Assembly (NCBI RefSeq): GCF_002742625.1
Contig: NZ_PEBF01000002.1
Span: forward strand, 124,001-188,000
Length of the DNA stretch: 64,000 nt
Source of the DNA: Caulobacter sp. FWC2
GTDB lineage: Bacteria > Pseudomonadota > Alphaproteobacteria > Caulobacterales > Caulobacteraceae
Direction: 5' to 3'
Part shown: positions 1-64,000 of the stretch, one piece after another
How positions within the stretch are numbered: position 1 is the stretch's first letter
Layout of the letters: each line of letters begins with the position of its first letter
Program-made: the position numbers and the translations under genes
Notes under the pieces: model-generated
Told to the model about the DNA's origin: nothing
Databases searched by the model: none
What the model saw: the letters and a program-made list of their open reading frames with translations, nothing else

Positions 1-416
1 TCAGTCTCGACGTGCGCGAAGTGCGCACCAGCCTCGTGCGGCACGGCGCTCGGGCCGAGGCCGCCGAGATCGCCGCCCTGTGCGACGCCGACCTAAGCGT
101 CCACTGGACGCCCGACACCGCGTTTCTGGCCGTCCACTCCAAGGGCCAGCTGCTGGCGATGCTGGGCGAGATGGGCGTGGAGGACGCACGCGCCTCGGGT
201 CTGAAGAAGGACGAACTGGTCGCCTTCGTCGCCGAGGCCGCCGCGCAGCGGCAATGGACGCCCAAGGCCCTGGCCTGGTCGGCCTCGGTCGAAGCCGAGC
301 CCGAGCCCGCGGCCGACCCCGACGCCGGGGACCAAGCGAACGCCGCGGGGGACGACGCGAAAGGGGCCACCGCTTCGGAAGGCGGGGCCGAAGGCGAGGC
401 GGCCGCGGCGGCCTGA
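1..416 (+). CDS. ParB-like partition/nuclease protein, C-terminal fragment (5' end outside window)
   Basis: The reading frame is open from the left edge (third base of the window) to a TGA at 414-416, giving about 137 C-terminal residues. The segment with FLAVHSKGQLLAML, then ASGLKKDELVAFVAEAA and WTPKALAW resembles the C-terminus of the long ParB-like proteins found on alphaproteobacterial plasmids. The last 45 residues are a low-complexity Ala/Glu/Asp tail. The N-terminal ParB/Srx domain and HTH that would prove the call lie outside the window. It precedes the helicase gene in the same direction, a common arrangement on such plasmids. Confidence 0.5.
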   Translation, partial: SLDVREVRTSLVRHGARAEAAEIAALCDADLSVHWTPDTAFLAVHSKGQLLAMLGEMGVEDARASGLKKDELVAFVAEAAAQRQWTPKALAWSASVEAEPEPAADPDAGDQANAAGDDAKGATASEGGAEGEAAAAA

Positions 417-420
417 CCAA

Positions 421-448
421 GGGCCCCTGTCCTAGCGGGCAGGGGCCC
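421..448 (+). terminator. 9-bp perfect inverted repeat after ParB-like gene
   Basis: GGGCCCCTG at 421-429 pairs perfectly with CAGGGGCCC at 440-448 across a 10-nt loop, five bases after the upstream stop codon. There is no T-run, so it may be a weak terminator or a processing/attenuation hairpin. Confidence 0.4.
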
Positions 449-542
449 GACTTCTGCTAGCCGCGGCCCAAGGAGCCAGGGGCGAGGAAGGGACCGGCGG
501 GGCGAGCCCGTCGGGTCTGGAGGGAGGAGCCCTCCGCGGCGG

Positions 543-3500
543 GTGAGCCAGGACCTTCCGATGACCGCGACCCTGCCGTTGTTCGCCCCTTCCCAGGCCG
601 ACACCGCCGCCAACCTCCTGTCCGCCGCCCGGGCCTTGGCCGCCCAGCTGAATCGATCGCGGGTGCTCGATCGCAAGCTCGTCTCCGGCGTCATGACCAC
701 CACCTTCGGCGCGTCCGACGTCGACGGCGCCTGGTCCTGGCGCGACGCCTACGACGCTATCGAGGCGGCATTGGTGCTGCAGATCCGCCGTCTGGCCCCG
801 CAGGTTGCGCGCCTGGAGGACGCCCCGGCCGAGATCTGCGCCCTGCTGGCCAGCCTTTCGGCCCTGACCCCGACACAGAGCCGGCGCTCGGAAGAGCAGG
901 TTGCCCTGGACCAGTTTTCCACGCCGCCGGAGCTTGGGGCCCTGGCTGTCCTGGCCGCCCAGGTGCGGCTGGGCGACAAGGTCTTGGAGCCGTCCGCCGG
1001 CACAGGGCTTCTTGCGGTTCTGGCCGAGGTCTGCGGGGCGCACCTGACGCTCAACGAGCTGTCGAGCGGCCGCGCGGGTTTGCTAGATGGCCTTTTCGCC
1101 CAGGTTCCGCGCACCCGCCACGACGCGGTCCATCTCAAGGATCTCCTCGAACCCTCCGGCTCCTTCGACGCCGTGGTGCTCAATCCGCCATTCCAGGCGC
1201 TGGGCTCCCACCTGGACGCGGCGATCGAGGTCCTGGCCGAGGGCGGGCGCCTTTCGGCGATCGTCCCGGCGCGACTTTTCGACGACCAGGCGGCGCTCAA
1301 GCGGCTGTCGCGCCAGGGCGCGATCGTCGCGCGCATCGCGTTCCCGGCCCGCGCCTATGCGGGCCAGGGAACTTCGGTGGAGACTGGGTTGCTGGTGGTC
1401 GATCGCGGCGTGGCCGTCGCCCCCTCCCCCGTCATCGCCGCCGAGACCCTCGCCGATGCGGCCAAGGCCGCCGCTGCGCTCGCGGCGCGCGCCAGCGCCA
1501 AGCCCCGGCGCTTCGTCAGCGTGGCGCAGGTCTCGGTGCTGGCGCCGCGCGCGCGCTCCCTGGCCGCACCGGCCGGACGTCTCTCCCTGATCAATGAAAC
1601 CGAACCGCTCGACTATCGGGTCGTCGACTGGACGGGCGAAGGCCAGGATGTCGGCCTCTACCAGGCCTATCGCCTGGGGCGGATCGCCATCGACCGGGCC
1701 GCTCCCCACCCTTCGGCCCTGGTGGAGTCGCGGCCCATGGCCTCGGTGGCGCCGCCGGCCCCGACCTACCGGCCGATCCTGCCCTCGCGTCTCCTGGCCG
1801 AACGCCGGCTGTCCGACGCCCAGCTGGAGACGGTGATCTACGCCGGCGAGGCCCATGCGGCGATGCTGCCGGGCGCCTGGAAGATCTCCGACGCGCCACA
1901 CATCGCCCTGTCGGTCGGCGCCGACACGCCCGAAGCGGTGCATTTCCGGCGCGGGTTCTTCCTGGGTGACGGCACCGGCTGCGGCAAGGGCCGTCAGATC
2001 GCCGGCGTCATCGCCGACAACATGGCCCAGGGCCGGGTCCAGGCGGTGTGGCTGTCAAAGAACGACGCCCTGTTGGAAGATGCGCGCCGCGACTGGTCGG
2101 CCATCGGCGGGGCGGCCAGCGACATCGTCGCGCAGGGGTCCTGGAAGCAGGCCGACGCCATTCGGCTGGACCGGGGCGTCCTCTATTCGACCTATGCGAC
2201 GCTGCGCCAACCGGCGCGCGGGGCGCGGGCCTCCCGGCTGGACCAGATCGTCGCCTGGCTCGGGGAGGACTTTGACGGGGTGATTGTTTTCGACGAGGCC
2301 CACGCCATGGCCAACGCCGTCGGCGGCGGCAAGGGCGCGCGCGGCCCCAAGAAGGCCTCCCAGCAGGGCATGGCGGGTCTTGCCCTGCAGAACCGCCTGC
2401 CCAAGGCCCGCGTCCTCTATGTCTCGGCGACGGGCGCGACGACGCCCGAGAACCTCGCCTACGCCTCGCGCCTGGGCCTGTGGGGCGGGGTCGAAGCGCC
2501 TTTCGTCAATCGCGAGACCTTCCTGGACGCCATCGAGTCCGGCGGGGTGGCGGTCATGGAGCTGATCGCCCGCGAGCTGAAGGCGCTGGGGCTTTATATC
2601 GCCCGTTCGCTGTCGTTCGACGGCGTGGAGTACGAGGCGCTCGGCCATCAGCTCACGGACCAGGACGTGGAGATCTGGAACAGCTGGGCCGACGCCTATC
2701 AGCTGATCCACCACAATCTTCGCGCGGCCCTGAAGGCCACCGGCGTTATCGACGATGATGGCAAGGTCAGGAGCGGCCAATCCGCCTCGGCGGTGATGTC
2801 GGCGTTCGAGGGGGCCAAGCTTCGGTTCTTCGGCCACCTCCTGGCCGGGCTGAAGACGCCTAGCCTGATCGCCGCGATCCGCGAGGACCTGGCCAACGGA
2901 CGCTCAGCGGTCGTCCAGGTCGTGTCCACCAACGCCGCGGTGATGGAGCGCAAGCTGGCCCAGATCCCGGTCGAGGAGTGGAACAACCTCTCCATCGACC
3001 TCACCCCCAAGGACCAGGTGCTCGACTACCTGATGTCGGCCTTTCCGGTTCAGGCCATGAGCGAGGTCGAGGACGAGAACGGCGAGGTCACACTGGTTCC
3101 CCTGATGGAGGACGGCGCGCCGGTTCTCAGCCAGGCGGCCCTGCGGCTGCGCGAGGAGAGCGTCGCCCACCTGGCCTGCCTGCCCGCCGTCCCGGGCGTG
3201 CTCGACGCGGTGCTCGAGGCCTTGGGGCCGGAGATGGTGGCGGAAATCACCGGGCGGGCCCGCCGTGTCGTCTCACGGGGCGGGCGCAAGGTCGTTGAGC
3301 GCCGCAGCGCCTCTGCGGCCAGCGTCGAGACTGACGCCTTCATGGCCGGCAAGAAGCGGGTCCTGGTGTTTTCCGACGCCGGAGGCACCGGACGCAGCTA
3401 TCACGCCGATCTGTCGGCGGCTAATCAGCAGCGCCGCGCCCACTATCTGGTCGAACCTGGCTGGCGGGCCGACGCGGCGATCCAGGGCCTGGGCCGCTCG

Positions 3501-4805
3501 CACCGCACCAACCAGGCCAGCGCTCCGATGTTCCGGCCGGTGACGACCGACATCCATGGCGAAAAGCGTTTCCTGTCGACCATCGCGCGGCGTCTGGACA
3601 GTCTGGGCGCCCTGACCCGCGGCGAGCGGCGCACCGCCGGCAATGGCCTCTTCCGCCCCGAGGACAATCTGGAAAGCCCGTGGGCGCACCGGGCGCTGTT
3701 GGCTTTCTACGTCGCGCTGTTCACCGGTCAGGTCGAGGCCATGGACCGGCAAGCCTTCGAGGCCAAGACCGGCCTTTCCCTGGCCGATCATGAAGGGAAC
3801 TTGCGCGCCTCCGACGACCTGCCGCCGATGAACACCTTCCTCAATCGGCTGCTGGCCCTGCGGATCGAGGACCAGAACGGTCTCTTCGCCGCCTTCGACG
3901 CCATCCTGGCCGGGATCCTGGAACGGGCCAGCGCCTCTGGCGCGCTGGATCGCGGCATGGAGGACATCGTCGCCGACGATCTGGAGGTGCTGGGCGAGGA
4001 GGTGTTGCGCACCGATGTGGCCACCCGCGCAGAAACCCGCCTGGTGCGGTTCGCGGTCCGCACGCGTCGCCAGATGTACTCGGCCGACGAGGCGCTTGCC
4101 GGCCAGGACGCCGCCGCCCTGATGATGGCGGTCAATTCCAAGTCGGGCCGCGGGGCCCTGGTGGTTCGGGGTCTGACCACCACGGACGACAACGACCGCC
4201 TGATCCAGGCCGTCCGCCTGATTCGACCCGAAAAACGCACCGTGGCCCCGCTCAAGGCGTTCGAGGAATCGGCGTGGGAGCCGGTCGACGAGCTGGCGTG
4301 GCGCGCGGCCTGGGCCGCCGAGGTCGCCGCCGCCGATCCCTGGATTTCGCGCGAGATGGCGCTGGTCACGGGCTTGCTTCTGCCGGTTTGGTCGAGTCTG
4401 CCGGGCAAGCAGGCGACGGTGCGACGCCTGAAGGCTCCTGATGGCCGGCGGTGGCTGGGGCGGGTGCTGGATCTGGGCCAGGTTCCGGCGCTGAAGGTGG
4501 CGCTGGGTCTGACCGACACCGCCCAGGCCGTGGGCGAAGGCGGCGTCGCCCGGCGCATGATCCTGGACGAGGGCGCATCGCTGTCCCTGACGACTGGCCT
4601 GTGGCTACGGCGGGCCAAGGTCATGGATCGCTGGCGGATCGAGGTGGTTGGCGCCGCCGCCCAACGGCAGGCCTTCGTCCAGCTCGGCTGCTTCGTCGAG
4701 ATCATCAATTACCAGCCCCGGGTGTTCGTCCCGGCCGATCAGGAGGCTGTGCTGTCGGCGGTCCTGGCGCGTTGGCCGGCCCAGACGATCCTGGCGGCGG
4801 CCTAG
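543..4805 (+). CDS. DNA methyltransferase / strawberry-notch-like superfamily 2 helicase fusion
   Basis: 1420-residue protein of the plasmid-encoded 'strawberry notch-like NTPase' type. An N-terminal class I SAM methyltransferase module shows motif I VLEPSAGTGL near residue 147 and the N6-adenine-type catalytic motif NPPF near residue 214. A helicase core follows, with a Walker A-like GDGTGCGKGRQ near residue 475, the DEAH-type box VIVFDEAHA near residue 582, and helicase C motifs around residues 940-1000 (GGTGRSYHADL; IQGLGRSHRTNQ). It probably remodels and methylates DNA; the physiological role of these plasmid versions is unknown. The start is a GTG at 543; an ATG at 561, preceded by AGGA, is an equally good start. 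RadC follows about 150 bp downstream. Confidence 0.85.
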   Translation: MSQDLPMTATLPLFAPSQADTAANLLSAARALAAQLNRSRVLDRKLVSGVMTTTFGASDVDGAWSWRDAYDAIEAALVLQIRRLAPQVARLEDAPAEICALLASLSALTPTQSRRSEEQVALDQFSTPPELGALAVLAAQVRLGDKVLEPSAGTGLLAVLAEVCGAHLTLNELSSGRAGLLDGLFAQVPRTRHDAVHLKDLLEPSGSFDAVVLNPPFQALGSHLDAAIEVLAEGGRLSAIVPARLFDDQAALKRLSRQGAIVARIAFPARAYAGQGTSVETGLLVVDRGVAVAPSPVIAAETLADAAKAAAALAARASAKPRRFVSVAQVSVLAPRARSLAAPAGRLSLINETEPLDYRVVDWTGEGQDVGLYQAYRLGRIAIDRAAPHPSALVESRPMASVAPPAPTYRPILPSRLLAERRLSDAQLETVIYAGEAHAAMLPGAWKISDAPHIALSVGADTPEAVHFRRGFFLGDGTGCGKGRQIAGVIADNMAQGRVQAVWLSKNDALLEDARRDWSAIGGAASDIVAQGSWKQADAIRLDRGVLYSTYATLRQPARGARASRLDQIVAWLGEDFDGVIVFDEAHAMANAVGGGKGARGPKKASQQGMAGLALQNRLPKARVLYVSATGATTPENLAYASRLGLWGGVEAPFVNRETFLDAIESGGVAVMELIARELKALGLYIARSLSFDGVEYEALGHQLTDQDVEIWNSWADAYQLIHHNLRAALKATGVIDDDGKVRSGQSASAVMSAFEGAKLRFFGHLLAGLKTPSLIAAIREDLANGRSAVVQVVSTNAAVMERKLAQIPVEEWNNLSIDLTPKDQVLDYLMSAFPVQAMSEVEDENGEVTLVPLMEDGAPVLSQAALRLREESVAHLACLPAVPGVLDAVLEALGPEMVAEITGRARRVVSRGGRKVVERRSASAASVETDAFMAGKKRVLVFSDAGGTGRSYHADLSAANQQRRAHYLVEPGWRADAAIQGLGRSHRTNQASAPMFRPVTTDIHGEKRFLSTIARRLDSLGALTRGERRTAGNGLFRPEDNLESPWAHRALLAFYVALFTGQVEAMDRQAFEAKTGLSLADHEGNLRASDDLPPMNTFLNRLLALRIEDQNGLFAAFDAILAGILERASASGALDRGMEDIVADDLEVLGEEVLRTDVATRAETRLVRFAVRTRRQMYSADEALAGQDAAALMMAVNSKSGRGALVVRGLTTTDDNDRLIQAVRLIRPEKRTVAPLKAFEESAWEPVDELAWRAAWAAEVAAADPWISREMALVTGLLLPVWSSLPGKQATVRRLKAPDGRRWLGRVLDLGQVPALKVALGLTDTAQAVGEGGVARRMILDEGASLSLTTGLWLRRAKVMDRWRIEVVGAAAQRQAFVQLGCFVEIINYQPRVFVPADQEAVLSAVLARWPAQTILAAA

Positions 4806-4957
4806 TCGGCGGCTTGACCGGCCTCCGGGCGGCCGCAGCGTCCGGAGGATCTGATCTAGCGCCGAGATCTCGGGCGTCGGGTCAAAAGGAAAAAGGCAGG
4901 GCGGTCGGTGGCGAGCGATCCGGAAATTCGTCCGGCGCCGACCAGCTGGAGGACGCC

Positions 4958-5737
4958 ATGTCCGCCTGCCCTCCCCCGCCCACTCCCGACACCACGACCG
5001 CCACCGATCACACCGCGCCCGCAGAGCCTGGGTCCGAGTGCTTCGGCGTCGGCGAAGTCTTCGCAGCACGCGATTTCATTCCGCCAACGTCTTCGGCCGA
5101 AGCCGTGCGCCAAGTCGCCGCGCGGATGGACAACGCGGTGCTGTCGGATGTGGAGATCCTGAATCTGCATCTGGCCGCGAGCGACTGCGACGACGCCCTG
5201 GGCAACGCCGAGCGCCTGCTCGAGCGGTTTGGCGGCCTTTCGGGCGTGCTGGCCGCGGACGTTGCGGAGCTCCTGCGCCACGTCGGCCCCCAGTCGGCGG
5301 TGAACCTAAAGCTCGTGCGTGAAATCGCCTGCCGTGTTAGCGCCGCGAGCTTGGCGGGGCGCCAGCTGCTCACCTCGTCCAGGACGGTCGCGGACTATTT
5401 CGCGACCCAGATGCGCGGCCTGCCGCGCGAGGAGTTCTGGACGCTGTTCCTTGACAAGCGCAACCAGCTCATCGTCGTGGAGCGACTGGGCCAAGGCACG
5501 ACGGACCACGCACCGGTCTATCCGCGCGAGGTGATACGTCGCGCGCTGGAGGTCGGCGCCAGCGCCCTGATCGTGGCGCACAATCATCCGTCCGGCGATC
5601 CTGACCCGTCGCGGGCCGACCTGCAGATGACCAAGGCCCTGGGCGACGCGGCCAAGGCCCTGGGCCTGGCGCTGTGGGACCACATGATCGTCGGCAGCGA
5701 CAAGGTGCTCAGCCTGAAGGCGGAGGGGCTCATGTGA
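4958..5737 (+). CDS. radC: RadC-family JAB/MPN+ protein
   Basis: 259 residues. The ATG at 4958 is chosen because GGAGG lies 8 nt upstream and the product then has family length. The N-terminal half has the helix-hairpin-helix-like segment LLERFGGLSGVLAADVAELL. The C-terminal half has the JAMM metal-binding signature AHNHPSGDPDPSRAD. RadC proteins are common on plasmids and ICEs next to replication and helicase genes, as here; their molecular activity is unresolved. Nothing in the sequence looks damaged. Confidence 0.9.
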   Translation: MSACPPPPTPDTTTATDHTAPAEPGSECFGVGEVFAARDFIPPTSSAEAVRQVAARMDNAVLSDVEILNLHLAASDCDDALGNAERLLERFGGLSGVLAADVAELLRHVGPQSAVNLKLVREIACRVSAASLAGRQLLTSSRTVADYFATQMRGLPREEFWTLFLDKRNQLIVVERLGQGTTDHAPVYPREVIRRALEVGASALIVAHNHPSGDPDPSRADLQMTKALGDAAKALGLALWDHMIVGSDKVLSLKAEGLM

Positions 5738-5778
5738 TCGGTCGCACCCCGTAGAATTCCACCCGTATTTTTCTGGAG

Positions 5779-6441
5779 ATGCGCGATCGACGGCCAATCA
5801 CCATCATCGTGCGGATGATCGAGAAAGCCGGAACCGGTGAGCGGGTCTACCTCGCCATCAAGTCCTTCCTTCTGACCGACAGCGACTACCGCCCGGGCGA
5901 GCGCGTCGACATCGGCGAACTCTCGCGCCGTTTCGGCGCGAGCGCCTCACCCGTACGCGCGGCCCTTCACCGAATGGCGGGGGAGCGGTTGCTGGTCAGC
6001 CATCAGGGCGAGGGCTTTTCATTCCCACGTTTGACCGAACCGGGCCTGTCGGATCTCTACCAGTGGAATGCCGCCTTGCTGGTCAACGCGCTTAGGACGG
6101 GACCGGCTCGAACGTTCACGCCAGCCCCGGACATCGACGCGGGCGCGAGGCCCATCGCCAGTCTGGAGACAGTTTTCGCGGTGCTGGCCGCGCAGAGCGA
6201 CAATGTCGAGGTCGAGTGGGCCGTCGCCGGCGTGAGTGATCGCCTGCGCCGCGTGCGTCGGGCGGAGCTGAGCCTCGTCGCCGACTTCGCGGATGAGGTG
6301 GCAGAGCTGCATAGGCTCCTGCTCGACGGCGAAGGCGGGGCGATCAGGACCATGATGGTCGCCTATCATCGTCGGCGTCTCCGACTGGTGCCGATCCTCG
6401 TCCGCCATCTTCACGGTCTCGCGGACCGCGAGCCGCGCTGA
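5779..6441 (+). CDS. GntR-family transcriptional regulator of the lasso peptide cluster
   Basis: 220 residues with an N-terminal winged HTH (RVYLAIKSFLLTDSDYRPGE, then IGELSRRFGASASPVRAALHRM) and a short helical C-terminal domain of FCD type. It sits directly upstream of, and parallel to, the two lasso precursors, so control of their promoter is the obvious role (inference). No good ribosome-binding site precedes the ATG at 5779; an ATG at 5815 is an alternative. Regulators of this family occur in some proteobacterial lasso clusters. Confidence 0.8.
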   Translation: MRDRRPITIIVRMIEKAGTGERVYLAIKSFLLTDSDYRPGERVDIGELSRRFGASASPVRAALHRMAGERLLVSHQGEGFSFPRLTEPGLSDLYQWNAALLVNALRTGPARTFTPAPDIDAGARPIASLETVFAVLAAQSDNVEVEWAVAGVSDRLRRVRRAELSLVADFADEVAELHRLLLDGEGGAIRTMMVAYHRRRLRLVPILVRHLHGLADREPR

Positions 6442-6450
6442 ATTCTGCGA

Positions 6451-6467
6451 GAATTTTCGCGAAATTC
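6451..6467. promoter_or_regulatory. Candidate operator upstream of lasso precursor genes
   Basis: GAATTT-TCGCG-AAATTC is a perfect 6-bp inverted repeat in an AT-rich patch just after the GntR stop and about 85 bp before the first precursor. A GAATTC half-site-like sequence also lies upstream of the GntR gene near 5755. Binding by the GntR protein is inferred, not shown. Confidence 0.45.
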
Positions 6468-6550
6468 CGGCGCTATTCCCTGCGTGTTCTCCACCTTCGG
6501 TCGCACCTTACAACCGTCACGGTGGGCGTGACCTAGAGAAGGAGACCGTC

Positions 6551-6685
6551 ATGGAACGGATCGAAGAGCACATCGAAGACGCCCTGATCGACCTGGGCGC
6601 CGTCACCGTCGAAACGCAGGGACGGACGCCGTTCCTGCCCGAGGTCGGGATCGGCGAAGCGCCGGCTGGTCTGTCCGCGGACTGA
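6551..6685 (+). CDS. Lasso peptide precursor A1
   Basis: 44 residues, with the start fixed by GAAGGAG about 8 nt upstream. The predicted leader MERIEEHIEDALIDLGAVTV ends in ETQ and has the family's conserved Thr at the penultimate leader position. The core begins with Gly: ring segment GRTPFLPE would close an isopeptide between Gly1 and Glu8, and tail VGIGEAPAGLSAD completes a 21-residue core. The leader is nearly identical to that of the second precursor 106 bp downstream, so the two arose by tandem duplication. Cleavage site and ring size are inferred from known proteobacterial lasso peptides. Confidence 0.88.
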   Translation: MERIEEHIEDALIDLGAVTVETQGRTPFLPEVGIGEAPAGLSAD

Positions 6686-6693
6686 CGCGAAGC

Positions 6694-6718
6694 GGGGACC
6701 CGCCTCCCGCGGGTCCCC
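6694..6718 (+). terminator. Strong hairpin after precursor A1
   Basis: GGGGACCCGC at 6694-6703 pairs perfectly with GCGGGTCCCC at 6709-6718 around a 5-nt loop, 8 nt after the A1 stop. No T-run follows. It probably acts as an attenuator or 3'-stabilising hairpin that keeps precursor mRNA more abundant than the processing genes. Confidence 0.5.
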
Positions 6719-6791
6719 AACGCCATTGTCGTGCGATCTGGGGCAAGCTCATGGCGCACGGCAGGATTCATCCAAACAGTAGGAGACCGTC

Positions 6792-6926
6792 ATGGAACGG
6801 ATCGAAGACCACGTCGAAGACGTCCTGGTCGACCTGGGCGCCGTCACCGTCGAAACCCAAGGCGTCGTGCCCGTTATGCCCGAAGTTGGGATCGGCGGGG
6901 CGCCGGATGGCCTCGGCGAGGACTGA
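6792..6926 (+). CDS. Lasso peptide precursor A2
   Basis: 44 residues, with AGGAG 8 nt upstream of the ATG. The leader MERIEDHVEDVLVDLGAVTV then ETQ differs from A1 by only a few conservative changes and keeps Thr at leader position -2. The predicted core has ring segment GVVPVMPE (Gly1-Glu8 closure) and tail VGIGGAPDGLGED, again 21 residues. Variation from A1 is concentrated at ring positions 2, 3, 5 and 6 and in the tail, while P4, P7, E8 and VGIG are kept. One B/C enzyme pair therefore probably matures both peptides. Confidence 0.88.
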   Translation: MERIEDHVEDVLVDLGAVTVETQGVVPVMPEVGIGGAPDGLGED

Positions 6927-6936
6927 CGAAACCCGG

Positions 6937-6957
6937 GGGACCCGCGACGCGGGTCCC
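6937..6957 (+). terminator. Strong hairpin between precursor A2 and the B gene
   Basis: GGGACCCGC at 6937-6945 pairs perfectly with GCGGGTCCC at 6949-6957 (3-nt loop). It repeats the hairpin that follows A1, so gene and hairpin were duplicated as a unit. It lies just before the ribosome-binding site of the B gene and could reduce transcription or translation of B and C. Confidence 0.5.
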
Positions 6958-6970
6958 AACGGAGGCCCTT

Positions 6971-7621
6971 ATGGTTCTGACCGTGCCGGCGCATCTTGGG
7001 TTTTGCGTAAGCCCCAGCGGCGCGATGTTTCTCGACATTCGGCGTGACCGCTACTTCGGGTTGCCGGGCGACCTCGAGACCGCGTTCTCGAGCTTGGTCG
7101 ACTGCGCCTTCGAAGAGGCTTCCGATCTGGCGGCCTTGGCGCGTCTCAAGGCGCTGGGCGTTGTCGAAGATGCCGCTGTGCCGCACCATGGCCGGCGGCC
7201 GCCGACAGCAAACACCAGCCTGCGCGATGTGGGCGCATGTTCCTCGATTTCCTGTTCGGCAACGGACGTCGCCGCTGTCGCCCGCGCTGTACTGCACGCC
7301 AGGGCTATGGTTCGTGGAACCCCGTTGCGCGAGATCATCTCCGGTCTTCCTGGGCCGAACGGGTCCAGCGATCGCGACGAGCTTTGCAAATTGGCGCGCC
7401 GATACCAGAGAGCTCGCCGCTGGACACCTATCAAACCAGTGTGCCTGCTCGACTCCCTGGCAATGCTGAACTATCTCGCGGGCCGCGGACATCGGCCGCT
7501 GTTGGTCTTTGGCGTCACACGCCAGCCCTTCAAGGCCCATTGCTGGCTCCAGCATGATCGGATGGTTCTCAACGACCATCTGGACCATGTGATCGGCCAC
7601 AGCGTCATCCTGGCCGTCTGA
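6971..7621 (+). CDS. Lasso peptide B protein (leader recognition and transglutaminase-like protease)
   Basis: 216 residues; the ATG at 6971 follows GGAGG. The N-terminal ~80 residues form a PqqD-like recognition domain (YFGLPGDLETAFSSL...), which binds the leader in this family. The C-terminal half is a transglutaminase-fold peptidase with visible catalytic candidates Cys (PVCLLDSLAM), His (FKAHCWLQ) and Asp (VLNDHLDH). It removes the leader so that the cyclase can close the ring. The stop codon overlaps the C gene start (TGATG), so the two are translationally coupled. Confidence 0.9.
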   Translation: MVLTVPAHLGFCVSPSGAMFLDIRRDRYFGLPGDLETAFSSLVDCAFEEASDLAALARLKALGVVEDAAVPHHGRRPPTANTSLRDVGACSSISCSATDVAAVARAVLHARAMVRGTPLREIISGLPGPNGSSDRDELCKLARRYQRARRWTPIKPVCLLDSLAMLNYLAGRGHRPLLVFGVTRQPFKAHCWLQHDRMVLNDHLDHVIGHSVILAV

Positions 7622-9369
7622 TGTCGGCCGATTACCTGATCGTGGTCGGCGATGACGCCGAGGTCGACGACCTAAACAACGCCGTGGCCCGATTGCCGAC
7701 TATGCGGGTCATCTATCGAGCAAGCCGGCTTCGGGTTTTGGCCGACGAGGCTCTCCCGCACACGGAGCTCCCATGCGGTGCGGTGCTTGGGACAATCTTT
7801 TCCACGGGCGAAGCCACACCGCTTTCCGAACTTCCTAAAGTCGCGGCCGCTGATGCGATGGTGTCAGGTGACGAAGGCCTCCTAAACCGCGTCTGGGGCG
7901 GCTATATTGCGATAACGAGCTCGCCCGAGCGCGGCGCCATCAATGTATTGCGGGACCCTTCCGGCGCCCTGCCCGCCTACATGGTGCGGCGAGATCGTGC
8001 GTGGTGGATTTTTTCGCGCATCGACGTCGCCTTAAGGGCTGGATTTGCTCGGCCCCAACTTGATTGGTCCGCGATCGGGCGAATGCTGGCCTATCCGCAG
8101 CTGCGCGGCGCGCAAACCGGCCTGCGCGGAATCTCCGAACTTCTTCCGGGAGTTCGGGCCGCATTCGAGGTTGGAGGCCATCGGCGCGAGACACTGGCCT
8201 GGTCGCCGTGGGTCTACGCGGCCCGCTCCGAAGAGTTCCTGAGCCCGGCAGCGGCAGCCGCAGCCGTCCGCGACGCGGTTGAGCGCAGCGTTCGCGGATG
8301 GAGCGCCGCCTCCGGGTCATGCGTTCTGGAGCTGTCCGGTGGCCTCGATTCCTCGATCATCGCCTGCAGCCTGGATCCTGGCGCGGAAACCAGCCTGATC
8401 AATTTCCACACTCCGACGATGGATGGCGATGAACGACGCTACGCCGAAGCCGTAGCGCTCGCCGCAGGGGGCAAGCTCACGACCGAACTGGTCACGCCCC
8501 AGGGGGTCGACATACGGCAAGCACGGCCTGGCCTACATCCACGCCCGGCGGCGCAAGCGCTGCTTCAACCCATCGATGCAGCGCTGGCGAAACTCGGCGC
8601 CGGTCAGCGCGTCGGGGCCTACTTCAGCGGGCTGGGCGGCGACAACGTCTTCTGCGCGCTGCCCACAGCGGCGCCGGCGGCCGACGCGCTTCGCGCTTTC
8701 GGACTCGGCCCGCGATTCTTCACCGCTCTCGACGACCTTTGTCGCCGTCACGAAGCAACAGCCTGGCGCGCTCTGAGCCTTACCGTCCGAAAGGCGTTTC
8801 GCCACATGCCGCTGCTCGGAATAGCGCCAGTGTTCAGTTACTTGACGCTGCAGGTGCCGGAGGATCCGCCAGCCCATCCATGGCTCAACCCGCCCGCCGA
8901 TATCCTGCCCGGAAAGCGTGAGCATGTGTCGGCCATCCTGGTCGCGATGGGTTTCCTCGATCGCTACGGGCATGCTGACCAAGCGCCGGTGCGTTTTCCT
9001 CTGCTGGCCCAACCCGTGCTCGAAGCTTGCCTTCGGGTCCCGACCTGGATGGCCAACGCCGGCGGGCGTAATCGCGCTGTAGCGCGTGACGCCTTCAAGG
9101 ACAGACTGCCGAGCGAGGTCTTCCACCGTCAGTCCAAGGGTGGCTTGACGGGATTTATGGGCCAGGCGTTCGAGGCCAACCGCGCCGCCCTTGCCGACCA
9201 GCTTGTTCGGGGCTGGCTCGTTACGGCCGAGCTGGTCGATCGCTCCGCGGTCGAGGCAAGCCTAGCCAAGCCCGCTCCTAACGCCCTGGAAATGGCTAGG
9301 CTTTTGTATCTCGCTGACGTGGAGGCTTGGGCCCGCACTTGGCCAATTAAGAGCGCGGCGTCGGCCTAG
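7621..9369 (+). CDS. Lasso peptide C protein (asparagine synthetase-like macrolactam synthetase)
   Basis: 582 residues. An N-terminal glutaminase-like fold without the catalytic Cys is followed by the ATP-pyrophosphatase loop LELSGGLDSSII near residue 238 and an asparagine-synthetase-type C-terminal domain (SKGGLTGFMGQAFEANR). In the family it adenylates the ring Glu/Asp side chain (Glu8 here) and joins it to the amino group of core residue 1 while threading the tail. It starts on the last base of the B gene. Its 3' end overlaps the convergent isopeptidase gene by 23 bp. Confidence 0.9.
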   Translation: MSADYLIVVGDDAEVDDLNNAVARLPTMRVIYRASRLRVLADEALPHTELPCGAVLGTIFSTGEATPLSELPKVAAADAMVSGDEGLLNRVWGGYIAITSSPERGAINVLRDPSGALPAYMVRRDRAWWIFSRIDVALRAGFARPQLDWSAIGRMLAYPQLRGAQTGLRGISELLPGVRAAFEVGGHRRETLAWSPWVYAARSEEFLSPAAAAAAVRDAVERSVRGWSAASGSCVLELSGGLDSSIIACSLDPGAETSLINFHTPTMDGDERRYAEAVALAAGGKLTTELVTPQGVDIRQARPGLHPRPAAQALLQPIDAALAKLGAGQRVGAYFSGLGGDNVFCALPTAAPAADALRAFGLGPRFFTALDDLCRRHEATAWRALSLTVRKAFRHMPLLGIAPVFSYLTLQVPEDPPAHPWLNPPADILPGKREHVSAILVAMGFLDRYGHADQAPVRFPLLAQPVLEACLRVPTWMANAGGRNRAVARDAFKDRLPSEVFHRQSKGGLTGFMGQAFEANRAALADQLVRGWLVTAELVDRSAVEASLAKPAPNALEMARLLYLADVEAWARTWPIKSAASA

Positions 9370-11326
9370 GCATGGCGCGCCAGCGGCGGTACTGATCGAC
9401 CTTGAGGGGATCCGGATCGACGTAGTCTTGGAGCCAGAAGCGGAACCAGTCGAGGTTGCGCTCGTAGGCGGCTAGGCGATGACGCGGCTGCGCCAGGACG
9501 TGGCGTTCCTGGGGAAAGACATGCAGTTCGACTGGGGTTTTGCTTGTCGAAAGACGTGCAAAGAACTCAATCGTTGGCCTGAACTCCTGTTCTGGAAGCT
9601 GCATCAACAGAGGGGTCTTGAATTCCTCGATGCTGAGGGCTGGTGACACCTGCTTCCATCGTTCGGGCGTTTCCTCCGGAGCCCCAAGTTTCCACGCCTC
9701 CCTGAGGCCGTCGTGCACATCGCGGCCGGCGACGCCGTTCAGCCAATAGTAGGCGGGCTCGATCAGGACGGAGGCGATCGACGCCGCCGCGAGGAGATTG
9801 GACTTTCGCGCCACCCAGACGGTCACTTCGGTGCCAAAGCTAAGACCGCCCATCCCGACCCGGCGCCGGTCAATACGGCCTTCACGATCGAGCAGGTCGA
9901 TGGCCGCGGAGACGCCGCTCAACGCCTCGTCATAGTTGGCCATGGCGTCCATGCTTCCGGGACGCCGCTGGATGCAGAGGGCGGCGATCCCGGCCTTGGC
10001 GAAGGCGACGAAAGGCCACTCGTCGCCGGTGCCGCCCCTTAGATAGCCGCTGCAGTTGTAGTAGTTGATGAACAGCGGAACCTGGGCTGCGCCCGCTGGC
10101 GCTATGAGCTCGCCCGTGAAAACACGGCCTTCTTTGTCCTTCCAAACGAGAGACTTGGCCACCAGGGCGGGATCGACGATCGATGTCCCATTGGGAGCGG
10201 CAAGGACATGGCGAGCGCCGCTGACCAGATCGATCTCTTCCAAGGTGGGCGGCGTCATGGCCGCAGCCTGGACGCATATGACCGCGCCAGGGCCGATCGC
10301 GCAGGGAACACCCGACTCGCCGCCGTCGAAGCGTCCGGGCGCGACGAGAATCGTTCGCGGCGGTCGGCCGATCCGCCACGACGCCAGGACGGTGCGATGC
10401 TGGTCGTCTTGCGCCCGAAAGACAACCTCGTCCTGTTCCGGGCGCCAGGCGACCCAGTCGAGCGACGGCAGGTCGCAAGGCGCGCCGGCGCAGGTCACGA
10501 CCGATCCGTCCGGCCGCACGACCTCCAAGCGCCAGCGCCCCGCAGCGTAGGTTAGACGCGCTTCGCCGAACCGCTCGGAGCGCGCGCTCGCCCATATCTT
10601 GACCTTGGCGAACACATCCAATGCCTTCGCGCGGGAGGGCCCGCCCTTATCGCTCTCATCGACGAGGGCGAGCGTGCCGAGATCCACCGTCTTGAAGCGT
10701 TCAGGCGTTGCGAAGGCCAGACTGTCGCGCTGGAACCATCGACCCGAGAACCGCTCTACGGCCGGTCGGCCATTGATCTCGACAGCGTCGAAGAGATTTT
10801 GCGACGGGTCGACCGTTCCGTCGATTCGGACGCCTTTCTCGTAGAGCGTCCGCTCCATCTCGATAATCTGCGAGCGTGTCGCGCGTACGGAATAGGTCAG
10901 GCGATTTTCGCCTTGGAGCGCGAAGCTGTCGACGTCGGCATCGTCCCGGCTGACGACCTGGTCTCCGGTTCCATCGCCGCGTGCGCGCCAGACCTGCACC
11001 TGGCCCGAACGCAGGGCCCGGTAATAGATGTTCCTGGAATCGAGGCTCCATTGCGGGGGCTCGATCACCGGAACGCCCTCGGACTTCCACAAGGCCGTCC
11101 CACCGTCACCGACCTTGATTGGGCCACCCGATCCATCGACCGGAAGAGTCCACCATGACAGTTCGTACCGGTTGCTGTTCAGCGAAGCTCGCCCTTGCCG
11201 GAACGCCACCGTCGTACCGTCGGGTGAGATGACTGGTGTGGTGAGGTCAACGGTCTCGATGAGCGCCGGCATTGATGGAGCGGGCGCAATAGCGGCGAGC
11301 GCGGCCAGCATGGGCATCGTCACCAT
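9347..11326 (-). CDS. Lasso peptide isopeptidase (S9 prolyl-oligopeptidase fold)
   Basis: 659 residues with a short hydrophobic N-terminal signal (MPMLAALAAIAPAPSMPA), a beta-propeller-like middle (PDGTTVAF, SRNIYYRALRSG) and a C-terminal alpha/beta hydrolase. The nucleophile elbow is GMGGLSFGTE and the catalytic His candidate is in QERHVLAQPRHR. AtxE-type isopeptidases linearise the cluster's own lasso peptide, probably in the periplasm. The ATG at 11326 overlaps the TonB receptor stop by 7 nt, so translation is likely coupled to that gene; an ATG at 11317 is a possible alternative start. Confidence 0.88.
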   Translation of the reverse strand: MVTMPMLAALAAIAPAPSMPALIETVDLTTPVISPDGTTVAFRQGRASLNSNRYELSWWTLPVDGSGGPIKVGDGGTALWKSEGVPVIEPPQWSLDSRNIYYRALRSGQVQVWRARGDGTGDQVVSRDDADVDSFALQGENRLTYSVRATRSQIIEMERTLYEKGVRIDGTVDPSQNLFDAVEINGRPAVERFSGRWFQRDSLAFATPERFKTVDLGTLALVDESDKGGPSRAKALDVFAKVKIWASARSERFGEARLTYAAGRWRLEVVRPDGSVVTCAGAPCDLPSLDWVAWRPEQDEVVFRAQDDQHRTVLASWRIGRPPRTILVAPGRFDGGESGVPCAIGPGAVICVQAAAMTPPTLEEIDLVSGARHVLAAPNGTSIVDPALVAKSLVWKDKEGRVFTGELIAPAGAAQVPLFINYYNCSGYLRGGTGDEWPFVAFAKAGIAALCIQRRPGSMDAMANYDEALSGVSAAIDLLDREGRIDRRRVGMGGLSFGTEVTVWVARKSNLLAAASIASVLIEPAYYWLNGVAGRDVHDGLREAWKLGAPEETPERWKQVSPALSIEEFKTPLLMQLPEQEFRPTIEFFARLSTSKTPVELHVFPQERHVLAQPRHRLAAYERNLDWFRFWLQDYVDPDPLKVDQYRRWRAMPRPTPRS

Positions 11327-14273
11327 GCCTTGGTCACCTCGATCGCCAAGCGGCGACCCGTGGGATCGGCCTTCTCGCCGTCGTAGCCGATGGCCGAAAG
11401 GACCGTGCGCTGCTCCACGAACGGTGGAGCGCGGTCGAAGAGATTATTTGCCGAGAGAGCCACCCGCACCCCCCCGAACCGTGGCGAGGTGGCCGGGACT
11501 TGATAGGCCAATTGGGCGTCCACCGTCGTCCAGGCTTTCACGCGTTGGCGGGGGCTGACCGTCTGGTTTTGATAGTCGGCGGTATAGTTGACGAAAGCGC
11601 TCGCCGACCATGGCCCGTTCGCCCAGAGCGCCCGACCTCTTGCGCGGAAATCCACGGGGTTGCCGATCGTCCCCACGACATCAATCACCGGCGAACCCGA
11701 TGTGACCTTCTGGTCCACCGAAAAGATCTTGCTCGCGGTGAGGCCGAAGACCAGGTCGCCGGCAGAGAGGGCGAGACGGTACCCTACATCGACATCTAGG
11801 CCCTTCTGGTGGACCGACGAAAGATTGCGGTTCTGCAGATCGACCAGCGCGGTGATGGCCGAGGCGGGGATATTGCTCGGATTGAGCAACTGGGGGCTAG
11901 CGTAGTAGCCGGCCACCACGGAAGACGGGGGGTTTTCCGTGATGACGTCTCGATAGACGTCACGTTCGATCAGGAGATTGAACGCATTGGCGTTCACATT
12001 GGCGATCCGGTCTTTGTATTCGATGTCATAGAAGGTCGTCGACACGTTCAAACCGGGCGCGATGGCTGGTGTATAGGTGAACCCCGCCGTCCAGGTGGTG
12101 GCCCGCTCGGGACCCATGTCCGGTGCGTTGCCAAGCAAGGCGAGGACCGTTGAACTTCCCGACGGCGAGCGCGGATCGGGCAGCACCACCGGCTGATACG
12201 CGGTGACGGTCGGGCCGCTCCGCAGGTCTTGGAAGCTCGGGGCGCGAAAGGACTTTCCGAAGCTCGCCCGGACAACGATGTCTGATACCGGCCGCCAATC
12301 GAGTCCCAGCTTCGGGTTCGACGTCGTGCCGACATCACTATACCGTTCGATCCGTCCAGCCAGGGATAGCTCAAGACGACGGACGCCGGGCACGCGCATG
12401 GCTTCGTCGACCAGTGGAAGCCGCGCCTCCGCGTAGGCGGCAGCGATCTCGCGCGTCCCTGGATAAACGGTCGGCGTGAACGTGGGCTGGGTTCCGCTCA
12501 GGAACGACGCGGATGTTTGGCTGTAGCGCTCGGACCGCCACTCGACACCAACGGCAAGCTTGGCGAGGCCGGCAGGCAGAGCAATCAGCGGACCATCGGC
12601 ACGCAGGGCCGCCGAGGCGGCCTTGAACGCGCCATCGGCGCCGAACCAGCCGGCTACACGAGCCCTCGTCGCTGCGGGCGTTGATCCAGCCACCCCAAAT
12701 ACATTGTACGCCGTAGCCGGATTGCTGTCGGCCAGCGCCGCGGCCAACGCCGTGCTGTTGGGGCCGTAGTTGTCGATACGGTAGTGCTCTTCCTGGCGTG
12801 CGACGCCACCTTGTAAGGTCGCTGACCACTCGCCGAGCTCTCGGTCAGACCGAAGAGGGTGTTGTAAGCGCGTACTTTGCCGTTGCTGCGCGGAGCGCCG
12901 AAATCCCCCCGAAAATCGTACTGCACCGAAACGGGGCCTGTTCCGGCTAGTGGGTTCAAATAGAACGGGTTGCTGTTCGGCACCGAAACGGTCCGTTGGC
13001 TGCCGCCCAGGACACGTTGATCGAACTCGCGTTGAGCAAGCAGCGCCTGCCCGAATAGACGCGTCCGATCTCCAAGCGACTGCTCGGCCGAAAGATAGAC
13101 GCTGTGACGGTGCTGGCGCGGAAGGACATCGGTGTCCGCATAGTCATCCGCCTTGTTCTGAAATCCGGCGGTCAACTGTTTGAGTGTCAGTCCTGTGCCG
13201 TTCTGGCCTTGCGGCAGCGCATAGGACTGACCAGACATGACGATCGTGCCTGGAGCGGCGAACGCCCGGCGATAGTCGGCGCCGCCGAACGGGCGCAGGT
13301 CTTCGCGAACGAAGTCACGATCGGCAGCGTCTAGGGCGTCGCGGTCATAGTACTCGTAGGCAGCGACGACCCGGCCGGTAGCCCAGCGCTTACCGACCAA
13401 GAAGCCGGTCTGGACCTCTCGTGCGTCCCCGTCGGCCGTGCTGTAGCGCAGCCGTGTCTCAGCGCCCTCGAAGCGATCGCGCATGATGAAATTCACCACG
13501 CCGGCGACCGCGTCGGACCCATAAGTCGCGGAAGCGCCGTCAGCCAGTACCTCGACGCGCTGGATCACCGAGGCGGGGATGACCGAAATGTCGGCGAAAA
13601 CGCCGGCAATGCCGCCGCCCGCAGGTCGTGCGCCGTTTATCAGTACAAGTGTTGAGTTCGACCCGAGACCCCTGAGGTTGACGCCCGATCCCATGGCGGT
13701 GTTGAACGGAGCTCCGTTTCGGCTGCTTGTCCCCGAGGTGGTCTCGCCCGGGCCCCCAGCGAAATTCTGCGGCAGGGCCAGCATGATTTGTTGGGCAGTG
13801 GCTTGACCGGCCCGATCGATGTCGTCGCGATTTATCGCAATCAGGTTCGACCCGACAGGCGCGGCGCCGCGGATCAATGTGCCGGTGACCACGAGTTCCG
13901 ACAGAACCTCAGGGTCGCCGGCTTGAGGCTCCCCCTGCGCTGTGCTCAGCGCGCGGCGCAGGACCAGCTTGTCGCCGACGGGGATCAGGACCAGCCCGCT
14001 GTTGGCCAGCAGGCGCTCGAACGCCTGGTCGGGCGTGAAGCGGCCCTTCAAGGCGGGCGCGCCTTTTCCCGCCACCAGGTCGGAGGGAACAATGACCTCC
14101 CGGCCGCTGGCCTGGGCCACGGCCGTCAGGGCCTTGCCGAGGTCCTGCCGCTCGAGGTCGTAGGCCAGAGCGGCCGCGGGCTTTTGCGCCTGGGCTGCGG
14201 CCTGACCCGCCAGGGTCAGGCTGAGGACCGCGGCGCTGGCGAGCAGGCCCCGGCGGGTCGTGATCGAGAACAT
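11320..14273 (-). pseudogene. TonB-dependent receptor with STN domain, interrupted by a one-base frameshift
   Basis: Start at 14273 gives a signal peptide (MFSITTRRGLLASAAVLSLT then LAGQAAAQA). An STN domain (about residues 35-105) marks a transducer that signals to FecR. Plug (GSGVNLRGLGSNSTLVLING) and barrel follow. The frame breaks near 12842-12850: upstream reads ...NTLFGLTE, while barrel sequence continues one frame over as ELGEWSATLQGGVARQEEHY... to the terminal ...VTKAW. One missing base restores a single protein of about 985 residues. The product would import the lasso peptide or sense it. Either recent decay or a sequencing error. Confidence 0.8.
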
Positions 14274-14378
14274 GGTTTCCCCCAAAAGGACGCGAGGTGC
14301 GTCGTGTCTGGGGGGGAGGGACGAGGCGAGCGGGCGGCGCCTCCCAAAAAAGTCCACGCCAGTGTCACGGCGTCGTCG

Positions 14379-15332
14379 TCAGGCGGCCGCGCGGCTCAGG
14401 ATCAGGTCGCCGTTCGGGGCCTTGAGGACGGTGAGGCCAAAGGCCGCCGCCAGGCCGTTGGCCAGCTCGTCCGCGCCGGTGACCCGGAAAGCCCCCGAGA
14501 CCCGCAGCGCGCCGACGGCTGGGTCGGCCAAGCGGATCTTTCGGCTGTTGTAGCGGTTGGCGATCGCGGCCACCGCCGACAGCGGCGTCTGGTCGAAGGT
14601 GCGCAGGCCCGAGGGCCACTGGGCCTCGACCTTGGAGGCGGGCCGGATGTTCACCGACGAGAGCTTGGGCCCGAACAGCACCTCGCGTCCCGTCGGCAGG
14701 GCCGCGCTGTCCGGCAGCAAGCGGGCCGCGGCGCCGGAAAGCCGGGGCTGGCCTGACAGCACGGTGACGGCGAGGCCGCCCTGCGGTGCTAAGGCCAGGT
14801 CGAGGGTGGCGCCATGGCCGTCGAGCTGGGCGCCGTCGGCCTCGATCCGCAAGGCTCCGGCCGCGACGATCCGCGCCCGCCCGTGGTCGAGCCGTACGAC
14901 CTGGCGGCCCGCGCGCGTCACGGCGGTGGCGGCGCTGTCGGTGTCCAGCACCATGGAGGAGCCGTCGGCCAGCTTGACCGCGCGGATCTGGCCCAGCCCC
15001 GTGGCGTAGCGCATCTCGGCCTGGCCGCCGCGCCATGCGACCAGCGACAGAACCGCCGCGGCGATGACGCAGGCCGCCAGGGCGCCGGTGATCTTGTAGA
15101 CCGGAGCGAGATCGCGCGTCCGGCGCGTGCGCCGCCACACGTCTGGACGGCGCGATTGGGCCAGGACGCCGGCCTCGTCGAACTGGCGCTCGATCGCCTC
15201 ATAGGCCCGGCGATTGGCCGCGTCGGCGCGCCAGGCGTCGAAGGCGGCGCGATGGGTCAGGGCCCCCGGTCCGCGCATGCGCGCGAACCATTGGGCGGCC
15301 TCCTGGTCCCTCGCCTTGTCCTGCTGGCTCAT
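14379..15332 (-). CDS. FecR-family anti-sigma factor
   Basis: 317 residues. The cytoplasmic N-terminus has the DUF4880-type segment AAQWFARMRGPGALTHRAAF. One membrane helix follows near residues 80-100 (ITGALAACVIAAAVLSLVAW), then a periplasmic FecR domain (LADGSSMVLDTDSA) and a C-terminal STN-like contact domain (VSGAFRVTGADELANGLAAA). It would receive a ligand signal from the TonB receptor and release the adjacent ECF sigma factor. It lies 16 nt after the sigma gene and upstream of the receptor in one minus-strand operon. Confidence 0.88.
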   Translation of the reverse strand: MSQQDKARDQEAAQWFARMRGPGALTHRAAFDAWRADAANRRAYEAIERQFDEAGVLAQSRRPDVWRRTRRTRDLAPVYKITGALAACVIAAAVLSLVAWRGGQAEMRYATGLGQIRAVKLADGSSMVLDTDSAATAVTRAGRQVVRLDHGRARIVAAGALRIEADGAQLDGHGATLDLALAPQGGLAVTVLSGQPRLSGAAARLLPDSAALPTGREVLFGPKLSSVNIRPASKVEAQWPSGLRTFDQTPLSAVAAIANRYNSRKIRLADPAVGALRVSGAFRVTGADELANGLAAAFGLTVLKAPNGDLILSRAAA

Positions 15333-15348
15333 ACGCCCCCTTCCCTGA

Positions 15349-15906
15349 TCAGCGCCTGGACAAGGCGCGCTTGAGGTGCGCCGCCGCCTTGGCCATCTGC
15401 TTTTCGATCCCGCTCACGCTCATGCCCAGCGCCTCGGCGATCTGGCCGTAGCTCTCGCCGTCCAGTCGATGGCGCAGGAAGACCTCCCGCGTCTTGGGCT
15501 TCATCGTGCTGACCGCCGCTTCGTAGCGCGCCAGGGTTTGGCGCGCCACCAGGAGTTGATGCGGATCGCCCTCCTCGGTCGCGTGGCGGTCGGGCTGCAG
15601 CTCGGCGTGACTCCGCTCGATCCGACGGGCGAAGCTTTTCGAGCGGTCGCGCAGCAGGTTCCAGATGATGCCCTTCATGTAGGACTCGGGATTGGTGAGG
15701 GTCTGGCGGTCGGCCGCGCCGGTCAGACGCAGGAAGACCTCCTGGACGATGTCGCCGGCTTCTTCGCGGCTGTAGCGCCGGGTCAGGAGCCGCAAGAGCC
15801 GGGGCGCCTGGCTGCGGAACAGGCGCTCGACGTCGCCGCCGCGCACCGGCGGGGAGACGGCCGTGTCGGTCGGAGCCGGACGCGGCTCGGCTAGTAGGTC
15901 GCTCAT
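15349..15906 (-). CDS. FecI-type ECF RNA polymerase sigma factor
   Basis: 185 residues. Region 2 is LTRRYSREEAGDIVQEVFLRL with NPESYMKGIIWNLLRDR; region 4 is REVFLRHRLDGESYGQIAEA then LGMSVSGIEKQMAKA. It is the first gene of the sigma/FecR/receptor/isopeptidase operon and probably drives its own operon when the receptor senses ligand. FecI/FecR/TonB trios are typical of isopeptidase-containing proteobacterial lasso clusters. No clear ECF promoter could be assigned by eye. Confidence 0.9.
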   Translation of the reverse strand: MSDLLAEPRPAPTDTAVSPPVRGGDVERLFRSQAPRLLRLLTRRYSREEAGDIVQEVFLRLTGAADRQTLTNPESYMKGIIWNLLRDRSKSFARRIERSHAELQPDRHATEEGDPHQLLVARQTLARYEAAVSTMKPKTREVFLRHRLDGESYGQIAEALGMSVSGIEKQMAKAAAHLKRALSRR

Positions 15907-16230
15907 CGCCGCCCCTCCCCTCGCCGCCCGGCGGCGGGCGTCGTCACCGACCCGCCCTCAAGATCGTGGCCACCGGCCATGGTTCGCCTCCGTGGTGAGG
16001 CGCCGCCCGACGAGGGTCGGGTCGTCCTTGAGACCATGGCTTGAGTGGCAAGGCGCGCGTCGTCGTCGACGCCAGCGGCGCAGGCACACCGGTCGCGCCG
16101 GGTGACGTCCGGTCGCGAAGCGGCTCTATCAAGCGAGGTTCTCACGCCTCGGCGTCACGCTTTCAGCGACGCGGCTTGAGTCTAAGACGGCCGAATCGGG
16201 GTTGCAAGCCGAGCGGCGCGCCGGCGGCGC
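15907..16230. other. Intergenic region with no supported gene
   Basis: About 320 bp upstream of the sigma factor and downstream of the YjbR-like gene. Only GC-rich sequence and short frames without protein-like features are seen. The sigma factor promoter should lie at its left end. Confidence 0.5.
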
Positions 16231-16566
16231 TCAGCCCAGGCGCGTGAGCGCCGAGCGGGCGTTGCGGGCGCGGGCCGCGGCTTGGGCGAGCACCGGCTTG
16301 ACCTGATGGTCTTGCGCCAGGGCCAGACGCACGCAGGTGACGCCGCGCGCGCCGGCCCCGCCCGGCTGGGGCGAGAACACGGCGGGCGCGGCCGCCCGGG
16401 CCCGGGCCTGATCTTCGGGAGAAAGCCGGACTATCGCCACGCCCGGATCCACCCCGAGCGCGGCGAACACCTTGTCGCCGATCAGGAACTCGATCACGCC
16501 CAGCCGCGAGGCCGGGCGCGCGTTGAGTTGACCGAGGGCGAGCGTGCGGAAGGTGTCGGGCGTCAT
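16231..16566 (-). CDS. MmcQ/YjbR-family protein
   Basis: About 111 residues from the ATG at 16566 (MTPDTFRTLALGQLNARPAS). The pattern EFLIGDKVFAALG, IVRLSPEDQ, FSPQPGGAGARGVTCVRL matches the CyaY-like fold of MmcQ/YjbR proteins, which often act as small DNA-binding or unknown-function proteins. A longer form starting at 16623 is less likely because homologues begin at this Met. Confidence 0.65.
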   Translation of the reverse strand: MTPDTFRTLALGQLNARPASRLGVIEFLIGDKVFAALGVDPGVAIVRLSPEDQARARAAAPAVFSPQPGGAGARGVTCVRLALAQDHQVKPVLAQAAARARNARSALTRLG

Positions 16567-16656
16567 GGGGCGGGATCCGCGAGTTTCGCGCCGTGCGATG
16601 CCATAGACTTCACGCCGCGCCAAGTCGGTCGGCGCAGGGCTGGGTTACCGGCGCGG

Positions 16657-17688
16657 CTACCAGCCGTCTTCGGGATCGGCGCCTTCCAGGGGCGTGCCGC
16701 CTGCCTCGGTTCGGAAGATGTAGGGGCAGTTCTTCAGGCGCAGCAAGGTGTCGCTATAGCCCAAGGCGTGGAGACCGCCGGCGATCTTCGGATAGACCTT
16801 CACCTTGATCGTGTTGTGCGCCGGCTTGAAGAGATCGATCAGCGCCGCTTCCAGTTCCGTCGTGACCGCCGGCTCGTGAGCCTGCGCCCAGCGGCGGCGG
16901 AAAGCGCGCCAGCGCGGATCGGCCGGATTGTCCGGATGGCGGAAGATCGTCAGCCCCGGCGGATCGGCCTGGCCCTCCTCCGAACCGTCGCGCACGCCGT
17001 GAAGCTCTTCCAGCTCGACGACTTCCAGGGCGAAGATCGTGATCTCCAGGGACGGTTGGGCGTGGTCGACGCCCCGGACCTTTTCGTAGGTCAGGATGTC
17101 GAGATAGCGTTCATGGGCCTTCAGCCGCTTCCAAAGCCGCTGGTCGTAGGCCTTGCCGATATAGTGGATCTCGAAGTCCATGAACCGCTCGGGATCGCCG
17201 GCGAGCAGGATCGGGCGATCGAGGGCGAAGGCTTCGAAGAGCAGCTTCTGGGGGCTCCACCAGACCCGCAGGGTCTTGTCGCGGTCATAGAGCTTGAGGC
17301 TGGCCGCCCGGTCCCAAGGCGGCGGCTGGTCCGTGGCGTCATGGTGAAATCCGCACTCCACGGTCATCGGCTCGTCGGTCGCGAAGATGCCCAGGCCATA
17401 GGGGTCGACGATCGCCTTCACGGGCGGGCCCTGCCCGTCGTTGATGTCCAAGCGGATCTGCCCGTCCTCGACGCGGACCTGGTCGAACCACAGGATCGGT
17501 CGTTGGGCGATGATGTAGACTGTCGCGCCCTTGAGGCGGTCGCGGACGGCGCGTTCGGTCTTCAACTGGCCAAATTCCCAGGCCGAGACCGGCGGGTACG
17601 GGATCTTGGCGATGATCCGGGCCGCCTTCATCCATTCCAGCAGGCCGTCTTCCGGCGCGGCGGGGGCGGGACGCGGATCACGGGCCAT
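16657..17688 (-). CDS. Hypothetical protein with GIY-YIG-like segment
   Basis: 343 residues from the ATG at 17688 (MARDPRPAPAAPEDGLLEWM); an earlier in-frame Met at 17790 would start inside the adjacent tRNA-like element and is rejected. The middle contains DFEIHYIGKAYDQRLWKRL then KAHE, which resembles the GIY-YIG nuclease signature, but other catalytic residues could not be confirmed. The C-terminus (LIDLFKPAHNTIKVKVYP) is seen in related plasmid hypotheticals. No function is assigned. Confidence 0.6.
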   Translation of the reverse strand: MARDPRPAPAAPEDGLLEWMKAARIIAKIPYPPVSAWEFGQLKTERAVRDRLKGATVYIIAQRPILWFDQVRVEDGQIRLDINDGQGPPVKAIVDPYGLGIFATDEPMTVECGFHHDATDQPPPWDRAASLKLYDRDKTLRVWWSPQKLLFEAFALDRPILLAGDPERFMDFEIHYIGKAYDQRLWKRLKAHERYLDILTYEKVRGVDHAQPSLEITIFALEVVELEELHGVRDGSEEGQADPPGLTIFRHPDNPADPRWRAFRRRWAQAHEPAVTTELEAALIDLFKPAHNTIKVKVYPKIAGGLHALGYSDTLLRLKNCPYIFRTEAGGTPLEGADPEDGW

Positions 17689-17724
17689 CGACGAGGCTCC
17701 AGGCCTGGAGTGGAAGGAAGGGGA

Positions 17725-17830
17725 CGCGGCGGCGGGACTTGAACCCGCGACCGCCCTGCCCATAGTCTGGCGTGTCACCGCCCAGTCCATGTCGAAAACA
17801 GGGGCTCTATCCTGGCTGAGCTACGCCGCG
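17725..17830 (-). tRNA. tRNA-like gene with a 33-nt excess in the anticodon loop
   Basis: On the minus strand: a perfect 7-bp acceptor stem (CGCGGCG at 17824-17830 with CGCCGCG at 17725-17731), TA at positions 8-9, D-stem GCTC/GAGC with a loop containing GG, T-arm GCGGG-TTCAAGT-CCCGC, and a class-I-type 5-nt variable region CGGTC. The anticodon stem CCCTG/CAGGG encloses 40 nt instead of 7; removing 33 nt leaves exactly 73 nt. The excess contains its own hairpin (CTGGGCG...CGCCAG). CCA is not fully encoded (TCC follows). The anticodon cannot be assigned. Confidence 0.5.
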
Positions 17831-17850
17831 TCAGGGAGGAGGATTAGGCT

Positions 17851-18348
17851 CTAATCCTCCTCGGTCGCCACGAGGGTGAGCTTGGGCTTGGGGGCGCCCT
17901 TGCGGGCGGCCTTGGCCTTGTTGATGGCCACCCGCTCGGCGATGTCGGCGATCTTCTCCTCGGCGAAGGGCTTGGCCGCGGCGATCAGGCCATCCAGGTG
18001 ATAGACATTGGTCTTGCTGCCGGTCGGCGTCTCGCGCCGCTCCTCGCGACGGACATAGCCGGCCTTCTCCAGGGCGGCGATCCGCCGCTGCACCGTGCGC
18101 GGGTCCAGGTTCATGGCCTGGGCGATCGTGCCTTTGGACGGATAGGGCTTGCCCTCGGCCTTCCACCACTTCGACGCCAGGTGCATCAGAATGTTGACGT
18201 CGACGGCGTCGAGGCCCAGCTGGCGCTGGTTCTCGATGATCACGGTGGGGAACACCGTGTAGCCCGCCTCGATCAGCGGCTTGGACCACTTCTTCTCGTT
18301 CGTGCGCAGGTCCGCGTCGGCGGCCTTGCCCTTTTCCTTGGCGCTCAT
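17851..18348 (-). CDS. Winged-helix DNA-binding protein (replication/regulatory HTH type)
   Basis: 165 residues from the ATG at 18348, which has GGAG 9 nt upstream. The segment DVNILMHLASKWWKAEGKPY then PSKGTIAQAMNLDPRTVQRR and IAALEKAGYVRREER is a clear winged HTH that resembles those in plasmid replication initiators and MarR-like regulators. The C-terminal tail is Lys/Ala rich. A plasmid regulator is likely; no target is visible. Confidence 0.65.
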   Translation of the reverse strand: MSAKEKGKAADADLRTNEKKWSKPLIEAGYTVFPTVIIENQRQLGLDAVDVNILMHLASKWWKAEGKPYPSKGTIAQAMNLDPRTVQRRIAALEKAGYVRREERRETPTGSKTNVYHLDGLIAAAKPFAEEKIADIAERVAINKAKAARKGAPKPKLTLVATEED

Positions 18349-18719
18349 CGCTTCGGCTCCGGTTGGTGAAACCGATATGAGCCCGGGCCGGGCCCGGCGC
18401 AACTTCGAGGGGGAGGCGCCAGCGTCTTCCGGTTACGGAAATCTGGGAATGAGCGACAGGGCATGCAGCTCCAACGGGATGCAGCATGGCGGCAATCTGC
18501 TTGGTCGGGCGTGGGGGTCTTCCTCCGGGGAGGCGCCGCCGCCTGGGGGGCGGGCGACGCTTGGGTCTCCCCGAGAGGCGTGGGCGCCCTGGGGTGGGCG
18601 CGAAAAATCGTCCGCCGGGCGGGCTTTGCGGTGATCTTAGGGCCAAATCGGCGAGATTTCCATCCGGGGCAGCCCGCTTGCCATGAGCGGGACGACCGCC
18701 AATATTGCAAGTTGAGAGG

Positions 18720-18757
18720 GGCGCCCTGGCGGACGTGCGACGCCAGCGGGCCTTTTT
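18720..18757 (+). terminator. Terminator-like hairpin with T-run upstream of the Abi gene
   Basis: CTGGCG at 18726-18731 pairs with CGCCAG at 18741-18746, flanked by further partial pairing of GGCGCC/GGGCC, and is followed by TTTTT at 18753-18757. It would insulate the Abi unit from upstream transcription, or be part of its structured leader. Confidence 0.5.
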
Positions 18758-18798
18758 ACTTGAACTTAAAGGCCGAAAGGCTATTTATAAGGGGTCAC

Positions 18799-18845
18799 GG
18801 GCCGCCACACGATCCACCTTCGGGTGGAGTGCAAAAGGGCGGTCC
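18799..18845 (+). ncRNA. Structured leader RNA candidate just upstream of the Abi gene
   Basis: One extended hairpin: GGGCCGCC (18799-18806) pairs with GGCGGTCC (18838-18845, one G-U), CAC with GTG inside it, then TCCACC-TTCG-GGTGGA (18813-18828) with a UUCG tetraloop. An AAAA bulge lies on the 3' side. It ends 12 nt before the Abi start. An AT-rich patch just upstream (TTGAAC at 18760, TATAAG at 18786) could be a weak promoter. Abi_2 genes in other bacteria are known to carry a conserved upstream RNA (abiF motif); membership is inferred. Confidence 0.5.
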
Positions 18846-18857
18846 TTCTCGTTTGAG

Positions 18858-19712
18858 ATGGCGCTTCCTCCCTACACCAAGCCGCACGCCACGCCCAGCG
18901 ACTGGGTCGCGCATCTGCGCGCCCGCGGTCTGGTGGTGCCTCGGCCCAATGTCGCGGCCCGCAAGATCGAGCGGGTTGGGTACGAGCGCCTGCGCATCTA
19001 CTTCATCGCGCGACGCCAGACCCATCTGCCGGGAAAGCCGTTCCGGGCCGGCACCACCTACAACCAGATCCTCAACCTCTATGATTGCGACCGGCGCCTG
19101 CGGGCGATCTGCTTCGACGCCTGCGGTGACTTCGAGCTGGCCTTCCGCAACAGCATGTCGGAGGCCTTGACCCGCGCGCACGGCAGCCATCCCCACAAGG
19201 CCGAGAGCGCCTTTAAGGACGGCGCCTCGCGCCGTGTGGCCCTAGAACAGCTATCGACCCTCTACGCCAAGTCCAGGGACGCGCGCGCTCACAACTACAT
19301 GGCCAAGTACAGCGATCCTGTGCTGCCGCCATTCTGGACCATGAAGGAATTTCTGACCTTCGGGGCCGCCGTGAGGTTTTACGCCCTTCTGTCCAATCCG
19401 ATAAAAGCCGCCGTGGCCGACGACTTCGGCATGCCCACCCACGAGGTGCTCACCAACTGGCTGGAGTGTCTGGTCGATCTGCGCAACGTCTGCGCCCATC
19501 ACGACCGACTGTTCAATCGGATCTTCCAGAAGCAACCAAGCCGCTTGCGCCGTCAGAACCTGCCGACGGCTCCGGTCAACAAGCTGAAGGCCCGCTTGGA
19601 GTGTCTCGATCACCTGCTGACCAGCCGTGGATTGACGGGCGGCCGGGTCGCGGCCGCGCAGGCTCTGCTCGCCCGCTATCCGGACGTGCAGGCCGCCGAG
19701 GTTGGCTACTGA
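18858..19712 (+). CDS. Abi_2 (AbiD/AbiF-like) abortive-infection HEPN protein
   Basis: 284 residues from the ATG at 18858 (MALPPYTKPHATPSDWVAHL). Family hallmarks are the YERLRIYFIARRQ and YNQILNLYDCDRRLRAICFD segments and the HEPN RNase signature RNVCAHH near residues 208-214 (LVDLRNVCAHHDRLFNR). Abi_2 proteins cause abortive infection, probably by cleaving RNA. A start 51 codons upstream is rejected because it would run through the structured leader. It opens a defence/toxin block that includes MqsRA and MNT-HEPN genes. Confidence 0.8.
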   Translation: MALPPYTKPHATPSDWVAHLRARGLVVPRPNVAARKIERVGYERLRIYFIARRQTHLPGKPFRAGTTYNQILNLYDCDRRLRAICFDACGDFELAFRNSMSEALTRAHGSHPHKAESAFKDGASRRVALEQLSTLYAKSRDARAHNYMAKYSDPVLPPFWTMKEFLTFGAAVRFYALLSNPIKAAVADDFGMPTHEVLTNWLECLVDLRNVCAHHDRLFNRIFQKQPSRLRRQNLPTAPVNKLKARLECLDHLLTSRGLTGGRVAAAQALLARYPDVQAAEVGY

Positions 19713-19889
19713 TAGAGCATAAGGGCGTCGCCGCCCTTCGGCGGCCGGGCTCTAGGCGTCGGAGCCGCCCCAAGCCCCGCGCGCGGGTCTTGGCCCTTCG
19801 GGTTGCGATCCCTGACGCGGGGTGGCGGACGGTTCGGCGCCAGAGGTCGCCCTGCCCGGGCGTGTGACGTCCTGTCGCCGAGGGTCCGC

Positions 19890-20291
19890 TCAGGCCTCCG
19901 CGCGCAGGGCCCGAAGGAAGTCGACTTCTTCGGGATGGCGGGCCAGAATTTCGATCAGGCCGACCGCGGCCACGCCGGGCGGTGTGGCGCCGCTCTCATA
20001 TTTCTGGAAGGCGCGCCTGCCGCCGCCGATCAGCCGGCCGGCCTCCTCCTGGGTGAGCTTGAGCCGCTTGCGGACCTTGCGCACGTGGGCGGCGTAGGCG
20101 GCCTTCAACGCCTCGAAGGCCCTGTTGCTCTCAGCAAGATCAGCGCCCGAATGGATGGAGTCGCTGTCGTCGTCGGGATACCAGCCCGGCGCCTGCACCA
20201 CGCGCGACATCGAGCCGAACCGCACCGTCTGGGCGCGGGTGTCGCGGCGCAGGACCTTGCCGGTCTCGGGATGAATGCGGGTCTCGGTCAT
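19890..20291 (-). CDS. mqsA: MqsA-like HTH antitoxin
   Basis: 133 residues. The C-terminal half is an Xre-type HTH: AHVRKVRKRLKLTQEEAGRL then IGGGRRAFQKYESGATPPG. MqsA-type antitoxins bind DNA through this domain. The N-terminal zinc-binding cysteines of E. coli MqsA are absent, as in shorter alphaproteobacterial versions. The ATG overlaps the stop of the upstream toxin gene by 4 nt (ATGA), the usual coupling in the toxin-first mqsRA order. Confidence 0.75.
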   Translation of the reverse strand: MTETRIHPETGKVLRRDTRAQTVRFGSMSRVVQAPGWYPDDDSDSIHSGADLAESNRAFEALKAAYAAHVRKVRKRLKLTQEEAGRLIGGGRRAFQKYESGATPPGVAAVGLIEILARHPEEVDFLRALRAEA

Positions 20292-20608
20292 TTTCCGGTC
20301 TCTTTGAACGAGGTCAGCGTCAGGTCGATCAAGGTCTCGCCCGCGAACTTCAGGAACAGCACGCGTCCGTCCCAGGGCAGGTTGTAGGTGTCGTGCCAGA
20401 CCCTTGAATTGGGCGGACTGTGCGCCGTCTCCGACTTGATGAAGTCACCACCTTGCAGCGCCTGCACGGCGTCGACGACATCCTGCAATCCATAACCCAG
20501 GGCTCGCGCGTTCTCGGTCGCCACCCGCGTGATCTCCAGCCCCGCCACGGTCGCGAATTTCGTCTGGATCGCCGCCAGCGCGTGATGCGGATTTCGCTTC
20601 GCCGCCAT
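20288..20608 (-). CDS. mqsR: MqsR-family mRNA interferase toxin
   Basis: 106 residues. LQDVVDAVQALQGGDFIKSE, SRVWHDTYNLPWDGRVLFLK and LIDLTLTSFKE fit the MqsR fold (a RelE-like ribonuclease); the family cleaves mRNA at GC-rich triplets in E. coli. It is the first gene of a two-gene module with the antitoxin. It probably stabilises the replicon or acts in stress and defence. Confidence 0.78.
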   Translation of the reverse strand: MAAKRNPHHALAAIQTKFATVAGLEITRVATENARALGYGLQDVVDAVQALQGGDFIKSETAHSPPNSRVWHDTYNLPWDGRVLFLKFAGETLIDLTLTSFKETGK

Positions 20609-20645
20609 TGAAATACACCTTGAAGGTTAAATTTTCAAGCGTGGA

Positions 20646-21575
20646 TCAGGTCGCGGCCTGGCCCGCGACGCGGCGCAGTTCGCCCAGCCGCGCCTCGCAG
20701 ACCGCCCGCACCAGGCCGATCAGCTGCTCGGCGCTGACCTTCAGGTGCTCCAGCTCCGGCTGAGTGATGTGGAAAGTCTCTTGGTTATAGCGGGCGTCGA
20801 CATAGGCCCGCTTGAGCTTGCCGAACGGCTTGCGCTGGGCCCGTGTGTCGCGCGGCCAGACTGGGATCAGCGACGGGGCCTTGGCCTCGGCCTGGGAGCG
20901 CAGGAACAGGATGTTGTGCGACCGCGGCGCGTAGAAGCCGGTCAGCAGGAGCACCGCGATATAGGCGGCCTCGACGGTCTGGTGCAGGTTGAAGGCGGCC
21001 TTGTGCGGCCAGTCCTTCTCGTCACCGTTCGACATCGCGAACGTAGCAATCCTGTAGGACGTCTCGATCGTGTCGAAGATCTTGCGATAGTAGGTCTCGC
21101 CCAGAGCCAGTTCGGCCTGGGGCGTCAGGGGCTTGGGCGGGTGGAAGGCATGGCCGGGCACCTCGTAGAGGACGACGCCCTGCTCGATGACCTCCCGAAA
21201 AAAGTACTGGCCCGCGTCGAGGGCGGCGTTGATCTCCGAGAGGTCGTGGATGATCAGGTTGACGATCCGTCCGATCGACGGGTCGTGGGCGATCTTCTCC
21301 TCGGTCTCGTACCAGTAGTCGGCCGTGTCGGTCAGCTTCTCGTCGCTGACCACCACCAGGATGTCGAAGTCCGAAAGGTAGCCGTTGTGGGGTTCGTCGA
21401 CGAAGTCGCCGCGCGCATAGCTGCCAAACAGGATGATCTTGTAGATCTTGGCTCCGCGCCGCCAGGCCTGGGTGCCGCCGGCCACGGCCTGCTCGAACCC
21501 GGCCAGCAGGTGGCCGACGATCTTGTCCAGCTCCCGGTGCTGGCGGTCGGGCAGGTAGTCGAGATTCGATTTCAT
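20646..21575 (-). CDS. Nucleotidyltransferase-HEPN fusion protein
   Basis: 309 residues. The N-terminal minimal nucleotidyltransferase shows the GSYARGDF motif followed by SDFDILVVV (GS...DxD). The C-terminal half is helical HEPN type (AAFNLHQTVEAAYIAVLLL, TGFYAPRSHNILFL). MNT and HEPN are usually separate antitoxin and toxin proteins, in which the nucleotidyltransferase AMPylates the HEPN RNase; here both are on one chain. It sits immediately upstream of the MqsRA module and is probably a self-limiting toxin or defence protein. Confidence 0.75.
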   Translation of the reverse strand: MKSNLDYLPDRQHRELDKIVGHLLAGFEQAVAGGTQAWRRGAKIYKIILFGSYARGDFVDEPHNGYLSDFDILVVVSDEKLTDTADYWYETEEKIAHDPSIGRIVNLIIHDLSEINAALDAGQYFFREVIEQGVVLYEVPGHAFHPPKPLTPQAELALGETYYRKIFDTIETSYRIATFAMSNGDEKDWPHKAAFNLHQTVEAAYIAVLLLTGFYAPRSHNILFLRSQAEAKAPSLIPVWPRDTRAQRKPFGKLKRAYVDARYNQETFHITQPELEHLKVSAEQLIGLVRAVCEARLGELRRVAGQAAT

Positions 21576-21634
21576 CGCCGAGGAGTCTGGCGTCCCCTTC
21601 CCGGCGTCACAAGCAAAAGCGACGGTTCATGCTG

Positions 21635-22423
21635 TCAGCCGTCGAGGATCTGGGCCTCGAGGGCTTCAATCTCGCGGACCAACTGTGAATTGGTCCCGAC
21701 CGTGTCGGTGAATTCGGCTTCGATCGACGCGAGGAAGGCGTCCTGGTCAATGTCCTCGCCCGCCTCCAGACGCTCGGCGCAGGCCTGCAAGGCGCGCGAG
21801 AGCCTGGGAGCAGCGCGGCGGGAGATGGTGTTGACCAGATCGGCGAGCTCGTCAGATCGGGGGTGCGCCTCGACGAAGGTCGCGTAGGGAACCACGAGCG
21901 CGGGCAGATCCATCAGCTCGCCGGTCGCCGCCAGGGCGCCGGGACTGATAAGGGTTTGCGACAGGCCCAGGACGACGGCGCAGGCCTCGGAACAGAGCCG
22001 GCCGGGCGTGAGCGGGTCGTCGGACTCGGGCACGTAATCCAGCGGTTGGGCCAGGGCCTCGATCGCCTCCGGCGTCAAATCCTTGATCTGCTGCAGCTTG
22101 ACCCGCGAGGCGTATTTGCGCCCCAGCTCCGAAGTGACGGCGGCCCAGACGTCCGTCGCCGTCGGCGGCGCATGGCGGCGACGCACCAGGGCGGCGCCAT
22201 CGATCTCAAACCCGATGAACGTCTTGGATTCGGAGCGGTAGCGGGCGATGGGGCGGGCCTGTAGCATGATCGCGCGCAGCCCGACCTGCATCCAGGTGAG
22301 CCGGGTCACGGCCAGACTGGCATGTCCGAAGACGCCGCCCTCGGCGCCGGCGGCGATCTTCGGATTCCCCGACTCCAGAAGCACGTCGCCGGGACGCAAG
22401 GGCTTGGCCTTGATGATCGACAT
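21635..22423 (-). CDS. Permuted papain-like (YiiX/C92-type) hydrolase candidate
   Basis: 262 residues; the ATG at 22423 has AAGGA upstream. The N-terminus MSIIKAKPLRPGDVLLESG with GVFGHASLAV supplies the His, and LTPGRLCSEACAVVLGLS supplies the Cys expected in permuted NlpC/P60-like enzymes. Such proteins hydrolyse amide or acyl bonds of unknown substrates. The C-terminal ~90 residues are helical. No operon partner is evident. Confidence 0.55.
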   Translation of the reverse strand: MSIIKAKPLRPGDVLLESGNPKIAAGAEGGVFGHASLAVTRLTWMQVGLRAIMLQARPIARYRSESKTFIGFEIDGAALVRRRHAPPTATDVWAAVTSELGRKYASRVKLQQIKDLTPEAIEALAQPLDYVPESDDPLTPGRLCSEACAVVLGLSQTLISPGALAATGELMDLPALVVPYATFVEAHPRSDELADLVNTISRRAAPRLSRALQACAERLEAGEDIDQDAFLASIEAEFTDTVGTNSQLVREIEALEAQILDG

Positions 22424-22714
22424 GGAGGTCCTTGATCCGACGTGTCGCCGATCGATCAGCCGCTCCGGGAGTTGAGAAGGCGCTTGATAGACACCCGCCA
22501 GCGTCTTTAGCCGAAGCCTGGACATAACGCTGGCCTCCCGGGCGGGCCCCGATGGGGCGGGGCCAGGATCGGAAACGACGAGGTTTAGGCGGGGCCGGGC
22601 GGCCTGCCAATACCGGAGAATCTCAAGGGTGGGCCGGGACCCGCCCAGCCCGGGGAAAGGCAAAGGGAGGGATCCGTCTGCGCGCCGATCGGGCGCGAGC
22701 AGACGAGGTGTCCC

Positions 22715-23239
22715 ATGTCTTCTTCCTCCTGGAGCGCCGAGCGCGTCGCCGCTCTGAAGACCCTGTGGCTGGCGGGCCGTTCCGCCGCCGAGATCGCCAA
22801 GGCCCTGGGCGGGGTGACCCGCAACGCCGTGATCGGCAAGGTCCACCGGCTTGGCCTGGCCGGGCGCATGGAGCCGTCGGCTCCGCGCCGGACCCGGGCC
22901 GAACGGCCAAGGACCTCGGCCCCGCGCCGGCCGTCGCCGTCCAGGCCCCCTCCCCCGCCGGCCGCCCCGGCCGTTCGGGCGCGAACGCCCCAGGCCGCGC
23001 CGGTCGAGGCGGTCGCCCGCGTGTTCGACGGCGCGGCCCTGACGGCGCGGATCTGTCGCTGGCCGGTGGGCGATCCCAAGGCGGCGGGCTTTGGCTATTG
23101 CGGCGCGGCGGTCATCGGAAAGGGGCCCTACTGCCCGGGCCATCAGGCGGTCGCCTATCCAGCCCGCCTGCAGCTCAAGGCCGACCCCTACGCGGGGACG
23201 GCGTGGGGACGTCGTTCGGGCGCGGCGCGGGGCTGGTGA
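22715..23239 (+). CDS. gcrA: GcrA-family cell-cycle regulator paralogue
   Basis: 174 residues. The N-terminus SAERVAALKTLWLAGRSAAE then IAKALGGVTRNAVIGKVHRL is the GcrA DNA-binding HTH. A Pro/Arg/Ala-rich linker follows, then the conserved C-terminal segment ICRWPVGDP...FGYCG...GPYCPGHQAVAY. GcrA binds sigma-70 and CcrM-methylated GANTC sites to control cell-cycle genes in Caulobacter. The plasmid-like context suggests an extra copy, not the chromosomal master regulator. Confidence 0.85.
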   Translation: MSSSSWSAERVAALKTLWLAGRSAAEIAKALGGVTRNAVIGKVHRLGLAGRMEPSAPRRTRAERPRTSAPRRPSPSRPPPPPAAPAVRARTPQAAPVEAVARVFDGAALTARICRWPVGDPKAAGFGYCGAAVIGKGPYCPGHQAVAYPARLQLKADPYAGTAWGRRSGAARGW

Positions 23240-23409
23240 CCGTCCGGACGGTGGGAGGCCGCCCTGGGCTCCAGCGACCTCGCCACCGGCCGGCCCCGGC
23301 CGCAAGGGGCGCTGCGCTCAAAGCCCTTGCGACCGGAACCGGTCCGTCGGCGCGGAAGGCGGTCGGGAGCCCACGGGCTCGCTCCCGACCCTTTTGAAGG
23401 ACTGGTCCC

Positions 23410-24342
23410 ATGACCGCCACCGCCCCTGCCCCCCTCACCGGCCCGCTCACCGCCCTTGAGGCCCAGGCCCTGAGCCTGGACGATCCGCGGCCGCATCCGC
23501 CCGAGGACGCCCTCGTCCAGCTGGGCCACTGCGTGATGACCGAACTGCTGGACCTCTTGGCCGACACCGCCCTGGAGGATTTCCAGACGACCCTGGCCGA
23601 GACCCTGATCGGCGCGTTCCATTCCGCCGCCCAGCGGATCGAGCGGGAGGCCGACCGCGCCCGCGACGACCTGCAGCGCCAGGTCCGCGACTTCAACGGC
23701 TCGGAGGTGGCCGACACCGACCTCCAAGAGGCCACCCAGCGCACGCGTGCCGCCGATGTCGCCGTCCAGGCCGTGGAACTGATCCGCGACGCGGCCGCCC
23801 AGGCCTACGCCCTGGCCACCGGCGAGGCCTGGCAGCCCTGGCGCGGCAGCGTCAAGGCCTCGCGCCTATCGGCCGCCCAGGTCGAGGCCCGGGAGGCGAT
23901 CCGCGCCATGCGGGCCCGGCGACACCGCGCCGTCGATCCGGGGACCGTGGTGGTGGGCTTCCGCGCCGCCCCTCAGGCCGACACCGCCGTCGACGCCGGG
24001 CGCATCTTCGACGCCCTCAACTGGGCGCGCCAGACCTGGCCAGACATGGCTCTGGCCGTCACCGGCGCGCGGGGCGGCGAGAAGCTCGCCCAGAAATGGG
24101 CGCGGTCGCACGGCGTCACCACGGTGCTGGCCAGGGCCGACTTCGACCGCAACGGCCGGGCCGCGCCGTTCCGGGCCAATGACGAACTGCTGGAGCTGGA
24201 GCCGGTCTGCGTCCTGACCCTGGCCAATTCGTTGGACGCCGCGCGGGGGGGCGAGCTCAAGCCGTTCGGTCCGGCGCTCAACCTCGCCCAGAAGGCGGCC
24301 GAACGCGGCATCCGCTGCGTGACGGTGCGGCTGCGGGCCTGA
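23410..24342 (+). CDS. DUF2493 (SLOG-like) domain protein
   Basis: 310 residues. The first half is coiled/helical (RIEREADRARDDLQRQVRDF). The C-terminal part has the Rossmann-like SLOG pattern: TVVVGFRAAPQADTAVDAGR, MALAVTGARGGEKLAQKWAR, PVCVLTLANSLD. DUF2493 proteins are frequent on alphaproteobacterial plasmids, with presumed nucleotide-ligand binding. It lies between the GcrA paralogue and an XRE regulator. Confidence 0.7.
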   Translation: MTATAPAPLTGPLTALEAQALSLDDPRPHPPEDALVQLGHCVMTELLDLLADTALEDFQTTLAETLIGAFHSAAQRIEREADRARDDLQRQVRDFNGSEVADTDLQEATQRTRAADVAVQAVELIRDAAAQAYALATGEAWQPWRGSVKASRLSAAQVEAREAIRAMRARRHRAVDPGTVVVGFRAAPQADTAVDAGRIFDALNWARQTWPDMALAVTGARGGEKLAQKWARSHGVTTVLARADFDRNGRAAPFRANDELLELEPVCVLTLANSLDAARGGELKPFGPALNLAQKAAERGIRCVTVRLRA

Positions 24343-24514
24343 CGGCTCGGGCGCGGCGGCCTTGGCCGTCGCGCCCTCTTTTGTGAGGCTTGGGGGCCAG
24401 CGCTCGTCCCTGGAAAACATCAGGGTTGAAAAGCCGCGGCCCGGCGCTTTTTCTCTCGCTCCGACGCGCCGGCGGCGTTTGGCGCCCGCGGCCTTGGACA
24501 AAGGACCTAGAAAC

Positions 24515-24946
24515 TTGGCCAACTCTCCACCCGACAGCCGCGCGCCCAACCCGATCGACCTCCATGTCGGCGCCCGCGTGCGGACCCGCCGCAAGGTGGC
24601 CGGCGTCAGCCAGGAACAGTTGGCTGCGGGACTGAAGCTCACCTTCCAGCAGGTGCAGAAGTATGAGCGCGGCGCCAATCGCATCAGCGCCTCCAAGCTC
24701 TACGAGACCGCCGGCGTCCTGAAGGTGCCGGTGTCCTATTTCTTCGAAGGCCTGGGCGATCCGGGCGCGGACGCGCCCGATCCATCCCGTGCGGCGGCGG
24801 ATCGGACCCTCGACGCCTTCCTAAGTACGCCGGAGGGTCTCGAATTGGCCGAGAAGTTCGCGAGGATCGGGCGGGGTCGAGTGCGTCGGCAGATCCTGTC
24901 GCTCGTTCGGGCCATGGCCGATGAGGACGCCGCCGACGCGGGCTAA
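24515..24946 (+). CDS. XRE/Cro-CI family transcriptional regulator
   Basis: 143 residues from a TTG at 24515, chosen because AAAGGA lies 9-14 nt upstream and no ATG is available in frame. The HTH reads VGARVRTRRKVAGVSQEQLA then AGLKLTFQQVQKYERGANRI, followed by VPVSYFFEGL, the standard end of this alphaproteobacterial regulator group. The C-terminal ~60 residues include LDAFLSTPEGLELAEKFARI. Target unknown. Confidence 0.8.
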   Translation: MANSPPDSRAPNPIDLHVGARVRTRRKVAGVSQEQLAAGLKLTFQQVQKYERGANRISASKLYETAGVLKVPVSYFFEGLGDPGADAPDPSRAAADRTLDAFLSTPEGLELAEKFARIGRGRVRRQILSLVRAMADEDAADAG

Positions 24947-25702
24947 CCGCATCAGTCCGAAGGCCTGGGACGACGCCAGGCCGGGTGGAATAAAGCCCGA
25001 ACGAACCGCGAGATCTTGCGGCCGCCATGGGATCGGACCCTAACCTTAGCGGTTGGCGATTCGTTCCGGCGCCTTGCGATGACCCGTCCAGAGCGTCCCT
25101 GGGACGGGCGGTCGCCTCCCCTACCCGTTCGGCTGTTGTTCGGCCGGCGCCGACAGCGCCCGACCGACGACCTGTCGCCTTCTGAAACCGCTTGCCGCGG
25201 ACGGCGCATGCTCGTTGCGGATCTTGCATCCGACACGCGCGCCCTCGGGGCTGGGGCGTTGCCCTTTGAAGGCCTTGGGCTCCATCGCCGGCCAAGGCCG
25301 GTGGATCCAGACGTCTGGCCGGTCCTAGGCGCGGAGGCGGCGGAAAACCTCGGCCGTCTGCGCCGGCTGCGTCGAACCGGGCTAAGCGCGCGGCGCGGCT
25401 TGGCCGACCAGCACCTTGATCAGCAGGTCATCCGCCTTGGCAGCGGAGCCCCAAGTGGCGTGCGGACCCGCGCGATCTGTCACGCCATCCCTAGGGCGGG
25501 GCGGCCCGGGTCAAAGCCGACCTCGTAAGCGAGGCGCGGGCCGGCGGAGCCTCCGGCCTTCCTCCGCTGCGCTGCGTGCAGCCCGGTGTCCACCGTCCGC
25601 GGGCTTTGGCCCGGCCCTTAGTCCCCGCCCTGCCAGGACGCGTGATCGCGGCAGGGACCGCGAGCCGCCGGGGCCATTCCCGGCGGAAGACGGAGAAAGA
25701 CC
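24947..25702. other. 756-bp stretch without a supported gene
   Basis: Frames on both strands here have Arg/Pro-rich, shadow-like translations and no recognisable domain. The ssb promoter and ribosome-binding site (GGAGAAAG before 25703) lie at the right end. It could hold a decayed gene, but nothing identifiable remains. Confidence 0.5.
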
Positions 25703-26071
25703 ATGCTCAACAAGGTTCAACTGATCGGCTTCACCGGCGCGGACGCTGAAATTCGCGCCACCTCGGGCGGCAAGGCCCTGGCGGTCCTGCGGGTCGCCAC
25801 CAGCCGCTACACCAAGAAGAACGGCGAGCGTCAGGACTTCACCACCTGGCACCAGGTCGAGATCTGGAGCCCCGCGACGGTCAAGTGGCTCTCCTCGCGT
25901 CCCCTCCCCAAGGGCTCGAAGGTCTATGTCGAGGGCGAGATCCGCAACGAGCACTACACCGACAAGGACGGCCAGGAGCGCTACTTCACCAAGGTGGTGG
26001 TCGCCGGTCCGGGCCACGAGCTGAAGTCGCTCGACCGCCCCGAGACCAATCCCGAAGACGAGGAGGTCTAA
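25703..26071 (+). CDS. ssb: Single-stranded DNA-binding protein (plasmid type)
   Basis: 122 residues. The OB fold is clear: MLNKVQLIGFTGADAEIRAT, RVATSRYTKKNGERQDFTTW, KGSKVYVEGEIRNEHYTDKD. It coats ssDNA during replication and conjugative transfer. The C-terminal region is very short (ETNPEDEEV) and lacks the hydrophobic DDDIPF-type tip that recruits partner proteins in chromosomal SSBs, so partner recruitment may differ. Confidence 0.9.
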   Translation: MLNKVQLIGFTGADAEIRATSGGKALAVLRVATSRYTKKNGERQDFTTWHQVEIWSPATVKWLSSRPLPKGSKVYVEGEIRNEHYTDKDGQERYFTKVVVAGPGHELKSLDRPETNPEDEEV

Positions 26072-26130
26072 AGGCCCCTCCCCCGCCCCGGAGGATCCCT
26101 TCCGGGGCGGGGTCATGTTCGGGCCATGGC

Positions 26131-26165
26131 GTAACGCACACTTAAGGGGTATAAATGTGCGTCAC
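26131..26165. promoter_or_regulatory. Operator/promoter candidate upstream of the RHE_PE00001-family gene
   Basis: GTAACGCACA (26131-26140) and TGTGCGTCAC (26156-26165) form an inverted repeat with 9 of 10 matches. The spacer contains GGTATAAA, a good -10 element. The site lies about 35 bp before the downstream start, so repression by the HTH product of that gene is plausible. Confidence 0.5.
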
Positions 26166-26197
26166 TCAGACTCGCCGTTTTCGGCGCGGAGAACGGC

Positions 26198-27217
26198 TTG
26201 TTGGACGCCTCGGTCGAAGGGCTATTTTTGAACCTCGCCAAAGCCGAGGACACGGTGAGCCGACTCGACGCGCGCGCCCAGGCCTGCCCCTTCGCCGAGG
26301 GTTGGGCCGCGCGGGTCGACTTCATCGAGGCCAACGGCTGGGGCTGGGTCAGCGGCGAGATCGTCGACATGGAGGACCTGGTCCTGCACGACGCCCAGAT
26401 GGACGCGCGCCTTCCCGATCAGGCCCTGCGTGCGACCTACGGTCTCGTGCGGGCCCGGCGCAAGGCGCGGGGCGCGGGCTCGGAGCTACAGACCGCGCAC
26501 GGGGCGGTCTGGCTGGCGGGCCATCGCAGCGACCCGCCGCTCATGGCCCCCTCCGCTATCGACCCCGACGAGGTTCGCCCCGGCCCCGGCGCGGAAGCCC
26601 GCGACTTGGTCGGCGAACTCGTCCACCAGGTTCAAACCCTGAGCCGGGGCGAGACGGCCGATTCGATCGAGGCGGTGGAGGAGTGGGTGCAGTGGACCCG
26701 GCGCCTCCCCGATCGCGCGCCGGCCTTGCTGCGCGCGGCCACGGCGCTGGAGGGCTGGCGCCTGGTCAACCCCCTGCCCCGCCAGACCTTCGTCGGCGGG
26801 GTGATGGTCGCCCAGGCCCTGAGGGTGTCGGGCCGCACGCGCTCGTGCCTTCTCGCCTTCGAGGCCCCGCGTCGGACCCACCTGCAGCCGCCGCGGGGGT
26901 TCGTCGCCGCCCCGGTCGCGGCCCGCCTGGCCTACTGGCTGAAGATCACGGCGGTCGGGGCCGAGGCGGGCTTGGGCGAGATGAAGCGCCTGGATCTGGC
27001 CCGCCAGGTGGTGCTCAAGCGCGTCGGCGAGCGCAGGACCAACGACCGCTCGGCCGATCTCGTCGACCTTCTGCTGGCCAGGCCCCTGGTCAGTGCGCCG
27101 ATGGCGGCCGAGCACCTGGGCGTCGCCGGCCATACGGCCCGGCGGCTGCTGACGAACCTGGGCGCGTCGGTGATGGAAGTCAGCGGCCGATCGCGTTATC
27201 GCGCCTGGCGGCTGTAG
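26198..27217 (+). CDS. RHE_PE00001-family (DUF1612 and HTH) plasmid protein
   Basis: 339 residues from a TTG at 26198 with GGAG 6 nt upstream. The pattern AKAEDTVSRLDARAQACPFA, EGWAARVDFIEANGWGWVSG, EIVDMEDLVLHDAQMDARLP matches this rhizobial-plasmid family. The C-terminus carries an HTH (MAAEHLGVAGHTARRLLTNL). Some members relate to Fic-like or regulatory proteins; the function is unknown. It may bind the inverted repeat in its own promoter. Confidence 0.7.
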   Translation: MLDASVEGLFLNLAKAEDTVSRLDARAQACPFAEGWAARVDFIEANGWGWVSGEIVDMEDLVLHDAQMDARLPDQALRATYGLVRARRKARGAGSELQTAHGAVWLAGHRSDPPLMAPSAIDPDEVRPGPGAEARDLVGELVHQVQTLSRGETADSIEAVEEWVQWTRRLPDRAPALLRAATALEGWRLVNPLPRQTFVGGVMVAQALRVSGRTRSCLLAFEAPRRTHLQPPRGFVAAPVAARLAYWLKITAVGAEAGLGEMKRLDLARQVVLKRVGERRTNDRSADLVDLLLARPLVSAPMAAEHLGVAGHTARRLLTNLGASVMEVSGRSRYRAWRL

Positions 27218-27240
27218 CGCGGGAGCTCAGCCAGGTGGGC

Positions 27241-27704
27241 AAATGGGGAAGTTCCCATTTGGGCGTCTGGGGTGTTGCGCGGCCCGGCGAAGCAGTTCAG
27301 CTCAAGGCGTGGTCTTGCCCTCTTGAGGACTTGCCCAGAACCCCCTCGCCCCATCATGGCAAGAGGGCAAATCCCCATTTGGGTATTTTACCCAAACCGG
27401 GAAGTTCCCGGAACCCCGTTTGCGAACTTGGGTATCTGGTTTAGAGTGATGTTCACCAAATGGGCTCTGGGTTAAGTCCACCCTTGCCCATCTGGGATGA
27501 AGGTGTTTTGCGAATTTGGTGAAGCGGGTTTCTGTGGAAAAGTTGCTTTCCACATGTCCCCAGAACCCCATTTACCCACTTGGGTTAAAACCCTGTTCAC
27601 CAATTGCCCATAACCTAATTTGAGCAAAAGGGGACCTCGGCAGAAACCCAAGACCCCAGTTGTCCAGTTGTCCAGTTGCCCATTGCCTCAGAAGGGAACT
27701 TCCC
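27241..27704. promoter_or_regulatory. Palindrome-rich partition/operator region upstream of parA
   Basis: An AT-richer 460-bp region. The 11-bp palindrome GGGAAGTTCCC occurs at 27246-27256 and 27399-27409, and its reverse complement GGGAACTTCCC at 27694-27704, the last one base before the parA ATG and over its ribosome-binding site. Other perfect repeats are AAATGGG/CCCATTT (27241-27260) and TTTGGGTA/TACCCAAA (27378-27396). Variants of CCATTTGGG recur. This looks like a centromere and autoregulatory operator. Confidence 0.6.
27533..27554. repeat. Inverted pair of DnaA-box-like sites
   Basis: TGTGGAAA (27533-27540) and TTTCCACA (27547-27554) form a perfect 8-bp inverted repeat with a 6-nt spacer; each half resembles a DnaA box core. 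It lies in the parA upstream region, about 1.4 kb before repA, and may contribute to replication or to ParA operon control. Confidence 0.4.
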
Positions 27705-27705
27705 C

Positions 27706-28365
27706 ATGGCGGTCATCAGCGTGTGTTCGACGAAGGGCGGGGTGGGCAAGACCACCCTGGTCATGTGCCTGGCCGACGCCTTCGCCCGACAGGGCGGCTC
27801 GGTGGCCATCGTCGATGGGGACCCCAACGGCCACGTCGCCAGCTGGCGCGAGCGCGCCGGCGACGACTGCACGGTCACCGTCATCAGCGAGGCCAACGAG
27901 ACCAGGATCCAGGACGTCATCGCCAACGCCGCCAGCGAGTACGCCCTGGTCTTCGTGGACCTGGAAGGCGCGGCCTCCCAGGCGGTGACCTACGCCATCG
28001 CCGAGAGCGACATGGTCCTGATCCCGACCAAAATCTCGGGCATGGACCTGCAGGAGGTCTACCGCACCTACGAAGTGGTCAAGCGCGCCGAGAAGATGCT
28101 CAAGCGCGGCATCCCCGCGCGCGTCGTGTTCAGCCAGATGAACCCGCTCTACAGCCGCGTGGCTGGCCATGCCCGCCAGGAGATCCGCGACAACAGTATC
28201 CCGGTCCTCAATACGGAGATCATCCAGCGCGCGGCCTATCAGCAGATCCACTTCACGGGCATGACGCCCAGCGCCCCCGGCGGGGAGGCCAAGGCCGCGC
28301 GCGAGATCGCCGCGGTGCTGGCCGAGCTGCTTGAAGCGCTGGCCAACCAGGCCCAGGCGGCCTGA
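27706..28365 (+). CDS. parA: ParA-family plasmid partition ATPase
   Basis: 219 residues. The ATG at 27706 is chosen over one at 27676 because the product then begins directly with MAVISVCSTKGGVGKTTLVM (deviant Walker A KGGVGKTT). Walker A' (AIVDGDPNGH) and VFVDLEGAAS follow. It is a short ParA without an N-terminal HTH (type Ib-like), so autoregulation would need its partner. It acts with the next gene, 16 nt downstream, to segregate the replicon. Confidence 0.9.
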   Translation: MAVISVCSTKGGVGKTTLVMCLADAFARQGGSVAIVDGDPNGHVASWRERAGDDCTVTVISEANETRIQDVIANAASEYALVFVDLEGAASQAVTYAIAESDMVLIPTKISGMDLQEVYRTYEVVKRAEKMLKRGIPARVVFSQMNPLYSRVAGHARQEIRDNSIPVLNTEIIQRAAYQQIHFTGMTPSAPGGEAKAAREIAAVLAELLEALANQAQAA

Positions 28366-28381
28366 TAGGGGAGGGGAGACC

Positions 28382-28837
28382 ATGACCGACAAAGCCGCCC
28401 GCCCGGCCTTCCAACCGGCCCCACGACCCCGTCCGATCAACGACGCGGGCGCCACCGAAGCCCTCCGCAAAGCCACCGAGGATTTGGGCTTCAATCGCAC
28501 GACCAGTGCGCCTGCCGGCGTGATCGAGGCGGACGTGGCCTCGCCGGCCCAGGCGACGCCCGCGCCCGCGCCCGCGCCAAAGGCCTTGGCGGTCGCGCCG
28601 GCCCCCCGCGCGGCTCCCAAACCCAAGGCGGTCAAGCCCGCTCCGGCGACCGACTTCTCCGACCGCGAGACCTCGCTGAAATTCGTCATCGACGATGAGC
28701 TGTCGACCGCGCTGAAGCTGGACGCGGTCAGGCGGCGGGTGACGGTAAAGTTCCTGGTCCTGGAGGCCTTGGCCGAGAAGGGCTACCCGGTCGATATGGC
28801 GACGCTCCACGAAGACGGACGCCGGGTGAGAAAATAG
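28382..28837 (+). CDS. Small ParA-partner protein (ParB-like candidate)
   Basis: 151 residues with a strong ribosome-binding site (GGGGAGGGGAGA). A disordered Ala/Pro-rich N-terminal two-thirds is followed by a short folded C-terminus: ETSLKFVIDDELSTALKLDA then VRRRVTVKFLVLEALAEKGY, which looks like a ribbon-helix-helix. Position and architecture match the small DNA-binding partners of type Ib ParA (ParG-like). It would bind the palindromes upstream of parA (inference). Confidence 0.6.
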   Translation: MTDKAARPAFQPAPRPRPINDAGATEALRKATEDLGFNRTTSAPAGVIEADVASPAQATPAPAPAPKALAVAPAPRAAPKPKAVKPAPATDFSDRETSLKFVIDDELSTALKLDAVRRRVTVKFLVLEALAEKGYPVDMATLHEDGRRVRK

Positions 28838-28843
28838 GAAGAT

Positions 28844-28879
28844 GGGCAAAGGGGCAAATGGGGCTTTGCTCCTTTGCCC
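28844..28879. promoter_or_regulatory. 9-bp inverted repeat between partition and replication genes
   Basis: GGGCAAAGG (28844-28852) and CCTTTGCCC (28871-28879) are perfectly complementary. No T-run follows, so it is either a weak terminator for the par operon or an operator for repA. Confidence 0.45.
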
Positions 28880-28987
28880 CCTCGATGACTTGGGTGGATC
28901 CGCCGGTGTGGCCGCGGCCATCCGGCACGCGGCGGCGATGAAGCGAATCGCGGTACGCCAGATGATCGTGAGAGTAGGGCAGGGCGC

Positions 28988-29956
28988 ATGACGGCCCCCA
29001 AGGACCGCAACAACCAGTTCGACCTGTTCATTCCGCTGATGCGGGATCTTTCGCTGAAGGATCAGCGCGAGACGATGGAGCGGCCGTTCTTCTCGCTGCA
29101 GAAGCGCAAGCGCCTCAAGCCCATCGAGTACAAGAGCGCCGACGGCGAGGTCACGGTGAAGGTCGAGGCGATGCCGGCCTACGGCATGGCCACCATCTGG
29201 GACGCCGACATCCTGATCTGGGCGACCAGCGCGCTCAACCGCATGAAGGCCGAGGGCCGCAACGACGTGCCCCGGACCCTGCACGTCACCGCCTATGACC
29301 TCTTGCGCACGATCCAGCGCGACACCGGCGGCAAGGGCTATGCCGACCTGAAGGCGGCGCTGGATCGTCTCGCGACCACATCGATCCACACCTCCATCCG
29401 CCGGCCCCGCAAGGGCCACGACGCGCGCTTCAGCTGGCTGGACGAATGGGGCGTGGAGACCGACGGCCAGGGCAACCCCGTGGCGCTGCGTATCGTGCTG
29501 TCGAACTGGGTCTGGGAAGGGATCATGAACGAGAAGGCGGTGCTGACCATGCACCCCGACTATTTCCAGATCTCCGGCGGCCTCGAGCGCATCATCTACC
29601 GCATCGCCCGCAAACACGCCGGCGACCAGGACGACGGCTGGACCTGCCGGGTCAGCCTGCTGCACGAGAAGAGCGGCTCCGACAGCGCGCCCAAGGAATT
29701 TGCGCGCATGTTGCGCAAGATCGTCGAGGCCAACGACCTGCCTGAGTACGACATGGCCTATACGACAGCCGGGGACGGCTCCCAGGCGGTGAGGTTCATT
29801 CGCCGCTCGGTCGTCGAGCGCATCCAGGTCCAGGCCGAGCTTGAGGCCGAGACGGCCACGCGGGTCCGCCGGGAGCGGGAAGATCGCCGTGCCGTCGAGG
29901 TCGACGGGCTGATCGAGCCTTGGACCAAGCGCCGGGTCGTGCGCGACGACGACTAA
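28988..29956 (+). CDS. repA: Replication initiator protein A
   Basis: 322 residues. RNNQFDLFIPLMRDLSLKDQ, ERPFFSLQKRKRLKPIEYKS, PAYGMATIWDADILIWATSA and AYDLLRTIQRDTGGKGYADL are the signature of the alphaproteobacterial RPA initiator family, with two winged-helix domains. It would bind the iterons that begin right after its stop codon. It lies downstream of the par genes in the same direction, so this block is an autonomous replicon core. Confidence 0.92.
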   Translation: MTAPKDRNNQFDLFIPLMRDLSLKDQRETMERPFFSLQKRKRLKPIEYKSADGEVTVKVEAMPAYGMATIWDADILIWATSALNRMKAEGRNDVPRTLHVTAYDLLRTIQRDTGGKGYADLKAALDRLATTSIHTSIRRPRKGHDARFSWLDEWGVETDGQGNPVALRIVLSNWVWEGIMNEKAVLTMHPDYFQISGGLERIIYRIARKHAGDQDDGWTCRVSLLHEKSGSDSAPKEFARMLRKIVEANDLPEYDMAYTTAGDGSQAVRFIRRSVVERIQVQAELEAETATRVRREREDRRAVEVDGLIEPWTKRRVVRDDD

Positions 29957-30790
29957 CGGTCTATCGCACACCGCGATTGCCGACTCCTCATATTTTCAAG
30001 TAGTTGCCGCCAGGACTTCAAGTAACGCCTGGCCCTGCGGGACGGTCTTTCACACACCAGAGTCGCCCTGGCCGCCCGCCAAATTGGTAAACAGCGGGTT
30101 AAAACCGGGCGCGGACGCCGATTTTCAGCGCCAAAACGCCGGCGGCGGCCGTGGAAGGGACACGTCGGGGTTTCACACACCCGATAAGGCCCGGCTTGTC
30201 GGGGTTTCGCACACCGCCTGGGCCTTTCTTCGGGGTTTCACCCACCGAAGCGCCTCCAATCCGTCGGGGGGAACGCCCGCCGGAGGTGGGGGTAGGCCCT
30301 CGGGGTTTCACACACCGAAATCGGCCTATCGTTCGGGGTTTCACACACCCGGTTGAGGGAGCTGCGTCGGGGTTTCGCACACCGCGCCATCGCGGTTTCG
30401 CACACCGGGCGCCAGGGCCATGCTTCGGGGTTTCACCCACCCTGGACTCGGCTTTGCCTCGGGGTTTCACACACCGGGGTCGGTCCGGATGTCGGGGTTT
30501 CGCCCACTGGTGCGCCTTCACGGGAGCGCGGGGCCATCTAAGGGCGGATTTTGGCCCCGTCAGATGTTCGCGGGACCGGCAGAACGCCTAGTTGGCGGGG
30601 ATTTTGCGGCCTCAGCGGCCTGAAAGCGTCGGGGATTCGCCCACCGGAGGGACTTCGGGCCGGGTTCGGTCTTTCACCCACCGGTCCAACCTGTGGATGG
30701 CACGGGTTTTCACCCACGCTTCCTGCGGGGGAACGCCCACCCAAGCCTCGGGGGAACAGACACCGATCCACGGGGTATCGCCCACTGGGT
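29957..30790. repeat. Iteron array / candidate oriV
   Basis: Some 17 direct repeats of the consensus CGGGGTTTCACACACCG lie between 30166 and 30788, with variants (TTTCGCACACC, TTTCACCCACC, GGGAACGCCCACC). Degenerate copies occur at about 29957 and 30044. In the core (30166-30509) repeat starts are mostly 31-35 bp apart, about three helical turns, with unrelated spacers. CTGTGGATGG near 30690 is a possible DnaA box. All repeats are in the same orientation. This is the expected RepA-binding origin. Confidence 0.88.
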
Positions 30791-31036
30791 GTTTCGCCAA
30801 GCCACGGAACGCACTCAGGTTTTCCTCCCTGTCAGGCCCCTTAACTTAATTAACTTCGTACATAACAATATCTCTAACGGCGCAGCTGAAGCGCCGCCGG
30901 GAAACACAGGGCCAAAAGAGGGGCCCTGTTTCCCCGGCTCGGGGTCTGCGACCCAGGCCGGGAACCCCGAGAAGGCCCGACGACCCCGGATTTCTCGGGA
31001 ATTGCCGAGACCATCGACCGGGTGAGAGCCTTGGCC

Positions 31037-31549
31037 ATGCATCGAGGGCTCCGCATCGCCTTGCTTGGTCTGATCCCCGCACCGATCGCGGCGGTCCAGG
31101 CCCTCGCGCCCGCGCCGCTGGTCCTGGTCAACACCTCGCCCAGCGAACCGACCGGCATCTACGTCCGCTCCCGCCTTCCGCCGGCGGTCGGGCGCATCAT
31201 CGCCTTTCGGCCGCCGCCGGGCGCCTATCCCTATGTCGCCGAGGCCATGCCCGAGCGAGCGCGCACCAGCATACTCAAGGCCGTGCGGGCCGGGGCAGGG
31301 GATCTTGTCTGCGCCGACGAGCGGCGCGTGCTCGTCAACGACCAGGTTTGGCCGGCCGCGGCGCGGATCGATCGGCGCGGTCGGTCCCTCCCGCAGTGGC
31401 GCGACTGTCGGCGCCTAGCGGCCGACGAGGTCTTCGTGCTCTCGACGCGGATCCCCAACAGCTTCGACAGCCGCTACTACGGTCCGGTCCATCGGGCGGA
31501 GATCCTCGGCGTCTACATGCCGATTCTCACCTCAGAGACGCCTTCGTGA
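31037..31549 (+). CDS. traF: TraF-like conjugative signal peptidase (S26)
   Basis: 170 residues from the ATG at 31037; a GTG at 31022 is an alternative. An N-terminal membrane helix (LRIALLGLIPAPIAAVQALA) precedes the serine nucleophile motif NTSPSEPTGIYVR; a candidate general-base Lys is in ILKAVRAGAGDLVC. TraF peptidases mature (cyclise) the conjugative pilin. The stop overlaps the GTG of the next gene (GTGA). Confidence 0.8.
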   Translation: MHRGLRIALLGLIPAPIAAVQALAPAPLVLVNTSPSEPTGIYVRSRLPPAVGRIIAFRPPPGAYPYVAEAMPERARTSILKAVRAGAGDLVCADERRVLVNDQVWPAAARIDRRGRSLPQWRDCRRLAADEVFVLSTRIPNSFDSRYYGPVHRAEILGVYMPILTSETPS

Positions 31550-32304
31550 CCTGGGGGCGGGTCCTCGCCGGCGCCATGGCCGTCCTCGTCCTGGCGACGG
31601 CCCCGGCTAGCGCCTGGGGTCAGGTCGCCGCCGAGCGCCCGGACCTTGCCCGGCTGCGGGACGTGGTCGATGCGCCAGGCGGGCGCGACGCCATCGCCCG
31701 GGTGACCTGGGCCGAGGCGGCCGGGCAGGGCGACAGCGGCCTGGCCGGCGTGGTCTACACCATCCTCAACAGGCTCGCGGCCGGGCGCTGGGGCGACAGC
31801 ATCGACCAGGTCGTCAATGCCCGCGCCCAGTTCGAGCCGGTGCTGCGGGCGGGCGGCGACTGGCGCGCCTTGCCGGCGGTGCGCCCGGCCGAGCGCGCGC
31901 GCATCGACACCATCTTGAACCTGGCCCTGGAGGGCCGGCTGCCGGATCTCACCGGCGGGGCCCTCTATTTCCAGAACCCCAAGATCGTGGCCGCGCGCGC
32001 AGCGGCCGGAACGGTGTCGCCGCGCCTGGTGCATTTCGGCGGAGCCGCGCCCAGCGTGGTGATCGGCGATCACGCCTTCTATCCGGGCCAGGCGGGCAGG
32101 ACGGGCGCCGCCCCGCTCGATCCCCTTGCGGCGGCGGGCGGCGCAATCTTTCCCGATCAGGGGCGCTCGCCCGATGCGATTGACGTCTCGGTCCAGGCGT
32201 CAGGAACCCTTGCGCCGGCCGCGGCGGGTGCCCGTGGCCTCGTCGTGCTGCCGACGGGCGAGATTGTCGAAGACCCCGCACGGCTTGCCGCGCCCCAACC
32301 CTGA
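31546..32304 (+). CDS. Cell-wall hydrolase (SleB/Hydrolase_2-like), secreted
   Basis: 252 residues. The GTG at 31546 overlaps the traF stop by 4 nt and gives a signal peptide (TWGRVLAGAMAVLVLATAPA). The catalytic region is VTWAEAAGQGDSGLAGVVYT then ILNRLAAG...QVVNARAQFEPV, the Hydrolase_2 pattern with the putative catalytic Glu. It would open peptidoglycan locally during assembly of the mating apparatus. The C-terminal ~90 residues are low complexity. Confidence 0.78.
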   Translation: MTWGRVLAGAMAVLVLATAPASAWGQVAAERPDLARLRDVVDAPGGRDAIARVTWAEAAGQGDSGLAGVVYTILNRLAAGRWGDSIDQVVNARAQFEPVLRAGGDWRALPAVRPAERARIDTILNLALEGRLPDLTGGALYFQNPKIVAARAAAGTVSPRLVHFGGAAPSVVIGDHAFYPGQAGRTGAAPLDPLAAAGGAIFPDQGRSPDAIDVSVQASGTLAPAAAGARGLVVLPTGEIVEDPARLAAPQP

Positions 32305-32372
32305 GCGACCGATCCGCGCCCTGGCAGGCCGCTGAGGGCATGGGCTGCCCGAGCCCGTGAACGCTTCCGCCG

Positions 32373-32500
32373 ATCCTGCCCTGTCACCCGGTCCGTCAAC
32401 CCGCTGGCGCGGGTGCCGCGCCGCGCGCGGCGCGGACGGTGACGGTCCAGGGCCCGACAGGCCCGGTCGACGAAGACGCTCATCGGGAGCGTCGATCGGA
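32373..32500 (+). repeat. Duplicated structured leader, copy 1
   Basis: Begins with the segment ATCCTGCCCTGTCACCC then GGTCCGTCAACCCGC. It contains ACCCGC/GCGGGT and GACGCTC-ATCGG-GAGCGTC hairpins and GGCCCGACAG, and ends 10 nt before the start of the small membrane protein gene. A second copy begins exactly 600 bp downstream before another small gene. The stem GACGCTC/GAGCGTC persists in copy 2 with a G-U pair. Confidence 0.6.
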
Positions 32501-32510
32501 GACCAGACCC

Positions 32511-32744
32511 ATGACCTTCACGCGCACTGAAAAGCTCATCGTCCTGATCGGGTTCAAGCTGACCCTCGTCGTCGGCTTCTTCGCCTGCCTTGGGCTGACG
32601 GCGTCCTTCTTCATCGGGCGTCCAGCCGGCCCCAAGGCCCTGATGCTCTTCGGGGCGCTGCTGGCGATCGATCTGGTGGCCATGGCCTATCTCGCCCTCT
32701 GTCAGGTGCTGGTCGGCAAGTCGCGCGGCGGGGAGGGGGCGTGA
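32511..32744 (+). CDS. Small two-helix membrane protein
   Basis: 77 residues from the ATG at 32511 (GGAGA about 10 nt upstream). There are two hydrophobic helices (LIVLIGFKLTLVVGFFACLG; ALMLFGALLAIDLVAMAYLA) and a short basic C-terminus. No family recognised. It lies between the transfer genes behind a duplicated leader, so a role in transfer or entry exclusion is possible but unsupported. Confidence 0.6.
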   Translation: MTFTRTEKLIVLIGFKLTLVVGFFACLGLTASFFIGRPAGPKALMLFGALLAIDLVAMAYLALCQVLVGKSRGGEGA

Positions 32745-32972
32745 GCCCTCTCTTTGCGTGACGCTGGGCCGGGGTTGCGCCTCATCGGGGCGCGCCCTTC
32801 CTGAGCCTCGGCGCCCGCTCGTCTCCACGGGCCCGGCGCCAGGGCGCCAGATCCCGGTCGCCTCGGCGTCCACCCGAGGGCCCGCCTCGCTGGCGAGCGC
32901 CCTGAAGGCGCTCGTCGCCGTCGACTTGCGACGGCGCGGCTTCGGCTACTGAGCCTGGAGGCGCCTCTTCCA

Positions 32973-33115
32973 ATCCTACCCTGTCACCCAGCCCGTCAAC
33001 CCGCTGCGCGGGTTCCCCTCCGGGCCCGCGCGAGCGCGACCCCTGCGGTGACTGGCCGGGGCCCGACAGCGGGGAAGGGACAAAGGCGCTCAAGGGGAGC
33101 GTCGGCCTAGCCGGA
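32973..33115 (+). repeat. Duplicated structured leader, copy 2
   Basis: ATCCTACCCTGTCACCC then AGCCCGTCAACCCGC matches copy 1 at 32373, followed by the hairpin AACCCGC-TGC-GCGGGTT, GGCCCGACAG and a GGCGCTC-AAGGG-GAGCGTC stem. It ends just before the next start codon at 33124. The upstream 32745-32972 region holds no supported gene. Confidence 0.6.
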
Positions 33116-33123
33116 GATGTCCC

Positions 33124-33468
33124 ATGTTCGAGTTCACCAAGACCACGTTCGATCACATCGACGACGACCTGATCGCCCAGCATCTGGCCAGCGGCATGCC
33201 GCGATACAGCAACACGCTCTATCTTCTCGGCGGCGGCTTCATCCGGCGCTGGACCGACGACGAGGCGGCGGCCCGTACACAGTTACAGGCCGACCGGACC
33301 GATCCGAACCTGTCCTGGGCCATCGCATTCGACCACATGACGGTCTGGGCCGTGGATGTGGCCTTTGCGCCCAACAGCAAGTCGGCAGAGCAGCTGCGAG
33401 CCGAATGCGACGAGGCCCTGGACGCGATGTTCGAGCGGTGGGTAAGCGCGGAGGAGGGGGCGCGCTAA
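33124..33468 (+). CDS. Hypothetical protein behind duplicated leader
   Basis: 114 residues with GGAG 9 nt upstream of the ATG. MFEFTKTTFDHIDDDLIAQH, LYLLGGGFIRRWTDDEAA and SWAIAFDHMTVWAVDVAFAP show a compact soluble acidic protein; no family recognised. It overlaps the end of the convergent mobilisation gene by 4 bp. Confidence 0.65.
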   Translation: MFEFTKTTFDHIDDDLIAQHLASGMPRYSNTLYLLGGGFIRRWTDDEAAARTQLQADRTDPNLSWAIAFDHMTVWAVDVAFAPNSKSAEQLRAECDEALDAMFERWVSAEEGAR

Positions 33469-34022
33469 GCTCCCTTTTTGCGCCCGCGACCCTCAATGCT
33501 TGGCTCCGCGGCCGCGCCCTCCAATCTCGCCCGCGCCATGGCGTCGAAATCCGGCAGGGACGGCGCCGGCGTTCCTGGCAGCGGCGCGATGGCCAGCCCG
33601 AGCGTATCGGCCAAGGCCTTGCGATCTCGCGGGCGACTGACCCGTCGATCGAGCACGTCGAGCAGTCGCGCCATCAGGGCCGCACCCTCGTCATCGGCGC
33701 GGGCCTCGGCCAGCAGCGCGCCGCCCAGCACGATCTTGGCGCGGGTCTCGCGCTTGCGCTCGGTCTGATCGAGCAAGGCTTCGAGGCGCTCGACCCTGGC
33801 CTTCCAAACCTGAAGGCGGCGTCCTTCGTCCTCGATCTGATCGAGCCGCGTCACATGCCCGCGATGCCGGGGCAGGGCGCCGGTCAGGTTGGCCAGGGCC
33901 GACCGGGCGCGGTGCTCACGGTCGGCCAGCTGCACGGCGAGGTTCTGCAGCCGACGCGCCTTGGCGGCTGGGCTCTCGGGAGCGCGGCGGGGAGCGCGCT
34001 TGGGTCTGACGGCGGCTTCCAT
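33465..34022 (-). CDS. Mobilisation accessory protein (MobC/TraD-like)
   Basis: 185 residues from the ATG at 34022. It is highly basic and helical with a coiled-coil centre (RLDQIEDEGRRLQVWKARVE then RLEALLDQTERKRETRAKIV) and the conserved-looking KIVLGGALLAEARADDEGAA then LMARLLDVLDRRVSRPRDRK. This pattern is seen in small proteins divergent from MobA/MobL relaxases. It flanks the oriT, so relaxosome binding is the likely role. Confidence 0.65.
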   Translation of the reverse strand: MEAAVRPKRAPRRAPESPAAKARRLQNLAVQLADREHRARSALANLTGALPRHRGHVTRLDQIEDEGRRLQVWKARVERLEALLDQTERKRETRAKIVLGGALLAEARADDEGAALMARLLDVLDRRVSRPRDRKALADTLGLAIAPLPGTPAPSLPDFDAMARARLEGAAAEPSIEGRGRKKGA

Positions 34023-34082
34023 CGAGAGGCTTCGGCTTGAACTAACGACGGATTGAGCGTACCCCTTCTCAGCACATAGTGA

Positions 34083-34114
34083 CAAGGGCGCAGTTATGCA
34101 TTGCGTTGCAATGC
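34083..34114 (-). other. oriT: Origin of transfer (oriT), IncQ/Ti-type nic region
   Basis: On the minus strand a perfect inverted repeat GCATTGC-AAC-GCAATGC is followed by a 3-nt spacer and TAACTGCGCCCTTG. The core TAACTGCGCCCT matches the RSF1010/Ti nic consensus TAANTGCGCCCT at every fixed position, with the inverted repeat on the expected side. It lies between the divergent mobilisation protein and MobA/MobL-family relaxase genes. Nicking would be predicted between TAACTGCG and CCCT. Confidence 0.82.
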
Positions 34115-34179
34115 CTGCGGCCGGGAGACCCGGCAGCCCGCCGACGCCGAAAGATCGGGGCGTCGTCTGGCGTCGAGCC

Positions 34180-34195
34180 AAGGGGCAAGCCCCTT
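34180..34195. promoter_or_regulatory. Perfect inverted repeat near the relaxase start
   Basis: AAGGGGC-AA-GCCCCTT lies 65 bp before the relaxase GTG. It may be a relaxosome accessory site, an operator for the divergent mob promoters, or a leader hairpin. Confidence 0.45.
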
Positions 34196-34259
34196 AGCGA
34201 TCCCGTTCGCTGCGCGGCTTGAAGATCGGGCGCTCCACGCCCAGCAAGGGAAGGATCCA

Positions 34260-35759
34260 GTGGCCCACTATCGGCTGGAGGTGAAGGCGATCAAACGCAG
34301 CGACGGCCGCTCGGCCGTGGCCGCGTCGGCCTATCGCGCGGCCGGCAAGCTCTTCGACAAGCGCCTCGAAATGGTGTTCGACTACACCGACAAGGGCGGG
34401 GTGGCCTTCACCGGGATCATGGCCCCGGCCGCCGCGCCCGGCGAGCTGCAGAACCGCGAGCGGCTATGGAACGCGGCCGAGGCGGCCGACAAGCGCGCGG
34501 ACTCGCGCACCGCTCGCGAGATCCTGGTGTCGCTGCCCCACGAGCTGTCCGACGATCAGCGCCACGGCCTCGTCCGCGCCTTCATCGCCGAGAGCCTGGT
34601 GGGCAAGGGCATGATCGCCGACTACGGCATCCACTATCCCGACGCCCACGGCGACGAGCGAAACCATCACGCCCACATCCTGGTGACGACCCGCCGTGTC
34701 GGGCCTGAAGGCTTCGGCTTCAAGGCTCGGGAGTGGGACAACCCGGACGCAGTGAAAGCCCTGCGCCTGGAGTGGGAGCAGATCCAGAACCTGCATCTGC
34801 GGCAGCATCTTGGTCAGGAGGCGCCGCAGGTCACCAGCCGCAGTCTGAACGATCAGGGCCTGGACCAGGAGCCGACCATCCACCTGGGGCCGGCCGCCTC
34901 GGGGATGGAGCGGCGCGGGGAGGCGTCCGATCGCGGCGATATCAACCGCCGGGTCCAGACCCGCAACGCCGAGCGCCAGACGCGCCCCGTTCAGGTGCGC
35001 GAGCTCGAGGACCAGATGGCGGCCGGACGTCCGCGCCAGGCCTATCCGATCGATGCGGTGATCCGCGAGTTCGAGGCCATCCACCAGACCATGGTTCGCG
35101 AGCGCGACAGCTGGGCCCGCGCCCAGGCGCGCGTCACCGCGCCGATCGAGGTTCCGACGGCCCGGTCCGTGGTGAGCGAGGTGATGGGCGAGGCCCTTTC
35201 GCGACGGGCGGCGGCGGCCCGGCGACTGGACTGGACCCAGAACCGCATCGAGCAGGGCAGGGCGCGTCGCCAGACCCTGGTGCGATGGGTCCGCAACCCG
35301 GTCCGGATGATCTGGGCGGCGCATGCCGAGATGAACGCGGTCGATCGGGCGCGCGCGGCGGACCGGCGCGCGGAGGTCGATCTGAAGGTTCGCCAGGAGT
35401 GGCTGCGCAGCGAGGCCGGCCGGGTCTATCTCGCCTCCCGCCTGGATCCTCCGCGGCAGGCGGCGGCGGATGCGCGGCGCGAAGCTCGGACCCTCGAGCG
35501 CAAGATCAAGCGCGCCGACCGCCGGATCGAGGCTGTGGCCCGTACGCGGGTCAAGCTCCTGGTGGCCCGAGAGCTTGGGCATGACGGCATAGTCGCGCCC
35601 ACTCGCATGGACCTGGGCGTGGGGCAGGCGGTGCGCGAGGTCGATCGCCGGGCGGTCGACGTGGTCAAGGCCCACGCGCCGGTCGCCCAAGAGCGGGCCC
35701 TGAGTAAGGTCATGGCGCTTGTGCAGGGCAAGGTCCCAGGGATCGGGCCAGATCGCTGA
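34260..35759 (+). CDS. MobA/MobL-family conjugative relaxase (MOBQ)
   Basis: 499 residues from a GTG at 34260 with AAGGGAAGG upstream. The N-terminus AHYRLEVKAIKRSDGRSAVA then ASAYRAAGKL and the histidine triad HYPDAHGDERNHHAHILVTT define the MobA/MobL fold. The relaxase would nick the adjacent oriT and pilot the strand through TraG. The C-terminal ~200 residues are basic and helical, without a primase or helicase domain. Confidence 0.9.
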   Translation: MAHYRLEVKAIKRSDGRSAVAASAYRAAGKLFDKRLEMVFDYTDKGGVAFTGIMAPAAAPGELQNRERLWNAAEAADKRADSRTAREILVSLPHELSDDQRHGLVRAFIAESLVGKGMIADYGIHYPDAHGDERNHHAHILVTTRRVGPEGFGFKAREWDNPDAVKALRLEWEQIQNLHLRQHLGQEAPQVTSRSLNDQGLDQEPTIHLGPAASGMERRGEASDRGDINRRVQTRNAERQTRPVQVRELEDQMAAGRPRQAYPIDAVIREFEAIHQTMVRERDSWARAQARVTAPIEVPTARSVVSEVMGEALSRRAAAARRLDWTQNRIEQGRARRQTLVRWVRNPVRMIWAAHAEMNAVDRARAADRRAEVDLKVRQEWLRSEAGRVYLASRLDPPRQAAADARREARTLERKIKRADRRIEAVARTRVKLLVARELGHDGIVAPTRMDLGVGQAVREVDRRAVDVVKAHAPVAQERALSKVMALVQGKVPGIGPDR

Positions 35760-35768
35760 GAGTGCGCG

Positions 35769-36776
35769 TTAGGTCGGCGCTGTTCGCATGGCCAAGACCC
35801 AATCACGCAGTTTCCCGCGGTCGATCGCCTCCACCGGATAGGCGCGCGCCTGGCGCACGCCGTCGGTCCCGGGAGACAGCTCCGTGGTGGTGACGATCAG
35901 GCCTGACCCAGCCTTCTCCCAGAGCACGTCGGCATAGACCGACTTGAGCAGGGTCTTGCCGATCTTGCGCTTCTCACGCTTGCACTGGACGATGATCAGG
36001 GGCGGGAGGCTCGGATTGTCGTCCTTGGGAAAGACGCGGACGTCTATGCCGTCATCGTTCCGACCCGGCCCGAGCTCGGCGCGAAAGCCCTGCTTCTCGA
36101 AATGCTCGGCGGTCAGCGCCTCAAACTGGCGCCAATGGACGTCGTCGATCTCCTCGTCGAAGTTGCGGGCGATGTAGTCGATGAAGCGCTGGTCGAAGAA
36201 CTTGCCGTACAACGTCTCGAGGTTTTCGCTTTTGAAGAGATCCTCGAGCTGGCGCGTATCGGCCCAGTCGGTGCGACGGATGCGCGTCCAGGGATCGATC
36301 TGCTGATTGACGTCGATTCCGCGCAGGTAGGCCATGGCGACGTCGAGCCCGGGCCCGCCGAATTTCTCGGCCGCGCGCTTCATGAACGGGGTCGGGTCCA
36401 GGCCGCTGGCGGGCGCCGGCCCGGACAGAGCCGTGTCCATCCATTCCACCAGCATCTCGCCGATCGGGCCGGTGAGCTTCCCGCGGACCGGATCGCCCTT
36501 GTATCGATGATAGACCCCGCCGACCGGCGGCAGGACGGTCGGGGTGGCCACGTATCCGACCTTGTACAGCAGATAGGTGGCCGCCTCCTGATAGGTTGTC
36601 GATTCCACGCGCATCATGCGCGCCTCGGGCCACACGAGCCGCTCCGCCAGCTTGACGTCGTAGTCCTTGAGCATCGCGCCGATCCGCGTACGCGAGAGCG
36701 CCAGGCCGGCCTTGAAGCCTACGACTTCGGCCAGGCTGTCGGCCAGATCGTGGTTATCCATCCAGATGCCGCCCAT
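35769..36776 (-). CDS. Mrr-like restriction endonuclease
   Basis: 335 residues from the ATG at 36776 with AGGAG upstream. The C-terminal PD-(D/E)xK nuclease is clear: FEALTAEHFEKQGFRAELGP, NDDGIDVRVF and LIIVQCKREK (D...QxK). The N-terminal ~220 residues are unrecognised. Mrr-type enzymes cleave modified DNA. No partner methyltransferase lies beside it. It is inserted on the opposite strand between relaxase and TraG. Confidence 0.78.
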   Translation of the reverse strand: MGGIWMDNHDLADSLAEVVGFKAGLALSRTRIGAMLKDYDVKLAERLVWPEARMMRVESTTYQEAATYLLYKVGYVATPTVLPPVGGVYHRYKGDPVRGKLTGPIGEMLVEWMDTALSGPAPASGLDPTPFMKRAAEKFGGPGLDVAMAYLRGIDVNQQIDPWTRIRRTDWADTRQLEDLFKSENLETLYGKFFDQRFIDYIARNFDEEIDDVHWRQFEALTAEHFEKQGFRAELGPGRNDDGIDVRVFPKDDNPSLPPLIIVQCKREKRKIGKTLLKSVYADVLWEKAGSGLIVTTTELSPGTDGVRQARAYPVEAIDRGKLRDWVLAMRTAPT

Positions 36777-36895
36777 CGACGTCTCCTGCTCGGCTCCCCG
36801 GGACCTTAGCCGGCAAGGGCGGGGCCGGCGCAAGCGCCCAGACCCTGGAGAAATGCGGAATTGGCCCGCCGCGCCGCCTGGGCTCTGCTGACCAT

Positions 36896-38815
36896 ATGAG
36901 CATGTCCGTCAAGGCCCGCTGGCTCGCGCCCCTATGCCTGTTGCTGGCGCTGATCGGGCTTTGGGCCGCGACCCAGACGGCGGCCCATCTCTTCGCCTAT
37001 CCCAGACCGTTCGGGGCGGGTTGGGGCGAACTTGGCCCGATAAGGATCTATGCGCCCTGGTCGATCCTGACCTGGTATGGCCGTTGGGCCGCGAGGCACC
37101 CGCAGGCCTTCGATCAGGCGGCGCTGGTCGGCCTCTGCGTGTTCGTCTGGCCGATCCTTTTGATCGCCGGCTTGACGCAGCGGTTCGTCGCTCGGCCCCA
37201 GCCCTTCGGGACGGCGGCGTGGGGCGGCTTGGCCGAGGCCAAGGCCGCGGGCCTGCTCAATGGCGAACGGCTCACCGGCCGGGTGCTGGGACGGCTTAAG
37301 GGCAGGCTCCTCACCTTCACCGGGGTGGAGCATTGCATCTTGGTGGGCGCATCGCGGTCGGGGAAGGGCGCGGGCCATGTGGTGACATCTGAGACCGCCT
37401 GGGGCGAGAGCCAGTTCACCTACGATCGCAAAGGCGAGCTCTGGCATATCACCGCCGATCATCGCCGCAAGTTCTCCCACACCTTCTACTTCGCGCCGAC
37501 GGACATCAACACCGCCCGCTGGAACCCGCTGTTCGAGGTGCGCAAGGGGCCCATGGAAATCGCCGACATCCAGAACATCGTCGGCATTCTGGTCGATCCG
37601 ATCGGGCTCAAGCAGGGCAATCTCGACTTCTTCGACCAGAGCGCGGCCAACTTCTTCACCGGGGTGATCCTCCACGCCCTCTACACCGCCCCCGACGAGC
37701 TGAAGAACCTCACCTACGTCCGCCGGCTGCTGATCGACATCAACGCCACCTTGGACGCCATGCTGGGGACCAAGCATCGCTGGCGCCCCGATCCGCGGGC
37801 CGCCGCCGGCCTGGCGCGGGACGCGGACGGCGAGCCGATCGCCGAGGTGCATCCGGAGGTGTGGCTAGGAGCGACGGCCTTTCGCAGCATGGAACCCCGG
37901 GTGCGCTCCAGCGTCCTAGCCACGGCGCAGAAGTCGCTGGCCTTGTGGGCCGATCCCCTGGTCTCCCACGCCACGTCCTGGTCGGACTTCTGCATCGGCG
38001 ACCTGGTCTGCGCCGAGGCGCCGGTCAGCTTCTACCTGATCACGCCCCAGGCCCATGCCGATCGCCTGGCGTTTCTCGTGCGGGTTATGCTGCGCCAAAG
38101 CCTCAACAGCCTGATGGAGACCATCGACGCCGACAGCCGCGGCCGCAAGAAGCGCCATCGGCTGCTGATGATGTTGGACGAGTTCCCCAAGCTCGGAGCG
38201 CTGCCATTCCTGGAGAACGCCCTTGGCGAGATGGCCGGCTACGGGGTCACCGCCCACCTGATCTGCCAATCGTTCAACGACGTTTTCAAGCACTATGGCG
38301 TGCACACTTCGATCTTCGACAACTGCCACATCACCGCCGCCTTCGCGACCTCCGAGCCGACCAGCATCGAACGGATCATCAAGCGGGCCGGGCGCTCCTT
38401 GGAAATGCGCGAGAGTTTCAGCGATCCGAGACTGATGTTCGCCAAGGGACACCGCAGCCGCAACCAGGCCGAGGTCGAGCGCTATGTCCTGGCCGAGCAG
38501 GATGTTCGGGCCCTGCCAGGCGGCAAGCAGTTTCTGTTCGTCAACAATGCCAAGCCCTTCCTGGCCGACAAGATCCGCTTCTGGGAAGAACCGTTGTTCT
38601 CGGTCCACTGCCGCGACTTTTTTCACGGAGAAAAGGCCGGGTTCGTCCAGACGCCCGAGACCCTGGACGTTCCAGGAAAGCCCCCAATCGACTGGCTGGG
38701 CGTGCGCGCCATCGAGGAATACGCCCCGCCCATGCGCGGCGCCGATGTCGCCATGACTCTCGCCTGCGCGGACGGGCTCAGCATCGTCGACCTCGTCTAC
38801 AACGAGGAGGACTAG
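36896..38815 (+). CDS. traG: VirD4/TraG type IV coupling protein
   Basis: 639 residues. Two N-terminal membrane helices (LAPLCLLLALIGLWAATQTA; ALVGLCVFVWPILLIAGL) are followed by the ATPase core with Walker A ILVGASRSGKGAGHVV and Walker B RLLMMLDEFPKLG. The coupling protein delivers the relaxase-DNA complex to the mating channel at the inner membrane. TrbB starts 2 nt downstream. ATG at 36896; another in-frame ATG at 36902. Confidence 0.9.
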   Translation: MSMSVKARWLAPLCLLLALIGLWAATQTAAHLFAYPRPFGAGWGELGPIRIYAPWSILTWYGRWAARHPQAFDQAALVGLCVFVWPILLIAGLTQRFVARPQPFGTAAWGGLAEAKAAGLLNGERLTGRVLGRLKGRLLTFTGVEHCILVGASRSGKGAGHVVTSETAWGESQFTYDRKGELWHITADHRRKFSHTFYFAPTDINTARWNPLFEVRKGPMEIADIQNIVGILVDPIGLKQGNLDFFDQSAANFFTGVILHALYTAPDELKNLTYVRRLLIDINATLDAMLGTKHRWRPDPRAAAGLARDADGEPIAEVHPEVWLGATAFRSMEPRVRSSVLATAQKSLALWADPLVSHATSWSDFCIGDLVCAEAPVSFYLITPQAHADRLAFLVRVMLRQSLNSLMETIDADSRGRKKRHRLLMMLDEFPKLGALPFLENALGEMAGYGVTAHLICQSFNDVFKHYGVHTSIFDNCHITAAFATSEPTSIERIIKRAGRSLEMRESFSDPRLMFAKGHRSRNQAEVERYVLAEQDVRALPGGKQFLFVNNAKPFLADKIRFWEEPLFSVHCRDFFHGEKAGFVQTPETLDVPGKPPIDWLGVRAIEEYAPPMRGADVAMTLACADGLSIVDLVYNEED

Positions 38816-38817
38816 GC

Positions 38818-39777
38818 GTGACGTCTTCGTCCCAGGAATCGCTCGACCGCAAGCACAGCGCCCTGCGCCAAGCCATGGGACCGGTGATCGCCGCCGCCCT
38901 GGCCGAGGCTTCGGTGGTGGAGGTGATGGTCAATCCAGACGGCGCGATCTGGGTCGAGCGGATCGGCCAGGGCCGGGTCTTCAGCGGGGAGCGCATGGCG
39001 CCGGCCGACGCCGAGCGGATCCTGCGGCTGGTGGCCGACCATGTGGGAGAGGTGGTCACCCGTGACCAGCCCTTGGTCAGCGCCACCCTGCCCAGGTCAG
39101 GCGAGCGCTTTCAGGGCGTGTTCATGCCGGTGTCGACCGCGCCGGCCTTCACCATTCGCAAGCGGCCGGAGGTGATCTTCACCCTCGACGACTATGTGAA
39201 GACGGGCGTCATGACCGACGCGCAGGCCCAAGCGCTGCGCGCGGCCGCCAAGGGCCGCGACAACATCCTGATCGCCGGGGGCACGGGCAGCGGCAAGACC
39301 ACCCTGGCCAATGCGGTTCTGGCCGAGCCCGCCTTCGCCGCCGATCGGGTGCTGATCGCCGAGGACACGCCTGAACTGCAGTGCTCGGCCAAGGATCAGA
39401 TCGCCCTGCTGACCAAGCGCACGGAGCCGGCGGTGACCATGGCCGATCTGGTTCGAGCCGCGCTGCGCCTGCGCCCGGACCGCATCATCATCGGCGAGGT
39501 CCGCGACGGCAGCGCGCTCGACATGCTCAAGGCCTGGAACACCGGGCATCCCGGCGGCCTGGCCACGCTTCACGCCAACAGCGCGCGAGAGGCGCTCAGC
39601 CGCCTGGAAGACCTGATCGGCGAGGTCGCGCCGCGTGTGCCCCATCGGGCGATCGGCCAGGCCGTCAACCTGGTGGCGTTCATCCGTCGCGCGCCGGCCG
39701 GCCGGTGTCTGGAGAGCCTCGTTCGGGTCGAGGGCTGGATTGACGGCGATTACCGCCTGACGCCCGTCGCGCAATGA
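38818..39777 (+). CDS. trbB: TrbB/VirB11-type conjugative transfer ATPase
   Basis: 319 residues from a GTG at 38818 (GGAGG upstream). The hexameric secretion ATPase motifs are intact: Walker A ILIAGGTGSGKTTLANAVLA, Asp box VLIAEDTPELQ, Walker B RPDRIIIGEVRDGSALDMLK, His box GLATLHANS. In Ti/RP4-type systems trbC-trbI follow; here an AbiE-like pair follows immediately, so the transfer operon is cut short or continues elsewhere. Confidence 0.92.
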   Translation: MTSSSQESLDRKHSALRQAMGPVIAAALAEASVVEVMVNPDGAIWVERIGQGRVFSGERMAPADAERILRLVADHVGEVVTRDQPLVSATLPRSGERFQGVFMPVSTAPAFTIRKRPEVIFTLDDYVKTGVMTDAQAQALRAAAKGRDNILIAGGTGSGKTTLANAVLAEPAFAADRVLIAEDTPELQCSAKDQIALLTKRTEPAVTMADLVRAALRLRPDRIIIGEVRDGSALDMLKAWNTGHPGGLATLHANSAREALSRLEDLIGEVAPRVPHRAIGQAVNLVAFIRRAPAGRCLESLVRVEGWIDGDYRLTPVAQ

Positions 39778-39778
39778 C

Positions 39779-39806
39779 GTCCGAAATTTGTCTACACATT
39801 TCGGAC
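39779..39806. promoter_or_regulatory. Operator candidate of the AbiE-like module
   Basis: GTCCGAAAT (39779-39787) and ATTTCGGAC (39798-39806) are a perfect 9-bp inverted repeat with a 10-nt spacer, in AT-rich sequence directly after the trbB stop and before the antitoxin gene. AbiEi antitoxins autoregulate by binding inverted repeats in their promoters. Confidence 0.6.
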
Positions 39807-39839
39807 ATGACCAGCGGCCGATCACAACTGACCTCTACC

Positions 39840-40472
39840 ATGGACGACCGGATCGCCAAGGCGGCCGGCCGCCAGGTGTGGACGCCGTCGGACTTCACCG
39901 ACCTCGGCGGTCGCGATGCTGTGGACAAGGCGCTGCAACGCCGGCTGGCGCAGGGCGTGCTGCGCCGGATCGACCGGGGACTCTACGACAAACCCAAGCT
40001 CAACAGCCTGACCCAGCAGCTGAGTCCGCCCGACCCGGCCGCCGTGATCGACGCGGTGGCCCGCCGCGACCACATCCGGCTGCTGATCGACGGCATGACG
40101 GCGGCCAACGACCTGGGCTTCACCAACGCCGTGCCGGCCAAGATCGTGGTCCATGCCGACGCGCGGCTGCGGTCGATAAAGCTTGGCCAGATGGCCATCA
40201 CCTTCCGGCCGACCGCGGCCAGCAAGCTCTATTGGGCCGGCCGGCCAGCCATGCGCCTGGTCCAGGCGCTGCACTGGCTGCGCGACACGCTTGGCCAGGA
40301 CGACGTCGGCCAGGACTACGCGCGGCGGGTGGGCAATCTGCTCGCCGATCCCAAGACGGGGCCGGCGCTGCGCCGGGACCTGGCCGACGGATTCGCCGCC
40401 CTGCCCAGCTGGATGCAGGACCTGATCCGCCCGCACATCGCCGATGAGTTGGCCCAGGCGCCGGCGCCATGA
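39840..40472 (+). CDS. AbiEi/DUF6088-type antitoxin
   Basis: 210 residues from the ATG at 39840 (MDDRIAKAAGRQVWTPSDFT). Starts at 39774 or 39807 are possible, but the first would run through the palindrome and homologues begin near this Met. The N-terminal HTH segment TPSDFTDLGGRDAVDKALQR is followed by LAQGVLRRIDRGLYDKPKLN, the usual signature. It would repress its promoter and neutralise the downstream toxin, whose start overlaps by 4 nt. Confidence 0.75.
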   Translation: MDDRIAKAAGRQVWTPSDFTDLGGRDAVDKALQRRLAQGVLRRIDRGLYDKPKLNSLTQQLSPPDPAAVIDAVARRDHIRLLIDGMTAANDLGFTNAVPAKIVVHADARLRSIKLGQMAITFRPTAASKLYWAGRPAMRLVQALHWLRDTLGQDDVGQDYARRVGNLLADPKTGPALRRDLADGFAALPSWMQDLIRPHIADELAQAPAP

Positions 40473-41260
40473 TGAATCCAGCCTTCGATCAGGTCATCGG
40501 CGCCGACGCCGAAACGCGCCTTGGCCTGTTCAACACCACGGCCCAGCGGCTGGGCTCCACGCCCTCGAACATCGAGAAGGACTTCTGGGTCTGCTGGACC
40601 CTGGACGCCCTGTTCAACGGCCTGGACGCCGGAGCCTTCGCCGTCGACATCGACCTGGACGACCAGGATGGCCAGAGCCTGCTTCTGCGCTACCCGGCCG
40701 TGACGGCCGACGACCCTTATGTTCACAAGCTGGTCAAGATCGAGAGCGGGGCCAAGTCGGCCCTGGATCCGCACCAGCCCAGGACCATCAGACCCTATGC
40801 GGACGAAGATCTGCCGGGCGCGGATCTGGCCGTGGCCGGCGTCGTCACGGTCGATCCGGAACGCACCTTCTGGGACAAGGTGGTGATCCTGCACGGCTTG
40901 CGGCGGGCCTTCGACGCCAAGGGCGTGTTGCGGGGCGAGGGCCAGCGGGTCTCGCGCCACTACTACGACATCCATCGGCTGATGGAGAGCCCGGCGGCCC
41001 GGGGCGCCCTGGGCGCCCAAGCCCTGGGCGCCGACTGCGTGGCCCACGCGCGCCTGTTCTTCAACCGCCCCGACGCCGACCTGGCCTCGGCTCAGCCGGG
41101 GAGCTTCGCCCTGGCGCCGCACGACGACATGATTGTCAGGCTGGCGCGCGACTACGCGGCGATGAGCGGCATGATCTTTGGCGCTGTTCCCGACTTCGAG
41201 GCGGTGCTGTCCAGCGTCACGCGGCTGGAGGCAATGCTGAACGCGCCGGCCGCGACCTAG
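40469..41260 (+). CDS. AbiEii-family nucleotidyltransferase toxin, internally deleted
   Basis: 263 residues. N-terminal PSNIEKDFWVCWTLDALFNG and C-terminal ERTFWDKVVILHGLRRAFDA, RVSRHYYDIHRLM match AbiEii. However, after FNGL the chain jumps to DAGAFAVDIDLDDQDGQSLL: the family's catalytic stretch (GGTSLSK-type motif and SEDID) that should lie between is missing, and the protein is about 70 residues short. The deletion is in frame, so a stable but probably non-catalytic protein may be made. Confidence 0.75.
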   Translation: MMNPAFDQVIGADAETRLGLFNTTAQRLGSTPSNIEKDFWVCWTLDALFNGLDAGAFAVDIDLDDQDGQSLLLRYPAVTADDPYVHKLVKIESGAKSALDPHQPRTIRPYADEDLPGADLAVAGVVTVDPERTFWDKVVILHGLRRAFDAKGVLRGEGQRVSRHYYDIHRLMESPAARGALGAQALGADCVAHARLFFNRPDADLASAQPGSFALAPHDDMIVRLARDYAAMSGMIFGAVPDFEAVLSSVTRLEAMLNAPAAT

Positions 41261-41277
41261 CCGGGGATGGGCGCGGT

Positions 41278-41858
41278 TCAGCCGCGGACGGTTCGGAAGG
41301 TCACCGAGTAGCGCAGGGCCTCGACGTCGGGGATGGAGTGCTGCCAGTCGCTGCGCGAGGGGCCGCTCATCAGATAGCCGAGCGCGGCGCGGCGATGATC
41401 GAGGCGCGCTCCCAGCCGGCCCCGGCCCTGCGACGCGGGCGGAAGTTGCAGGGCGACAGCAGCGAGACGCCGGCGACGGCCACGGCCCGCGGACGGTCGC
41501 GGTGCCAGCCTATGTCGGCGCCGGGCGAGTACTCGGTGACCAGGGCGTGGCGGAAGCTCTCGGCGGCCAGGCCGGTGAGAGCGGCCACCCTTTCCATCAG
41601 GGGCTTCAAAAGGGCGGGGATCGGCTCGCTGGTCTCGACCATCATGCCCGCCTCGTCCTGGCGCCAGCCGAAGCCGGCGATGCGGCGATTGCCGAAATAG
41701 CCCAGGTGCTCATAGGGCTTGAACGGCAGGCCCTGGACGCTGGCGACCAGGTCGCGCTGCTCCTGCGGGCTCACCAGGTTCTCCTGATAGCGGAACCCTT
41801 CGGGCAGGGATTTCCTGGGCGCCAGGGGCAGGTCGAACAGGCGGGGCTGGGCGTCCAT
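41278..41858 (-). pseudogene. alkB: AlkB-type 2-oxoglutarate dioxygenase with one-base frameshift
   Basis: Start at 41858 has GAGGAAG upstream. LPEGFRYQENLVSPQEQRDL, YFGNRRIAGFGWR, EYSPGADIGWHRDRPR (HxD iron ligands) and LLSPCNFR are AlkB features. Near 41377 the frame breaks: it reads ...AAPRSAI and stops, whereas the next frame continues YLMSGPSRSDWQHSIPDVEA with the second His ligand and RYSVTFRTVRG to a stop at 41278. One inserted base would restore it. It lies just after a dnaE2 remnant. Confidence 0.8.
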
Positions 41859-41866
41859 CGGCTTCC

Positions 41867-42571
41867 TCAGCAGAAATTGCGCGAGCATTTGGCCCAGGCC
41901 ATGTCGCCCGGATCGTTGGCGCGGCTTTCCAGGCCGCTGAGCACGTCGCGCAGGTCGTGGAGCTTGTAGGCGACCAGGTGGACCACCTCGCCCTCGCGTT
42001 GGATGCGACCGTCTACCCCGATCAGGTGGGCGCCGAGCGCGATGGGACGCTGCTTCTCGTAGAGGGTCTTCCAGATCACCAGATTGGCCACGCCGGTCTC
42101 GTCCTCGATGGTCATGAACATCACGCCCTTGGCGGCGCCGGGCATCTGGCGAACCAGCACCAGGCCGGCGGTCTGGACGTACTGGCCGTCCCAGGCCGTG
42201 TCCGCCGCGCGACAGGGGACGCGCTTGAGGGCGGAGAGGTCCTCGCGCAGCAGGGCCAGCGGCTGGCGGCGCAGGGTCAGGCCGACGTGGCTGTAGTCCT
42301 CGATGATCTCCCGGCCCTCGGTCATGGCCTTCAGGGCCACGTTGAGTTCGGGGCCGAAAGCGTCGGCCTTGGCCAGGTGATCGAGCGCGCCGGGACCCAG
42401 GCCCGGGCGGCGCCAGACGTCCTCGACCGACCGATAAGGCTCCTCGCCCCGGGCCAGAACGAGGCGGGCGGCGTCTTCCTCCCGCAGGCCACTGATGCGG
42501 CGCAGGCCCAGGCGCACGGCCAGACGGCCCGTTTCGCCGATCGGTTTGAGCGTGCAGTCCCAGCGCGAGGG
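41867..42571 (-). pseudogene. dnaE2: DnaE2 (error-prone polymerase alpha subunit) C-terminal remnant
   Basis: The open frame after a TGA at 42572-42574 begins PSRWDCTL and continues AVRLGLRRISGLREEDAARL (HhH), MTEGREIIEDYSHVGLTLRR and the OB-fold TAGLVLVRQMPGAAKGVMFM, all typical of DnaE2. The PHP and polymerase domains (some 800 residues) are absent, and the stretch before MTEGRE is shorter than usual, suggesting a second deletion. It is probably a relic of an SOS mutagenesis cassette. Confidence 0.8.
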
Positions 42572-42955
42572 TCAATCAGCCCAGGGGTGCGACCCACGCG
42601 CGCGCCAAGGCCTGATCCAACGCCGCCAAGGGTTTGAGGCGACTCGGAAAATTTTCGCCAAGTTGAAGCTGCGACCGCTTTTGACATGCGAGGCGCTGGC
42701 AGGCGGCGCCGCGCGCCAAAAAGAAGGCCCGGCGTTCACACGCCGGGCCAGTCATAGGGAGGAAACGCCCAGGAAGGGCAGAAGCGAGCATCGCTTCACG
42801 CTTCAAGCCTTACGCTCGACCCTGGCGGGTGGAAACGGAGAAAACCTGCGGGAGCTTCAAGCGCCTGACGCGTGGCGTTCCCCCGGGGTGGTCGCGACGG
42901 AAGAACCACGCGAGGTTAGGAGCGACATGCGAGTATTTTTTCCAAACGCGAACAT

Positions 42956-42985
42956 CTTGACGCATTTCGAGGTCGACCTAATTCA
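42956..42985 (+). promoter_or_regulatory. Heat-shock (sigma-32-like) promoter candidate
   Basis: CTTGAC at 42956-42961 and CCTAATTCA from 42977, 15 nt apart, approximate the alphaproteobacterial RpoH consensus (CTTGAA, CYTATNT). The site is upstream of the Hsp20 leader. Confidence 0.45.
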
Positions 42986-42995
42986 TCGCTTGCTT

Positions 42996-43082
42996 GCCGG
43001 GCGCCGACAGGGCCCGGCGCGTGGGGTGCTTGGCGCTTCGCTCAGCGCCCCTCATGTCCAACTTGCTTTCGAGGAGATGGAA
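42996..43082 (+). promoter_or_regulatory. ROSE-like RNA thermometer in the Hsp20 5' UTR
   Basis: Three consecutive hairpins: GCCGGGC/GCCCGGC (42996-43018), GGGGTGCT/AGCGCCCC (43023-43051), then CTTGCT-TTCG-AGGAG (43062-43076), in which the Shine-Dalgarno AGGAG is masked by CUUGCU leaving a bulged G. This UYGCU-against-AGGA pairing with a bulged G is the hallmark of ROSE elements on alphaproteobacterial small heat-shock genes. The start codon is 6 nt after the masked site. Confidence 0.75.
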
Positions 43083-43565
43083 ATGAGCACCGCGTTTGAT
43101 TTTACCCCCCTCTATAGCTCGATGATCGGCGTCGACCGGATGGTCGATCTGGTCGAGACCGCGCTGCGCACCGGCGCCAGCACGTCCTATCCGCCGTACG
43201 ATATCGAAAGGACGGGCGAGGACGCCTATCGCATCTCGCTGGCGGTCGCCGGTTTCGCGCCAGCGGATCTGGAGATCACGACCGAGCCTAATCTCTTGGT
43301 GATCCGAGGACAGAAGGCGGCGAGCGAGGGTCAGGGCGCGCGAACATTCCTCCACCAAGGCTTGGCCCAGCGCGCCTTCGAGCGCCGGTTCGAGCTGGCC
43401 GACTACGTGGTCGTCAAGGACGCGACCCACGCCCATGGCGTCTTGTCGATCGACCTCGCACGCGAGGTGCCCGAAGCTCTGAAGCCCAGGCAGATTCGCA
43501 TTGCCGTGGGCGCGGACCAACGCGCGCTGCCTCTCGAGCCCGCGAAGACGCGGAAGGCCGCCTAG
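43083..43565 (+). CDS. Hsp20/IbpA-type small heat-shock protein
   Basis: 160 residues from the ATG at 43083. N-terminus FDFTPLYSSMIGVDRMVDLV and YPPYDIERTGEDAYRISLAV then AGFAPADLEIT form the start of the alpha-crystallin domain; LAQRAFERRFELADYVVVKD and HGVLSIDLAREVPE follow, with a C-terminal I-x-I-like IRIAV. It is an ATP-independent holdase for unfolding proteins. Expression is probably heat-controlled through the ROSE-like leader. Confidence 0.9.
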   Translation: MSTAFDFTPLYSSMIGVDRMVDLVETALRTGASTSYPPYDIERTGEDAYRISLAVAGFAPADLEITTEPNLLVIRGQKAASEGQGARTFLHQGLAQRAFERRFELADYVVVKDATHAHGVLSIDLAREVPEALKPRQIRIAVGADQRALPLEPAKTRKAA

Positions 43566-43575
43566 GAGACGGGCC

Positions 43576-43836
43576 ATGCGCACGGACATTTGGAACGATC
43601 GGGCGCGTCCATGGCCTGTGCGGCCCGCTGTCGGCTTTCTCCATCCTTTGGAGGTGCTCAAGGACCAGGACCTCGATCCCGCTGAAAAGCGCGAGATCTT
43701 GGCGGCCTGGGCCTCGGACGCCAGTGCGGTGGAACATCGGCCTAGCCAGAGATGGCTTTTGGGGACGCCCGGGCCGGTGCCGCTCAGCGAAGTCCTCTCA
43801 GCGCTGAGGCGCCTGGACCGCGACACGTTCTCCTAA
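43576..43836 (+). CDS. Conserved small protein downstream of Hsp20
   Basis: 86 residues; AGGAG lies 8 nt before the ATG, 10 nt after the hsp20 stop, so it is co-transcribed. VGFLHPLEVLKDQDLDPAEK then REILAAWASDASAVE and SEVLSALRRLDRD form a recognisable pattern found in small proteins of related bacteria. Function unknown; a role in the heat response is inferred only from position. Confidence 0.7.
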   Translation: MRTDIWNDRARPWPVRPAVGFLHPLEVLKDQDLDPAEKREILAAWASDASAVEHRPSQRWLLGTPGPVPLSEVLSALRRLDRDTFS

Positions 43837-43909
43837 GCGTAGGGGTGGTCGGCCGGCCAGCGGAGGACCGGCCGCCACTTCGTCATTCTACTGTTTCTGC
43901 GTTGTAGCC

Positions 43910-44161
43910 ATGCCTTGCTTTGTCTTTGTCGCGCCGTCGGGAGACGGCTGGATCGTTCGCGGCGATTTCGACGACGGCCCCCTGGAATTCGCTACCGGCG
44001 CCCGCGCCGAGCAGGCCGCGCGTGACCTTTGTCACCGATTGTCCGACGCGGGCGAGCCGGTGGTTTTGGAAATCCGCCTGCGCAACGGCGAACGCGCTGG
44101 ACGTTTCCTCTTTCCAGCCTATCTGGCCGAACCCACGATGCCCGTGGCGCTGCGGGCCTAG
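43910..44161 (+). CDS. Small hypothetical protein
   Basis: 83 residues. MPCFVFVAPSGDGWIVRGDF then DDGPLEFATGARAEQAARDL and EPVVLEIRLRNGERAGRF suggest a small alpha/beta protein of DUF2188-like layout. An overlapping frame at 43920 was rejected as less protein-like. The ribosome-binding site is weak. Confidence 0.55.
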   Translation: MPCFVFVAPSGDGWIVRGDFDDGPLEFATGARAEQAARDLCHRLSDAGEPVVLEIRLRNGERAGRFLFPAYLAEPTMPVALRA

Positions 44162-44167
44162 CCTGGT

Positions 44168-44530
44168 CTAGGCGGCCACCGACGTGGCCGCCGCACGCAT
44201 TCGGCGCAGGGCGGCGGTCAGGTCGCCGAGCGCCAGCGCAAACGGCGATCCGTTGCGAAGCGATCTTTGCGCCTCGACCCATTGGCCGCGGCTGATCAGG
44301 TCGGCGACCCCCGCGGCCTCGTGGTGGAAGGCGCGATGCGCCTCGATCAGTCCCAGGAAGGCGTGGTTGCCGGCCCAGCGCCGGGCGCCTTCGCCATGCA
44401 GCCAGCACCCGCTCGGGCAAAGACGATCCGATCGCAAAGTCGCGGGATCGATCGCTTGGCGCTCGGCAATGGCCGCGACGAGCGCATCGCGGATTTGACT
44501 GTGTTGCTTTGCGTGTTCCTGAAAATCCAT
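44168..44530 (-). CDS. CZB (chemoreceptor zinc-binding) domain protein
   Basis: 120 residues from the ATG at 44530. An N-terminal His (FQEHAKQHSQIRDALVAAIA), then RSDRLCPSGCWLHGEG and LIEAHRAFHHEAAGVADL supply the H...C...H...H ligand pattern of CZB domains. CZB domains bind zinc and sense oxidants such as hypochlorite, usually attached to chemoreceptors or cyclases; this one is stand-alone. Confidence 0.7.
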   Translation of the reverse strand: MDFQEHAKQHSQIRDALVAAIAERQAIDPATLRSDRLCPSGCWLHGEGARRWAGNHAFLGLIEAHRAFHHEAAGVADLISRGQWVEAQRSLRNGSPFALALGDLTAALRRMRAAATSVAA

Positions 44531-44673
44531 GACCAAACCTCTCGGCTCAATCCGATACCCCCCGGTTCTCGCACGTGATGGTTTCCACCCGGTTTTCAGC
44601 GGGCGCTTGTCCACAGAATAAGCGGCGGGATCAGCCGCACCGCCTGGCCGTTAAGGTTGGCAAAGGAGACGCC

Positions 44674-44802
44674 ATGGCCACGACCAACTCCAAGGATGAT
44701 CCCAAGGCCAAGCTCTCCAGATACCAGGAGATGCGCGACTTCTCCCGGACGGCCGATCGTCGGGGGGAGTATGGCCGGGCCGCTGGCGTCCCCAGCGTCT
44801 GA
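44674..44802 (+). CDS. 42-residue protein resembling the LigD N-terminus (possible remnant)
   Basis: The ATG at 44674 is preceded by AAAGGAG. The segment KLSRYQEMRDFSRTADRRGE resembles the first residues of the 3'-phosphoesterase domain of LigD-type DNA ligases (L..Y..MRDF..T). The remaining domain is absent and the frame stops after GRAAGVPSV. It could be a decayed ligD fragment or a bona fide small protein. Confidence 0.4.
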   Translation: MATTNSKDDPKAKLSRYQEMRDFSRTADRRGEYGRAAGVPSV

Positions 44803-44953
44803 AAGGCGCCGTCCGGACACCAAGAGAAGCGCCCACGCCCGGACGTTCCGTCCGATCGGAAGAAAGGCGCGAGCCTTCGCGCGTGTCTGGACGCCGCTCG
44901 CGGAACAGAATCGCGTCGCTGCGGATTCGATTTTTGAGCAGGGAGATTTTTGC

Positions 44954-45136
44954 ATGCCCAAACGCGAACTGATCGAACCCACCCCCGGTGACAAGCGCTA
45001 CGTGCGCCGCGACAACCAGGGCCACTTCAGCGAAGAAGTGGACGTGGGTAAGTCCTCTGCGGCGGACCAGCGGCGCCACTCGACCCATGACGCCGGTCCC
45101 GGCCAGGGCGACAAGGGCGACCGCCAAAAGACCTAA
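44954..45136 (+). CDS. Small conserved hydrophilic protein
   Basis: 60 residues; GGGAG lies 9 nt before the ATG. MPKRELIEPTPGDKRYVRRD then NQGHFSEEVDVGKSSAADQR matches the short family seen in alphaproteobacteria with 'PTPGDKRYVRRD..G.F' and 'DVGRSL..DRR'. Entirely hydrophilic and probably disordered. Function unknown. Confidence 0.7.
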   Translation: MPKRELIEPTPGDKRYVRRDNQGHFSEEVDVGKSSAADQRRHSTHDAGPGQGDKGDRQKT

Positions 45137-45145
45137 GGCGCGCTC

Positions 45146-45340
45146 ATGCCGTCAGCTCTGATCAAGAGCTACATCTACGATCCGGCGGGCGCGACCCTGA
45201 CGATCATCTTCGTCAGCGGTCGCGCCTACGCCTATGCCGATGCGCCCAAGGACGTGGCCGAAGGCCTGCGCTTGGCGTTCGCCAAGGTCGAATACTTCAA
45301 CAAGAACATCCGCGACCGCTTCGCCCATAGCGCGCTGTAG
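45146..45340 (+). CDS. KTSC-domain protein
   Basis: 64 residues. SALIKSYIYDPAGATLTIIF, SGRAYAYADAPKDVAEGLRL and VEYFNKNIRDRF follow the KTSC pattern (S.i...yd...L.v.F..g..Y.Y; yFn..Ird.). It starts 9 nt after the preceding stop, so the two are probably co-transcribed. KTSC domains are linked to nucleic-acid-related contexts, activity unknown. Confidence 0.75.
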   Translation: MPSALIKSYIYDPAGATLTIIFVSGRAYAYADAPKDVAEGLRLAFAKVEYFNKNIRDRFAHSAL

Positions 45341-45396
45341 CGCCCGCGACGAACCGCCGCCGTCGCTTGAGCGAAGATCATCCCAATATCCAAGCC

Positions 45397-45777
45397 ATGG
45401 CCAAACCAGCGACGCGACCCGTCGAGTCCGCAGCGGAAGACACCCCGTCGGCCGCGCAGATCCTGCAGTTCGAGATCGCCGCCCGTCGCGAGCGTTTCGA
45501 GAGCTATGCGGCGGCCACCCGCCAAGTCGTGACCTATGAACTGAAGCTGCCCAACGAGGCCGTTGTGGCGGCGGTCGGCGCGCCTGACCAGCTGCGTGAC
45601 GCGCGCGACCAACTGCAGCTCGTCGTGGCCCTGACCGGCGGGGCGGTCGCGAAGTTTCCCGGCGGCCTGATCGCTCGCGTGCCGATGCCGGCGGTCGGCC
45701 GGTTCGAGACCTTGGCCAAGCCGCTGCTCGAAGCCTTCCTGGTGGCGATGCGCCTTGACGAAGCCCCCTGCGCCTAG
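45397..45777 (+). CDS. Hypothetical protein
   Basis: 126 residues from the ATG at 45397; a TTG at 45367 is an alternative and neither has a good ribosome-binding site. AAQILQFEIAARRERFESYA then AATRQVVTYELKLPNEAVVA and LLEAFLVAMRLDEAP show an ordered protein. No family recognised. Confidence 0.55.
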   Translation: MAKPATRPVESAAEDTPSAAQILQFEIAARRERFESYAAATRQVVTYELKLPNEAVVAAVGAPDQLRDARDQLQLVVALTGGAVAKFPGGLIARVPMPAVGRFETLAKPLLEAFLVAMRLDEAPCA

Positions 45778-45815
45778 CACCCGAGGGCGCCCAACGAGGC
45801 TCGCCGCCGATGCGG

Positions 45816-47078
45816 TCAGGCGGGCAGGTCGATGGAGTCGGCTTCCTGGGCCAGGCGTTCAGACGTCTTAAACTCGCGGCGCTTGAACGCCGCCGTCGCC
45901 GCTCGGCGCAGCAACTGATGCGCGGCGACCGGAAAACGACGGCGCAGCTTGCCCGCCCAAAGCTCGGCCTTTTCGGCGTCGACCTTGATGTCGTCGGGCC
46001 GGCTCAGGATCATGCGGCTGGCCTCGGCCAAGGCAGGCCATTGCATCAGAAAGTCCAGGCCCCGCTCGAAGTCGGCGTGCTGGGCGGCGTAATCAAAGGC
46101 CTGGGCTTCGGCCGCCACGTCGTCGAAATCGTCGAGCGCCCCGGCGAAGGCCTTGGCCCGACCGATGTCGAGGGTTCTCTGAAACGAGGCCCAGCGGATC
46201 GCCTGGGCGGCTTCGGCTTGGCCGGCGGCCTGAAGATAGTCGATCCAGGCGGTCTCCCAGTCGAAGTCCGGCGCAGGGAGCCGACCCAGAAGGCCCGGCT
46301 TGGGCGCGGCTTGGCGCAACGCCTCCCCGGCGTCGTCGAGCTCGCCGACCGCGAGATGGCGTCGGGCGATCTGGACCGCGACCGCCGGGGTCTTCAGGGC
46401 GGCGGGACTATAGGTCGACTTGACCGCCTCGATGTCGCCGGCGGCGTCGGCGAGATGGCGCAGGACCAAGGACCAGCCCGGCGCACTGACCTTCAGGGCC
46501 AGGGCCAGGGCCTCGACGAGCGCCAAGGCGGCTGTGGCGGGTAGCACCGGTTCGAGAGCGGCGGGCAGCCATCGGGCCCAGCCCTGGGGGCGGGCCGCGG
46601 CGGCTTCGACCAGGGCGTTGGCGGTCAGTTGGGGATCGCGCAGAGCCAACAGGTGGCCAAGGTCGGCGGCCGCCCGAAGGTAGATGGCCTCCACGGCGTC
46701 CTCGCGCTCGCGAAGGCGGCGTCCGACCTGGGGCTCGGCGGCTAGGAAACGCCACAAGCGTTCGGCGGCGGCGTCGGGTTCGCCGCGCGCCAGACGGACG
46801 ATCAGCGCGCGCAGGGCGTCGAGGTCGCGGATGAAGGCCGGCTTCTGGCGCCAGGTGATCTGGCCCTTGCTGGTCTCGAAAGCCTGCAGCCGCTTGTCGA
46901 TCTCGGGAACGAGGTGTTCGGGACCAAGATCGGCGGCCAGCTCCATGCGCAGCCGGCGCTTGAGGTCGACGCGCGTCTCGGCCACCTCGGCCAGGATTTC
47001 GGCCAGGCGCTCGGCCCCAAGACCGATGAGGTTCTCAGGCGTGACCTTCTTGAGGCTGGCGGCGGACGGCTTCTTCAT
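45816..47078 (-). CDS. DUF6880-type hypothetical protein
   Basis: 420 residues, almost entirely helical with repeat-like segments (TAALALVEALALALKVSAPG; RKHLAVGELDDAGEAL-type helices). N-terminus ENLIGLGAERLAEILAEVAE and the terminal KLRRRFPVAAHQLLRRAATA resemble DUF6880 proteins, which carry TPR-like helices. Function unknown; it stands alone on the minus strand. Confidence 0.6.
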   Translation of the reverse strand: MKKPSAASLKKVTPENLIGLGAERLAEILAEVAETRVDLKRRLRMELAADLGPEHLVPEIDKRLQAFETSKGQITWRQKPAFIRDLDALRALIVRLARGEPDAAAERLWRFLAAEPQVGRRLREREDAVEAIYLRAAADLGHLLALRDPQLTANALVEAAAARPQGWARWLPAALEPVLPATAALALVEALALALKVSAPGWSLVLRHLADAAGDIEAVKSTYSPAALKTPAVAVQIARRHLAVGELDDAGEALRQAAPKPGLLGRLPAPDFDWETAWIDYLQAAGQAEAAQAIRWASFQRTLDIGRAKAFAGALDDFDDVAAEAQAFDYAAQHADFERGLDFLMQWPALAEASRMILSRPDDIKVDAEKAELWAGKLRRRFPVAAHQLLRRAATAAFKRREFKTSERLAQEADSIDLPA

Positions 47079-47135
47079 TGTGGCGAGGTGCGCGGCATGG
47101 CGGGATAACGCCCGCGCTAGCGCGCCGTTCAGCGC

Positions 47136-47399
47136 CTACCGCAGCTGGCTGTCCTTGCTGCCCCGACGGTTGATGGCGCTGAACACCACACGAGCGTCGC
47201 GTCCTGATTGGCACTCCACGCAGGTGCGCGCCCCGGGCAGGGCCTTGCGCCGCGCCTCGGGGATCGGTTCACCGCACTCGTCGCAGAACGCCGCGCCGTC
47301 GCCGGACGGCAGACGCGCGCGCGCCGACAGGACGCCGTCGGTGATCGTGTCGGTAATCTGGTCAAGTACGCCGTCGGCATGCGTCCAACCGGTCGCCAT
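47136..47399 (-). CDS. DksA/TraR-type C4 zinc-finger protein
   Basis: 87 residues from the ATG at 47399. The zinc knuckle FCDECGEPIPEARRKALPGA then RTCVECQ has all four cysteines. Short TraR-like proteins on plasmids and phages bind RNA polymerase in the secondary channel and alter transcription like DksA/ppGpp. The N-terminal part (DGVLDQITDTITDGVLSARA) is consistent with the coiled-coil arm. Confidence 0.75.
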   Translation of the reverse strand: MATGWTHADGVLDQITDTITDGVLSARARLPSGDGAAFCDECGEPIPEARRKALPGARTCVECQSGRDARVVFSAINRRGSKDSQLR

Positions 47400-47541
47400 G
47401 GTCGTCGAAATCCTCTTTGTGGTGAGCCACTTAGATAGGAAATCTGAACCGGCGGACCAGGGGCTGGGGACCGGCGAATTGCCGCAGCGACGCTCATGGG
47501 TCAGCAATCCACCGACCTGCAGTCGCAACCAGCGGGTCCGG

Positions 47542-47942
47542 TCAGGATTCTCCGGCGGGTGCGCTGACGCCGTTCTCGGTCCTCAACCAGATCCTGGCAT
47601 GCCACCAGCCGCGTGGCGCGGCCTCGGGATGACCCACGGCGTCGACGAACATCTCCACACACTCGGCCCGGGGATGCTCGGTCAAGGCCTGGCACGGTTT
47701 GCCCGGTCCATGCAGCTCGACCTCCGGCGGCCGCTCTGGCGCCTGGGCGATGCGCGTCAGAGGTGCGTCGATGGCGTCGTCGATGAAGACCATAAAGCCA
47801 CCGTCGACGAGGGCCTCGACGTGGCGCACCCACGGGTGGGTGGTGAGAAATCGAGGATCGCCGAGGCCGCTTCAAGCTCCACGGCGGTCAGCGGCTCGGC
47901 GGTGACATGGCGGACGTGTTCCGTGGAACAAATATAGAACAA
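47542..47942 (-). pseudogene. Hypothetical protein gene with one-base frameshift
   Basis: Begins at the ATG at 47942 (MFYICSTEHVRHVTAEPLTA) and runs to ...LEAASAIL; then the frame breaks near 47850 and the protein-like sequence continues one frame over as RFLTTHPWVRHVEALVDGGF, MVFIDDAIDAPLTRIAQAPE to ...RIWLRTENGVSAPAGES. Adding one base (for example a C in CTC-GATTT) restores a 134-residue protein. No family recognised. Confidence 0.6.
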
Positions 47943-47983
47943 AATGTTTCAGAGGGCGAGTCTCGTCCAGACCGACGCCACCG

Positions 47984-48757
47984 CTATCGGTCCAGATGAA
48001 TCCAGGCGGGCGCATGGTCGCTGGCGTCTTCCTGCCCGCGGACCCAGCGATCGACGCCGGCGTCGGCCAGCTGATCGGCCAGGTCAGGGGTCAGCAGGAG
48101 GTGATCGAGGCGAAGGCCCTGGTCGTTGGGCCAGCGGTTGCGCAGATAGGCCCAGAACGTCCAGGGCGGGGCTTTTGGGTGCTGGGCCTGAAGCGCGTCG
48201 GTCCAGCCCTGGTCCAGGAGGCGCTGGTAGGCGGCCCGCACTTGAGGCTGCAACAGGGCGTCGTCCTGCCAGCGGTGCGGCTGGTAGATGTCGGCCTCCG
48301 TGGGCACGACATTGTAGTCGCCGGCCAGGATCACCGGGGCGCCGGTCGCTCTTAGCTCGGCGGCGTGGGCGATAAGGCGCTCGAACCACGCCAGCTTGTA
48401 GTCGTACTTGGGGCCAGGCCTGGGATTGCCGTTGGGCAAGTAAATCGAGGCGACCAGCACGCCGTTCACCGCCGCCTCGATGTAGCGAGCCTGGTTGTCG
48501 GCGCGGTCGCCGGGCAGGGCGGTCCGGGTCACGACCGGCGCGGCGCCGCGCGCCAGGATCGCTACGCCGTTCCAAGTCGGTTGACCTTTCCAGGCCGCGT
48601 GATAGCCAAGCTGCTCCAGCGGCTCAGCTGGAAAGGCTTTGTCCTCGGTCTTCAACTCCTGCAGACAGACGATGTCGGGCTCGGACTCGGCCAGCCAGTC
48701 GATCAGGTTGTCCAGCCGTTTGCGGACGTTGTTGATGTTGAAGGTGGCGATGCGCAC
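47984..48757 (-). CDS. xthA: Exodeoxyribonuclease III
   Basis: 257 residues from a GTG at 48757 preceded by AGGGGG; a longer start at 48853 adds a non-homologous leader. RIATFNINNVRKRLDNLIDW, PDIVCLQELKTED (metal Glu), ILAGDYNVVPTEADIYQP, LRLDHLLLTP and DASDHAPAWIHL are the EEP-family ExoIII motifs. It processes abasic and 3'-blocked ends in base excision repair. Complete and apparently functional. Confidence 0.92.
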   Translation of the reverse strand: MRIATFNINNVRKRLDNLIDWLAESEPDIVCLQELKTEDKAFPAEPLEQLGYHAAWKGQPTWNGVAILARGAAPVVTRTALPGDRADNQARYIEAAVNGVLVASIYLPNGNPRPGPKYDYKLAWFERLIAHAAELRATGAPVILAGDYNVVPTEADIYQPHRWQDDALLQPQVRAAYQRLLDQGWTDALQAQHPKAPPWTFWAYLRNRWPNDQGLRLDHLLLTPDLADQLADAGVDRWVRGQEDASDHAPAWIHLDR

Positions 48758-48855
48758 GCCCCCTAAATCGCAAGGCAGGCCAGACGTTCCGGCCTTAACC
48801 ACCGGTCTGTCGTAAACGTGACCGATGAAGCTTCGGACCTTTGCTAAGCTCAAGC

Positions 48856-49128
48856 ATGGCTTCCGTGGAGACCTTCACCTTCGTCTGCCTGGCTCCTAAA
48901 CAAGAAGCCACGCACGTCGATATCCAGGCCCTGACGCGCGACGCGGTTCGGGCTCATGCCTTCGGCCTGCTGCGAGAGCACGCCAGCGCCGAGACAATCG
49001 AGGTCTGGCGGGAGGACGCCATCGTGGCGGCCATCGACCGCGACGGCGTGCGTACCTGGCCCCCGGTTCTCGATCCGTCCCGAACGACCATGGCCGCCGA
49101 CGAAGCCCGGCAGGATCAATCCTCGTAG
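48856..49128 (+). CDS. Hypothetical small protein
   Basis: 90 residues. SVETFTFVCLAPKQEATHVD then IQALTRDAVRAHAFGLLREH, ETIEVWREDAIVAAI matches a short alphaproteobacterial protein pattern ('A..HA..LL.EH.S...VEVW'). The ATG at 48856 is used; it overlaps the convergent gene by 13 bp. Function unknown. Confidence 0.65.
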   Translation: MASVETFTFVCLAPKQEATHVDIQALTRDAVRAHAFGLLREHASAETIEVWREDAIVAAIDRDGVRTWPPVLDPSRTTMAADEARQDQSS

Positions 49129-49379
49129 GGATAGGTGACCTGCGAGAGGCGGGCGGCCGGCGTGTCCTTGATCTCCCGCCATAGGCGCTCGAGCAGCAGA
49201 CCTTGATAGATGGCCTGTTCCCGGGCAGCCGGACCCATTTCCAGGCTGGCGGACAACGCCTCGCGGGCGGCCCATGCGGCAGAGCTGGACTCCACGGCGA
49301 TCAGCTTGTGGATCTCCATGGCGGCGTGGGCGGCTCGGCGCACCGATCCCTCCTGCGGGGCCACCAGCTCGGCCATCAT
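49116..49379 (-). CDS. Hypothetical small protein at the IS-remnant junction
   Basis: 87 residues, helical. SVRRAAHAAMEIHKLIAVES, REALSASLEMGPAAREQAIY and LLLERLWREIKDTPAARLSQ show an ordered protein without a known family. Its 5' end abuts the IS5 remnant, so the true N-terminus could have been altered by the insertion. Confidence 0.5.
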   Translation of the reverse strand: MMAELVAPQEGSVRRAAHAAMEIHKLIAVESSSAAWAAREALSASLEMGPAAREQAIYQGLLLERLWREIKDTPAARLSQVTYPYED

Positions 49380-49394
49380 CCAGGTTTCGCCGCT

Positions 49395-49690
49395 GTGCCG
49401 GCCAGATTAAGCTTGGCCTGCACGACGGCCTCTGGAACGCGCCTATCAAGACTTGGCGCGGGTCCAAGGCCGGCGTCCGTGACCGGGTGCTCGCCGACCT
49501 GATCAAGGACCCGAGAACCGCCATCTGACGATCGACAGCATCTGGTCCGCGCTCGCCAACAGGCCGTGACCAAGAAGGGTGGCCCGGATCAGGCTCTAGG
49601 GTGCTCCCGAGGCGAGCGGGCCATCAAGAACCATCGGGCGAGCCGATGCCGCAGGCCAATGCAACGGTTTGCCGCCGACGCTAGGCCGGA
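49395..49690 (+). mobile_element. Degenerate IS5-family transposase fragment
   Basis: Frame-shifted pieces of an IS5 (IS427-like) transposase are readable: NAPIKTWRGSKAGVRDRVLA then DLIKDP in one frame, and LVRARQQAVTKKGGPDQALG then CSRG in another, matching the family's VWxRVLxxL...VRAHQQA...KKGG..QALGRSRGG order. Neither terminal repeats nor a complete DDE core remain. The 49691-49812 remainder shows no gene. The element sits at the junction between plasmid cargo and the metabolic cluster. Confidence 0.7.
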
Positions 49691-49812
49691 GCGGCAACGC
49701 TGGCGCGCGGACTTCCAGTCCCAGACGGTGTTGACTGGCACAGCCTACCATCCTGTCGTTGAGGCGTGCGATGCGCGGCAACAGCTTCAGCTTAGCGAGT
49801 GTCCGTTGAGCC

Positions 49813-51396
49813 TCAGTTCGTCGGTTCCGCCTTCTCCAGCACCGGCGCGCCGGCCGCGGGCTGGTGCGAGCGCAGGGGCAGGGCGGGGATCATCAGGATC
49901 ACCACCAGGCCCGCCGCGATCACGAACAGGGCCGCGACCATCACGCCGCTCACCGCATTGATCAGCGCGCCTTGCAGCACCGGGTCGGCGTGGGCCGCCT
50001 GACCCGAGGCCGCGGCCTTCACCGCCATGCCTTCCAGCTTGCCCAGGTCCAGGCCGCCGCCCGGCAGGTTGGCCAGGCGCGCGGTCAGCATCGTCCCGGC
50101 CAGGGCCGCACCGACGGTCGAGCCGATCTGGCGGAAGAACTGGTTGGAGCTGGTCGCCACGCCGATGTCACGCGGGTCGACGGCGTTCTGGGTGGCGATG
50201 TTGAACAGGCTCTGGCCGGGGCCCAGGCCCAGGCCCACGAAGGCCAGCAGCACGCAGAGCAGCGGCAGGCTGGTGATCTTCGACAGGTCGTGCAGCATGA
50301 AGACGCCGATCAGCAGAATGACCGCGCCGCCGATCATGAACGGTTTGTACTGGCCGGTTTTGGTGACCATCTGGCCGGCGACGGTGCTGCCGGCGATCAG
50401 CCCGGCCATCAGCGGCAGCATGGTCATGCCGCTGACCGTGGCCGGCACGCCCCGACCCAGCTGCAGGAACAGCGGCAGGAACGTCACCACGCCCATGAAG
50501 GCCATGGAGATCAGGAAGCCGGCCAGGTTCGCCGTGGTGAACACCCGGTTCTGGAACAGGTGCATCGGCAGGATCGGATTGCTGACCTTGGTCTCGGCGA
50601 TCACGAAGGCGATCAGCGACACGGCGGCGAGGGCGAAGAGGCCCAGGCTCTGCGGCGAACTCCAGGCGAAGTCGTGGCCGCCCAGGCTGAGCGCCAGCAG
50701 CAGCGGCACGAAGGCGGCGATCAGCAGGGCCGCGCCCAGGAAGTCGATCTTGCCGGAGCGGCGATGCTCCAGCGGCGGCATCTTCACGATGACCATGAAC
50801 AGCGACAGCAAGCTGAGCGGCAGGTTGACGTAGAACACCCAGCGCCAGCCGGCGACCGTGTGGGTCCCGATCTGCACCGTGCCGTGGTCGGTGAAATAGC
50901 CGCCGATGATGGGCCCCAGCACGCTGGCCAGGCCGAACACCGAGCCGAAGATGCCGGCGAACTTGCCCCGCTCGCGCGGCGGATAGAGGTCGGCGATGAT
51001 GGCGAAGGCGGTGGTGAACAGCGCCCCGCCGCCGATGCCCTGCAGGGCTCGGAAGACGATCAGCTGCACCATGCCGGGCATGCCCAGGATCGTCCCGAAC
51101 TCGCCCGACAGGCCCGATAGCCACGAGCCGGCCAGGAACAGGCTGATGCCGGTGATCAGCACGGGCTTGCGGCCGAAGATGTCGCCCAGCTTGCCCCAGA
51201 TCGGCACCATCACCGTCGAGCTCAGCAGATAGGCCGTCGTCACCCAGGAATAGAGGTTGAGGCCGTTCAGCTCGGAGATGATGCGCGGCATGGCCGTCGA
51301 GACGATCGTCTGGTCCAGCGCGCTGAGCAGGAACACGATCATCAGCGCCGCCAGGGTCAGGCGGCGATCCGCATCGGTGAAGGTCTGGGAAGTCAT
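49813..51396 (-). CDS. MFS transporter, DHA2 (EmrB/QacA-like, 14-helix) family
   Basis: 527 residues with about 14 hydrophobic helices. Motif A GKLGDIFGRKPVL, motif C-like GSVFGLASVLGPIIGG, N-terminal LDQTIVSTAMPRI. Proton-driven drug or metabolite exporter in the inner membrane. The start overlaps the stop of the oxidoreductase gene by one base (TGATG), so it is translationally coupled to it and may export or import that enzyme's product or substrate. Confidence 0.88.
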   Translation of the reverse strand: MTSQTFTDADRRLTLAALMIVFLLSALDQTIVSTAMPRIISELNGLNLYSWVTTAYLLSSTVMVPIWGKLGDIFGRKPVLITGISLFLAGSWLSGLSGEFGTILGMPGMVQLIVFRALQGIGGGALFTTAFAIIADLYPPRERGKFAGIFGSVFGLASVLGPIIGGYFTDHGTVQIGTHTVAGWRWVFYVNLPLSLLSLFMVIVKMPPLEHRRSGKIDFLGAALLIAAFVPLLLALSLGGHDFAWSSPQSLGLFALAAVSLIAFVIAETKVSNPILPMHLFQNRVFTTANLAGFLISMAFMGVVTFLPLFLQLGRGVPATVSGMTMLPLMAGLIAGSTVAGQMVTKTGQYKPFMIGGAVILLIGVFMLHDLSKITSLPLLCVLLAFVGLGLGPGQSLFNIATQNAVDPRDIGVATSSNQFFRQIGSTVGAALAGTMLTARLANLPGGGLDLGKLEGMAVKAAASGQAAHADPVLQGALINAVSGVMVAALFVIAAGLVVILMIPALPLRSHQPAAGAPVLEKAEPTN

Positions 51397-52970
51397 CAGT
51401 TCCTCGAGCGGAGATAGGTCGAGACCCGCTGTGAGACCAGGCGGCCGGGGCCGCCGGAGACGCCGCCGCCGGGGTGGATGCCCGCGCCGCCCAGGAAGAA
51501 GCCCGGCACGAGAGGTGCGGGGCCGCCAAGGCCCACCGCCGGTCGGCGACTACCACTGCGCAGGGCGCCGAAGTCGACATGGGTGACGCAGCCTTTGGTG
51601 ACGTTGGCGCGCACCGCACGTTCTGGGCAGGTTTCGAACCAGCGGCCCAGCTCACTTTCGAAGCCGTCATAGAATTCCGCCGCGCGCGCGATGATGGCTT
51701 CGGCCGCGGGAGCCTTGGCGACCGCCCACCCCTCGTTCACCTCCACTGGAAAAATGGGCAGGTAGATGTAGGCGGTTCCCTGTCCCGCAGGCGCCTGGCT
51801 CGGGTCCCAATTGGTCGCGGCCGAGACGGAGAAGACGGGCGACGAAGGGGTAAGGCCACGCCGGGCCTGCGCCAACGCTAAGCGAAGTTCGTCGGCGGTT
51901 CCGATCAGACCCACCGCCTGGTTAAGATCGACGCCATCATGACGTTGATCTTGGTGCCGTTTCAGGCGGAAGGGGCGGGACGAAGCCAGGTTGATCAGAG
52001 AGGGTCCAACATTGGCGCGGTGCGCCGGGGCGTATTCTAGGCGGGTCCGGGTGACGCGATCCAAACCGCCTGGCGTGGTCAGTCGCGCCGCCGTCTGAGG
52101 GTCGCAGGTAGCGATGACGGCCATGGCTTCAAGGCGGCGCCCGTCCGCCAGGCGGACGCCACGCGCCTCGCCGTCGCCGATAATTATCTCGGTCACCTCC
52201 GCGTCCAGAACTAACTCTCCGCCGCTGGCGGCGTAGGCTCGGACGAGCGTGTCGGCCAGCATACGCATGCCGCCGATCGGCTTGGAGACACCGACGCGGT
52301 GCAACAGCCCGAACAAGGCATAGGCCACAGCGTTGCCATCGGTGTCGAAGGGACCTGCGCCGGCGACCACTCCCAGCAGCAGGGCCTGAGCCGCGTCGCT
52401 CTCAAACCACTCGGCCGCGAGCTGGTCGGCGGGCGCGGCGCTGATTAGCTGCAACTTATCCTTCAATCGACGATTGCGGATGGCCGCCTTGGCGATGTCC
52501 AGATATTTGCTTGGTTTCGTGACGCCGGGATCGCCTTTGTTCATCGCTCCGGCGAAGTCGAGCAAAGCGTCGATGAGGCCGATAAATTCAAGATAGGCCT
52601 TCGCGTCCTTCCTTGAAAACCGCGCGATATCCTCGGCTGTGCGCCTAGGATCCCTGAACAGCGCTATCGAGCCGCCGTCCGGCGCCAGGTAGGCATAGGT
52701 CGGATCGGTCTCGACCGTGTTCCAGCCGTGTTGGCGCAGGTCCAATTCGTGCATCACCGGCGAGGCGCGGATATGGATCAATTCCACCGCCCCCGTGTTG
52801 ATCATATGGCCGGGCGCTTCAGGAATAACGGGATCGGAGCGTGACAAACCGCCGGCGACGGCGCTGCGCTCGAGCACCACCACCTTGCGGCCCGCCTTGG
52901 CCAGATAACTGCCGGCGACCAGACCATTGTGACCGCCGCCAACGATGATGACGTCGTACTTATCGGTCAT
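51396..52970 (-). CDS. Phytoene-desaturase-like FAD-dependent oxidoreductase
   Basis: 524 residues from the ATG at 52970 (MTDKYDVIIVGGGHNGLVAG). The FAD-binding Rossmann motif VGGGHNGLVAGSYLAKAGRK is at the N-terminus, GGMRMLADTLVRAYAASGGE in the middle, and the family C-terminal GFFLGGAGIHPGGGVSGGPG near residue 500. It belongs to the carotenoid desaturase/PDSR-like group acting on hydrophobic isoprenoid or retinoid-like substrates. It is probably the oxidation step of the cluster. Confidence 0.85.
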   Translation of the reverse strand: MTDKYDVIIVGGGHNGLVAGSYLAKAGRKVVVLERSAVAGGLSRSDPVIPEAPGHMINTGAVELIHIRASPVMHELDLRQHGWNTVETDPTYAYLAPDGGSIALFRDPRRTAEDIARFSRKDAKAYLEFIGLIDALLDFAGAMNKGDPGVTKPSKYLDIAKAAIRNRRLKDKLQLISAAPADQLAAEWFESDAAQALLLGVVAGAGPFDTDGNAVAYALFGLLHRVGVSKPIGGMRMLADTLVRAYAASGGELVLDAEVTEIIIGDGEARGVRLADGRRLEAMAVIATCDPQTAARLTTPGGLDRVTRTRLEYAPAHRANVGPSLINLASSRPFRLKRHQDQRHDGVDLNQAVGLIGTADELRLALAQARRGLTPSSPVFSVSAATNWDPSQAPAGQGTAYIYLPIFPVEVNEGWAVAKAPAAEAIIARAAEFYDGFESELGRWFETCPERAVRANVTKGCVTHVDFGALRSGSRRPAVGLGGPAPLVPGFFLGGAGIHPGGGVSGGPGRLVSQRVSTYLRSRN

Positions 52971-53025
52971 GGCTTGTGCGATACGGCGTCGTAGGGGATC
53001 GACAAGTCCTGCCCAGCGATGAGGC

Positions 53026-54060
53026 TCATGAAATGTCGGATCCAGGTCCGTTACGGGTGTTACCGTTGCGGCGATCGGTTTCGCCCCAAGCCATCCAATG
53101 CGAAGGCGTGCGCGTGTCGCCGACCCGCCGCCACCGGCCCTCCTGCTGGGCCGTGATGGGAAAGCCACCGATGAAGTCCACCATACGCCCCTTAGGATCG
53201 GGCAGGAATTCCCACTCCTCGTTGTCCTCTAGGACAATACGGGCGTCCTCGGCGAAATAGCTGTCGGGCGCATGTCGTGAGACGCCCTCGATCTTGGTGG
53301 TGGTGCGCACCTCGCCCTTCTCATTCTGGAAGATGGCGTAGCCGAGGTTCTGGTGACCGACGATGAAGGAGCCCACGTCGTAGCTGCCGTCATCGTAAAC
53401 GGTGGCGAAGTTCCACCAGATGACGTGCATCCCGTTATTCACCACCAGATCCTTCTGGTAGTGGATCGCCCCGCCCTCGGCCAGATAGGCCTGGTCGATC
53501 GAGATGACGCCCTTGACCGGTCTGCCGAGGCAATGACCGGTGACTTCGTACATCTGAGCCACATAGAAGGTGCCCCAATCCACCCCCGGAAGGTACCATT
53601 GCATGCCGCTACCGAGCAGGCGGCCACCGACCTCGAACAGGCCTTCTTCGACCCAGTCCATGCGCGCGCCCGAAGCCGAAAGTCGCCAAGGCGCGCCGGC
53701 GTCCTCGGGCTGTGACCGCCAGGTGCAGATATCGCCTTCCAAGGTTTGAATGGGGCGGGCGGTTTGGGCCTGGGCGGCCATCCGCGGCCGATCCATTTTC
53801 AAGTTCGCGCCGTCAAGCCGTGTGGACTGGTAGAAGAAGGTCGTGGGGTTGGGCGTGCCGCTGGGCGACATGACAGAGCGAACCGCAGCGTAGATGTGGC
53901 CTTCGTCGTCGCGCAGGCAGCCGAACGGAATGGTCTTGTTCAAGACCAGGCCAAAGTAGCCCCGGACGCTATTGAGCGCTTCGCCGCTGACTTTGTGAGG
54001 CCCAACCAGAACCTGGTAGCCGAAATCCGCGCGCGGCGGAATTTGGCGATGATAACGCAT
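53026..54060 (-). CDS. Hypothetical protein, AttH/lipocalin-like all-beta candidate
   Basis: 344 residues from the ATG at 54060 (MRYHRQIPPRADFGYQVLVG). Beta-rich, with many Trp/Tyr: GMQWYLPGVDWGTFYVAQMY, MHVIWWNFATVYDDGSYDVG, EEWEFLPDPKGRMVDF. The pattern resembles hydroxyneurosporene synthase/AttH-like lipid-handling proteins, but no diagnostic motif is visible. It is divergent from the TetR gene across a perfect operator palindrome. Confidence 0.6.
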   Translation of the reverse strand: MRYHRQIPPRADFGYQVLVGPHKVSGEALNSVRGYFGLVLNKTIPFGCLRDDEGHIYAAVRSVMSPSGTPNPTTFFYQSTRLDGANLKMDRPRMAAQAQTARPIQTLEGDICTWRSQPEDAGAPWRLSASGARMDWVEEGLFEVGGRLLGSGMQWYLPGVDWGTFYVAQMYEVTGHCLGRPVKGVISIDQAYLAEGGAIHYQKDLVVNNGMHVIWWNFATVYDDGSYDVGSFIVGHQNLGYAIFQNEKGEVRTTTKIEGVSRHAPDSYFAEDARIVLEDNEEWEFLPDPKGRMVDFIGGFPITAQQEGRWRRVGDTRTPSHWMAWGETDRRNGNTRNGPGSDIS

Positions 54061-54150
54061 CCTGGCTCTGCTCCTCTGACCGGCCGCGAACCGGCCTTGT
54101 TTCTGGGCCGGCACCATCCCCGTCGTCACTAACCGCAGCAACCTGTTCCA

Positions 54151-54167
54151 TTTGACCGCGGGTCAAA
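54151..54167. promoter_or_regulatory. TetR operator candidate, copy 1 (divergent promoter)
   Basis: TTTGACC-GCG-GGTCAAA, perfect 7-bp arms, lies between the divergent 53026-54060 gene and the TetR gene. Related sites occur at 58385 and 59824. Confidence 0.65.
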
Positions 54168-54193
54168 CCGCGTGCATCTCTGCGCACCAAACA

Positions 54194-54874
54194 ATGTACG
54201 GCGACCGTCTGGTGACGACCGACAACATCAATCTGGGAGTGAAGGCGCGGGGGCGATCTTCGAGCAAGGCCGACACCATCGCGCGGCTGCTGGAGGCCGC
54301 GCGGCGTGAGTTCGCCATCAACGGCATCGCGCGCGCGAACATGGAAACCATCGCCCGCTCAGCGGGCGTGACCAAACAGCTCCTCTACCAATACTACGAG
54401 AGCAAACACCACCTGTTCTCCGCAGTGCTTGATCAGACCTCGGGTGTGGTCATGACCGAGTTGCTGGCCACCAATTTTGACGATCTACCGCCGGTACAGG
54501 CGCTGCAGGCTTTCACCGACGCGGTGTTTGATCAATATCGCGTGGACCCGCTGCTGGGCCGCCTGGCCCGCGAGGGATTGGGCTTCCACGAAGATCACCA
54601 CTCGTCCCACAATCGGTTCATCCAGCTGAAGCCAGCCCTAGCGCAAAAGCTCGAAGGCATTTTGCGGCGGGGCGAGGCGTGCGGCGACTTCCGCCAAGAC
54701 CTGGATGTGCGCGCGACCCTCGCCTTGATTTCGCTCGTCATGACAGGAGGCTTCACCAACAGCTACCTGTTGTCGGTCATCCTCGAGAGAGACACCGCGA
54801 CAGGTGAGGGTAGGGAAGCTTGGCGGCGCATGGCCAGCGAGTTTGTCCTCGAAGCCATCCGCCGCAAGGCCTAG
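54194..54874 (+). CDS. TetR/AcrR-family regulator of the metabolic cluster
   Basis: 226 residues from the ATG at 54194; an earlier start at 54152 would lie inside the operator. HTH: LLEAARREFAINGIARANME then TIARSAGVTKQLLYQYYESK. The ligand-binding domain follows (AGNRVDP-type helices; TGGFTNSYLLSVILERDT). Placement next to the palindrome suggests autorepression and control of the operons carrying the same site. Confidence 0.85.
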   Translation: MYGDRLVTTDNINLGVKARGRSSSKADTIARLLEAARREFAINGIARANMETIARSAGVTKQLLYQYYESKHHLFSAVLDQTSGVVMTELLATNFDDLPPVQALQAFTDAVFDQYRVDPLLGRLAREGLGFHEDHHSSHNRFIQLKPALAQKLEGILRRGEACGDFRQDLDVRATLALISLVMTGGFTNSYLLSVILERDTATGEGREAWRRMASEFVLEAIRRKA

Positions 54875-54882
54875 TAGGCCCG

Positions 54883-56199
54883 CTAGAGGTCCAGAGCGAT
54901 GTCTCGTGGAGCGCGCCAAGCCGAGATCAGGAAAAAGACGACCGCCAGGGCATTGAGCGACATGCCCGTGAGGATTGCCCAGCGCAAGGAGTTGGGACCG
55001 CCGTAGAAGTCGCTGAGCATCCCCACCAGAAAGGGCCCGAGGCCGGCGCCGACGAGGGAGGCGATCATCTGCAGCCCTCCCACGACCTGGCCGCGCATGC
55101 GTGGACGAAGCAAGGTGACGATGAAGGCGTTGGCTGGACCGTTATGCGCCAGCATGAGCCCGCACCACAGCAGCATGGCGCCGATCGCCACGGCAGGGTT
55201 GGGGCTTAGGGCGGCGAGTGATCCGGAAATGACCACGCCGGTCATCGTGCAGGCGCTGAGCAGCGGGAGCCGGCCCGGCCGGGACCCCGCCTTCGGCGCG
55301 GCGAAGTGGTCGCCGAAGATGCCCGCCGCGAGGGGGATGACCGTGCCGAACCCGGCGAAGGCCAGGGCGATCCACATCGCCGCGACCGGCAGATCGACAT
55401 GGTGGACGCGGACCAGAAAGGACACCGACCAGAGGCCGAACGCCGAACTCATCGCACCACCCATGACGATGGACGTCATGGCGCAGAGAACTGACGGCCG
55501 ACGCAGCACGAATAGCAGGGACTCGCGGGGCGTGGCCGGCGCCTCGTCTCCCGGCTGTGGCGAGGCCTCGACCTTAAGCGTCTCGGCCGCGCCGCGACGG
55601 GGCTCACGCACGCTCAGGAGCAGGATGAGGGCCACCAGGAAACCGGGTAGGGCGGCGACGAAAAACACCGTGCGCCAACCGAACGTCTTGGCCAGGAAGC
55701 CACCGGCAAGGAATATGATGCCGGTGCCGACGCCAGCGCTGAGATACCAGATGCCCAGCGCCGTGGAGCGGTTCTTGGGGCCGAAGAAGTCGGACACCAT
55801 CGACATGGCCGTGGGTGAGCCTCCGGCTTCGGCGGCGCCGACGCCCATGCGCGCAAACACCAGGTGAGCGAAGTTGTTGGCCCCCCCGCCCAGCGCCGTC
55901 ATGCCGCTCCAAATCGCCAGAATCGCGGCCAGCAGGTTGCGACGACTGACGCGGTCCACGAGATAGCCCATGGGCAGGGCTGCGACCGCGAAGGCGATGG
56001 CGTAGGCCAGGGTGCCCATCAGACCCACCTGGGAATCGGTGAGGTGAAACTCTGCGCGGATGGGCTCGGCCACCACCGAGATGACGTTGCGATCGATGTG
56101 ATGGCACGCTTGGGCGGCGGTAAGCACCGCCAGCGCCCACCAGCGGTTGGTCATGCCCCGGCTCGCGGCGCTTCCGTCCGGGGTGGCCTCCAAGGTCAC
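54883..56199 (-). CDS. MFS transporter, spinster-like
   Basis: 438 residues, 12 predicted helices. N-terminus WWALAVLTAAQACHHIDRNV then ISVVAEPIRAEFHLTDSQVG, GYLVDRVSRRNLLA and FARMGVGAAEAGGSPTAMSM are typical of the spinster/sugar-phosphate-like MFS group that accompanies catabolic clusters in sphingomonads and caulobacters. It probably imports the hydrophobic substrate or a conjugate. Confidence 0.85.
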   Translation of the reverse strand: MTLEATPDGSAASRGMTNRWWALAVLTAAQACHHIDRNVISVVAEPIRAEFHLTDSQVGLMGTLAYAIAFAVAALPMGYLVDRVSRRNLLAAILAIWSGMTALGGGANNFAHLVFARMGVGAAEAGGSPTAMSMVSDFFGPKNRSTALGIWYLSAGVGTGIIFLAGGFLAKTFGWRTVFFVAALPGFLVALILLLSVREPRRGAAETLKVEASPQPGDEAPATPRESLLFVLRRPSVLCAMTSIVMGGAMSSAFGLWSVSFLVRVHHVDLPVAAMWIALAFAGFGTVIPLAAGIFGDHFAAPKAGSRPGRLPLLSACTMTGVVISGSLAALSPNPAVAIGAMLLWCGLMLAHNGPANAFIVTLLRPRMRGQVVGGLQMIASLVGAGLGPFLVGMLSDFYGGPNSLRWAILTGMSLNALAVVFFLISAWRAPRDIALDL

Positions 56200-56229
56200 T
56201 AGCGTTCTCCACCGATCACAGATTGCACG

Positions 56230-56595
56230 TCATTGAACCGGCGTCGGGACGTAGAAATAGCGAATGAAAAGCCGGCCTTCTTCGAAGCGATAGGTCTCGA
56301 TGCTGGGATTGACCACGCCGCTGGCGAGGCGAAGGTTGCGGTGGTGGCAAGCGCCTTCCGAACCGTTGACCAGCATCAGATCTACCTCGACACGGACCTT
56401 GCCGCCGAAGGTGTCCCACATGTGTTCGAAGGTCCGCCAACCATCGCCGACGGGCTGGCCGACATATTCGATCACCAGCTCCTTCGCGGCGAAGCGGCGG
56501 TAAAGAGCAGTCTGCTCCTCGCGCTTTCCAGCGTTCCACAGTTCGATCTGCTCATGGAGGAAGTGGCGGATCTCGTCTTCGGTGGGAACGGCCAT
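56230..56595 (-). CDS. SnoaL/NTF2-like protein
   Basis: 121 residues from the ATG at 56595. TEDEIRHFLHEQIELWNAGK, LVIEYVGQPVGDGWRTFEHM and EGACHHRNLRLASGVVNPSI show the cone-shaped NTF2-like fold used by ketosteroid isomerases, SnoaL cyclases and epoxide hydrolases. It is 10 nt after the SDR stop in the same operon. Substrate unknown. Confidence 0.75.
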   Translation of the reverse strand: MAVPTEDEIRHFLHEQIELWNAGKREEQTALYRRFAAKELVIEYVGQPVGDGWRTFEHMWDTFGGKVRVEVDLMLVNGSEGACHHRNLRLASGVVNPSIETYRFEEGRLFIRYFYVPTPVQ

Positions 56596-56605
56596 GGGTG
56601 TGATC

Positions 56606-57406
56606 TCAGAGTTGCGATTGAATGTACTGGGCAAGGTCGTGGGTATGCGGCTGGTGGGCCAAGGACCCGCCATTGCAGCAGATGGTCTCGCCGTTGATGA
56701 AGCCGGCGTCCTCCGACGCCAGAAAGGCCACGACCGCCGCGACGTCCTCGGGTGTGCCCAAACGCGGCGTCAACACGTGATTGGAGATCATGCTGATCAG
56801 TTCGGGGACGCCCTGCTTAGACGCCTCGGTGAGGATCAGTCCGGGAGCGACGGCGTTGCATCGGATCCCCTGGCGACCGTACTGGGTAGCGACGTGGCGG
56901 GTCATGGCCACGGCCCCCGCCTTGGAGGCGCCATAGGCGATGCGGCTGAGATCGCCGGTGAGGCCAGACCCCGACGCGGTGTTGATGATCGCCCCGCCGC
57001 CATTTCTTAGCATGACCGGGATGACGTATTTGCACCCGGCCAGATAGCCGCGCAGATTTACCGCCATGACCCTGTCCCAGGTCTCGAAGGTAATGTCGGC
57101 GGCGGTGGTGTCCTCGCGTTGAATCTGCGGCGTGGTGATGGCGGCGTTGTTGAGAAGGATATCGACACGACCGTGCCGCCGCACCGTTTCGGCCACCATG
57201 GCCTCGATCGTTTCGACCTTTTCGGCGTCATAGAAAAGCGCGCTGGCGTCCCCGCCGATCTTGGCGGCGGCCGCCTCGGCCCTGGCAAGATCAATGTCGG
57301 CCAAAACCACCACGGCGCCTTCGTCGGCAAGCCGGCGCCCGGTGGCGACGCCGATACCACCAGCGCCTCCGGTCACGATGGCGATCTTGCGCTCGAGCCG
57401 TCTCAT
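56606..57406 (-). CDS. Short-chain dehydrogenase/reductase (classical)
   Basis: 266 residues. Cofactor motif TGGAGGIG, LLNNAAI, catalytic Ser in NTASGSG and YGASK with the Tyr-x3-Lys. Asp in VVLADIDLA suggests NAD preference. It oxidises or reduces an alcohol/ketone of the cluster's substrate. It is followed by the SnoaL-like gene and preceded, 6 nt upstream, by a second SDR. Confidence 0.88.
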   Translation of the reverse strand: MRRLERKIAIVTGGAGGIGVATGRRLADEGAVVVLADIDLARAEAAAAKIGGDASALFYDAEKVETIEAMVAETVRRHGRVDILLNNAAITTPQIQREDTTAADITFETWDRVMAVNLRGYLAGCKYVIPVMLRNGGGAIINTASGSGLTGDLSRIAYGASKAGAVAMTRHVATQYGRQGIRCNAVAPGLILTEASKQGVPELISMISNHVLTPRLGTPEDVAAVVAFLASEDAGFINGETICCNGGSLAHQPHTHDLAQYIQSQL

Positions 57407-57412
57407 GGCGCG

Positions 57413-58237
57413 CTATTCCGGTCCGTAGAAATTGTTGAGAAACTCACTCTGCCAAACCACTCGCTCGCGGCGCAGGCGGCGAGAGAGAAGAGGGTTGTCG
57501 TCATCGTCCAAGGCGTTCAGCACCACGGTGGGGCCATCGCCCAGAGCGCCTAACCCCACCCGAGCAACTTCCGCAGGCGGGGTCAGCGGCACGGCGTCGT
57601 GGGCCAAGCCATTCTTGGCGAAGACGGTGCGCAGTTTGGGCGTGTCCGTGGCGCCGATCAGGAGGTTGAGCACGTCTACGCCCTTGGGCTTGAGCTCGCG
57701 CCACAGGCTTTCGCCGAGGTTCAGGGCATAGCCCTTGGTGGCGGTGTAGAGCGCCAAACGGCCGATCCCCTGAAGGGCGGCTTCCGAGCCGACCAGAACA
57801 ATGCCACCTCGGCCGCGGTCGACAAAGTAGCTCGCGAAGCGGTGACAAGCCTCGGTCAGAAGGTCGATGTTGCGCTGAAGCAGCACGCGCCACTGCTCAT
57901 AGCTGCTGTCCAAAAAGCGCCCGCCGACACTATCGCCGCCCGCATTGAAGACCACGAGACCCAAATCCTTGCCGGCGGCCGCCGCCTGAAGCGACGCCGC
58001 TGCCCCCGGTAGCGATAGGTCGATGGACTGGATGGCGACTTCGACGCCGTAAGTGTCTTGTATCGTCGCGGCCAACTCCTCGAGCTTGTCCACGCGGCGA
58101 GCGACGAGGATGACGTTGGCGCCCCTGGACGCAGCCTGTAGCGCGAACGCGGCGCCGGTGCCTTCCGAGGCGCCGGAAACCAGCACCCACGGTCCGTAGC
58201 GTTCAAGGAATTTCGCGTCGCGTTCGGAGGGGCTCAC
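57413..58237 (-). CDS. Short-chain dehydrogenase/reductase (second)
   Basis: 274 residues from a GTG at 58237 (SPSERDAKFLERYGPWVLVS); a longer start at 58435 would include non-coding-like Arg-rich sequence. Motifs: SGASEGTG, VILVARR (Arg pair suggesting NADP), VFNAGGD, VGSEAAL and YTATK. It is the first gene of the operon running down to the SnoaL-like gene. A copy of the cluster palindrome lies about 150 bp upstream. Confidence 0.82.
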   Translation of the reverse strand: MSPSERDAKFLERYGPWVLVSGASEGTGAAFALQAASRGANVILVARRVDKLEELAATIQDTYGVEVAIQSIDLSLPGAAASLQAAAAGKDLGLVVFNAGGDSVGGRFLDSSYEQWRVLLQRNIDLLTEACHRFASYFVDRGRGGIVLVGSEAALQGIGRLALYTATKGYALNLGESLWRELKPKGVDVLNLLIGATDTPKLRTVFAKNGLAHDAVPLTPPAEVARVGLGALGDGPTVVLNALDDDDNPLLSRRLRRERVVWQSEFLNNFYGPE

Positions 58238-58384
58238 CGGCTGTCCTTCAAGTACGGGCGGCGCGGAAGATCGGCGGTCGGCGAAGCCGCAGCCTCGCAC
58301 TGTCCTCCCCCTCGCCGGCTTCGGTCGGCTCTTGTTTCGGTCTTTGGCGTAAGGGGATCGCCTTGAACCGGCAACGATCGCGGT

Positions 58385-58399
58385 TTGACTGGCAGTCAA
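58385..58399. promoter_or_regulatory. TetR operator candidate, copy 2
   Basis: TTGACT-GGC-AGTCAA, perfect 6-bp arms and 3-nt spacer, lies in the 309-bp gap (58238-58546) upstream of the SDR operon. The gap holds no supported gene. Confidence 0.6.
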
Positions 58400-58546
58400 G
58401 CGGGCCTCGCCCGGCTCCTGGCGGGGGACGCCCAATCGGACGCGGCCATGCGCTTTACTGGCGAGCGGGCGGGCATGGCCTGACGGTCGGATATATCGCC
58501 GACCGCACCCCAGCCGGCGTGGACGAGACCTGGGCTAAGCTCCGCC

Positions 58547-59731
58547 TTACAGCAGAGCACGCAGACCCGAGGCGATCTCGCGGGCGCCTTCTCCCAGCTT
58601 GACCTGACGGCGCGGGGCCTTGCCACGTGTCAGCCCCTCGATCGTGCCGTAATCCTCCATGGCGCTGAAGAAGCGCTCCACCATGGCGAGGCCCCCCTGG
58701 CCCCATTGATCGACATTGGCCAGCCAAGCCTGGGCGCCGTAGACCGGCCAGCGCCGCACTTGTTCAAACGCGGCGTCTTTTGCGAGCACGCCGCGAGCGC
58801 CCGTGGCCGTGAGTGCTTCACAATAGTGGGTCACCAGGTCGCGGTCCCATCGCCGCCGTTCCTCCACGGTCAAGGCGCCCAACATGAGATAGGTGACGTC
58901 GCGCCAGGGACGGCCCTTCCGAACAAGCTGCCAGTCGTGCCAGACCCGTTCGCCATCGGTCCGAAGGAAGCTGTTGCCTTGGTGGGCGTCACCATGAACC
59001 AGGCAGCGGGGCGTCGTCTGGGCCCTCTCGAAGGCCGCGAGTTCATCATAGGCGTGGCTGAACAGCTCGGGTGTCTCGTACAGCCAATGAGGCAAAACGG
59101 CCCTGTACTCGGGCTTTGGGAGGTTCAGCCCGATGTAGTTGTACATGCGCAGGAGTTGGTCGGTATCGACTGGAGTGTCCATGGAGGCATGCAGCCAGGC
59201 CTGCTCGTCCAGCTGGGGGCTGTCCCACAGGGCGCCGTGCAATATGGCAAGACTTTCCAAGGCCTTGGCGACCCCATCGACGCCTAGATGATGCGAACTG
59301 TGACCGAACTGCCCGGGGGACGCGCCCAGGTCTTCCATGATGACAAGGCCGCGCCCGCCACCGTCGCCATCCCAGTCGGCATAGTAGCTCCGTACGACGG
59401 GTGCGCTGAGCTGCTCGCGCATGAAATAGTAGAACCGGGCTTCCAGTTCGCAAATGTTCCCGCTCTCGAAACCCTCAGACCAGTTTGACTTAAGGCAGAC
59501 CTGGCGAGGGACACCGGCCGCCCGCCCGACAGCGTTCAGCTGCAGCTCCAAGCGCAGCTTGGTGGTGTGGCCGTTCCTGACCTCGACGATTTTGGCGGCC
59601 TCGACCACGAGACCGGGATAACGGTGCGACATCAGGCCGGTGAGCCAGGGCGCCGTCACTTCTTCCAGGTGGCGCGGCAAGCGCCCCTCGCGGGCGGGGT
59701 AGGGACGATCGCTGCTGGAAGGTGCGGCCAT
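58547..59731 (-). CDS. Aminoglycoside-phosphotransferase-fold kinase
   Basis: 394 residues from the ATG at 59731. Kinase features: LVIMEDLGASPGQFGHSSHH, Brenner-type catalytic loop CLVHGDAHQGNSFL, metal-binding region VWHDWQLVRKGRPWRDVTYL. It groups with APH/ecdysteroid-kinase-like enzymes that phosphorylate alcohols on hydrophobic small molecules. Its start region shares a divergent promoter and an operator with the epoxide-hydrolase-like gene at 60003. Confidence 0.8.
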   Translation of the reverse strand: MAAPSSSDRPYPAREGRLPRHLEEVTAPWLTGLMSHRYPGLVVEAAKIVEVRNGHTTKLRLELQLNAVGRAAGVPRQVCLKSNWSEGFESGNICELEARFYYFMREQLSAPVVRSYYADWDGDGGGRGLVIMEDLGASPGQFGHSSHHLGVDGVAKALESLAILHGALWDSPQLDEQAWLHASMDTPVDTDQLLRMYNYIGLNLPKPEYRAVLPHWLYETPELFSHAYDELAAFERAQTTPRCLVHGDAHQGNSFLRTDGERVWHDWQLVRKGRPWRDVTYLMLGALTVEERRRWDRDLVTHYCEALTATGARGVLAKDAAFEQVRRWPVYGAQAWLANVDQWGQGGLAMVERFFSAMEDYGTIEGLTRGKAPRRQVKLGEGAREIASGLRALL

Positions 59732-59823
59732 GAGTCTTCCTGTTCTGTGTCTGGCGCGCCGGGTGGGGCGTCGTTTGTTTTCCAGATGAGGCCCGACGTC
59801 ACTTCCGCGCAGCCGAGCCCAGG

Positions 59824-59838
59824 TTGACTCGCGGTCAA
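59824..59838. promoter_or_regulatory. TetR operator candidate, copy 3
   Basis: TTGACT-CGC-GGTCAA differs from a perfect palindrome at one pair. It lies between the divergent kinase gene and the tandem epoxide-hydrolase-like gene. Confidence 0.55.
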
Positions 59839-60002
59839 GCCGAGCCGCCGCAGGTGGCGTTGTCGGTGATCGGGCGACATGGAACCTTCCGATCATTCAC
59901 CAGCGCTTCACGAGCGCTCAAGCGACGGCGCCTCCGCCCTGGCTGGCGCGCCCTGCGGTCGCTGGCGGGGTCGGCAACCACCCCGAACGATAGGAGGACG
60001 AC

Positions 60003-60920
60003 ATGGGCGCGAAACAGGAAGCCGTGGTGCGGGAGATGCTGGGCGCATGGGGTGAAGGGGCCTACGAGCCGGATGTTGACCGGATCGTCGCCTGCTTTGC
60101 TCCCGAAGCGGTGTGGACCCTCTACATGCCCGACGGTCCCTCCATCCGCGGGCGGGAGGCCATTCGCCAAGAGATCGAGCGGCAATTGCAGTACGTCGGA
60201 GGCTTCATGTGCAAGATCCTCCATATCGCGTCGAGCGAGGACACCGTCATCGCCGAACGCGAGGACTCCTTCATCCGCAACGGCAAGCCTCTGACGCAAT
60301 ACATCGCTGGAGTGTTTGAGGTGGATGAGGACAATCTGATCACCGCCTACCGCGACTATTTCGACCTGAAGGATTTCGTCGAGCATACGGGCGCCAATAT
60401 CGACGCCGTATCAGGCCTAGAAGGTGCGGCGGAGAGCTATCGCCCGGTTCCCGAGGCGAGCGAGGGCGGCGCGATCACAGCGTCCCTGCAGTCTCCCGCC
60501 ACGTCCGAACAGCGGTTCGTGCAGGATTTCTGTGATGCGTGGGGCGATGGTTCGGACGCCAGCAGGCCTGACGTCGAACGCATCGTAGCGATGATGGCGC
60601 CCGACGCGGAGTGGCGTCTTTGGATGCCCGGTGGTCCGGTGGTCCGGGGGCGCGAAGCCCTCCGCGCGGAAATCCTGCGCCAGATGCGATACGCCTCGAA
60701 CAACAAGTGTAACACGCTGCGGGCGGTCTCGACCCCCAGGGTCGTGCTGCAGGAACGCTCCGACTGGGCGGTGATGCGCGGCGGCGCCTGTCCCCATCAG
60801 ATGGTCGCCGTCTACGAGCTGAATGAAGACGGCCGCATCAGCCGATGGCGCGAGTACATCAACATGGCCGATCTCGACCGCAAACGGGGTGTGGCCGCTG
60901 TGGACGCTCACCTGGCCTAG
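60003..60920 (+). CDS. Tandem SnoaL / limonene-epoxide-hydrolase-like protein
   Basis: 305 residues with GGAGG upstream. Two homologous halves: VREMLGAWGEG...FAPEAVWTLYMPDGPSIRGR and VQDFCDAWGDG...MAPDAEWRLWMPGGPVVRGR, each ending in a DYFD- or REYINMADL-like strand. A duplicated NTF2-like cone could form an intramolecular dimer. Epoxide hydrolysis or isomerisation of the cluster substrate is possible, but catalytic residues were not confirmed. Confidence 0.75.
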   Translation: MGAKQEAVVREMLGAWGEGAYEPDVDRIVACFAPEAVWTLYMPDGPSIRGREAIRQEIERQLQYVGGFMCKILHIASSEDTVIAEREDSFIRNGKPLTQYIAGVFEVDEDNLITAYRDYFDLKDFVEHTGANIDAVSGLEGAAESYRPVPEASEGGAITASLQSPATSEQRFVQDFCDAWGDGSDASRPDVERIVAMMAPDAEWRLWMPGGPVVRGREALRAEILRQMRYASNNKCNTLRAVSTPRVVLQERSDWAVMRGGACPHQMVAVYELNEDGRISRWREYINMADLDRKRGVAAVDAHLA

Positions 60921-60996
60921 CCTGCGCCAAGCTTAGGATCCGTTCAGGGAGGCCGCGCTCATGTCTCGGATCGCATCCGACTTGGTCGCGCAACGG

Positions 60997-61689
60997 CTAT
61001 CGATCGGTGCTTTCGACGGAACTGGCTGCCAAGCCGGACAATCGTTCAGCAGCGGCGATAGCCGCACGGGCGTCGCGGTCAAATACGGCCTGGGCGAGCG
61101 CGATATACGCGGTTTTCCACTCCTCGCGATTGGAGTCGTATCGGCTCAGCACGCCGGGCTCCGAGAGCGAGATGTAGCGGAATACGCGCAAGAACAGCGC
61201 CAAGGGAGCGTTTCCGGCCAAGGTCGCCATCTGATCGGTGAGCCGTTCGGCCACAACGATGAAGGCGTCGCGGCCGAGAGATTCCTCAGAACCGCGCCAC
61301 TCTTCCAGCATCTCCCCCAGGCGGGCCCGTTCCGCATCATTGTCGGAGAGAGCCGCGCGCTTCAGTACTTCGGCGTTGATGGCCTGAGCGGCGCTATAGA
61401 CCTCCTCGATCGGAGTGTTCTGTAGGTTGAGGAACAGGGCGGCCGAGCGCGCCACTGTTTCGGCGCTGGGGCGACGGCCGAAGAAGCCGCCGCCGACGCC
61501 CCGACGAATGACCAGCAGTTCCTCATGTTCGAGCAGTCGCGCGGCCTGTCGCAGCGTTGGCGCGCTGACGCCGATGCGGGCGATCAATTCGGTTTCCGAG
61601 CCGATAAAAGCGCCGGCCGGAAGCCGCAAGATAATGTCGCGCAGTACGGGGAGGGCCCGTAGCACCGCTGAGCGGCCAATGTCAGCCAT
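60997..61689 (-). CDS. GntR-family (FadR/FCD) regulator
   Basis: 230 residues. The N-terminal winged HTH ALPVLRDIILRLPAGAFIGS then ETELIARIGVSAPTLRQAAR and LLEHEELLVIRRGVGGGFFG; the C-terminal FCD domain has the metal-ligand-like spacing. It is divergent from the signal-peptide SnoaL gene at 61852 across a candidate operator. FCD regulators usually respond to carboxylate metabolites. Confidence 0.85.
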   Translation of the reverse strand: MADIGRSAVLRALPVLRDIILRLPAGAFIGSETELIARIGVSAPTLRQAARLLEHEELLVIRRGVGGGFFGRRPSAETVARSAALFLNLQNTPIEEVYSAAQAINAEVLKRAALSDNDAERARLGEMLEEWRGSEESLGRDAFIVVAERLTDQMATLAGNAPLALFLRVFRYISLSEPGVLSRYDSNREEWKTAYIALAQAVFDRDARAAIAAAERLSGLAASSVESTDR

Positions 61690-61751
61690 AAGTCCTCATC
61701 GCCCTTGCAAACCTCGCATAACCGAGAAGTCGGCGCCAGACGAGGGTTGAA

Positions 61752-61778
61752 TTGACTAATTGGTATATAGGATTAGAC
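61752..61778. promoter_or_regulatory. FadR-type operator candidate
   Basis: CTAAT at 61756-61760 and ATTAG at 61772-61776 flank TGGTATATAGG; the centre ATTGGTATA resembles the TTGGTATACCAA-type sites of GntR/FCD regulators. It lies in the divergent promoter between the regulator and the SnoaL-like gene. Confidence 0.5.
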
Positions 61779-61851
61779 ATTGGGAAAGCGCCACCGGCAG
61801 CAGTGGCCGCCGAGCGAATCGAAAGGCTCGGATTTTTTAAGGGGGAAATCC

Positions 61852-62753
61852 ATGGATCCGCACCGGCGACAGCTGCTGCAAACCAGCCTCTCCGCGCCGG
61901 TTCTCGGGCTCGCAGGACAGGCGCTGGCCGAGGCGGCGGAGCCCCGCTCCCGCAACAAGGCTCTGGTGAAGGCTTACATCGAAGCCACCGATCGCGGTGA
62001 TATAGCGGCCGTCGAAGCCCTGGTGTCTCCAGAAGTCAAATGGTGGATCGTTTCGCGTGGCGACTTCGACCGAGCGACGATCATGGCCATCAATCGTCGC
62101 CGTTTCGACCAGGCAATCAGCCGCAAGTCTTCGATCCTTGGCATGGCGGCGCAGGATGACCGGGTCGCGGTCGAGTATGAGACCGCGACCGTGGAAAACG
62201 GCGAGCCCATCTTCATCGTCTATCACCACCTGTTCCAGGTGCGGGACAACCATATCGTCTCGGTGCGCGAGTGGACCGATCCGCGCGCGCGGCCCCGCGT
62301 TTCAAGGTCTCCCAGGCGGTTCCTCCCGGCCTTGATCCCTGGCCCGCGGCCCGTCCCGACGATATCGATGAGGCCAAGACCCGCGCCGTGGCCGAGGCTT
62401 TTCTCGCCCCAGGTCCGACCAACCTGGCGCGGGAGCTCACCGCACCCGGCTTCCGTTGGTGGGTGAACGGCCGCGGCTATGACGACATGTTCGATTTCTT
62501 CGCCAAGCTGATGCCGAAAATGGCCGCCATGGGCCCGCCGGTCTCCCCGGTGCGTTACAGCAAGGTGATTTCAGGCATGACGGTTGAAGGCGACAGGGCG
62601 TCGGTCCTGATCAACACCGACGTCATCTACCCCACCTACGACTACATCAATCGCTTTCACTGCGTGGCGATCGTGCGCGGCGGCAAGATCATCGAGATGC
62701 ACGAGCACACTGATCGTAACGCCTCGATAAAGGCTGGCTTTCCGGAGATCTGA
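61852..62753 (+). pseudogene. Exported two-domain SnoaL-like protein with frameshift in a CG repeat
   Basis: Start at 61852 after AAGGGGGAAA. A twin-arginine-like signal (MDPHRRQLLQTSLSAPVLGL) and a first SnoaL domain (NKALVKAYIEATDRGDIAAV) read to VSVREWTDPRA near 62290. There the frame shifts in CCGCGCGCGCGG, and the second domain continues as APRFKVSQAVPPGLDPWPAA, GFRWWVNGRGYDDMFDFFAK to the stop at 62753. Removing two bases (one CG unit) or adding one restores about 300 residues. Confidence 0.7.
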
Positions 62754-62759
62754 CCGTGA

Positions 62760-63422
62760 TCAACCCGCGGCGCGAAGGCGCTCGCGGGGGGCATCGGCCT
62801 CGACCGGCGCTTTCCCAAGATAAGTGGCCAGCTGTCTGGCGCCCTCGGCCGAGACAAGCGGCAGGAAGGCGCGTTCAACCAGCTTCATCACGTCCACCGC
62901 CTTTTCGTCGCCGTAGAGCAAGCCATAGACCACCGGCTCGTAGGCGGTCACCGCCATGACGGTGTAGACGATCAGATGCGGCTCGAGGGGGCGAATGACC
63001 CCGCTCTCGACGCAATGAACGACCTCGGCCTGTAGGAGCCGGGCGACCTCGCCGCACTGTTGGTGCGCCAACATGTCGATCAGGGGCGATGCCAGATCGA
63101 TCTGGGAACTGATCGCTCTGACCGCGCCGCGCCGGACCGGATTGGCCAAGGCTCGGATGCGGGCTTCGGCGAAGCTCAGCAGAATATGGAGTGACGGCCG
63201 CTGCTCAGGGGAGGGGCGAGGGGCGGTGGTCTTCAGCAGATGAGACATCGCGTTCAGAAACAAGGCCTCCTTGTTTCCGAAGACCGCGTAAATGGTGGAG
63301 GTCGAACACCGCGCGACCTCTGAGATCTCGCTGATCGAGACATCGTTGAACTTGCGACAGGCGAAGGCCTCGCCAGCCACCTCGATGACGCGTTGCAGCG
63401 ACCGAACTTTTTTGTCCGACAT
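62760..63422 (-). CDS. TetR/AcrR-family regulator (second)
   Basis: 220 residues. HTH: RVIEVAGEAFACRKFNDVSI then SEISEVARCSTSTIYAVFGN and KEALFLNAM. The C-terminal domain is of the TetR_C type seen with AefR-like proteins (ASPLIDMLAHQQCGEVARLL). It ends 6 bp from the convergent SnoaL gene. Its own promoter lies in the 176-bp gap at 63423-63598, where no palindrome was obvious. Confidence 0.82.
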   Translation of the reverse strand: MSDKKVRSLQRVIEVAGEAFACRKFNDVSISEISEVARCSTSTIYAVFGNKEALFLNAMSHLLKTTAPRPSPEQRPSLHILLSFAEARIRALANPVRRGAVRAISSQIDLASPLIDMLAHQQCGEVARLLQAEVVHCVESGVIRPLEPHLIVYTVMAVTAYEPVVYGLLYGDEKAVDVMKLVERAFLPLVSAEGARQLATYLGKAPVEADAPRERLRAAG

Positions 63423-63598
63423 TGGCGACCACGCTGTTTCCTCGCCTCGCGGCTCTTGTGGCCGCTTCAGCTATTACCCCACGATAGACCTTGGACGCGA
63501 ACGCACAAGACCTGACGGACGGCGCGAGAATATCTGACGAGTTGATCGCGTTGGGCTGGCGCTATCGTATTTCGCGATACTTCGATGTCGTTCTATCT

Positions 63599-64000
63599 TT
63601 ACGGTGCGCTTGCCGTTATCTGCGCTTCGATATCCGCCAGATCCCAGTATTCGCGCCAATAGTGGATCTTCCCGTTGTCGTCGATATCGAAGACAGCGCA
63701 GACCAGCACGGTCACGTTACGGTCGTCCTTGCGCATGGTCACGGTGTCGGCCCGTTCGGTGAAGACTTGCGCGCCGTTGGACGCCACGGACAGGATTTGG
63801 CAGCGACAATCGCGATAGCGTGAAAATTGACTGCGCAGTTCCTCTTCGATCGCCGCCCGCCCCCGCAGGGGCTCGGCGTGCCTTACGCGGCTAAAATAAC
63901 GCGCGTCGGCGCTGAAGTAGGCCATCAGCCGCGCCAAGTCCGGCTGCTCCATATCTAATTGGGACAGAAACTCGGCGACGGTGTCTTCGGCTCGTGCGGG
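63599..64000 (-). CDS. SnoaL / limonene-epoxide-hydrolase-like protein, 5' end outside window
   Basis: The frame is open to the right edge (PARAEDTVAEFLSQLDMEQP then DLARLMAYFSADARYFSRVR), so the start probably lies beyond 64000. AEPLRGRAAIEEELRSQFSR, TERADTVTMRKDDRNVTVLV and HYWREYWDLADIEAQI match the other epoxide-hydrolase-like proteins of the cluster, making it the fourth NTF2-like gene here. Confidence 0.72.
   Translation of the reverse strand, partial: PARAEDTVAEFLSQLDMEQPDLARLMAYFSADARYFSRVRHAEPLRGRAAIEEELRSQFSRYRDCRCQILSVASNGAQVFTERADTVTMRKDDRNVTVLVCAVFDIDDNGKIHYWREYWDLADIEAQITASAP

Follow-up and report, generated by a model that had tools for sequence, protein, structure and literature searches.

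A plasmid-borne isopeptidase-type lasso locus

The window analysed here, the whole stretch of 64,000 nucleotides, is part of a 265,331-base contig that stands beside a contig of 5.25 Mb. It carries a replication initiator protein, a MobA/MobL relaxase, a TraG-type coupling protein and a T2SSE-family ATPase, on the strength of which the source contig is most likely a conjugative plasmid. Elsewhere in the window, ORF translations from 49813–61689 inspected by eye are transporter-, dehydrogenase- and regulator-like and look catabolic. The locus of interest runs in the order GntR, A1, A2, B and C, followed by a convergent isopeptidase, a TonB-dependent receptor, FecR and an ECF sigma factor. Its features are listed below with the adjoining backbone genes; retained marks the side that stays with the plasmid backbone in the comparisons that follow.

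543–4805, +, Strawberry-notch-type helicase, plasmid backbone (Pfam AAA_34 390.2 bits, Helicase_C_4 309.2 bits)
4997–5737, +, RadC, plasmid backbone, start codon provisional (Pfam RadC 142.8 bits)
5779–6441, +, GntR-family regulator, retained (Pfam GntR 38.4 bits)
6451–6604, +, 5' island: promoter/5'UTR, Shine-Dalgarno and first 18 codons of the A1 leader (bin identities)
6551–6619, +, A1 leader, Thr at −2 (ORF, family models)
6620–6685, +, A1 core and stop, left edge of the putatively exchanged block (ORF, junction profiles)
6694–6718, +, G+C-rich hairpin after A1 with perfect 10-bp arms (fold of 6682–6730, −26 kcal/mol, z −3.2)
6792–6860, +, A2 leader (ORF, family models)
6861–6926, +, A2 core and stop (ORF)
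6937–6957, +, G+C-rich hairpin after A2 and before B with perfect 10-bp arms (fold of 6924–6970, −24.3 kcal/mol, z −2.5)
6971–7621, +, lasso B protein, leader peptidase (NF033537 62.6 bits, cut-off 33)
7621–9369, +, lasso C protein, asparagine-synthetase-like cyclase (Pfam Asn_synthase 102.3 bits, cut-off 21)
9347–11326, −, AtxE2-family lasso isopeptidase (NF033523 553.6 bits, cut-off 400)
11320–14273, −, TonB-dependent receptor, frameshifted, with STN at ~13950–14096 and plug at ~13497–13838 (ORFs, Pfam domains)
14379–15332, −, FecR-like anti-sigma regulator, retained (Pfam FecR 33.4 bits, DUF4880 29.2 bits)
15349–15906, −, ECF sigma factor, FecI-like, retained (sigma70-ECF 64.7 bits, cut-off 42.9)
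6620–13860, no strand, putatively exchanged cassette: A1 core, A2, B, C, isopeptidase, receptor barrel and plug (pairwise profiles)

The helicase occupies the same place in plasmid p1 of FWC26, where it is labelled methyltransferase/helicase, and RadC also lies upstream of GntR in loci L032 and L052.

A1 (6551–6685, +) and A2 (6792–6926, +) are ORFs of 44 amino acids, A1 with leader MERIEEHIEDALIDLGAVTVETQ and core GRTPFLPEVGIGEAPAGLSAD, A2 with leader MERIEDHVEDVLVDLGAVTVETQ and core GVVPVMPEVGIGGAPDGLGED. In both, a 23-residue leader with Thr at −2 precedes a 21-residue core that begins with Gly1; Glu8 is the sole acidic residue at core positions 7–9 and is followed by a tail of 13 residues, all as the sequence-only reading had described. 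Its identification of the pair as lasso precursors with a predicted Gly1–Glu8 ring is likewise backed by family models, locus content and homologues. A1 and A2 score 53.8 and 43.6 bits against the benenodin model NF033522 (cut-off 33), and 51.8 and 38.5 bits against the Subterisin model PF24178 (cut-off 27). A 161-nucleotide direct repeat, 81% identical and spaced by 241 nucleotides, contains both genes. Judged by the family-model scores and this repeat, chance ORFs are ruled out. DNA identity between A1 and A2 is 63/69 in the leader and 43/63 in the core. Positive selection on the cores is not supported, dN (0.30) being below dS (0.82) between the two. The A1 core matched nothing among solved structures. 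The benenodin family was found in 36 of 390 sampled genomes of the bacterial family, the source included (27 above the cut-off), and in two of 385 genomes sampled from the class, the source genome and one below the cut-off.

The enzymes of the locus carry the expected catalytic residues. C158 and H190 of B are invariant in an alignment of 10 B proteins, as is SGG.DSS of C in an alignment of 7 C proteins; against the NF033535 cyclase model C scores 49.7 bits, far under the cut-off of 525. The isopeptidase aligns with the sequence of the AtxE2 structure (E 2.4e-47). Its S496, E581 and H609, invariant in 8 aligned proteins and within the region aligned to AtxE2 chain 5txc, we take to be the Ser-Glu-His triad from the triad residues of AtxE2. 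The B/C/isopeptidase architecture named at the outset is confirmed by the family models as a standard isopeptidase-type locus. The same layout is found on plasmids of FWC26 (NZ_CP033873.1) and C. rhizosphaerae (NZ_CP048816.1). Of 14 further plasmid loci 12 have annotation, and these largely keep it; among them, the precursors of L098, L100 and L106 have no GntR upstream, L104 lacks FecR and sigma, and individual genes are without annotation in L094, L096 and L097. The part of the review PMC9266682 that was consulted gives this same locus architecture.

B was tried as an anchor for unbiased precursor sampling and rejected because NF033537 is too broad (176 of 390 genomes matched). Nineteen of 30 B-anchored loci held no recognisable precursor, and a related-locus pattern scan of genome contigs with B gave 95 pattern matches, none of them confirmed. 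The source chromosome has three further lasso-type loci, L085, L086 and L088, with 3, 2 and 2 precursors. The two cores of L088, GAQVGEPEGINPLARETQG and GEFVGLMKEDFLPGYYMPD, are similar to caulosegnins I and II, and S9 peptidases under the isopeptidase cut-off lie about 2 kb away. The leader pattern found no precursor in L084, a fourth B-like chromosomal locus.

Ring and tail sequences of the cores

Related cores were drawn from 79 searched proteins and from leader-pattern precursors of the fetched loci (minus L004 and L005), together 117 distinct precursors with 112 distinct cores. The protein searches had returned 9 proteins with A1 as query, 4 with A2 and 79 when 8 aligned precursors served as query. 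Of the 112 cores, 98 have D or E at position 8. The P7-E8 ring end and the G10-[IV]11-G12 loop start, both present in A1 and A2, occur in 30 cores each; at least two prolines at positions 2–7 with an acid at 8 are encoded in 34. Since 16 of the 112 encoded cores carry P4-P7-E8, this ring marks a recurrent subgroup rather than something singular, and we saw no described member of it.

The claim that the core sequences are new holds for the literature searched, in which exact words matched neither ring (most subscription journals lie outside this search), but close unnamed homologues turned up in the protein search. The exact A1 precursor is cluster P0001, which has 2 member sequences and occurs on 5 contigs; the 265,331-base source contig is the longest of these. 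The P0002 core, GNTPFLPEVGIGEAPAGLSED, is identical to that of A1 at 19 of 21 positions and follows a different leader, and the P0004 core differs from that of A2 by one residue. P0002 and P0005, homologues of A1 and A2, are each listed with one contig of 1,076 bases, which they may share.

Capistruin, whose ring we take to have 9 residues, shares with A1 and A2 the presence of two ring prolines, placed at other positions. The same is true of astexin-3 and caulosegnin II, whose rings are of 9 residues with the prolines elsewhere. That no two-proline ring had been described was thus too strong a claim, the three rings being GTPGFQTPD, GPTPMVGLD and GTLTPGLPE, respectively (PMC12427821, Table 1). 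Inspected by eye, that table showed no two-proline ring of 8 residues.

The nearest entries in the same table are caulonodins I (GDVLNAPEPGIGREPTGLSRD), II (GDVLFAPEPGVGRPPMGLSED) and III (GQIYDHPEVGIGAYGCEGLQR), which resemble A1 and A2 in their 21-residue cores, P7-E8 and G10-[IV]11-G12. Caulonodins I and II end in GLSxD and caulonodin III has the exact PEVGIG of A1 and A2, whereas ring positions 2–6 differ and Pro at ring position 4 is absent from all three (PMC12427821, as far as covered). By sequence, A1 and A2 are accordingly placed as new members of the known benenodin/subterisin family, nearest to caulonodins I–III. Benenodin-1 itself differs in its ring closure on Asp8 and its loop. 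The astexin-2/-3 cluster of Asticcacaulis excentricus, which includes AtxE2, has the isopeptidase family and locus layout seen here, and astexin-2 ends in GLSAD as A1 does; their rings, however, are of 9 residues and closed on Asp9, with other loops. The VGIG that follows the ring (6644–6655 and 6885–6896) recurs, shifted by two positions, in the loop of microcin J25, GGAGHVPEYFVGIGTPISFYG (PMC12427821, Table 1), probably by convergence.

Conservation of Gly1 and Glu8 had been noted from the letters and stands, but that account omitted G-[LI]-x-x-D at the C terminus, which apart from these two residues is conserved more than any other part of the core across the family. Gly17 is present in 79 of 79 cores of 21 residues, as invariant as Gly1; [LIV] occupies position 18 in 77 of them, and 68 have Asp as residue 21. 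G[LIV]xx[DE] is the end of 92 of the 112 cores, where composition predicts about 0.8. Because the family models cover the tail, the motif was re-sampled through isopeptidase-anchored loci (26 plasmid records matched; the two from Caulobacter and 14 of the other 24 were fetched). A precursor is present in all 14 non-Caulobacter plasmid loci. In 12 of them precursors were read by the leader pattern, four pattern hits elsewhere in the loci being excluded, one of which ends in the motif; those of L093 and L105 and the second L099 gene were recognised by eye among small ORFs. G[LIVM]xx[DE] ends 15 of the 15 distinct precursors of this sample, compared with none of the 7 other-type lasso precursors on the source chromosome (L085, L086 and L088). 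The parts covered of PMC12427821 and PMC11006600, the only two lasso papers with tail words that a paper search listed, hold no discussion of such a motif.

The encoded tail may not be the tail of the product. The L036 core is the benenodin-1 sequence plus GLDRD, and benenodin-1 was isolated without its last five residues (figure legend in PMC13352647, seen in part). Similarly, the gene for sphingonodin II (L094) encodes ...NLIGGISDD, four residues beyond the ...NLIGG listed in PMC12427821. The 21-residue product of A1 and A2 is hence uncertain, one outcome among several. A general trimming rule is disfavoured by the listed forms of caulonodins I and II and of astexin-2, in which the tail motif is intact (PMC12427821, in the part covered). 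A passage of PMC13352647 blames endogenous carboxypeptidases during expression for shortened products. No residue in the A2 tail is larger than Leu, Ile, Asp or Glu, so that this peptide would test how small a plug holds an 8-residue ring.

Two edges and what lies between them

Two independent pairs of Caulobacter plasmids have backbones about 95–97% identical outside a block within which proteins are 35–65% identical. In the first pair, the window and G008, positions 484–6621 are 96.5% identical in nucleotides, the match ending two bases into the A1 core; the next ~7 kb are dissimilar, after which the two agree again at 97% for as far as the sequence was fetched. In profiles of 50- and 200-base bins the edges fall at the start of the core and near +7200. 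Refined at base level, the left edge is resolved to about 6605–6625, comprising the last five leader codons and the first two core codons. The right edge lies at about 13840–13880 (+7220 to +7260 in 20-base bins), between the STN domain and the plug of the receptor. The motif LSELVVTGT, which we take to be the TonB box, adjoins it. A right junction at 13198, suggested by the first BLAST comparison, was replaced by ~13860 from the finer profiles, BLAST having extended into sequence of 55–70% identity. In the second pair, G020 and G010, identity on the left is 94.9% and reaches as far as core base 6; on the right, from +7200 to about +9900, most 200-base bins are 92–100% identical. The two edges are the same as in the first pair, with a different backbone and different cores.

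The leader, GntR, the STN domain, FecR and sigma are retained with the backbone. Between the window and G008, GntR, sigma, FecR and STN are 97, 99, 98 and 99% identical, whereas plug, barrel, isopeptidase, C and B are 63, 54, 48, 39 and 46% identical. The corresponding values for G020 and G010 are 97, 97, 98 and 100% for the retained side and 65, 54, 53, 35 and 40% for the block. The reverse case is provided by G319 and G021, with 64, 56, 45 and 55% on the retained side and 90, 85, 71, 74 and 84% in the block, and whose most similar cores are identical at the scored positions (score 100). G010 and G062 are a comparable case, with a core score of 96, 70% identity in the barrel, 72% in the isopeptidase and 47% in FecR. 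GntR reaches 97% in only two of 66 pairs (12 loci), window–G008 and G020–G010. High identity on the left runs to −12, +3, +5, +21, +62 and +67 of the core in six pairs of greater divergence; the left edge is thus not always exactly at the leader/core junction. G+C content in the window is 64.5% for the block and 69.3 and 69.2% for the flanks; of 12 loci, only 8 have a block lower in G+C than either flank. A chimeric assembly is an unlikely cause of the block pattern because the same joints recur in four genomes. The titles and abstract starts searched, a set with the primary caulonodin and astexin papers outside its scope, contained no report of cassette exchange in lasso loci.

Core similarity co-varies with part of the block. 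It was scored on positions 2–7 and 9–16 for the best pair of tandem cores and compared with protein identity in Mantel tests over 12 loci, with p values per test, uncorrected for the number of tests. The receptor was split at the TonB box, replacing an earlier split at residue 365; the window barrel was read from two frames and the G010 barrel aligned only partly. Core correlates with barrel (r 0.66, p 0.0005), isopeptidase (r 0.51, p 0.0005) and C (r 0.44, p 0.0035), and more weakly with plug (r 0.33, p 0.008). Over the same 12 loci none of the correlations with the retained side is significant (FecR −0.08, sigma −0.12, GntR −0.01, STN 0.09). The two parts of the receptor behave separately: STN correlates with FecR (r 0.82, p 0.001) and not significantly with barrel (r 0.10, 12 loci). 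Core and B show no correlation (r 0.01, 12 loci), a value to be read in light of B being poorly measured, several of its identities resting on short aligned stretches. With the receptor split at residue 365, the direction was unchanged without G008 and G010, and without G021, G062 and G054. The genes and their families, the edges in the two plasmid pairs and the co-variation of core with barrel, isopeptidase and cyclase are established by these comparisons. Co-inheritance in a contiguous block is also expected from linkage, so that receptor and peptide are seen to travel together, with binding not implied.

Immediately left of the block lies a strongly conserved 5' island, present in 10 of 120 genomes, the source included, all of the same genus. 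Across 11 aligned loci identity is 83–100% over 6541–6600 in 10 and 37–67% at 6631–6660 in all 11. Leader codons for the same residue are identical to those of A1 in 134 of 149 cases (8 of 10 genus loci, with a first leader of 23 amino acids; G007 and G021 were left out for leader length). The neighbouring B proteins of the same loci are 28–39% identical, with 221 of 582 same-residue codons identical. The difference has a Fisher p of 1.6e-32, which is descriptive since codons are not independent. The upstream GntR gene is intermediate, about half of its same-residue codons being identical, with the exception of G008 (200 of 207).

The island contains inverted repeats at 6451–6467 and 6516–6532, and the repeat GTCACG-N5-CGTGAC is exact in the loci of 8 genomes. 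Of 12 loci from other genera, 4 have perfect 6-bp inverted repeats of different sequence that start 38–41 bases upstream of the precursor; taking the window (6516–6532) with L097, L099, L100 and L103, inverted repeats differing in sequence are found 34–41 bases before the precursor. Those upstream of the precursor are possible GntR operators. The rest of the window has 7 loose matches to GTCACG-N5-CGTGAC against 4.39 expected, which is chance level. A conserved RNA fold hiding the Shine-Dalgarno finds little support: in the consensus fold only 2 of 21 pairs have changes on both sides, and single folds vary between genomes; the repeat itself can equally be a DNA operator. An Rfam scan of 5000–16500 gave nothing at E 0.1. 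Downstream folds like those after A1 and A2 are common, with z ≤ −2.0 against base shuffles in 43 of the 53 precursors examined.

A probable private ligand and its receptor

We consider it likely that A1 and A2 are lasso precursors whose peptide is the private ligand of the neighbouring receptor, and that the parts that determine specificity are exchanged as one block. Ring closure, threading, receptor binding, signalling and biological use we infer as follows. B would cut the leader after Thr(−2)-Gln(−1), and C would close Gly1 onto Glu8 to give an 8-residue ring with the tail passing through it. Once released, the peptide would most likely be the private ligand of the TonB-dependent receptor from the same block; its uptake would be signalled by the STN domain to FecR and the ECF sigma factor, and the lasso, once imported, would be opened by the isopeptidase. 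Isopeptidases act on cognate threaded lassos only, and for the role of isopeptidase-type lasso peptides there are proposals only, according to the part of PMC9266682 consulted. The ligand, the enzymes that mature and open it, and the half of the receptor that binds it would all have to match, and would hence be inherited and exchanged as one cassette. The parts fitting the peptide (C, isopeptidase, plug and barrel) would move with it, whereas the signal carriers (STN, FecR and sigma) and the parts for transcription and leader recognition (island and leader) would stay. B moves with the block yet is uncorrelated with the core, which would fit B reading the leader.

The arrangement resembles Fec-type (FecA-FecR-FecI) uptake and signalling in having an STN-bearing TonB receptor, FecR and an ECF sigma factor. 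It would differ in that the ligand is the peptide of a neighbouring gene and that the ligand genes are exchanged together with the receptor half that binds the ligand. We lean slightly towards extending this to isopeptidase-type loci at large, as private ligand–receptor systems in which, on Caulobacter plasmids, the specificity half swaps between two fixed joints while the signalling half stays, the island and the TonB-box region serving as homologous joints and the G-[LI]-x-x-D tail being read by a common partner. Swapped cassettes would name partners, predicting which receptor barrel takes up which lasso. They also offer ready-made natural controls, with the same backbone carrying a different cassette and the same cassette on a different backbone, and the leader/core junction and TonB box would be natural joints for chimeras.

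A simpler account, possible but doubtful, is that of an ordinary new caulonodin-like lasso pair whose block pattern reflects mere horizontal transfer of the whole cluster. The locus genes do fit known families, and caulonodins I–III share the core layout described above. Transfer of the whole cluster would, however, bring leader, GntR, FecR and sigma with it, and all of these stay with the backbone in both pairs; moreover, both edges are intragenic, at module boundaries, and in the same places in two independent pairs.

Rather unlikely, in our view, is that the locus is decaying, with a real receptor frameshift and a system no longer working in the source strain. The frameshift lies near 12843–12846 (−) and leaves two halves in different frames, each aligned along its length to FWC26. 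Relatives have open copies, each receptor half being one single-frame match in 11 of them, although this check is coarse and the G010 barrel aligned only partly to the query. The loop may be dead in the source strain, or the assembly wrong at 12.8 kb. The ORFs of the precursors, B, C, isopeptidase, FecR and sigma are all open, and an isolated frameshift is also a frequent product of misassembly.

That A1 and A2 are antimicrobial lasso peptides of the microcin J25 kind seems improbable. The lasso class includes antimicrobials and the locus is on a plasmid, but an isopeptidase is present and no ABC transporter D gene was found among the ten locus proteins scanned (NCBIfam, Pfam). Known isopeptidase-type lassos, with the exception of astexin-1, show no antimicrobial activity, and one described locus, that of rubrinodin, has both isopeptidase and ABC transporter (PMC9266682, in the part consulted).

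Unusually fast evolution in place under diversifying selection, rather than exchange, would suit hypervariable cores beside a nearly fixed 5' island, but we regard it as very improbable: the change is too abrupt, with flanks at 95–97% beside proteins at 35–54% (B, C, isopeptidase and barrel), near-identical cores and similar blocks sit on different backbones (G319–G021 and G010–G062), A1 and A2 give no sign of positive selection, and the identities already point to the block genes of the window and G008 having different relatives.
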